A stretch of 26,270 nt of DNA, taken from IMG/VR virus record IMGVR_UViG_3300042359_000313, positions 1 to 26,270 of that record; one strand, written 5' to 3'. This document shows, one piece after another, positions 1 through 26,270 of this stretch. Each line of letters begins with the position of its first letter. Position 1 is the stretch's first letter. Origin of the DNA: a virus. The notes under the pieces were generated by a model, which searched no databases, had not been told where the DNA came from, and was given only the letters and a program-made list of their open reading frames with translations. Both the position numbers and the translations under genes were made by a program.

Positions 1-1
1 G

Positions 2-127
2 CCCAGCATCGAGCTGGACGTATCCGAACGAGACCCATACGAACTGAGAGAGGTAGGGAAGCGACGAAATGCCGATGATCAAACTGAACGGGATGCTGTT
101 CGCGCGGATGGTGAAGATGCTGCTTGA
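2..127 (+). CDS. Possible C-terminal end of an upstream gene (partial)
   Basis: Frame 2 is open from the window edge to a TGA at 125-127 and reads like protein at first (PSIELDVSERDPYELREVGK). Its third codon positions over the first 20 codons are GC in 13 of 20, against 7 of 20 in frame 1, which is open to a TGA at 76-78. If frame 2 is real it overlaps the next gene by 59 bases, which is long for this tightly packed genome, so the true end could be different. No function can be assigned. Confidence 0.25.
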   Translation, partial: PSIELDVSERDPYELREVGKRRNADDQTERDAVRADGEDAA

Positions 128-407
128 CGGCGCGACGGTGCATGAGATAGCGGACGAGACCGGCCTACACAAGGTCACGGTCACACGCTACACTCGTGAG
201 CTGCACAAGGCGCGCGCAGTGCATATCGCGTACTGGGAGGCTGACTCTCTCGGACGCGAATGCATCAAGGGTTACCGCATCGGCGACCAGCGCGACGTGC
301 CGCGTCAGAAGCGCAAGACGGCTGCGCAGCGCACGGCCCTGTACAGGGCACGCAAGCGCCAGCGCGTACTGCTGCACCAACTGGCTGGGAGACCCCATGC
401 GACGTAG
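69..407 (+). CDS. Small helix-turn-helix DNA-binding protein, copy A
   Basis: A 112-aa basic protein. Residues about 16-45 form a helix-turn-helix (GATVHEIADETGLHKVTVTR), followed by a segment with W-E-A-D-S-L-G-R and an Arg/Lys-rich tail (TAAQRTALYRARKRQR). An AGGGA at 55-59 lies nine bases before the ATG at 69; a second ATG at 75 is possible. The next gene has the same layout, so the two look like tandem paralogues. The likely role is sequence-specific DNA binding, perhaps transcription control at the start of the replication arm, but no target site can be named. The fold call is moderately sure; the biological role is inference. Confidence 0.75.
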   Translation: MPMIKLNGMLFARMVKMLLDGATVHEIADETGLHKVTVTRYTRELHKARAVHIAYWEADSLGRECIKGYRIGDQRDVPRQKRKTAAQRTALYRARKRQRVLLHQLAGRPHAT

Positions 408-702
408 CGGCAAGGTCATCACCGCAGTACTGCTCACGCTCCTGCAGCGCGGGCCGGTCACGTCGCGTGTGGTCGCTCGTGCCTGCGAGATCCATATCAA
501 CACCGCTCAGAGCTGGCTCAAGCTGCTGCGCGAGCAGGGCACCATCCGCGTCGCGGGCTGGGAGCCCGACGCGCTGGGTCGAGACAGCACGCCTATCTAC
601 GCGCTTGGTGAAGGCGTGAGTGTGCAGCGCCGTGCGCTGACGAGGGCGGAGATCGCCAAGCGTTACCGTGAAAGGAAGAAGCGTGGACAAGACGATCAAT
701 GA
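397..702 (+). CDS. Small helix-turn-helix DNA-binding protein, copy B
   Basis: A 101-aa protein starting at the ATG at 397, which overlaps the end of copy A by 11 bases. Longer readings of this frame begin inside copy A and are not needed. It has a predicted helix-turn-helix at about residues 20-47 (GPVTSRVVARACEIHINTAQ), then AGWEPDALGRDSTPIYALGE and a basic tail (RAEIAKRYRERKKR). The order HTH, W-E-x-D-x-L-G-R, then an Arg/Lys tail beginning with an AEI/AAQ helix matches copy A, so duplication and divergence is likely. A role in regulation or DNA organisation is inferred from the fold and position only. Confidence 0.72.
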   Translation: MRRSGKVITAVLLTLLQRGPVTSRVVARACEIHINTAQSWLKLLREQGTIRVAGWEPDALGRDSTPIYALGEGVSVQRRALTRAEIAKRYRERKKRGQDDQ

Positions 703-928
703 CGTGATTCGTGCCACCGACGTTCAGGTCGGCGGCGGCCACTACAAGGACATGCGTATCCAGCCGGCCGAGTTCATCGCGGCCAACAAGCTGGGGTTCC
801 TCGAGGGCTGCATCATCAAGCGCATCTGTCGCTGGCGTAACAAGGACGGCATTCAGGATCTGCAGAAGATCAAGCACGAAGTCGATCTGCTGATCGAGTT
901 CGAGGCCAAGTACGGAACTAGCAAGTAG
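683..928 (+). CDS. DUF3310 family protein (nucleotide-kinase-like annotation)
   Basis: An 81-aa protein with the DUF3310 signature: VGGGHYKDMRIQPAEFI, then NKLGFLEGCIIKRICRWRNK, then a DL-K-H-D-L-LIE helix. In many phages this small domain is annotated as a nucleotide kinase because of its relation to part of T7 gene 1.7; the activity of stand-alone copies is uncertain. The start is chosen as GTG at 683 because AGGAAGAA lies just before it; a GTG at 668 has no such site. The gene overlaps copy B by 20 bases. It probably serves nucleotide metabolism during phage replication, which fits the genes downstream. Confidence 0.8.
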   Translation: MDKTINDVIRATDVQVGGGHYKDMRIQPAEFIAANKLGFLEGCIIKRICRWRNKDGIQDLQKIKHEVDLLIEFEAKYGTSK

Positions 929-939
929 GCGTGGTGAAC

Positions 940-1016
940 CTGTCGCCGTGCCGGCATGGCAGATGTAAGCCGGCGACAGTGCAGTGGGTGGCCTACGCGT
1001 TGTTCAAGCCCACTGC
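940..1016 (+). promoter_or_regulatory. Two adjacent hairpins in the 929-1088 gap
   Basis: CTGTCGCCG (940-948) is perfectly complementary to CGGCGACAG (971-979). One base later, GCAGTGGG (981-988) is perfectly complementary to CCCACTGC (1009-1016). The loop of the first hairpin contains the palindrome TGCCGGCA (949-956). The second hairpin is followed by TCCTTTCT. The gap between the DUF3310 gene and the VRR-NUC gene has no convincing ORF. The pair could be a terminator, an RNA processing site or a structured leader; the pyrimidine tract is too mixed for a confident intrinsic terminator call. Confidence 0.55.
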
Positions 1017-1062
1017 TCCTTTCTAGCGCAAACGGGGGGCCACGCGCAATCTGCCTTCCCCC

Positions 1063-1081
1063 ACCAACCACACAACAGGAG
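1063..1081 (+). repeat. 19-base repeated leader with Shine-Dalgarno, copy 1
   Basis: The sequence ACCAACCACACAACAGGAG ends in the ribosome binding site of the VRR-NUC gene, seven bases before its ATG. The identical 19 bases occur at 6520-6538 in front of another gene. Both copies sit at the end of an intergenic gap, which suggests a shared 5' untranslated element rather than chance. Confidence 0.8.
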
Positions 1082-1088
1082 AGTCACC

Positions 1089-1376
1089 ATGGCAGCAACA
1101 CCCGAGGCGCGCGTCAAGGCCGCCATTCGGCGCAAGCTCAAGGCCGCCGGCGCGTACTACGTCATGCCCATAGGCACCGGCTTCGGTACCAGCGGCGTGC
1201 TCGACTTCAGCGTCTGTCACAAGGCGCGCTACATCGGCATCGAGGCCAAGGCTGGCAAGAACCAGCCGACCGCACTGCAGCTCAAGAACATCGCCGACAT
1301 CCGCGCAGCCGGCGGCATCGCGCTCGTGATCAACGAAGCCAACCTGCATGAACTGGACGAGGTGCTCAATGGATGA
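1089..1376 (+). CDS. VRR-NUC domain nuclease
   Basis: A 95-aa stand-alone VRR-NUC protein, a compact member of the PD-(D/E)XK nucleases. Visible residues are the N-terminal helix ARVKAAIRRKLKAAGAYY, the catalytic Asp39 in GVLDF, Glu52 and Lys54 in IEAK, and Gln64 in the TALQLKNI helix. Family members cut branched or flapped DNA; in phages they are usually found beside replication genes. The ATG at 1089 is preceded by AGGAG in the repeated leader; longer readings of this frame start inside the structured gap. The stop overlaps the next gene. It probably resolves replication or recombination intermediates. Confidence 0.88.
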   Translation: MAATPEARVKAAIRRKLKAAGAYYVMPIGTGFGTSGVLDFSVCHKARYIGIEAKAGKNQPTALQLKNIADIRAAGGIALVINEANLHELDEVLNG

Positions 1377-1680
1377 GGCCGCACGCAAGCGCCTGAGCGT
1401 GTCGCTCAGCCAGACGATCTGCGAGGTCTTGGACAGCTTCGTCAATGACAAGGAAGACATTACGCACTTCCTGACCTCGCTGCGCACCCTGCTGATGGGC
1501 TACGCCGAGGACAGCACCACGTCCGTGGTCATGCTCGTCCAGCATGCGGACGAAGCGCTGCTGCACGTTCACGCCATCAACACCGAGCCGATTCAGGCGC
1601 ACAACATGATCGACCTCGCGCTCAAGGTCTCGACCGCCCGCGTCACCGCCGACGCACCCCCACTGAAGGATCGCCACTGA
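1369..1680 (+). CDS. Hypothetical phage protein
   Basis: A 103-aa protein not recognised as any known family. The start at ATG 1369 is favoured over ATG 1348 because GAGGTG at 1359-1364 lies at a suitable distance. It overlaps the VRR-NUC gene by eight bases and shares its last base with the polymerase ATG (TGATG), so the three genes are probably translated together. The sequence is helical-looking with mixed charge (LSQTICEVLDSFVNDKEDIT) and has no signal peptide, membrane segment or cysteine pair. Its position directly before the polymerase suggests a replication accessory, which is inference. Confidence 0.72.
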   Translation: MDEAARKRLSVSLSQTICEVLDSFVNDKEDITHFLTSLRTLLMGYAEDSTTSVVMLVQHADEALLHVHAINTEPIQAHNMIDLALKVSTARVTADAPPLKDRH

Positions 1681-3668
1681 TGAACAAGCCCTTTGATCGC
1701 ATTCTCGCAATCGACTTCGAGACCGCGTGGTGCAGCAAGTCATACACGCTGTCTCGCATGACCAACGAGGAGTACGTCCGCGACCCGCGTTTCAAGGCGT
1801 GGGGGATGGTGGTGCACGAGTACGGCTCAGACGCGCCGCGCATCTGGATCGGCGCGCGGCACATCGCTGACTGGGTGGCCAAGCAGGACTGGTCCCGCAC
1901 GGCGGTGCTGGCACACAACGCGCAGTTCGACGTGAGCGTCCTGTCGTGGCATTACGGCGTGCAGCCGGCGTTCATCATCGACACGCTGTCGATGGCCCGC
2001 GCGCTGCATGGCGTCGAGGTGGGCAACAGCTTGGCCAAGCTGGCCGAGCGCTTCAACCTGCCGCCCAAGGGCAAGGCCGTCCACAGCACCGACGGCATGC
2101 TCGACGGCATCAGCTACGAGGTCGAGAAGGAGCTGGCCGAGTACTGCAAGCATGACGTGTTCCTGTGCGAGGAGATCTACGCGCGGCTGAGCCCGGGCTA
2201 CCCGGTGTCGGAGCTGCGCCTGATCGACATGACCCTGCGCATGTACACGCGGCCGCTGCTCGAGCTGGACCCGGACATGCTGACGAACGCGCTGCTGGAG
2301 GAGCGCGAGTCGCGCGAGGAACTGCTGCGCTTCTTTGGCGTGGCCGAGGAGGAGCTGGCCAGCAATCCGAAGTTCGCCGAGCTGCTGCGCCGCTGCGGCG
2401 TGGAGCCGCCCACCAAGGCCAAGCGCCCGACGGCGAAGACGCCCAACCCGGTGGGGCGTACGTACGCGTTCGCCAAGAACGACGCCATGTTTCAGGCCAT
2501 GCTCAACGGCGACAACCCGGACGTGGCACTGCTGTGCGAGACGCGGCTGAAGGTGAAGTCGACGACCGAGCGCACGCGTGCGCAGCGCTTCCTCGACATC
2601 TCCGGCCGTGGCCGGCTGCCGGTGCCCCTGTCCTACTACGGCGCGATCACCGGCCGCTGGACGGCGAGCAAGGGCAGCGCGATCAACATGCAGAACCTCA
2701 AGCGCGGCTCGTTCCTGCGCAAGGCCATCATGGCCCCCGAGGGGTACCAGATCGTTGTGGGCGACCTGTCGCAGATCGAGCCGCGCGTGCTGGCGTGGCT
2801 GTCCGACTACGAAGAGATGCTCGACATCTTCCGCAGCGGGCAGGACGTGTACGGGCAGTTCGGCTCGCAGATGTTCGGCATACCGGGGCTGACCAAGGAG
2901 ACGCACCCGGTGCTGCGCCAGAGCGCGAAGTCGGCGCTGCTTGGCTGCGGGTTCCAGCTCGGCTGGGCATCGTTCGCTGCGCAGCTGCTGGTGGGCTTTC
3001 TGGGCGCGCCGCCTGTGCGCTACGACAAGGCGTTCGCCAAGCAGCTGGGCGTCACCGGCGATTACATCCAGCGCTTCCTCGAATGGGATGAGAACGTGCG
3101 GCAGATGAACGAGATCGCGCACACCTGCACGGACTTGGAGCTGCTCACGCACTGCGTGGCGGCCAAGCGCATCATCGACATCTATCGCGCCACGGCCACG
3201 CCTGTCGTGGGCTTCTGGGAACTGATGGGCGCGCTGATCGAGCGCTCGCTGGCCGACGGCGAGGAGTACCAGCACAAGTGCCTGCTGTTCCGCAAGGAGG
3301 AGATTGTCTTGCCGAGCGGGATGAGCGTGCGCTATCCTAACCTTCGGCAGGTCAAGGGAAAGAACGGGAAGATGCAGTGGGTCTACGGACCCGATGCAAC
3401 GAAGCTCTATCCCGGCAAGGTCACGAACAATGTTGTTCAGGGCACCGCACGCGTGGTGCTTACGGACGGCATGCTTCGTGTGGGTAAGCGCTACCCGGTA
3501 GCGGGCAGCGTTCATGATGAACTGCTGGGCATCGTCCCTCATAACGAGGCCGAGGAGGCGAAGTCGTGGGTGTTCGAGCAGTTGACGCGAACCCCCAAGT
3601 TCATGCCCGGCATTCCGCTCTCTGCGGATGTCGGTGTTCACCGTCGATATGGTCTCGCAAAGCAATAG
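1680..3668 (+). CDS. polA: Family A DNA polymerase with 3'-5' exonuclease
   Basis: A 662-aa replicative polymerase. The N-terminal proofreading domain is intact: Exo I D12-x-E14, Exo II N80-x3-D84, Exo III Y155-x3-D159. The polymerase domain starts near residue 300. It shows TGRW (324-327), motif A GDLSQIEPR with Asp362, motif B R413-x3-K417, a QGTA helix (587-590) and motif C VHDE with Asp613. No 5' nuclease domain is present, as usual in phage enzymes. In the O-helix the residue aligned with E. coli Phe762 is Leu421, and that aligned with Tyr766 is Phe425, followed by Gln426. The start overlaps the previous stop; AAGGA at 1666-1670 is the ribosome site. It copies the phage genome with the primase-helicase and ssDNA-binding protein downstream. 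Confidence 0.96.
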   Translation: MNKPFDRILAIDFETAWCSKSYTLSRMTNEEYVRDPRFKAWGMVVHEYGSDAPRIWIGARHIADWVAKQDWSRTAVLAHNAQFDVSVLSWHYGVQPAFIIDTLSMARALHGVEVGNSLAKLAERFNLPPKGKAVHSTDGMLDGISYEVEKELAEYCKHDVFLCEEIYARLSPGYPVSELRLIDMTLRMYTRPLLELDPDMLTNALLEERESREELLRFFGVAEEELASNPKFAELLRRCGVEPPTKAKRPTAKTPNPVGRTYAFAKNDAMFQAMLNGDNPDVALLCETRLKVKSTTERTRAQRFLDISGRGRLPVPLSYYGAITGRWTASKGSAINMQNLKRGSFLRKAIMAPEGYQIVVGDLSQIEPRVLAWLSDYEEMLDIFRSGQDVYGQFGSQMFGIPGLTKETHPVLRQSAKSALLGCGFQLGWASFAAQLLVGFLGAPPVRYDKAFAKQLGVTGDYIQRFLEWDENVRQMNEIAHTCTDLELLTHCVAAKRIIDIYRATATPVVGFWELMGALIERSLADGEEYQHKCLLFRKEEIVLPSGMSVRYPNLRQVKGKNGKMQWVYGPDATKLYPGKVTNNVVQGTARVVLTDGMLRVGKRYPVAGSVHDELLGIVPHNEAEEAKSWVFEQLTRTPKFMPGIPLSADVGVHRRYGLAKQ

Positions 3669-3677
3669 GAGAAAGCC

Positions 3678-3974
3678 ATGGCACGCACCAAGATCAAACC
3701 GCTACCTATCCCCAAGCGCATGCGCGTCGGCAAGCGCACCGTGCACATCAAGCGCGTAGTAGACCCCAAGCAGGTGTCGTGCTGCATCGACGGCACGCGC
3801 ATCGTGGTCAACGCTGACCCCGCCCGCAGCGCGAGCCGGATCAACGAGACGTTCTGGCACGAGTTGACGCATGCCATCCTGCACGCCATGGGCAAGCCCA
3901 TCAAGGCCGAAGAGAACTTCGTGCGGCAGTTCGCCAAGCTGCTCAGCCAAGCCGTCAACACGGCGAGGTTCTGA
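3678..3974 (+). CDS. Small HExxH metallopeptidase-like protein
   Basis: A 98-aa protein with H61-E-L-T-H65 in the context NETFWHELTHAILHAMG, a zinc-peptidase active site. Glu78 or Glu79 in the helix AEENFVRQFAKLL could be the third ligand. The two beta-type stretches before it (TVHIKRVV and RIVVNAD) match the short ImmA/IrrE-like peptidases found in phages. Known relatives cleave repressors or have unknown targets; nothing here identifies a substrate. AGGAG overlaps the polymerase stop codon and precedes the ATG. Its place between polymerase and nuclease suggests it is expressed with the replication genes. Confidence 0.8.
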   Translation: MARTKIKPLPIPKRMRVGKRTVHIKRVVDPKQVSCCIDGTRIVVNADPARSASRINETFWHELTHAILHAMGKPIKAEENFVRQFAKLLSQAVNTARF

Positions 3975-3975
3975 T

Positions 3976-4650
3976 ATGCGCGCTCCGACATGGTCGCACT
4001 CCTCGCTCAAGGACTTCGAGGGGTGTGAGCGCCGCTACCAGCACACGCGCGTCCTCAAGCTCTACCCGTTCAAGGAGACGGCGGCGACGCGCTACGGCAA
4101 CGACGTGCACGCCGCCATCGAGCACTACATCCGGGACGGCGTGCCGCTCGACCCGATGTACGAGAAATTCAAGCCCATCGTCGACGCCATGCTCAGCAAG
4201 CCCGGACGCAAGCTGGCCGAGCAGCGCATGGCGGTGACCGAGCAGCTCGTGCCGTGCGCGTGGGACTCGCCTGCTGTCTGGGTGCGCGGCATCGCGGACA
4301 TCCTCATCATCGACGACGAGAACATGACCGCGTGGGTGGGCGACTGGAAGACTGGCAACAACCGTTACCCTGACCTCGACCAGCTCGTGCTCATGTCGCT
4401 GATGGTCTTCTGCAACTACCCGCATATCCGCCGCGTCAACTCAGCGCTCTTCTTCATCCTGAAGAACGACATGGTCAAGATGAAGATGCTGCGAGAGGAT
4501 ATGCACAAGGGCTGGCAGCGCTACCGCGAGCGGTACGCGCGGCTCGTGGCCAGCTACGCCAACAACCGCTGGAACCCGAACCAGACGCCGCTGTGTGGCT
4601 GGTGCCCGGTGACCGGATGCGAGTTCAACCCGAAGCACCACGGAGGCTGA
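3976..4650 (+). CDS. Cas4/RecB-like PD-(D/E)XK nuclease with Fe-S cysteines
   Basis: A 224-aa nuclease of the Cas4/AddB-type PD-(D/E)XK group. In order: WSHSSLKDFEGCERRYQH with Cys17, the GNDVHAAIEHYI helix with His45, Asp108 in RGIADIL, D123-W-K125-T-G and Gln136 in LDQLVLM. A C-terminal cluster has Cys207, Cys210 and Cys215. Cys17 plus the three C-terminal cysteines fit the iron-sulfur staple seen in Cas4 and AddB. Such enzymes resect DNA ends or act as single-strand exonucleases. The ATG at 3976 follows the previous stop by one base; longer readings start inside the upstream gene. No CRISPR array or cas genes are nearby, so a recombination or replication role is more likely than adaptation. 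Confidence 0.9.
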   Translation: MRAPTWSHSSLKDFEGCERRYQHTRVLKLYPFKETAATRYGNDVHAAIEHYIRDGVPLDPMYEKFKPIVDAMLSKPGRKLAEQRMAVTEQLVPCAWDSPAVWVRGIADILIIDDENMTAWVGDWKTGNNRYPDLDQLVLMSLMVFCNYPHIRRVNSALFFILKNDMVKMKMLREDMHKGWQRYRERYARLVASYANNRWNPNQTPLCGWCPVTGCEFNPKHHGG

Positions 4651-4651
4651 C

Positions 4652-4894
4652 ATGCCCAAGCCACGCGACTACAAGCGCGAGTACGCGCTGCAGAAGAAGC
4701 GCGGTGAAGACCGCGATCAGATCGAACGACAGCGCGCACGGCGCGCCTACGATGCGGCCGGCATCGAGCGCGACGGCAGGGACATCGATCACGTCAAGCC
4801 GCTGCGCGCCGGCGGCAAGAGCACGCCGGGCAACACGCGCCTGCGCTCGAGGAGCGCGAACAAGGCCGACAACGGCCACAAGCCCGGAGAATGA
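4652..4894 (+). CDS. Small HNH endonuclease
   Basis: An 80-aa HNH protein. The core is GRDIDHVKPLRAGG with Asp46-His47, then STPGNTRLRSRSANKAD with Asn61 and Asn70, giving the His-Asn-Asn/His pattern of phage HNH nucleases. The N-terminus is highly charged (KREYALQKKRGEDRD). GGAGG at 4642-4646 precedes the ATG. It sits one base after the Cas4-like gene and one base before the helicase, with no sign of being a freely moving homing gene, so a role in DNA processing with its neighbours is possible. Free-standing HNH nucleases can also be mobile, and this cannot be excluded. Confidence 0.87.
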   Translation: MPKPRDYKREYALQKKRGEDRDQIERQRARRAYDAAGIERDGRDIDHVKPLRAGGKSTPGNTRLRSRSANKADNGHKPGE

Positions 4895-4895
4895 T

Positions 4896-6464
4896 GTGGA
4901 GATCCTCGCCAACAAGGCACTGCTGATCCGAACGCGAGCGCCGGAGAAGTACTCGATCATCCCGCGCAGCCGCGTCGTGGAGACGCTACCCGACGGCGGC
5001 TACAAGGTCGCCGTGTTCTGGGGGCTCGACGAAGCGCGCGTGCTGCGCAACCTCGGCGTGCGCGACGTGCCGTCCCCGATCCTGCGGGACTACAACTGGC
5101 CCAACCGCTTCAAGGGCGGCGTCATGTCGCACCAGCGCACGACCGCCGCGTTCCTGTCGCTGCACGCGCGAGCCTTCTGCTTCAACGAGCCGGGCACGTC
5201 CAAGACTGCGAGCGCGCTGTGGGCAGCCGACTACCTGATGACCAAGAAGAAGGTCAGACGCGTGCTGGTGATCTGCCCGGTGTCGATCATGACCAGCGCG
5301 TGGATCGGCGACATCAACAACACGGTCATCCACCGCAGCGCCATCGTGGCCCACCACAGGCAGGCGTCGCGGCGCATCGAGATGATTCAGGGCGACTACG
5401 AGTTCGTCATCATCAACTACGACGGGCTCGCGATCGTCGCCAACGAGATCAGGGCCGACGGGCGCTTCGATCTGGTGATCGTCGATGAGGCGAACGCATA
5501 CAAGAACCCCTACACCGATCGGTGGAAGGCGCTGGCCTCGATCATCGGCCCCGACACCTACCTGTGGATGATGACCGGCACGCCCGCCGCGCAGTCGCCC
5601 GTGGACGCCTACGGCCTTGCCCGGCTCATCAACCCGAAGGGCGTGCCGCACCTGCTCACCGGCTGGCGCGACAAGGTCATGAACAAGATCTCGACCTTCA
5701 AGTGGGTGCCCAAGCCCAACGCGCGCGATCTGGTGTTCAACGCGCTGCAGCCCGCCATCCGCTTCGCGAAGGCGGACTGTCTCGACCTGCCGCCCGTGCT
5801 CACCGAGACGCGCAATGTCGAGATGTCTGCGCAGCAGCGCAAGTACTACCAGCAGCTCAAGGCGCAGATGATGGTCACGGCGGCCGGCGAGGTGATCAGC
5901 GCGGTGAACGCAGGCGTGGCGCTCAACAAGCTGCTGCAGATCTCGTGCGGTGCGGCCTACACCGACGACAAGGAGACGGTCGAGTTCGACGCCAGCCCTC
6001 GGCTGAAGGTGCTGTCCGAGATCATCGAGGAGACCGACCGCAAGCTGCTGATCTTTGCCATGTTCCGTTCGAGCATGGACACGATCGAGCGCCACCTGCA
6101 GAAACAGGGCGTGAGCTGCGCGCAGATCCACGGCTCGGTGAGCGCCGGCAAGCGCACGCAGATCATCCACGAGTTCCAGACGCAGCCGACGCCGCATGTG
6201 CTGATCATGCAGCCGCAGGCCACGGCGCATGGCATCACGCTCACGAGCGCCGACACCGTGGTGTTCTACGGCCCGCTGATGTCCGTCGAGATGTACCTGC
6301 AGTGCATCGCGCGGGCCGACCGCAAGGGGCAGGACGCCAGCAAGGTGCGCGTCATCCACATTCAGAGCAGCCCGGTCGAGGAGCGGTTCTTCAAGGCCAT
6401 GACCGGGAAGGTCGACGACCACGCGCTGCTGATCGACCTCTTCAAGGCCGAGGCCGGTCGGTAG
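4896..6464 (+). CDS. SNF2-type DNA helicase/translocase
   Basis: A 522-aa superfamily 2 ATPase. Motifs seen: the Q-like MSHQ (77-80), Walker A region NEPGTSKT with Lys103, motif Ia ICPVS, Walker B VIVDEAN (DEAN at 197-200), motif III MMTGTP (225-230), motif V in LIMQPQATAHGITLTSADTV and motif VI QCIARADRKGQ. The order and motif VI match SNF2/DEAD-like helicases of phages. The usual GLGKT of Walker A reads GTSKT here. The start is GTG 4896, with GGAGA just upstream; longer readings of the frame run through the HNH gene. Phage SNF2 proteins are thought to remodel forks or joint molecules; with two nucleases next door, a recombination role fits. Confidence 0.92.
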   Translation: MEILANKALLIRTRAPEKYSIIPRSRVVETLPDGGYKVAVFWGLDEARVLRNLGVRDVPSPILRDYNWPNRFKGGVMSHQRTTAAFLSLHARAFCFNEPGTSKTASALWAADYLMTKKKVRRVLVICPVSIMTSAWIGDINNTVIHRSAIVAHHRQASRRIEMIQGDYEFVIINYDGLAIVANEIRADGRFDLVIVDEANAYKNPYTDRWKALASIIGPDTYLWMMTGTPAAQSPVDAYGLARLINPKGVPHLLTGWRDKVMNKISTFKWVPKPNARDLVFNALQPAIRFAKADCLDLPPVLTETRNVEMSAQQRKYYQQLKAQMMVTAAGEVISAVNAGVALNKLLQISCGAAYTDDKETVEFDASPRLKVLSEIIEETDRKLLIFAMFRSSMDTIERHLQKQGVSCAQIHGSVSAGKRTQIIHEFQTQPTPHVLIMQPQATAHGITLTSADTVVFYGPLMSVEMYLQCIARADRKGQDASKVRVIHIQSSPVEERFFKAMTGKVDDHALLIDLFKAEAGR

Positions 6465-6471
6465 TACAGGG

Positions 6472-6483
6472 GCTTGCGCAAGC
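6472..6483. other. 12-base perfect palindrome
   Basis: GCTTGCGCAAGC lies just after the helicase stop, in the 80-base gap before 6545. It is a perfect dyad and could be an operator for one of the small HTH proteins encoded in the window, or the stem of a small hairpin. Nothing else supports either reading. Confidence 0.4.
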
Positions 6484-6502
6484 GAGCAGTCAGCAGTACA
6501 CT
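6474..6502 (+). promoter_or_regulatory. Weak sigma70-like promoter candidate
   Basis: TTGCGC (6474-6479) and TACACT (6497-6502) are separated by 17 bases. The -35 matches the consensus at only three positions and the -10 at four. It lies in the only gap of this part of the arm, before a repeated leader, and its -35 overlaps the palindrome at 6472-6483, which would suit repression. A chance match is quite possible. Confidence 0.25.
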
Positions 6503-6519
6503 TGTCAAAGGTTGGACAA

Positions 6520-6538
6520 ACCAACCACACAACAGGAG
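6520..6538 (+). repeat. 19-base repeated leader with Shine-Dalgarno, copy 2
   Basis: This is identical to 1063-1081 and again ends in the AGGAG ribosome site, here six bases before the ATG at 6545. In this copy its CCAACC (6521-6526) can pair with GGTTGG at 6510-6515 across a five-base loop, which places a small hairpin just before the ribosome site. Confidence 0.8.
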
Positions 6539-6544
6539 CTTAGG

Positions 6545-6955
6545 ATGAGCGATACCGAACAGGCCAGCGTGCCGCTGGATAAACTCGCCCGCGTCTACCG
6601 GCGCATCCAAGGGCGGATTCAGGAGCTGACCACGGCGTACGAGACGGAAGTCGCGACGCTGAAGGCGCAGCAGGATGCGGTCAAGTCCGAACTCAAGGAC
6701 CGGCTGCTGGCCATGGGCGTCAAGAGCGCCAACACGGCCGAGGGCACTGTGGTGCTCACTACCCGGACGCGCTACCACGCGCAGGACTGGGACGCGTTCA
6801 AGCAGTTCATCGTCGAGCACGACGCGCTGGAGCTTCTCGAAAAGCGCATCGCGCAGGCGAACATGGCGGCGTTTCTTACGCAAAATCCCCAGCTCGTTCC
6901 GCCCGGGCTCAACTCCAACAGCGAGTACGTCATCGCTGTCCGCAAACCCAAGTGA
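6545..6955 (+). CDS. Conserved-looking phage protein of unknown function
   Basis: A 136-aa protein. Residues about 10-60 form a likely coiled coil (RRIQGRIQELTTAYETEVAT and onward, then KSELKDRLL). A compact C-terminal part has TAEGTVVLTTRTRYHAQDWD and ends in NPQLVPPGLNSNSEYVIAVR. It begins at ATG 6545 behind the repeated leader and ends 12 bases before the ssDNA-binding protein gene. The fold outline (long helix pair, then beta segment) recalls Gam-like or other DNA-end proteins, but no diagnostic motif proves this. As first gene of its transcription segment next to a probable SSB, it may help in ssDNA or end handling. Confidence 0.75.
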   Translation: MSDTEQASVPLDKLARVYRRIQGRIQELTTAYETEVATLKAQQDAVKSELKDRLLAMGVKSANTAEGTVVLTTRTRYHAQDWDAFKQFIVEHDALELLEKRIAQANMAAFLTQNPQLVPPGLNSNSEYVIAVRKPK

Positions 6956-6967
6956 GGATCTACGATC

Positions 6968-8002
6968 ATGAATGCCATCACGCATTTCAACCCCAGCAAG
7001 GTGCCGGCGTTCGCCAAGAACGCTGAGCTGTCCGAAACCGCCAAGGCGCTGGCCGGCAACGCGCCGGGCGGCAAGCGCATCTCCATCAAGGGCGGCGTGT
7101 TCCGCTTGCTCGACGGCGGCAAGGAGATCGCGGCGATCGACGAGCGCTACCTCGACGTGGTGCTGGTGAAGGCCGCGACCAAGATCAACCGGGTGTTCTA
7201 CGCCGGGAAGTACAACCCCGAGGAGTCCGCTGCCCCGACGTGCTGGTCGGCCGACGGCGACCGCCCCAGCCCCGACGCGCAGGAGCAGCAGAGCGAGACC
7301 TGCGCCAACTGCGCGAAGAACGTCGCCGGCTCCGGCGAAGGCAACAGCCGCGCCTGCCGCTACCAGCAGCGCACCGCCGTGGCGCTGGCCACCGACCTCG
7401 AGAGCGGGGCGCACTCGCTGACCGTGCCGGCTGCCAGCCTCTTCGGCAAGGCCGAGGGCGACAACCGGCCGCTGCAGGAGTACGCCCGCTGGCTCGCCGC
7501 GCAGAAGATCAACCCGGAGACCGTGGTCACCCGGCTGAAGTTCGACACGAGCGCCGAGTCGCCCAAGCTGTTCTTCAAGGCCATGCGCTGGCTGACCGAC
7601 GACGAGTTCGAGACCGTCGAGCAGATCGCTCAGTCGAAGGAGGCGCAGGACGCCGTGACCGTGTCCTTCAGCAAGCGCGAGGCCGCCGGCGCGCCGCCGG
7701 AGTTCGCCGGCCAGCCGCCCAAGGCCAAGGCGAAGGCCAAGGCAGCCCCCGCGCCGGCCGAGGAGGACGATGAGCCCGCCCCGCCGCCCAAGGCGAAGGC
7801 CAAGGCCGCGCCGGCCCCTGCGCCGGCCGAGGACGACGAAGACGCGCCGCCGCCCCCGCCCAAGGCGAAGGCCAAGGCCGCCCCTGCGCCGGCCGAGGAC
7901 GACGCCGAGGAGCCGACCGTGCGCAAGGAGGCCGCCAAGAAGCCGCCGGTTTCCGGCAAGCCCGACCTCGCGCAGGCCATCAGCGACTGGGACGACGACT
8001 GA
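6968..8002 (+). CDS. Probable single-stranded DNA-binding protein
   Basis: A 344-aa protein. The N-terminal 230 residues look like a beta-rich domain (GGKRISIKGGVFRLLDGGKE, LDVVLVKAATKINRVFYAGK). It carries four cysteines, C92, C112, C115 and C130, that could bind zinc, as in T4-type SSBs. Residues about 250-320 are three Lys/Ala/Pro repeats each ending in an acidic run, and the protein ends DWDDD. A flexible linker plus acidic tail is the usual way SSBs recruit replication partners. GAGGA at 6954-6958 precedes the ATG. The function is inferred from architecture and from the neighbouring polymerase, helicase and primase; no sequence motif alone proves it. Confidence 0.72.
   Translation: MNAITHFNPSKVPAFAKNAELSETAKALAGNAPGGKRISIKGGVFRLLDGGKEIAAIDERYLDVVLVKAATKINRVFYAGKYNPEESAAPTCWSADGDRPSPDAQEQQSETCANCAKNVAGSGEGNSRACRYQQRTAVALATDLESGAHSLTVPAASLFGKAEGDNRPLQEYARWLAAQKINPETVVTRLKFDTSAESPKLFFKAMRWLTDDEFETVEQIAQSKEAQDAVTVSFSKREAAGAPPEFAGQPPKAKAKAKAAPAPAEEDDEPAPPPKAKAKAAPAPAPAEDDEDAPPPPPKAKAKAAPAPAEDDAEEPTVRKEAAKKPPVSGKPDLAQAISDWDDD
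7714..7910 (+). repeat. Three in-frame repeats in the SSB-like linker
   Basis: About 65-base units starting near 7714, 7784 and 7853 encode P-P-K-A-K-A-K-A-A-P-A-P-A-E-D-D-type blocks. The second and third units share the long match CCCAAGGCGAAGGCCAAGGC. The number of units may vary between related phages by slippage or recombination, changing linker length without breaking the frame. Confidence 0.8.
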
Positions 8003-8004
8003 TC

Positions 8005-8030
8005 GGAGGAGGGCCGCGCAAGCGGCCCTC
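8005..8030 (+). promoter_or_regulatory. GNRA-loop hairpin between Shine-Dalgarno and start codon
   Basis: GAGGGCCGC (8009-8017) and GCGGCCCTC (8022-8030) form a perfect nine-base-pair stem closed by a GCAA tetraloop. GGAG at 8005-8008 is just before the stem, and the ATG at 8037 is six bases after it. No other ribosome site lies near that ATG. Folding would bring GGAG to an effective spacing of six bases. No U-run follows, so an intrinsic terminator is unlikely. A similar arrangement is known for phage T4 genes 25 and 38. Confidence 0.6.
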
Positions 8031-8036
8031 ACGACC

Positions 8037-8312
8037 ATGTATCACGTCAACTTCATCACCAAGGTGAAGCAGTTGCCGCTGACGCTCGGCGTCCGCCTCG
8101 GACGCTGGGCGATCTACCACGACATCTCGGTAACGGATCTCGCTCGCGCATCTGGCGCAACCCGGCAGACAGTCTACAACTGGATGCACGGCGGCGAGAT
8201 CACGCCCTCGTATCGCAACACCGTGGAGCGGCTGGTCAGCTGCTTGCAGTCGTCGAAATCAACGGAAGAAGCATGGAGAAAGATATGCACGGACTTCAAC
8301 CTAGCGCCATGA
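8037..8312 (+). CDS. XRE-like helix-turn-helix protein
   Basis: A 91-aa protein with a Cro/CI-type helix-turn-helix at about residues 28-55 (DISVTDLARASGATRQTVYN, then WMHGG). The recognition helix RQTVYNWMHG is typical. The rest is a short helical C-terminus without a peptidase or dimerisation motif that can be recognised. The only reasonable start is ATG 8037, whose ribosome site appears to lie across a hairpin, so its translation may be sensitive to RNA folding. It probably represses or times transcription in the phage. Operators could be the dyads in the gaps, which is speculation. Its last bases overlap the next small ORF. Confidence 0.8.
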   Translation: MYHVNFITKVKQLPLTLGVRLGRWAIYHDISVTDLARASGATRQTVYNWMHGGEITPSYRNTVERLVSCLQSSKSTEEAWRKICTDFNLAP

Positions 8313-8425
8313 CGGACATCGAGCTGGTTCACTATGCGCGCTTGAAGGGCGTCGACGCGCTCGACAAAGCGTGGGTGGAAGAGCTGCTCCGCCGTCTGGA
8401 GAAAATCCTCAATCAACGCGCCTGA
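8273..8425 (+). CDS. Small hypothetical protein (50 aa)
   Basis: A short ORF between the XRE-like regulator and the primase. From ATG 8273 (GGAAG just before it) it gives 50 aa. From ATG 8309, which overlaps the regulator stop as ATGA, it gives 38 aa starting MTDIELVHYARLKGVDALDK. The protein ends in an amphipathic helix (WVEELLRRLEKILNQRA). It fills an otherwise empty stretch in the operon, and the ATGA overlap is typical of coupled genes. No family is recognised. Confidence 0.55.
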   Translation: MEKDMHGLQPSAMTDIELVHYARLKGVDALDKAWVEELLRRLEKILNQRA

Positions 8426-8433
8426 GCCTTGCC

Positions 8434-11400
8434 ATGCGCGCGCTGGAACTCATGGCGGCAGTGTTGCCGCCGCCCGGCCACGGCCGCTACTGCGTAGCGG
8501 CGCTCAGCAGCAAGCGCAAAGAACACGCCTTCGGAGACACGCTCGAAGAACTCGTACCCCATATCAAGCGATGGTTCAAGCAGAACCGCGACATCTACTT
8601 CGCAATGGCCACGTTCGACCCGCAGCAAGCGCGTCGGCTGGCCGTCAACGCACAGTTCGTTCAGTCCATATTCATCGACATCGACGGCTACGCCACGCGC
8701 TCGGAGGCAGGCGCAGCGCTCTACGAGTTTCTGGAGAAGACCGGCATCGACCAGCTCGGGCTGCCCTACGTGGTCAGCTCAGGCGGCGGCCTGCACTGCT
8801 ACTGGCCGCTCACAGAGCCGGCGGACATCGCGACATGGAAGCCGATCGCTGAGAACCTCAAGCGCTTGTGCGCGCAGGAGAAGCTGGTCATCGACATGAC
8901 GGTGACCGCCGATGCCGCGCGTGTGCTGCGCGTGCCGGGCACCTTCAACCACAAGGCCAAGTACGGCACGCCCCGCCCGGTCAAGCTGCTGCGCGAAGGC
9001 ACCGGGCCGATCGACCTGCGCCGCTTCGGCGCTACGGTACGCGCGCAGCTGAGCGCGAAGTTCGCGCCGGCCAGCAACGCGTTCGTGCCCGAGACCGTGC
9101 AGCTTGCAGGGCAGCGCCCGTCGAAGGCGCAGCACAAGCGTTCGGCGGCCGCAGAGGCGCTCATGGCCAACCAGATCCAGCGCTTCGAGACGATCTGGAT
9201 CAAGTCCGAGGAGGGCAGCGGCTGCGCGCAGCTCAAGCACTACCTCGACAACGCCTCCGAGGATGGCATGGAGCCGCTGTGGCGTGGCCTGCTGTCATGG
9301 GCCAAGTTCTGCGACGACGGCGACGAGCAGGCCGCGAAGCTCTCCGAGCTGCACCCGTACGAACCTGCGCGCATGCAGCAGAAGCTGCAGGAGATCAAGG
9401 GGCCGTACCCCTGCATCAAGCTGGACACGGAGAACCCCGGCGTGTGCCCGGGCTGCCCGCACTGGGGCAAGATCACGAACGGGCTGGCGCTCGGGCGTGA
9501 GGTGCAGACCAACAACGTCGGTCGCGAGATCGAGATACCGGCCAACACCCTGCCACCCGCCGAGGGCGAGCAAGAGCTGGATACGCGTCGCGAGGACAAC
9601 GAGTTCGGCGTCGAGAACGACGCGCCGCAGAACGCAACGACGCGCAGGGTCAAGATCCCGCCGCCGCCAAAGGGGTTCAGCTACGGTAACAGCGGCGGCA
9701 TCTATGTCGAGATCCGCGAGCGCGACGCCACCGGCGTCGAGATCAAGACGCAGGTCGAGGTGCTGCCCCACGAGCTGTTCGTGGTCGACCTGCTCAAGCT
9801 GGACGATCAGGAGCACCGCGTGCACCTGATGGCGATCAAGCGCATCGGCGGCGCAGGGCTGGATCAGACGCAGTACACCTCGATCATCGTGCCCAGCAAG
9901 GCCGTGGTCTCGAAGGACGAGATGCTCAAGTGCCTCGCGGCGCACAACGTGTACGCCAGCCGAGGCTCAGTCGACCAGTACCTGTTCAACTACGTGCGCG
10001 CCTGCGTCAACGAGGCGACGATGATGCGCAAGGCGCTCGAGGTGCCGATCCAGTTTGGCTGGCAGAAGGATCGCAGCTTCGTCTACAACAACCGCGTGTT
10101 CCGCGCGGACGGCACCGAGAGCGTGGTGCCGATGCCCGGGCTCGAGAACCTGAACCGGATCACCAACAGCAAGGGCACGCTCGAAGGCTGGCGCAAGCCG
10201 TGGCAGCTGCTGATCGAGCGCCGCATGTACACCATGCTCGCCATGTGCGTCGACAGCTTCGGCTCGACGCTGATGCACTTCTCCAACCACGAGGGGTTCG
10301 TCTGGCACATCGGCTCGACCGCGTCGGGCACTGGCAAGTCGCTCACCCTGTCGCTGAAGGCAGGCGTCTGGGGGCACCCGGTGCGCTACCGCACCAGCAA
10401 GGGAACGTCCCCCGTCGCGATGCAGCAGCGCGCCGGCCTGCTCAACAGCCTGCCGCTGCTCAGCGACGAGATCACCAGCAAGGCGCGCAACGATGTCGAG
10501 TGGGCCCCTGCGTTCATCTTCGACTTCGCCGAGGGGCAGGGCAAGGAGCGCATGGAGTCGAGCGCCAACAAGGAGCGGCTGAACAACACGACGTGGGCGT
10601 CGACCTGCACCATGACCTCGAACGTGCACATGGTGGATCTGCTCACCGGCGCGCGCAAGCACGCCTCGCAGGGCGAGCTGATGCGTATGCTGGAGTGGAC
10701 GCCAACGGCCGAGCTGCAGTTCAACGACGCCGAGCGCTCCGTGCTGCAGAACCTGCGCAACAACTACGGCGTGGCCGGCGAGGCGTGGGTGCGCTGGTGC
10801 GCGTGCAACTACGAGACGGCGGCAAAGGTCTGGCGGCACACGCACACCGCGCTGCGCGGCGAGCTGGACTTCAGCGACGAGGAGCGCATCTGGCACGCCG
10901 CCTGCACGTCGCTGGTGGCCGCAGCGGTGCTGCTGGGTGAGCACTACTCGGGCCTGCTCGACCTGCCGGTCAACGCGCTGATCGGCGCGCTGAGCAAGCT
11001 GGTGCAGCGCGCCCGGGCAGTCTACCGCACGTCGGCACGCTCGGCCGAGGACGTGCTCAACGGCTACATCCGCGAGTATCACGGCAAGTTCGTCGTGCTG
11101 CGCAAGGATGCGGCCGGGCAGCTTCTGGCCGACCTCGGTGCGGACCTAGCCGGCAAGACCAGCACGCGCAGCATCGTGATGGGCCGCGTCGAGCACGGCA
11201 CCGTGCGCGAGGGAGCGGTCGAGTTCTTCGTAGAGGAGCACCTGCTGCGCCAGCACTGCGTGACCATGTCGTTCGGCTTCGCCGACTTCAAGCGCGAGAT
11301 GATGCGCCTCAAGGACGACGGCTTCGACGTGCGCTTCAACCAGCGCAAGGACATGCTGGCCAAGGTCGACGGACCCTCGCTGCGCGTCACGGCCATGCAC

Positions 11401-11454
11401 CTCACGATCCCCAAGGACCGCTTCGATGCGCAAGGTACGGTATCGATGGGATAG
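8434..11454 (+). CDS. Primase-helicase fusion protein
   Basis: A 1,006-aa two-part replication protein. The N-terminal part resembles an archaeo-eukaryotic-type primase: D82-x-D84 in FIDIDGY, SSGGGLHCYW with His121, and D160-AARVLRVPGTFNHK with Arg166. A middle section (residues about 264-345) has C264, C327, C338 and C341 and may bind zinc. The C-terminal half has Walker A STASGTGKS (Lys635) and Walker B SLPLLSDE (Asp678, Glu679), as in DUF927-type phage helicases. It should unwind the fork and lay primers for the polymerase. The start at ATG 8434, eight bases after the previous stop, lacks a clear ribosome site, so coupling is likely; ATG 8452 is an alternative. Confidence 0.88.
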   Translation: MRALELMAAVLPPPGHGRYCVAALSSKRKEHAFGDTLEELVPHIKRWFKQNRDIYFAMATFDPQQARRLAVNAQFVQSIFIDIDGYATRSEAGAALYEFLEKTGIDQLGLPYVVSSGGGLHCYWPLTEPADIATWKPIAENLKRLCAQEKLVIDMTVTADAARVLRVPGTFNHKAKYGTPRPVKLLREGTGPIDLRRFGATVRAQLSAKFAPASNAFVPETVQLAGQRPSKAQHKRSAAAEALMANQIQRFETIWIKSEEGSGCAQLKHYLDNASEDGMEPLWRGLLSWAKFCDDGDEQAAKLSELHPYEPARMQQKLQEIKGPYPCIKLDTENPGVCPGCPHWGKITNGLALGREVQTNNVGREIEIPANTLPPAEGEQELDTRREDNEFGVENDAPQNATTRRVKIPPPPKGFSYGNSGGIYVEIRERDATGVEIKTQVEVLPHELFVVDLLKLDDQEHRVHLMAIKRIGGAGLDQTQYTSIIVPSKAVVSKDEMLKCLAAHNVYASRGSVDQYLFNYVRACVNEATMMRKALEVPIQFGWQKDRSFVYNNRVFRADGTESVVPMPGLENLNRITNSKGTLEGWRKPWQLLIERRMYTMLAMCVDSFGSTLMHFSNHEGFVWHIGSTASGTGKSLTLSLKAGVWGHPVRYRTSKGTSPVAMQQRAGLLNSLPLLSDEITSKARNDVEWAPAFIFDFAEGQGKERMESSANKERLNNTTWASTCTMTSNVHMVDLLTGARKHASQGELMRMLEWTPTAELQFNDAERSVLQNLRNNYGVAGEAWVRWCACNYETAAKVWRHTHTALRGELDFSDEERIWHAACTSLVAAAVLLGEHYSGLLDLPVNALIGALSKLVQRARAVYRTSARSAEDVLNGYIREYHGKFVVLRKDAAGQLLADLGADLAGKTSTRSIVMGRVEHGTVREGAVEFFVEEHLLRQHCVTMSFGFADFKREMMRLKDDGFDVRFNQRKDMLAKVDGPSLRVTAMHLTIPKDRFDAQGTVSMG

Positions 11455-11611
11455 GGTGAAGGTCGGCCAGACCCTCTTCGTGCCGTGCCTCGACTTCGAG
11501 GCGACGCGCCGGGAGGGTCTGGCCGCTGCGCTCGCGTACCGCTACAAGGTCACGGCGCAGGTCGGGATCAAGGACGGGGTCTTCGGCGTGCTGTTCGTCA
11601 GGGTGCGCTGA
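11426..11611 (+). CDS. Small hypothetical protein (61 aa) at the convergent junction
   Basis: A 61-aa basic protein (MRKVRYRWDRVKVGQTLFVP onward) that looks like a small beta-rich fold. Its ATG is 29 bases inside the end of the primase gene, with AAGGA at 11412-11416 as ribosome site. It ends inside the last codons of the giant gene on the other strand, a 14-base tail-to-tail overlap. The first half reads like a real protein, with a VGQTLFVPCLD turn and a R-E-G-L helix resembling short wHTH-like or OB-like phage proteins, but no family is recognised. Confidence 0.6.
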   Translation: MRKVRYRWDRVKVGQTLFVPCLDFEATRREGLAAALAYRYKVTAQVGIKDGVFGVLFVRVR

Positions 11612-14600
11612 CAGCCTCCCGCAGGCTCTTGGCCAGCTGGATCTCCATCTTCTTGATGTCGTCGATCTGCTGGCGCTTCTCCGCACCTGAGACGCCGGAG
11701 GCGGCGATGTTGCGCTTGAGCTGCGCCAGCTCACCCATCTGCTGGCGGAACGCGCCGGCGGTCGACTCCAGTGCCAGCTCAGTCGAGAAGCGCCGGGCCG
11801 TGGCGTTGGCCGCGTCCGTGCGCCCCTCCTCCACCTGCGTCTTGTAGGTGTTCGCAGCGCGCTGGATGCGGGCCATGTCGTCGTAGGCCGCCTCGATCAG
11901 CCCGCGCCCGTTGCTGGGCTGGAAGAGCGAGCCGATGATCGGCAGCTCGCTGAGCGTACGGTCGGGCCGCTCGACGTTGTCGCCGGCCCCCAGCGCACGC
12001 ATCAGCGGGTTGGTGATCGCCAGCAGCGCGATGCCGGTGGAGCCGGTGTAGCTGCGCACGAGGTACTCGAGCTGGATCGGCGACACGTTGGCCACGCTGC
12101 CCAGAATCTTGGCCAGCTCCGACGTGTTGGCGCGCGCCCGCTCGCCGGGCTCGAGCGACAGCTCGCGCTGCCCCTCGATCGGGCCGTCGTTGTAGAAGCT
12201 GTAGTTGGCAGCCAGCTCGAGCGGACCCTTGACCGCCGTGGGCAGCGCCAGCGGGTTGCTGGCCAGAATCGTCTTGGTCAGCGCGTTGACAGCCTCGGAC
12301 GCCTTGGTGTCGCCCACCATCGTGTTGAACATCGTCTCGGGGATGGCCTTGAAGATGAGGCCAAGCTCGAACGGGATCGGCACGCGCAGCGTGTCGCCAG
12401 TGCCCGGCAGCGGCAGGAACCAGTTCATGGCGCGCTCCTGCGGCGTGGCGTTCTTGTACGCCTCGTCGTCCTGCATCATGAGCACGTAGGCGAGCGTCCC
12501 GGCCGCCAGCAGCGCGCCGCGCTCGAGCAGCTTCTCGCGCGCCTTCATGCGCTCCTCGAACGGGGTGTCGCCGGTGAACGCTCGCCACACGGCGTCCAGA
12601 CCCTGCACCTGCGCGTTGAAGAACGGGATCACGGTCGAGAGCCAGAGCATGCTGGCCGACGTGCCGCGCCGCGTGAAGTTCATCGACTCCAGCGTGCCAA
12701 GCAGCGCCTCGACGTGCGAAGCGCCCTTCTGTCGCAGGCTGTCGTAGACAGCCGCACGCGTGACCGCGTCAGCGCGCAACGCCATCTCATCGAGCCGCCC
12801 GAGCATCTTGGACATGGTGCTGCGGCCGCTGGCCACGTCGCGCAGCATGCGCGCCACGTCCTCCTTGTCGTTGGTGAAGACGTTGCTGCTGATCACGCCG
12901 GCGGCGCTCAGGTTCAGCTCCGCTGGCGACGCCTTGTCGAACATCGTGCGCAGACCGCTCACGGCCGCCATGACCGGGTTGAAGTTGCCGCCCGTGGTCA
13001 TCCACGCGTGCACCGTGTCGCGGGTGATCTGGCGCGCAGCGTAGACAGGCGTGCGCGTGATCGCCTTGCGCAGCAGTCGCGCGGGGGCCGCCATGACCTG
13101 CACGCCCGCAGGGATCGCAGTCTTGACGCCCTGCAGCCCCGTGATCAGCATGTCAGGCGTGACGCCCGGCGGCAGCTTGCTGCCATCGATGGTCACGAAG
13201 TAGTCGACGTTCTCCTGCGTGCGCGTCCCTTCTTCGTCCGCCTCTTTCATACGGTTGGCCTTGAAGCGCAGCGAGTTCGCCGGTCCTTCGCCTTTAACGA
13301 TCTCGGCCATGCCGAGGTCTTTCAGCATGTTGGCCACCGCCTTGGCCTGCATGTTGCGCGTAGCGGCGCGCACGAGCATGCCGGTGTTCTGCGCCATGCT
13401 GGCGAAGACAGGCATCAGCACGTTCGTGTCGCCGACAAGCTCGCGCAGCGAAGGCTGGTCGAGAACGCTCCCGATGGTGATCGGCCGCGAGACGCCAACA
13501 TCCAGCACGACCTGCGTGCCGTCGAGACGGTAGAACGGAACGTAGCCGCTGTCGAGCAGCTGTTTGCGCTTCTCCTTGTCGATGACACCTGCCTCATGCA
13601 GCAGCTCGATCAGCTCGTTGTTGTACGCGTTGTAGATCTTGCGCGCCTCTTCAAAGGCAGCCGCCGTCTTGGGGTCGCTCGCCACTTGCTGCTTGATGCC
13701 TGCGGCGATCTGCGCGTTCATGAGCGGCTTGCCGTCCTTGCCGGTGCCGAAGTTCAGCTTGCCGTATCCCACGCCCGGGCGCTCGGCACGCAGCACCGCC
13801 AGCCAGCTGGTGAACAGCTGCTCGGTGGCCTGCTCGTTGCCGACGTTGGCCTTGCTGAGCGCCTTGGCGATCGCGGCGGCGTTCGGCCCCTTGTCGGACC
13901 TGAGGAACTTCACCCCGTTGTCTTTGTCTGCCTTGAGACGCGGCACGCCGTTGGTGAAGGCGGCGCTGGTGAGCTGCGACACTTGGTCGAGCAGGCGCAT
14001 CGTGACGCGCATCTGCAGCACGCGCATGTCGTCGAGCTGATTGCCGCCGGCCTTGCTCAGGGCGTGCTTGAGGATGGCCTCGACGGGAGCCCAGCGATCG
14101 AGCAGCGCAGTGCGCAGCCGCAGCCCGAAGGTGTTGGCCATGAAGCGGTCGCCCATGGAGGCGTGCCGCCCGATGATGTTAGACACGTTCGTGGCTACGT
14201 TCTTGTCGAAGCCGCTTTTGTACTGCGGCGCGGTCGCAGGGAACACGCCGTTGAGCACGGCGGCAACGCCCTCACGCGCGCGCTCGACGTTGTCGCGCAT
14301 GGCAGAGCCGAGTTCGTACTCGGTGATTTCATCGATACGACGCAGCTCAGGGTACTTGCGGCTGAGTATTCGCGGGAGCGTCTTGTCTGTCCACACGCCC
14401 GGAAGATTGTCTACATCCGTTTCAAACATACCGGCTGTAAAATTATCTTCGACGACGTTCCTGACAAGTACATCAAGCTCTTCTGCTAAGGCGTCTTCCC
14501 GCGTCATGCCATGTTGCTGCTCTAAGTACGCCAAATACTCTAGCTGCTCCTTAGTAGGAGGGCGATTGAATTTAGCAGCATTTCGGCTAATCGCCTTGTC

Positions 14601-17600
14601 AGCGCGCGCTTTGAAAACGTCGAGCGCTTCGTCCCACGTCATTCCTTTAGTGTTAAGCAGCTCCGTGGACTCTAACGGATCGCCCGCAAGAGAGCCCGCA
14701 CGGTAGTACCGCTGCCCGGGCGTGACAGGAAACGCGTACACTGCAGTGCTGCCGTCTACACTGAATTTGCCGGCTTTAAGCGCCACACGCATAAACGGTG
14801 ACGCGTGTATGTAGCGATGATGCCCTTTGCCCGGCTTCGGCGTAGGGCCGTATGCGTGATGGACCCCTCGATACATAAATGCGGGTTCTGCCGGTCGAGG
14901 GCCTCGGCCTCTTAAGTAGTCGATGATTGATGCGCGCAGCGCATCATCGTATGTCCGTGCTCTATCCTCCAGCTGCTTAACGTTCTCTTCATTGGTGGCC
15001 ATGATCTTGACGGCCGTGGAGCGCGGCGGCGAGAACAGCTTGTACGCCTGCTGCATGGCCTTGGCCGACTCGGACTTGAAGCCGAGCAGCTTCAGCAGTG
15101 CGCGATACAGGCGCTGCAGGAAGTTGCCACGGCGGTCGATCTTGTCGCGCAGCGTGCGGTTGGAGAGCAGCTCGGAGACGAACTCTTTGAGATCCGTGTT
15201 GGCGTACTCGCGGGCGAACTGGCGGTCGGCCTGCAGCGAGCGGTAGAGCTTCTCCAGCTCGCGCCGCGCTTCGCTCGCACGGTCCAGCTCTGCGAGCGTG
15301 GCCGGGTGCGCCGCCTCGTGCAGCAGCGTCTCTTCGCTGAGCATGCCGCGATCGAGCGTGATGGTCAGCGACTTCGGGTTGTACTTGCCCTCGACACGCG
15401 CGCCGTTGAGCATGACTTCGTCGGCAAGAATGACCCGCACGCCCTCGATGTTGGCGAGCAGGCGCTGTGCCGTCTCACGGTTCTCCGCAGACGCGGACGA
15501 ACGTGCGAGCTTCTCCAGCGCGCCGCGCAGATCGTTGGCCTTCAGCGCTTCGACGACATCGTCGGGCAGCGCCGTGGTGGCGCGCTTCTCGTAGAAGGAG
15601 TTGTCGCCACGCAGAGCGCTGGCAGACTCGTCGCTTGGCGCTCTGCCCAAGTTGGCTGCGTAGAGCTTGTCGGCTATCTCATGCATAGCCTTGAACAGGT
15701 CGTCTTTGGTCGCCGTCTCGCTCAGATCGCTGAGCGGCTTACTTAGACTTTTCGCAGCAGCCTCGGTCGCAGCGGCTTCTGCTTCGCCCGGCTTGATCTT
15801 CTTGCTGGCCTTCGCAAGGCGCTCTTCTGCCGCAGCCACTTCTGCCTGCGCTTCCGCTACTGCGCGCTCGGCGTCTGCACGAGACGCAGGCTGCAGCGTT
15901 TCGGCCACTTCCAGTCGGGCCTCTGCCTTGCGCAGCTTCTGCTCTTTTTCTTCAACAGCCTGCTGCGCAGCGCGCAAGACGCGGCTGTCGCGCGTAGCAG
16001 TGCGCAGGTTGTAGCCGAGCGCGTTCAGCGTGTCGTAGGCCGACAGCACTGCCTCTTCGATCGGTTTGCGCAAGGCGTCAGGAATGGGCAGCTTCGCCAG
16101 TCGCTGCTCGATGAACTTGCGGGGGTCGACTGTCTTCGATGCCGTTCTCGCCACGTTCTCGACGCGTGCGGCCACGTCGTCGACGAGGTCGACCACGTTG
16201 CCCGGCGTCGGCACCCATGCGCCAGCCTGCCCGGACGCCTCGACCTGCGTACGCAGGTCTTCAAACGTCGCGCGCATCTTGTCGTCCAAGCGCTCTTTGA
16301 ACCGCGCCTGCGCCGCCTTCTCGCGCAGGTCGGTGTTGGCGGCTTCAACGTCCTCCGGTGACATCTGCAAGAACGGCGCTCTGTTGCCGACGGGCTGCAG
16401 CAAGCGGCCCCTGCCGCGCTGCGCGGGAGCCAAGAACTCGTTCGCCTCAGGCTTGCGCCCAGAGCGCAACTGTCCGACAGCGTTCAGGCGCAGCATGAGC
16501 GGGCTGGCACGATGGAACTGGTACTGCGTCTCGGCAATTCGCGCAACACGCTTGCCGGCCACCGCGATCAGCGCGGCCTTGCGCGCGTTCCTGATGTCGT
16601 CGCCGTTCTGAATCTCGAGCAGTAGGGAGAGTGCGCTTTTGAACGCGTCGTTGGCAGTAGCACGCTCCTGCTCTTCGACCCGCGCCTTCGCACCGCGCTG
16701 CGCCTTGGTGAGCACGAGCACACGCTCGACGCTGCTGTTCTTGTCGACCCGTTTGACGGCCCGCTCGATGCTGGCCAGTATCTTGTCTGCTTGCTTGAGT
16801 CGCGTGACGTCTTGTTTCTTGAGCGCAGCCGTTAGACCGGCAAGCAGCTTGTCGACCTTTGCCTGCGCTTTTTCGACGTACACGGCGAGCTTCTCGGGCT
16901 TGCTCTCGAGCCACTCGGCAACACGCTTGTCGATGAACCTCTCGAGCACGGCGACAACGTCTTCAGACGCGGCAGTCTTGGCGGTATCGCTTGCGAGCAC
17001 AGCTTGCGCTGTCTCGAGCGCCTCCTGCAGTGCCGCCGGTTTGCGACGCTCGGCCTCTTGCTTTTCAAGCAGCGCGGCAAGCTCTTTGAGCTTCACGTTG
17101 AGCTGCATGTTGCCGGCAACGGCGTTGTTGCGCCTCGCATCGAGGATCTGATTTTCGCGCGCATCGATAGCCGCGATCAGCTGACGAAGCTCCTCGCGCC
17201 GCTCCGGTGACCGCTCATCTTCGAGCCGCTCCAGCAGCGCGCGCCGCTCTATCTCCTTGTTTTCGCTGAGCGCAGGGCGGAACCGAATGAGGACGCGCGG
17301 GACGGGCATACCGTCAGGCGTGACTAGCGCATCGCCGTAGACGATGTCGAACAGCCTCTGCTCAGCCACGCGACTGTAGTAGCCCGACAGTCCGCGCAGC
17401 CTTTCAAGCGCTTGGGGCGAGAGCAGCCTTTCAAGCGCGCTCGCAATCGGATCGCCCTTCTCGTTGTAGCCCTCGATAACGTAGACGATGTCGTCGGCGA
17501 AGCGCATCGCCGGGTCTTTGCTCACTCCGGCGTCAACAAACTTCGCATCGACGCCGAGCAGTGCCTGCTTCGTTATGAGCAGCTTGCCCAGCGCAATGCG

Positions 17601-20600
17601 CAGCGGGCGCAGCGCAGCCTCGGCTGCCTCCGACTGCTTCACCAAGGTGTCCTGCAGCGTGCGCTGCTCATCGATCAGCGCTTGCCGCGCGTCGACCAGC
17701 TCGGTCATCTCCTTCTTGATCGCGTCGGTCATGCTGCCGCTCTTCAAGCGTGCGGCCAGCTGCGCAAGCTGCGCGTCGACGGCGTCCAGATCAGCGAGCG
17801 TACGAGCCGTTTCCGCGTTCTTGACCCCTTGCTTCTCTCGGGCCTTCTTCTGCCCCCTGAGAACGTCCTGCCGCGTCTCCAGCTCCTTCATCTGCGCGTC
17901 GATCTGCTGCGGCGTGAGCGACATGGCTTTCAGCCCCAGCAGCCCACTGCGCACAAGCAGCCCGGCCGCCTCTACTACCTCCAGCCGCTCTTGTAGCTTG
18001 GCCCGCTCGCGCTCGGCCTGCGCATCCGCCCGTGTCAGGGCGTTCAGCGCGGTCTTCTCCTGCGTGACGTACTGCCGGAACTGCACGGCGTCCTTCGACG
18101 CATTCGCCTTGATCGGCTTGACGGCATTGGCCATCTCTGCGTACGCATCGAGCACGTTCTTGAAGAGCGGGCCGATAGCAGAAGGCGATACGCCGCTCTC
18201 GTTGCGGTTCACTCGCAACGCCGTGAGCTTGTCGAAGAAGTTGCCAAAGGCGGCGACAGCCTCCGGCGGTACGTCCGCCTTTTGCAGCCAGTCGCGCGTG
18301 AGCCTGTGCATGCGGTAGAGCGACTCGAACCGCTCCTGCGCCGCCGTCTGCGCCTCGCGCAGCGCCTCGCGTGCCTTGTTCAGGCCGCTGTCGGCGTACA
18401 GGCTGTTCTCGAGCGCCTCCAGTTTCTTGGCCAGCTCGTCGAGTCGTCGCTGCAGCGCGTCGGCTTTCTCGGTCAGCGGCGCTTTCTGCGCCTGCTGGTC
18501 GGCACGCAGCGCGCTGTACTCGGCCCCCGCCTTCGCGCTCTCTGCGTTCAGCGCCGCGATCTTTGCGGCCAGCTCGTCGGCAAGCGCGCCCACGCTCTTG
18601 CTGGCCGCCGCGTCTTTCGCCGCCTTCTGCGCGTCCTTCTGGAACTCCGCGATCTGCGCCGAGGTCATGAACGGCGCAAGCGTCTGCTCGCCTTCGAGAT
18701 CGAGCACGCCTTGCTCTGCGACACGCGCAGGGCTGCCCGCCTTGCGACGGCGCGCCGACACGTACTCGACCCGGCCGAGCAGCTTGCGTGCACGACGCGT
18801 CAGCTCGTCGGCAAACTCGATCGTCGGCTGATCTTCACGGCGATGCGCAGCAACGGCGTTGCGCCACTCCGCACGCAGCTTCGGCGGCAGCTTGGCCCAC
18901 GGTACACGCGCCTCGGGGTCGCGCATGTCGTTCCACGCGTCTTGCGCAGACGCCTGCAGCGCGTCAGGCACATTTCGCTTGCGCTCCTCGTCCGTCATGA
19001 ACGGATAGGTCGGCTCTGTGCGTGTAAGCTCTTGCCGCTCTTGCTCGGTGGGCTGACGGCGGTAATAGTCGGTCTCGTACTCAGGCTGCCCAGCCTCTGC
19101 ACGCTGCAGCCGATCGAGGTTGTCCTGCACTTCACGCCGCTCGCGATCACCGAAGCGGTACGGCGTGTCGAACTTCGTGAGCGTGGTTCTTTCAGCGCGC
19201 CCGGCGGACGGCTCGACGGCGTCCAGCCAGTCGCTCACCGCGACACGCGCATCAGCGGCGGCAGGCGTATCACGCGTCAGCAGGTCGCGGCTGCGCGAAA
19301 CGCGCTCAAGCATCTCGGCGTCGGCCGCACTGAGCTTGTCGGCGTAGCGCGACTGGAACTGCTGCACGCGATCGCGCACCTGTGCCTGCGCGAAGCGCTC
19401 ATATCCGGCGGGCTGTCCCGGACCCCCAGCAGGCGCTTGCGCGGCCGGCACCCGTTTCACGTCGAACTGAAACAGCCTGCGTACTTCCGGGTCTCTGGCA
19501 AAGCGCTCCAGCGGGACTCGCTCGATGCCCGCCCACCCCCTCTCGTCTTCTGGGCGTGCAGCATCGTCAACGACGCTTCGCAGCAGTCGCGCCAGCTGTT
19601 GCGGATTGATCTGGTCATCGAGGCCGCGCGTCAACGCGTCAGATATCGTCTCTTCGGCCGACTTGTAGTAGCGCTGGTTCAGCCGCGAATCGTAGTTCGT
19701 GATCTCGATGGGGCCTGCGTCTTTGCTGCGACGACGCGTTCCGACACCGACGGTGTTCAGCTTCTTCAGGAACTCGACCGGGTTATTGTTGACGCGCATC
19801 AGCAGCGTGCGCAGCCTCTTCAACAGCTCCTCGGACGGCGTGACACGCTTGCGCTGCGTTTGCGCCAGCTGCCGCTCTTCCGGGAACAGCTGTCCTTGCT
19901 CGTTGGCACCAAGCTCTGTGCCGGGCTCTTCCTCGCGCTTCGCCGGGGCCGTGCGCGTGAGCACCTGCAGCGGTTCCTGCGGTGCAAGCGTCTCTTCCGG
20001 CTCGGCCACCGGCGCAGCTGCCGGCGCAGCTGCCTGCGCGGCGGCCGGCTCGACCGCCGGCTCGACCGCCTGCCCGGCGGCCGGCTCGACCGCCGGTGCA
20101 GCCTCCGCCTGAGCGACGGGCACAACCGTACGCCGGCGGTTCTTGGCCGGCGAGACGATGCCATCCTGCTCCATGCGCTGGACGAGCTTCGCCGACTCCT
20201 TGCGCGACAGGCCCGTGGCCTCCTGCACCAGCGAGACCGAGACCTTGTTCTGCTCGCGTACGGCCGCCACGGCCTTCTGGTAGGCCGCGTCGGACTCTTG
20301 GGCAGCGGGCGGTGCCCCCGGCGTGGTCGGCGGGTAGGGCTGGCCCGACAGCTCGGACGGCGCGCCCGGCTCGGGAGGCAGCTCGCCAACCTCCGCTCTG
20401 TCCCGCATGTCCTCGACAGGCATGCGCGGCCCGGGCGGCTGCATCGTCGAGAGGCGCTGCTGCGCCGCCTTCAGCTGCGTGGCGATCTGCGCGACCGTCG
20501 CCAGATCGCCTTTCCCCCGCGCTTCCTCGAGCTGCGCGTTCAGCTGCGCAATCTGCTGCGTCAGCTCGTCGTATGACGGCGGCCGCAGCGGCCCGCCCAG

Positions 20601-21812
20601 CGCCTCGAGCGCCTTCTGCAGGCGCTCCAGCTCGTCGTAGATGGGCTTGGACCGGGCGTTCAGCGCCTCAATGGCCTCGGGCGTCATGCCCTGCGTGGCG
20701 GCCGCGCGCTGAGCCAGCGTCTGCTGCAGCTCGTCGATGCGGGCGGTCATGCGCTCGCGCTGCGTCTCGGACGAGTACGTCGGTGCCGGCAGCGCGGGGA
20801 ACTGCGCGTTGGCGCGCAGCGCCTGCTGCCCCGCCTGCGTCCGCTGCTCCTGCTCCGCTTTGGCGACCTTGGCCTCTTCGTCCTCTCGATCGGCTTTCAG
20901 CTTCTCGCCGCCGCGAATCACCTGCCGGCGCTCGAAGCCTCGGCCGGCCGCACCCAGCGGGCCGGCCAGCGCCGCGCCGCCCATGAACGACTCGAAGTAC
21001 TCCTTGCGCGCGTCCTCGTCCGTGATGCTCAGGCCGGCCTGCAGGCGCTCGAAGAGCTGCTGCGCCGCCTCGGTCACGCCTTCGATCGGCATGACCCTCG
21101 CACCGGCCTTGGCGTAGTCAGCGGCCTTCTGCCGCAGAGTCTGCGCGGCAAGGCGCTGCGCCTCGGCCTCAGTGATCTGCACGCCGGCGCGGCCGAAGAG
21201 CTGACCGATGCCGGGCACCATGCGCAGCGCGCCAACGTCAAGCAGCGTCTGCGGCACAGCCGCGCCCACGGCCGACACCAAACTAGTGTCAGCCAGCCGT
21301 TTGCCCGCCTCGACCTGCGCCCCGATGTTGGACATGGTGAACTGCGTGCCGGAGGCCAGCGCGGCCAGTCCGGTGGCGGCCAGACCGGCGGCTGCCGGTG
21401 CACCGAGGCCCGTAGCGGCCAGCGCGCCAAGACCGGCTGCGCCGGCGGTGGTTGCCATAGCGGGCACGGACCCGCCGGCGACCTCCTTGAACTTCTGCCA
21501 CGGCGACTGGAACCAGCTGTCCTCGGTCGGCGTGAAGCGCGCGGCTGCGGCGGCCTGCTGCGCCTTGTTGATGCGCTCGGCCTCCTCGGTGCCGATCAGG
21601 CCCGTGCGACCTGCGAGCAGCGCCAGATCTCCCAGCGCGCGCTCCTTGGCTGCGCCCATCGCCGCGCCGAAACCCTGCTTGTTGGGATCGGGTGCCGGCT
21701 TCTGCAGCCACGCGCGGCGCACTTCGCGCTCGAGCACGGCGGCCGGCGTGCCCTCCGGCGCTTCAACATCGTAGTAGCGCTTGTCAGGGCCAAGGACTCT
21801 GAAGATGGGCAT
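11598..21812 (-). CDS. Giant polyvalent/ejection protein (3,404 aa)
   Basis: One unbroken ORF of 10.2 kb. The N-terminus (FRVLGPDKRYYDVEAPEGTP) is a short module common in phage virion proteins. Residues about 115-155 are Ala/Gly-rich and hydrophobic. Residues about 505-560 match the FtsK-gamma winged helix (KVSVSLVQEATGLSRKESAK, then MEQDGIV). Ala/Pro/Glu repeats follow, then coiled coils to about 2100. H2165-E-A-A-H2169, with EFVSELLSN downstream, is a metallopeptidase. Residues about 2271-2495 are an AT-richer insert, and the last 900 residues resemble LPD38 of polyvalent proteins. No transglycosylase motif was seen. TGAGGA ahead of the ATG is the ribosome site. Such proteins are packaged and injected with the DNA to protect or establish it; this role is inferred. 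Confidence 0.9.
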   Translation of the reverse strand: MPIFRVLGPDKRYYDVEAPEGTPAAVLEREVRRAWLQKPAPDPNKQGFGAAMGAAKERALGDLALLAGRTGLIGTEEAERINKAQQAAAAARFTPTEDSWFQSPWQKFKEVAGGSVPAMATTAGAAGLGALAATGLGAPAAAGLAATGLAALASGTQFTMSNIGAQVEAGKRLADTSLVSAVGAAVPQTLLDVGALRMVPGIGQLFGRAGVQITEAEAQRLAAQTLRQKAADYAKAGARVMPIEGVTEAAQQLFERLQAGLSITDEDARKEYFESFMGGAALAGPLGAAGRGFERRQVIRGGEKLKADREDEEAKVAKAEQEQRTQAGQQALRANAQFPALPAPTYSSETQRERMTARIDELQQTLAQRAAATQGMTPEAIEALNARSKPIYDELERLQKALEALGGPLRPPSYDELTQQIAQLNAQLEEARGKGDLATVAQIATQLKAAQQRLSTMQPPGPRMPVEDMRDRAEVGELPPEPGAPSELSGQPYPPTTPGAPPAAQESDAAYQKAVAAVREQNKVSVSLVQEATGLSRKESAKLVQRMEQDGIVSPAKNRRRTVVPVAQAEAAPAVEPAAGQAVEPAVEPAAAQAAAPAAAPVAEPEETLAPQEPLQVLTRTAPAKREEEPGTELGANEQGQLFPEERQLAQTQRKRVTPSEELLKRLRTLLMRVNNNPVEFLKKLNTVGVGTRRRSKDAGPIEITNYDSRLNQRYYKSAEETISDALTRGLDDQINPQQLARLLRSVVDDAARPEDERGWAGIERVPLERFARDPEVRRLFQFDVKRVPAAQAPAGGPGQPAGYERFAQAQVRDRVQQFQSRYADKLSAADAEMLERVSRSRDLLTRDTPAAADARVAVSDWLDAVEPSAGRAERTTLTKFDTPYRFGDRERREVQDNLDRLQRAEAGQPEYETDYYRRQPTEQERQELTRTEPTYPFMTDEERKRNVPDALQASAQDAWNDMRDPEARVPWAKLPPKLRAEWRNAVAAHRREDQPTIEFADELTRRARKLLGRVEYVSARRRKAGSPARVAEQGVLDLEGEQTLAPFMTSAQIAEFQKDAQKAAKDAAASKSVGALADELAAKIAALNAESAKAGAEYSALRADQQAQKAPLTEKADALQRRLDELAKKLEALENSLYADSGLNKAREALREAQTAAQERFESLYRMHRLTRDWLQKADVPPEAVAAFGNFFDKLTALRVNRNESGVSPSAIGPLFKNVLDAYAEMANAVKPIKANASKDAVQFRQYVTQEKTALNALTRADAQAERERAKLQERLEVVEAAGLLVRSGLLGLKAMSLTPQQIDAQMKELETRQDVLRGQKKAREKQGVKNAETARTLADLDAVDAQLAQLAARLKSGSMTDAIKKEMTELVDARQALIDEQRTLQDTLVKQSEAAEAALRPLRIALGKLLITKQALLGVDAKFVDAGVSKDPAMRFADDIVYVIEGYNEKGDPIASALERLLSPQALERLRGLSGYYSRVAEQRLFDIVYGDALVTPDGMPVPRVLIRFRPALSENKEIERRALLERLEDERSPERREELRQLIAAIDARENQILDARRNNAVAGNMQLNVKLKELAALLEKQEAERRKPAALQEALETAQAVLASDTAKTAASEDVVAVLERFIDKRVAEWLESKPEKLAVYVEKAQAKVDKLLAGLTAALKKQDVTRLKQADKILASIERAVKRVDKNSSVERVLVLTKAQRGAKARVEEQERATANDAFKSALSLLLEIQNGDDIRNARKAALIAVAGKRVARIAETQYQFHRASPLMLRLNAVGQLRSGRKPEANEFLAPAQRGRGRLLQPVGNRAPFLQMSPEDVEAANTDLREKAAQARFKERLDDKMRATFEDLRTQVEASGQAGAWVPTPGNVVDLVDDVAARVENVARTASKTVDPRKFIEQRLAKLPIPDALRKPIEEAVLSAYDTLNALGYNLRTATRDSRVLRAAQQAVEEKEQKLRKAEARLEVAETLQPASRADAERAVAEAQAEVAAAEERLAKASKKIKPGEAEAAATEAAAKSLSKPLSDLSETATKDDLFKAMHEIADKLYAANLGRAPSDESASALRGDNSFYEKRATTALPDDVVEALKANDLRGALEKLARSSASAENRETAQRLLANIEGVRVILADEVMLNGARVEGKYNPKSLTITLDRGMLSEETLLHEAAHPATLAELDRASEARRELEKLYRSLQADRQFAREYANTDLKEFVSELLSNRTLRDKIDRRGNFLQRLYRALLKLLGFKSESAKAMQQAYKLFSPPRSTAVKIMATNEENVKQLEDRARTYDDALRASIIDYLRGRGPRPAEPAFMYRGVHHAYGPTPKPGKGHHRYIHASPFMRVALKAGKFSVDGSTAVYAFPVTPGQRYYRAGSLAGDPLESTELLNTKGMTWDEALDVFKARADKAISRNAAKFNRPPTKEQLEYLAYLEQQHGMTREDALAEELDVLVRNVVEDNFTAGMFETDVDNLPGVWTDKTLPRILSRKYPELRRIDEITEYELGSAMRDNVERAREGVAAVLNGVFPATAPQYKSGFDKNVATNVSNIIGRHASMGDRFMANTFGLRLRTALLDRWAPVEAILKHALSKAGGNQLDDMRVLQMRVTMRLLDQVSQLTSAAFTNGVPRLKADKDNGVKFLRSDKGPNAAAIAKALSKANVGNEQATEQLFTSWLAVLRAERPGVGYGKLNFGTGKDGKPLMNAQIAAGIKQQVASDPKTAAAFEEARKIYNAYNNELIELLHEAGVIDKEKRKQLLDSGYVPFYRLDGTQVVLDVGVSRPITIGSVLDQPSLRELVGDTNVLMPVFASMAQNTGMLVRAATRNMQAKAVANMLKDLGMAEIVKGEGPANSLRFKANRMKEADEEGTRTQENVDYFVTIDGSKLPPGVTPDMLITGLQGVKTAIPAGVQVMAAPARLLRKAITRTPVYAARQITRDTVHAWMTTGGNFNPVMAAVSGLRTMFDKASPAELNLSAAGVISSNVFTNDKEDVARMLRDVASGRSTMSKMLGRLDEMALRADAVTRAAVYDSLRQKGASHVEALLGTLESMNFTRRGTSASMLWLSTVIPFFNAQVQGLDAVWRAFTGDTPFEERMKAREKLLERGALLAAGTLAYVLMMQDDEAYKNATPQERAMNWFLPLPGTGDTLRVPIPFELGLIFKAIPETMFNTMVGDTKASEAVNALTKTILASNPLALPTAVKGPLELAANYSFYNDGPIEGQRELSLEPGERARANTSELAKILGSVANVSPIQLEYLVRSYTGSTGIALLAITNPLMRALGAGDNVERPDRTLSELPIIGSLFQPSNGRGLIEAAYDDMARIQRAANTYKTQVEEGRTDAANATARRFSTELALESTAGAFRQQMGELAQLKRNIAASGVSGAEKRQQIDDIKKMEIQLAKSLREAVSAP
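14330..15002 (-). other. AT-richer in-frame insert in the giant gene, possible ADP-ribosyltransferase-like domain
   Basis: GC is 25 of 60 at 14401-14460 and 27 of 60 at 14521-14580, against 45 of 60 at 13081-13140 in the same gene. The encoded segment is about residues 2271-2495 and opens with MATNEENVKQLEDR exactly at one composition boundary. It contains Y2314-R-G, GKGHHRYIHASP about 20 residues later, then AVYAFPVTPGQRYYRAGS. A Tyr-Arg-Gly start and a following S/T strand recall ADP-ribosyltransferases of polyvalent proteins, but the catalytic Glu cannot be placed with confidence. The composition shift is seen directly; the domain name is tentative. Confidence 0.5.
20009..20096 (-). repeat. 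Short tandem repeats coding an Ala/Pro/Glu linker
   Basis: On the + strand CCGGCGCAGCTG occurs twice in tandem at 20009-20032, and the 20 bases at 20041-20060 recur exactly at 20077-20096. They encode an Ala/Val/Glu/Pro linker just after the FtsK-gamma-like domain of the giant protein. This is probably a flexible spacer whose length can change by slippage. Confidence 0.75.
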
Positions 21813-21821
21813 GCCCGGTCC

Positions 21822-23459
21822 TCAATTGGGTTGTTGGTTGGCCGACGGGCCGTGCACCTTGATGCCGCTGCTGGTGGCACCGGCAGCGCCGCCGGCCTGC
21901 GTTAGCGGCGGCAGGTACTTATCGAAGTCCTGCTGGAGAAGCCAGTCACCGAAGCTGCGGATGTTCGGATACTGTCGCATGATCGTCGGGCCTTCTTTCT
22001 GCCACTTCTCGAGCAGTTTACCGTAGAGCTGCTCGTGTCTGAGCCGCAGATCTTGTTGAAGCCGCATCCCCTGCAGCTCGCGTTCCTGATTCATCCGCAA
22101 GCGATCCTGCTCCAGTCGCTTGCTCTCGATGCGCTCGCGTGATGCGTTGTCTTCTCGGCTGGCCTGTAGCTGCCCTGCAACCGTCGCGGCGTTGCGCTTG
22201 TTCTGCTGCTCCTGCTCGTACTGCCCGACGACGATCTTGCCGGCCGTTTCGCGGTTGACGCCATACACCTTCTCGAGCCCCTCGAGGTAGCTCTTGCTGG
22301 CCGCCGTCTTGGCTGCGCGGAACGCCGCGTTGGCCTCGACCTGCTCCTTCTGCGTGCCGTTGCGCGCGTCCTGCAGCTTGTCGTAGGCCGCCATCAGTCC
22401 TTGGCGCGCCGCCTCGATCTGCTGCATGCCCGTGCGGTACGAAGCGGCCCCGACGCCGAACGCCTTGGCTGCTGCAGCCATGGCAGGCCCGGGCGTGGTA
22501 GCCAGCGCGACGCCGGCGTCAATGATCGCCCACGCCTTGGCGTCGTTGCCGCGCTTCTCGAGCTTGGCCTCTTCCCCGCGCAGCCGCTGCTCGCGCTCGC
22601 CGTACTGACGCTCACGCGCCGCGAAGAGCCCCGCAGCTTCGCGCTTGCTCTCTTCGATATCGCGCAGCTGCGCGTCGCGCAGCTCAGCTCTGTCCTTCGC
22701 GAACGGGTCGGGCATCCGGCCGGTGGCGTTGATGATCCGCGAAATCAGGTCGTCCGTGCTCGGGCTCGCCACGCGCGGGGCGGCCGGCCCGGCCGGCCCG
22801 GCCGGCCCGGCCGGCGCAGCGCCGGGCGCGGGGCCGGGCGGGAAGCGCATGGACATGTCGGGTGCGCGATCGGTAGGGGCAGGTGGCGGCCCGGGCGGGA
22901 AGCGCATGGACTGATCGGGCGCGCGCGGCGCAGCGGGCGTTGAGGGCGTGCGCGAGGGGCCGAAGGTGTCGCCCTGCGCCAAGGCGCGCGAGCGCGCCAG
23001 CATGCGCGCTCGCTCGCGCTCCGCGTAGTTGTCAGGCGGCGAGGCCTGCTCCATGTACCGTTGCAGCTCCGGGCTGTAGGCGCGGCGAGTGCCGGCCGTC
23101 ATCTCGTCGGTCTCTTTCTGGTAGATCTGCTCGAAGTTCGCCGGGCCGATGGTGCCGCCGCTCTGGTAGCGCGGCACCTCGTCTTCTTCGTCGTCGCCGA
23201 GCGCGGCGATGCCGCCGCCCGGCATCTGCCCGACGCTGCTCGGGGCTGCACCGGCCAGACCTGCCTGCGCCTGTTCAGCGAGCAGCGCCTTGCGGTTCTG
23301 ATTACGCGCGCGCAGCTGCTGCCGACTGTTCAGCTCGTTGAGCACGATCTGCCGTTTCAAGTCGTTCGGCGGCAGCGTGTTGAGCATTTGCTTGAGCACA
23401 TCGTCTTTAAACGTGTGCACTCGCTGCGAGAACTGGATCGTGTCTTTCGGGTCGTACAT
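21822..23459 (-). CDS. Coiled-coil phage structural protein (545 aa)
   Basis: A 545-aa protein, probably virion-associated. The start is the ATG at 23459, which overlaps the stop of the upstream gene as TGATG; GTG 23462 is less likely. Residues about 1-60 are helical (MYDPKDTIQFSQRVHTFKDD). Residues about 180-230 are Pro/Gly-rich with two copies of MSMRFPPGP/QSMRFPPGP and a Gly-Pro-Ala run. Residues about 250-480 are a long charged coiled coil (ESKREAAGLFAARERQYGER and onward). It ends 9 bases before the giant gene. The composition and position suit an internal or ejection protein acting with the giant protein. No enzyme motif is seen, and the family is not recognised with certainty. Confidence 0.82.
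   Translation of the reverse strand: MYDPKDTIQFSQRVHTFKDDVLKQMLNTLPPNDLKRQIVLNELNSRQQLRARNQNRKALLAEQAQAGLAGAAPSSVGQMPGGGIAALGDDEEDEVPRYQSGGTIGPANFEQIYQKETDEMTAGTRRAYSPELQRYMEQASPPDNYAERERARMLARSRALAQGDTFGPSRTPSTPAAPRAPDQSMRFPPGPPPAPTDRAPDMSMRFPPGPAPGAAPAGPAGPAGPAAPRVASPSTDDLISRIINATGRMPDPFAKDRAELRDAQLRDIEESKREAAGLFAARERQYGEREQRLRGEEAKLEKRGNDAKAWAIIDAGVALATTPGPAMAAAAKAFGVGAASYRTGMQQIEAARQGLMAAYDKLQDARNGTQKEQVEANAAFRAAKTAASKSYLEGLEKVYGVNRETAGKIVVGQYEQEQQNKRNAATVAGQLQASREDNASRERIESKRLEQDRLRMNQERELQGMRLQQDLRLRHEQLYGKLLEKWQKEGPTIMRQYPNIRSFGDWLLQQDFDKYLPPLTQAGGAAGATSSGIKVHGPSANQQPN
22782..22815 (-). repeat. 9-base tandem repeat (Gly-Pro-Ala coding)
   Basis: On the + strand the unit GGCCGGCCC is repeated about 3.8 times. 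On the coding strand it gives a Gly-Pro-Ala run, like short collagen-type repeats known in phage tail and fibre proteins. It lies in the Pro/Gly-rich middle of the 545-aa protein. Confidence 0.85.
22834..22911 (-). repeat. 21-base direct repeat, two copies
   Basis: The 21 bases at 22834-22854 recur exactly at 22891-22911, 57 bases apart, and encode the M-R-F-P-P-G motif twice in the same protein. The spacing keeps the frame, so a duplicated protein module is likely. Confidence 0.8.
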
Positions 23460-24550
23460 CACGCCCCCTGCAGGATTTGTGCGGCGATCAGATCCTCGAG
23501 CCCGGCCGCGCTGTCGACAGCCCCGCCGCCGGCGAGCCGGCTCAAGCCGTACGCCGTGGTGCCGAGGCCCATCAGCTGATTCATCATGCTGGGCTGAGCA
23601 GGCGTGGAGGTCATCGAGGTCTGAGCCAGCGGCAGGCCGCGCAACATGTTCGACATGAAGCCGAGCTGCTGGTACGGGTAGTTGCGCTGCGCGTTGAAGT
23701 CCTCGTACTGCGTGTTGAGGATGTTCTGCGCCTGCTGTTGCTGCTGGGTGCCCAGCTGGTTCTGCAGGCCGATCGCCCCGGTCTGCTGGCCGAAGCGCGT
23801 CTGCCCGAGCTGGCCAAGCGTCGAGGCCGCCTGATTGGCCGCCTGCGCGCCTTGCAGCTGCAGCCCTGCGCCGAACTGGCGCGACTGCTCGCCGAGCTGC
23901 TGGGCGTTCAGGCCGGCCGACTGGTTGGCCATCTGCGCCTGCATGTTGCGCTGCTGGTCGGCGTTGAACTGCCCCATGGCCTGCTGGTATGCTGCCTGCA
24001 GCCCGGTGGCTTGGATGTCGCCCTGCTGCAGGGCCAAGTTGCGCGCGGCTTCAGCGCGCATGATGGCGTCGCGGCTGCCGCCGAACGCGCCCGACTGCAC
24101 CGCCTGCGCCTGCTGGCGCGTGCCAGCGATGTCCGCCTGCCGCTGCGCTTCGCGCTGCTGGATGTTGACGACGTTCTGCATGTACGGGCTCATGTACTGC
24201 TGAGCCTGCGCAGCGTCGAACAGCCCGGAGCCGACGCGGTCGGGCGAGAACTGCCCCGCCTCGTAGCGCAGCCCCTGCGCAGCCTCACCGGCGCGCTGCG
24301 CCAGCGCGGACGCCCGGTCCATCTCGCCTGCGACGCCTAGCCCGCCCGCACCCGCGTACGACTGCTTCTGCAGGTCGCTGAACTGCGCCTGCCGTTCGCC
24401 GCCGTACTGCTGGTAGGGCTTGAAGCCCGAGATCTTGCCGGTGGCGTCGCGGTCGAACAGCGTCCCGCTGGTGACGCCGAGCATCTCCTCGACGTACGGC
24501 CGGGCATAACCCGGGATGTTGGTGTTCTCGATGACGCTTGCGTCAGCCAT
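23459..24550 (-). CDS. Gln/Ala-rich phage virion-type protein (363 aa)
   Basis: A 363-aa protein with a conserved-looking start (IENTNIPGYARPYVEEMLG) and a Gln/Ala-rich helical body from about residue 100 to 300, including a five-Gln run. The C-terminus has GLGTTAYGLSRLAGGGAVDS. Proteins with an N-I-P-x-Y-A-R-P-Y-V-E start occur in podovirus-like phages next to other ejection-type proteins. AAGGAG five bases before ATG 24550 is the ribosome site, and the gene shares bases with the following gene (TGATG). No catalytic motif is seen. It is likely an internal core or ejection-apparatus protein; this rests on composition and context. Confidence 0.82.
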   Translation of the reverse strand: MADASVIENTNIPGYARPYVEEMLGVTSGTLFDRDATGKISGFKPYQQYGGERQAQFSDLQKQSYAGAGGLGVAGEMDRASALAQRAGEAAQGLRYEAGQFSPDRVGSGLFDAAQAQQYMSPYMQNVVNIQQREAQRQADIAGTRQQAQAVQSGAFGGSRDAIMRAEAARNLALQQGDIQATGLQAAYQQAMGQFNADQQRNMQAQMANQSAGLNAQQLGEQSRQFGAGLQLQGAQAANQAASTLGQLGQTRFGQQTGAIGLQNQLGTQQQQQAQNILNTQYEDFNAQRNYPYQQLGFMSNMLRGLPLAQTSMTSTPAQPSMMNQLMGLGTTAYGLSRLAGGGAVDSAAGLEDLIAAQILQGA

Positions 24551-24559
24551 AGCTGCTCC

Positions 24560-26270
24560 TTACGCGGGGAGGGCGCTGCGCGCCTTGGTGTCTTTGGCGA
24601 TTGCGTTCTTGCCCATGGACTTGCGCCGGCGCTTCTGGATGCGGTCCATCATGGCGTACAGCTGGCGAGCGCCGGCCTCGGTCGAGCCGTTGCCCAGCTC
24701 CGACACGATGCGTGCCGGGATGACGAACTCGCCGTCGGCCAACCGCGCCGGGCGCTTGCCGTTGATGCTGGCCGGGATCGAGTCAGAGACGCCGTCGCCC
24801 GGGCCGCGCAGCAGGCGGCCGCCGTCCGAGTAGTCCCCCAGCCCGCCGGGCATGCCGCCGCCGGCCAGCGCCGCAAGGCCGCCCTCGGCCATCGGGCGCG
24901 ACTGCGCCTGCTGGCCCATGAGGTAGCGGTAGGCCGCATCCGACTGCGTCTGCTGCCCGGCGGCCGGGCCGCCGACGACGTTGACCGACGGAGCCGCCAC
25001 GGAGATCGGCGACGTGCTGGTCGGGATGGACGTGTCCGCGCCGCCAGAGGCGGCCTGCTGTTGCTGGCCGCCCGCGCCAGCCGCGCCGGTAGCGGCTGCG
25101 AGCAGCGCGCCCGTCGCGATAGGGTTGGCCTTGGCCGCGTCCAGTGCTGCGGAGGCCAGCGAGCCGAGGCCGCTGGACAGCGTCGGCGCTGCGGCACTTG
25201 CGCCTGCGGCCCCACTGCCGGCACCGGCAGCCTCTGCCGCAGCCGCATATTGCGCAGCCCCCTCCGACGCGGCAGTCAGCCCCGTCGGGCCGCCTGCGCC
25301 GCCGGCCGCAACTGCGTCTGCGCCGCCAAGCAGTTCTGCCCCGCCACCGCCAAGCAGCCCCGCGCCGCCGGCCAGCGCCGCGCCGCCCACGAGCAGCGGG
25401 CCGAGCCAGTCCATGTTGTCGTTGAACCAGCCGCCGCTGCGCTCGTCCTTGACGAACTGCACCTTGCCATCGGCGTCCACGCCGTAGTGGCCGTACACGC
25501 CGCCCTCGTACAGCGGGTCGAATGACGCGGTGAGCCGTGCGTATGGCTCGGTGTACGCGTAGCCACCGCCCTCGCCTTCGCCGCTGCTGTACACGCGCGG
25601 GCGCAGGCTTGGGTCAATCCGAGATTGCAGGTAGTTGATCGCGTCCGCTTGGCTCATGTTGGCCAGCCCAGACTGGGCGAACTGGTTGCGGTACGCGTCG
25701 TTGTAGGCGTCGGCATTGAGTGCCCCGTTTCCGAGGCCGTACTCGTCGGTCAGCTCGTTGACCGAGCGCCATCTGCCGCCCTCGGCAAACCCCGGCACCT
25801 GCCCGCCCTCGGCGGCCGCGTACGGCGTGCCCGCCTCGATGCGATCGTCGAAGTAGCGCCCCGTGCGCCGGGCCTCGTCCTCGGGCACGCGCCGGCGGAC
25901 CAGATTGTGCGGCCGGATCATGCCCGGCTGGCGCGTCGTGGTGGGGACCGCCTTGTCCGCCTCGAACGCCGACGCGCCGGCGAGCGCCGGCAGCCCGGCC
26001 ATCAGCAGCCCCTTGGTGCCGCCCATCTGGTTGGCGAACGCCTCGAGCCCACCCTTCTCGGTCAGGCGGCCCGCGCCGGCGGAGAGCTTGTCCCACGCGC
26101 TGGCCGGCGGCAGCGTCTGCGCCACCTGCGCCGGAGGGAGCCCCTCGGCGTATGCCTCCGGCATGCGACTCGCCAGCGCCTGCTCGCCCAGCCCGCTGAG
26201 CCCGCCGGCCAGCCCCGCGCCGCCGTACGCGCCCAGCCCGGCCATGATGCCGCGCGAGGCGTTGCCCGTG
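24560..26270 (-). CDS. Gly/Ala-rich phage structural protein (5' end outside window)
   Basis: The frame stays open to the window edge: codons before the ATG at 26245 read TGNASRGI and join smoothly to MAGLGAYGG, so that ATG is probably internal and the gene continues beyond 26270. At least 569 residues are visible. The N-terminal and central parts are Gly/Ala-rich, including GPLLVGGAALAGGAGLLGGG, which could be membrane-active. The C-terminus has GPGDGVSDSIPASINGK, then ARLADGEFVIPARIVSELGN and a basic tail. The S-D-S-I-P-A followed by D-G-E-F-V pattern is a common ending in phage virion proteins. It ends 9 bases before the 363-aa gene. It is probably part of the ejection or tail apparatus. 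Confidence 0.85.
   Translation of the reverse strand, partial: TGNASRGIMAGLGAYGGAGLAGGLSGLGEQALASRMPEAYAEGLPPAQVAQTLPPASAWDKLSAGAGRLTEKGGLEAFANQMGGTKGLLMAGLPALAGASAFEADKAVPTTTRQPGMIRPHNLVRRRVPEDEARRTGRYFDDRIEAGTPYAAAEGGQVPGFAEGGRWRSVNELTDEYGLGNGALNADAYNDAYRNQFAQSGLANMSQADAINYLQSRIDPSLRPRVYSSGEGEGGGYAYTEPYARLTASFDPLYEGGVYGHYGVDADGKVQFVKDERSGGWFNDNMDWLGPLLVGGAALAGGAGLLGGGGAELLGGADAVAAGGAGGPTGLTAASEGAAQYAAAAEAAGAGSGAAGASAAAPTLSSGLGSLASAALDAAKANPIATGALLAAATGAAGAGGQQQQAASGGADTSIPTSTSPISVAAPSVNVVGGPAAGQQTQSDAAYRYLMGQQAQSRPMAEGGLAALAGGGMPGGLGDYSDGGRLLRGPGDGVSDSIPASINGKRPARLADGEFVIPARIVSELGNGSTEAGARQLYAMMDRIQKRRRKSMGKNAIAKDTKARSALPA

Follow-up and report, generated by a model that had tools for sequence, protein, structure and literature searches.

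A cysteine-free giant polyvalent phage protein as the probable cargo-bearing component of a DNA ejection cassette

INTRODUCTION

The nearest experimentally supported counterpart of the protein described here is gp69 of Burkholderia phage JC1, together with gp75 of Bcep22 (Lessievirus). JC1 gp69 has been detected in virions by mass spectrometry (PMC9144972). It ends in LPD38 (family profile E 1.4e-20; Pfam 1.9e-33), a domain described as phage-only (Iyer et al. 2017, PMC5512222), and has 0 cysteines in 4,515 aa; before it lie the genes for gp64, gp67 and gp68, which are also cysteine-free virion proteins proven by mass spectrometry, with cysteine-bearing genes interspersed. The window analysed here is the whole 26,270-nucleotide stretch of IMG/VR virus record IMGVR_UViG_3300042359_000313, and it encodes a giant protein that shares with JC1 gp69 an HExxH motif upstream of LPD38, the last place in the virion module and the absence of cysteine. 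JC1 gp69, however, has an SLT transglycosylase, LPD3 and a methylase domain, whereas the giant has an FtsK-gamma-like domain, the N-terminus of its own family and an unrelated middle. A Lessievirus-like giant of at least 4,205 aa (IMG/VR 2654588150) is likewise a cysteine-free polyvalent protein with FtsK_gamma, in two copies, but these keep the GYNRAAR motif, and the protein also carries SLT, InPase and methylase domains.

A second counterpart is gp50 of phage N4 (Schitoviridae), which resembles the giant in size, in having no cysteine, in the order of an N-terminal region (injected in N4), a central cargo, a homologous zincin and then a large helical C-terminus, and in adjoining two cysteine-free ejection proteins. 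In contrast to N4 gp50, no RNA polymerase domain was found in the giant, and the two C-termini are not homologous by profile comparison. T7 gp16, the inner-membrane component of the DNA ejectosome, is also the last and largest protein of its cassette and free of cysteine, but it has 1,318 aa and its own endolysin domain. Among cultured phages, the LPD giants of Pondi, PTXU04, phiARM81mr, CF418P1 and Pag-Yong1 have a C-terminal region homologous to that of the window's giant and lie in a late-gene context, and the four checked have no cysteine with the annotated start; their identity to it, however, is only ~25-26%, and its N-terminal profile and middle are unmatched in them.

RESULTS

The giant (11598..21812, minus strand) is read without frameshift from an ATG at 21812 to a stop at 11598, giving 3,404 aa, and a GAGGA Shine-Dalgarno-like site lies immediately 5' of the ATG (21819..21823, minus strand). 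Outside a low-GC insert, GC3 is 0.77-0.92 vs a GC2 of 0.41-0.53, as expected of a frame that is truly coding. The single ORF claimed in a preliminary description of this DNA is thus real, and the objection that the description had raised against itself, that several genes might be joined through a missed frameshift, falls with the continuity of the frame. Judged from its sequence, the product is a phage polyvalent protein: several unrelated domains (FtsK_gamma, zincin, LPD38), in addition to the insert, share one polypeptide, an LPD domain is accompanied by the zincin as a hub-type metallopeptidase (MPTase, HExxH+E), and the gene sits among late virion genes. We compared it with 70 related giants, in which a fixed frame recurs: the C-terminus is present in nearly all, the N-terminal region in 48 of 71 (iterative HMM) and the zincin in 38 of 71. 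Two scans of genome contigs for prophage relatives that would point to a host returned none.

The giant is the last of a row of late genes on the same strand. Immediately upstream, at position -1, is a gene for 546 aa (21822..23462, minus strand), the product of which is probably a tunnel component. The gene at position -2, for 363 aa (23459..24550, minus strand), matches phrog_4287, 'DNA ejection protein' (PHROGs E 1.1e-9), and relatives have homologues of it in the corresponding place. The gene at position -3 (24560..26270, minus strand) encodes 561 aa from its first ATG; should it extend beyond the end of the record, its product has 569 aa or more. The cassette is syntenic among relatives. 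Smaller proteins followed by the largest, in adjacent genes of one strand, is the arrangement of the ejectosome cassettes of T7 (gp14-16) and N4 (gp52-50). In 17 of 44 family members the position -1 gene carries a peptidoglycan hydrolase; none is detectable in that of the window, and no cell-wall hydrolase was found anywhere in the record. The preliminary description had regarded the missing transglycosylase and methylase/helicase as unusual for such a giant. This does not hold within the family, since all 49 related giants scanned lack any Pfam domain in their N-terminal and middle parts, and the hydrolase, in those 17 members, sits in the adjacent upstream gene.

A feature that the preliminary description missed is that the giant contains no cysteine at all. 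Neither TGT nor TGC occurs among its 3,405 in-frame codons, vs 202 and 124 occurrences in the two other frames, and the three late genes upstream are cysteine-free as well. Family-wide, cysteine makes up 0.0148% of the giants, 0.0034% of the position -1 products and 0.042% of the position -2 products, as against 1.40% for opposite-strand genes. In three relatives of ~62-64 kb, the cassette genes that precede the giant encode no cysteine, whereas portal, terminase and many tail genes do. Among proteins known to be ejected, N4 gp50, gp51 and gp52 and T7 gp15 and gp16 have none, and T7 gp14 has one. The trait is not exclusive to ejected proteins, as the major capsid proteins of N4 and of the family and the T7 scaffold also lack cysteine. 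Common to the giant, its relatives and known ejected proteins, it is nevertheless the strongest functional clue that we have.

The C-terminal frame common to the family spans aa 2516-3404 (11601..14267, minus strand) and has structural relatives in BFVD with TM-scores of up to 0.84; sequence and structure searches returned no solved fold for it. Within it, what had been called LPD38-like is LPD38 proper (aa 3116-3293; 11934..12467, minus strand; Pfam E 8.4e-33). Homology of this region to the C2 region of N4 is unsupported, hhalign aligning the zincin tail only. The HExxH peptidase was also correctly recognized: a zincin metallopeptidase occupies aa 2080-2276 (14985..15575, minus strand), and its HEAAH (aa 2165-2169) and E2210, probably the third ligand, are invariant over 34 aligned sequences. 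The AF2 model has pLDDT mostly >90, and its Foldseek matches in the PDB, weak as they are (E 0.006-0.2), are largely zincins (IrrE/PprI-like, lethal-factor-like and PPEP). The domain is homologous to the C1 domain of the N4 virion RNA polymerase (hmmsearch 1.2e-8; hhalign E 2e-6), a protein that is packaged uncut (PMC5512222).

The conserved N-terminal delivery region (aa 1-330; 20823..21812, minus strand) gives weak PHROG matches to virion and internal virion proteins which, with its recurrence among the giants, bear out the virion-type N-terminus proposed earlier; two hydrophobic segments (aa 126-155 and 178-197) are present where one had been noted. Profile comparison of this region with the N-terminal domain of N4 was not significant for the window's family. 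The CF418P1 giant matches that N4 domain at 4e-6. Further along, the predicted winged helix proves to be FtsK_gamma (PF09397; aa 506-563; 20124..20297, minus strand), with E 4.3e-9 and 36.4 bits against a cut-off of 30.6, and it matches the solved gamma structures 2ve8 (E 1.5e-5) and 2j5o. FtsK_gamma was absent from the 49 related giants scanned with Pfam.

Between the winged helix and the zincin, the putative cargo region (aa 576-2080; 15573..20087, minus strand) is partly amphipathic helical and has no detectable relatives, neither the family nor phages nor Pfam giving a match; taken more widely, a middle of about 1,750 aa is without a relative. The 'kilobases of coiled coil' are borne out only in part: amphipathic helical periodicity is clearly above that of shuffled sequences for aa 1001-1500 (z 3.4) but not for the flanking parts (z 1.5-1.8), and less of the protein is coiled coil than had been stated. 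The insert of foreign composition, in contrast, stands as described. It lies at the junction of zincin and C-terminus (aa 2265-2515; 14268..15020, minus strand), has a GC of 0.556 and a GC3 of 0.60 vs 0.88 and 0.91 on either side, and its ~250 aa align as a gap in relatives. Searches of the family, Pfam, PHROG, phages, plasmids and viral contigs returned no relatives of it. An ADP-ribosyltransferase suspected by eye from 'YRG...HAS...' found no support in Pfam, PHROG, phage, plasmid or viral-contig searches, and AF2 gave pLDDT <50 for that part.

DISCUSSION

We propose, with a probability of about 0.82, that the giant comes last in a four-gene podovirus-type DNA ejection cassette, as the component that bears the cargo, and is threaded into the cell. 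Entry into the host with the DNA, as the preliminary description suggested for a polyvalent protein, is the best reading because of LPD38, the zincin, the FtsK-type winged helix, the late-gene context, the cysteine-free composition and the homology to JC1 gp69, the one LPD38 homologue shown by mass spectrometry to be packaged; for the giant of this phage, packaging in the virion is inferred, though almost certain. The C-terminal 890 aa, the LPD38 frame, would assemble the giant inside the head, above the portal. At infection, the three smaller cassette proteins would exit first and form a channel that spans outer membrane, cell wall and periplasm. Next would come the giant, threaded largely unfolded, with its N-terminal hydrophobic region serving the inner-membrane end, and its middle would refold in the cytoplasm as cargo. 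There, the winged helix may hold, with no specificity for KOPS, double-stranded DNA that is probably the entering phage DNA, and the zincin may cleave either the giant itself or a host target so that working parts are released. The zincin may also act on host proteins or be purely structural.

Possibly, though we think it doubtful, ejection is secondary and the giant is above all an effector against the host or its defences, delivered like DarB of P1 or Bcep22 gp75, with the middle and the insert neutralizing restriction or other defences. The JC1 and Bcep22 homologues are DarB-like and have methylase domains, such a role has been proposed for polyvalent proteins (PMC5512222), and the foreign composition of the insert would suit it; however, Pfam searches detect no effector domain in the giant, whether methylase, helicase, ART, nuclease or another. 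The proposal is compatible with delivery by ejection and does not exclude it. In dozens of uncultured phages the delivery frame stays fixed while the cargo it bears can be exchanged. A tentative extension, which we would not yet favour, is that the middle (~1,500 aa) and the foreign insert represent new classes of injected effectors on a standard cysteine-free LPD38 frame, with cargo swapped per phage lineage, and that the absence of cysteine is a general mark, readable in the sequence, of tail-threaded proteins, with rare exceptions mainly where function seems to demand a single cysteine, as in the WCTG motif of nine relatives.

In similar phages, large cysteine-free proteins carry the annotation virion RNA polymerase, for example StenR_269 (PMC10747016), and the giant could in principle be such an enzyme, N4-like or very divergent, with an unrecognized polymerase domain in its middle. 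Its size, its lack of cysteine, an architecture in which N-terminal region, cargo, zincin and helical C-terminus follow one another as in N4 gp50, and the homology of the two zincins are all consistent with this. The N4 virion RNA polymerase profile, however, does not match the giant, the T/DxxGR motif is absent, slices of the middle give no Pfam polymerase match above cut-off, and the middles of related giants are unrelated to that of the window's giant. Sequence matches to the N4 enzyme are confined to the zincin, and a virion RNA polymerase, the outcome that the preliminary description itself held to be fatal to its reading, is very improbable. 'Large and cysteine-free' should thus not be equated with virion RNA polymerase. 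The trait extends over whole cassettes and not a single enzyme, and the proposal made for N4-like polymerases, that they are cysteine-free because they have to be threaded through tail and periplasm, can now be examined family-wide.

Equally improbable is a structural or scaffolding protein that acts in assembly only and remains in the particle without ever entering the cell. Lack of cysteine would fit, being seen also in scaffolding and some capsid proteins, but an intact peptidase, a DNA-binding domain and a variable cargo make little sense for a scaffold, a neighbouring gene encodes an ejection protein, and the architecture parallels that of the ejected N4 gp50. As to the winged helix, R1300 and E1303 of FtsK contribute to KOPS recognition (PMC2680272), and the charge swap R1289E strongly reduces XerD activation (PMC5052618). 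That the domain serves to activate the XerCD of the host at dif, or uses KOPS to steer incoming DNA, is hardly credible and is rejected here: the Pfam score and the matches to solved gamma domains, including one in a fusion with XerD, speak for it, but R1289E, N1296K, R1300K and E1303Q (E. coli numbering; E1306 is kept) lose the KOPS and XerD contacts, and KOPS is not enriched (3 observed vs 2.5 expected).

A giant protein of the phage polyvalent and ejection kind

The giant protein encoded in this viral fragment of 26,270 bases (IMG/VR) belongs to the phage polyvalent or ejection-protein kind. Its gene (11598-21812, minus strand) runs uninterrupted for 3,404 aa, and the single reading frame proposed in the preliminary description holds, with an unbroken frame, a GAGGA site 5' of the ATG and a GC3 of 0.77-0.92 outside the insert, which supports the frame. 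Along the protein lie an FtsK_gamma domain (aa 506-563; Pfam 4.3e-9), an HExxH motif, HEAAH (aa 2165-2169), and LPD38 (aa 3116-3293; Pfam 8.4e-33). The insert of foreign composition, also proposed earlier, was recovered at aa 2265-2515, with a GC3 of 0.60 against 0.88 and 0.91 on its flanks; of the long coiled coil, however, a clear coiled-coil-type helical periodicity was found at about aa 1001-1500 and not elsewhere. The AlphaFold2 model of the C-terminus (pLDDT 72, pTM 0.64) has no counterpart among solved structures; with TM-scores reaching 0.84, it resembles the predicted structures of many LPD proteins of phages.

The experimental anchor for LPD38 giants is gp69 of phage JC1, which is virion-associated by mass spectrometry (PMC9144972). 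Like the window giant, gp69 carries LPD38 (1.9e-33) and has no cysteine (in 4,515 aa), and it is matched by the family C-terminal profile (1.4e-20). It is preceded by the virion proteins gp64, gp67 and gp68, none with cysteine, among which are interspersed cysteine-bearing acetyltransferase and PAPS reductase genes. Homology and composition strongly indicate that the window giant, too, would be packaged and delivered.

Absence of cysteine from the putative ejection cassette

Read in its other two frames, the giant's gene yields 202 and 124 TGY triplets, yet the giant itself contains no cysteine. The three late proteins encoded upstream, which with the giant form the putative DNA-ejection cassette, have none either. 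The cassette is also cysteine-free in three relatives of 62-64 kb, in which cysteine is present in the portal, terminase and many tail proteins and absent from the major capsid protein. Family-wide, the giants have 21 cysteines in 142,269 aa (38 of 52 have none), the proteins at position -1 have one in 29,469 aa, those at -2 have six in 14,155 aa and opposite-strand ORFs have 1,902 in 136,174 aa, the ORFs in this count being mechanically called and some spurious; the adjacent DUF927 gene by itself has 11-17 per 950-1,030 aa. The ejected proteins gp50, gp51 and gp52 of N4 and gp15 and gp16 of T7 are cysteine-free. The lack of cysteine in N4-like polymerases has been noted before and put down to their having to cross the tail and the periplasm (PMC3715699, PMC3915230, PMC2784036). 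On the strength of its size, helicity and lack of cysteine, the StenR_269 giant was taken for a virion RNA polymerase (PMC10747016), but the same features occur in LPD38 giants with no recognisable polymerase and are thus not diagnostic.

The main exception to the cysteine-free rule is an inserted domain with one conserved WCTG-type motif, AGTxWCT(G/A), common to nine cysteine-bearing giants of related phages (L004, L005, L006, L009, L015, L017, L018, L054 and L059) and located between the zincin and the C-terminal frame; this cysteine looks functional. Three others (L025, L050 and L055) have their sole cysteine in a different middle domain, which bears a conserved AYGC motif preceded by an LHEVG motif.

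Constant frame and variable cargo

Relatives of the C-terminal 800 aa were found in 80 viral contigs and in cultured phages including Pondi, PTXU04, phiARM81mr, CF418P1 and Pag-Yong1. Among 71 giants (the window's included, several ending at a contig edge), 70 have a match to the final 300 residues, 48 to the N-terminal 330 aa and 38 to the zincin, while aa 330-2080 and the insert had no match within this set; the parts of them searched against phage records gave only weak matches, in which the FtsK domain was paired with FtsK-like genes of phages. No Pfam domain was detected in the N-terminal and middle parts of 49 relatives scanned. Conserved ends and zincin, an unmatched middle and insert and Pfam-less relatives together argue for an architecture of fixed frame and exchangeable cargo, and the middle and insert may be the seat of the giant's real novelty. 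In most members the zincin directly precedes the C-terminal frame; at this junction the window giant has its insert of about 250 aa and nine other giants a larger, different one. The giant of Achromobacter phage CF418P1 (L085), annotated as 'putative portal', matches the N-terminal region of the N4 virion RNA polymerase at aa 187-375 (4e-6) and has an LPD38-family C-terminus, which suggests frame exchange.

The HE..H and a downstream EF are invariant across 34 aligned zincin sequences, and the catalytic residues of the giant's zincin are intact. The family profile matches the C1 domain of the N4 vRNAP (1.2e-8; hhalign 2e-6), a domain in which the paper on the N4 structure notes an HExxH motif (PMC12633501). 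The AlphaFold2 model of the domain, with pLDDT mostly >90, gave weak PDB matches, largely to zincins.

Neighbouring genes

Directly upstream of the giant is the 546-aa -1 protein, followed by the 363-aa -2 protein, which matches phrog_4287 'DNA ejection protein' (1.1e-9), and the -3 protein (about 569 aa, truncated by the record end). Homologues of -2 and -3 keep an identical order in relatives, and the -1 proteins fall into a single loose cluster. An SLT, GH108 or glucosaminidase domain is present in the -1 gene of 17 of 44 family members (summed over the separate domain families), so that the giant itself need not carry one; none was detectable in the window's own -1 protein. The cassette converges with a replication module encoding PolA, PD-(D/E)XK and a DUF927 primase/helicase-like protein, 8371-11454 on the plus strand facing 11598-21812 on the minus strand; in about 60 relatives the DUF927 gene is conserved next to the giant. 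Within the replication module, a 98-aa ORF (3678-3974, plus strand) has a small HExxH motif (FWHELTHAILHAMGK) and no homologue among mechanically called neighbour ORFs.

The FtsK-gamma-like domain

This domain is a genuine relative of FtsK gamma, and FtsK wHTH domains have been listed among rare parts of polyvalent proteins (PMC5512222). In the alignment, E, K, K and Q stand in place of E. coli R1289, N1296, R1300 and E1303 (roles from PMC2680272 and PMC5052618, that of N1296 inferred from position alone, and numbering hand-counted from the motif), and the window shows no KOPS enrichment. Nonspecific or re-targeted DNA binding is the most likely role. Both FtsK_gamma domains of L111, a Lessievirus-like giant (frame from 7595) with SLT, InPase and methylase domains, retain the GYNRAAR motif; this giant has no cysteine over at least 4,205 aa.
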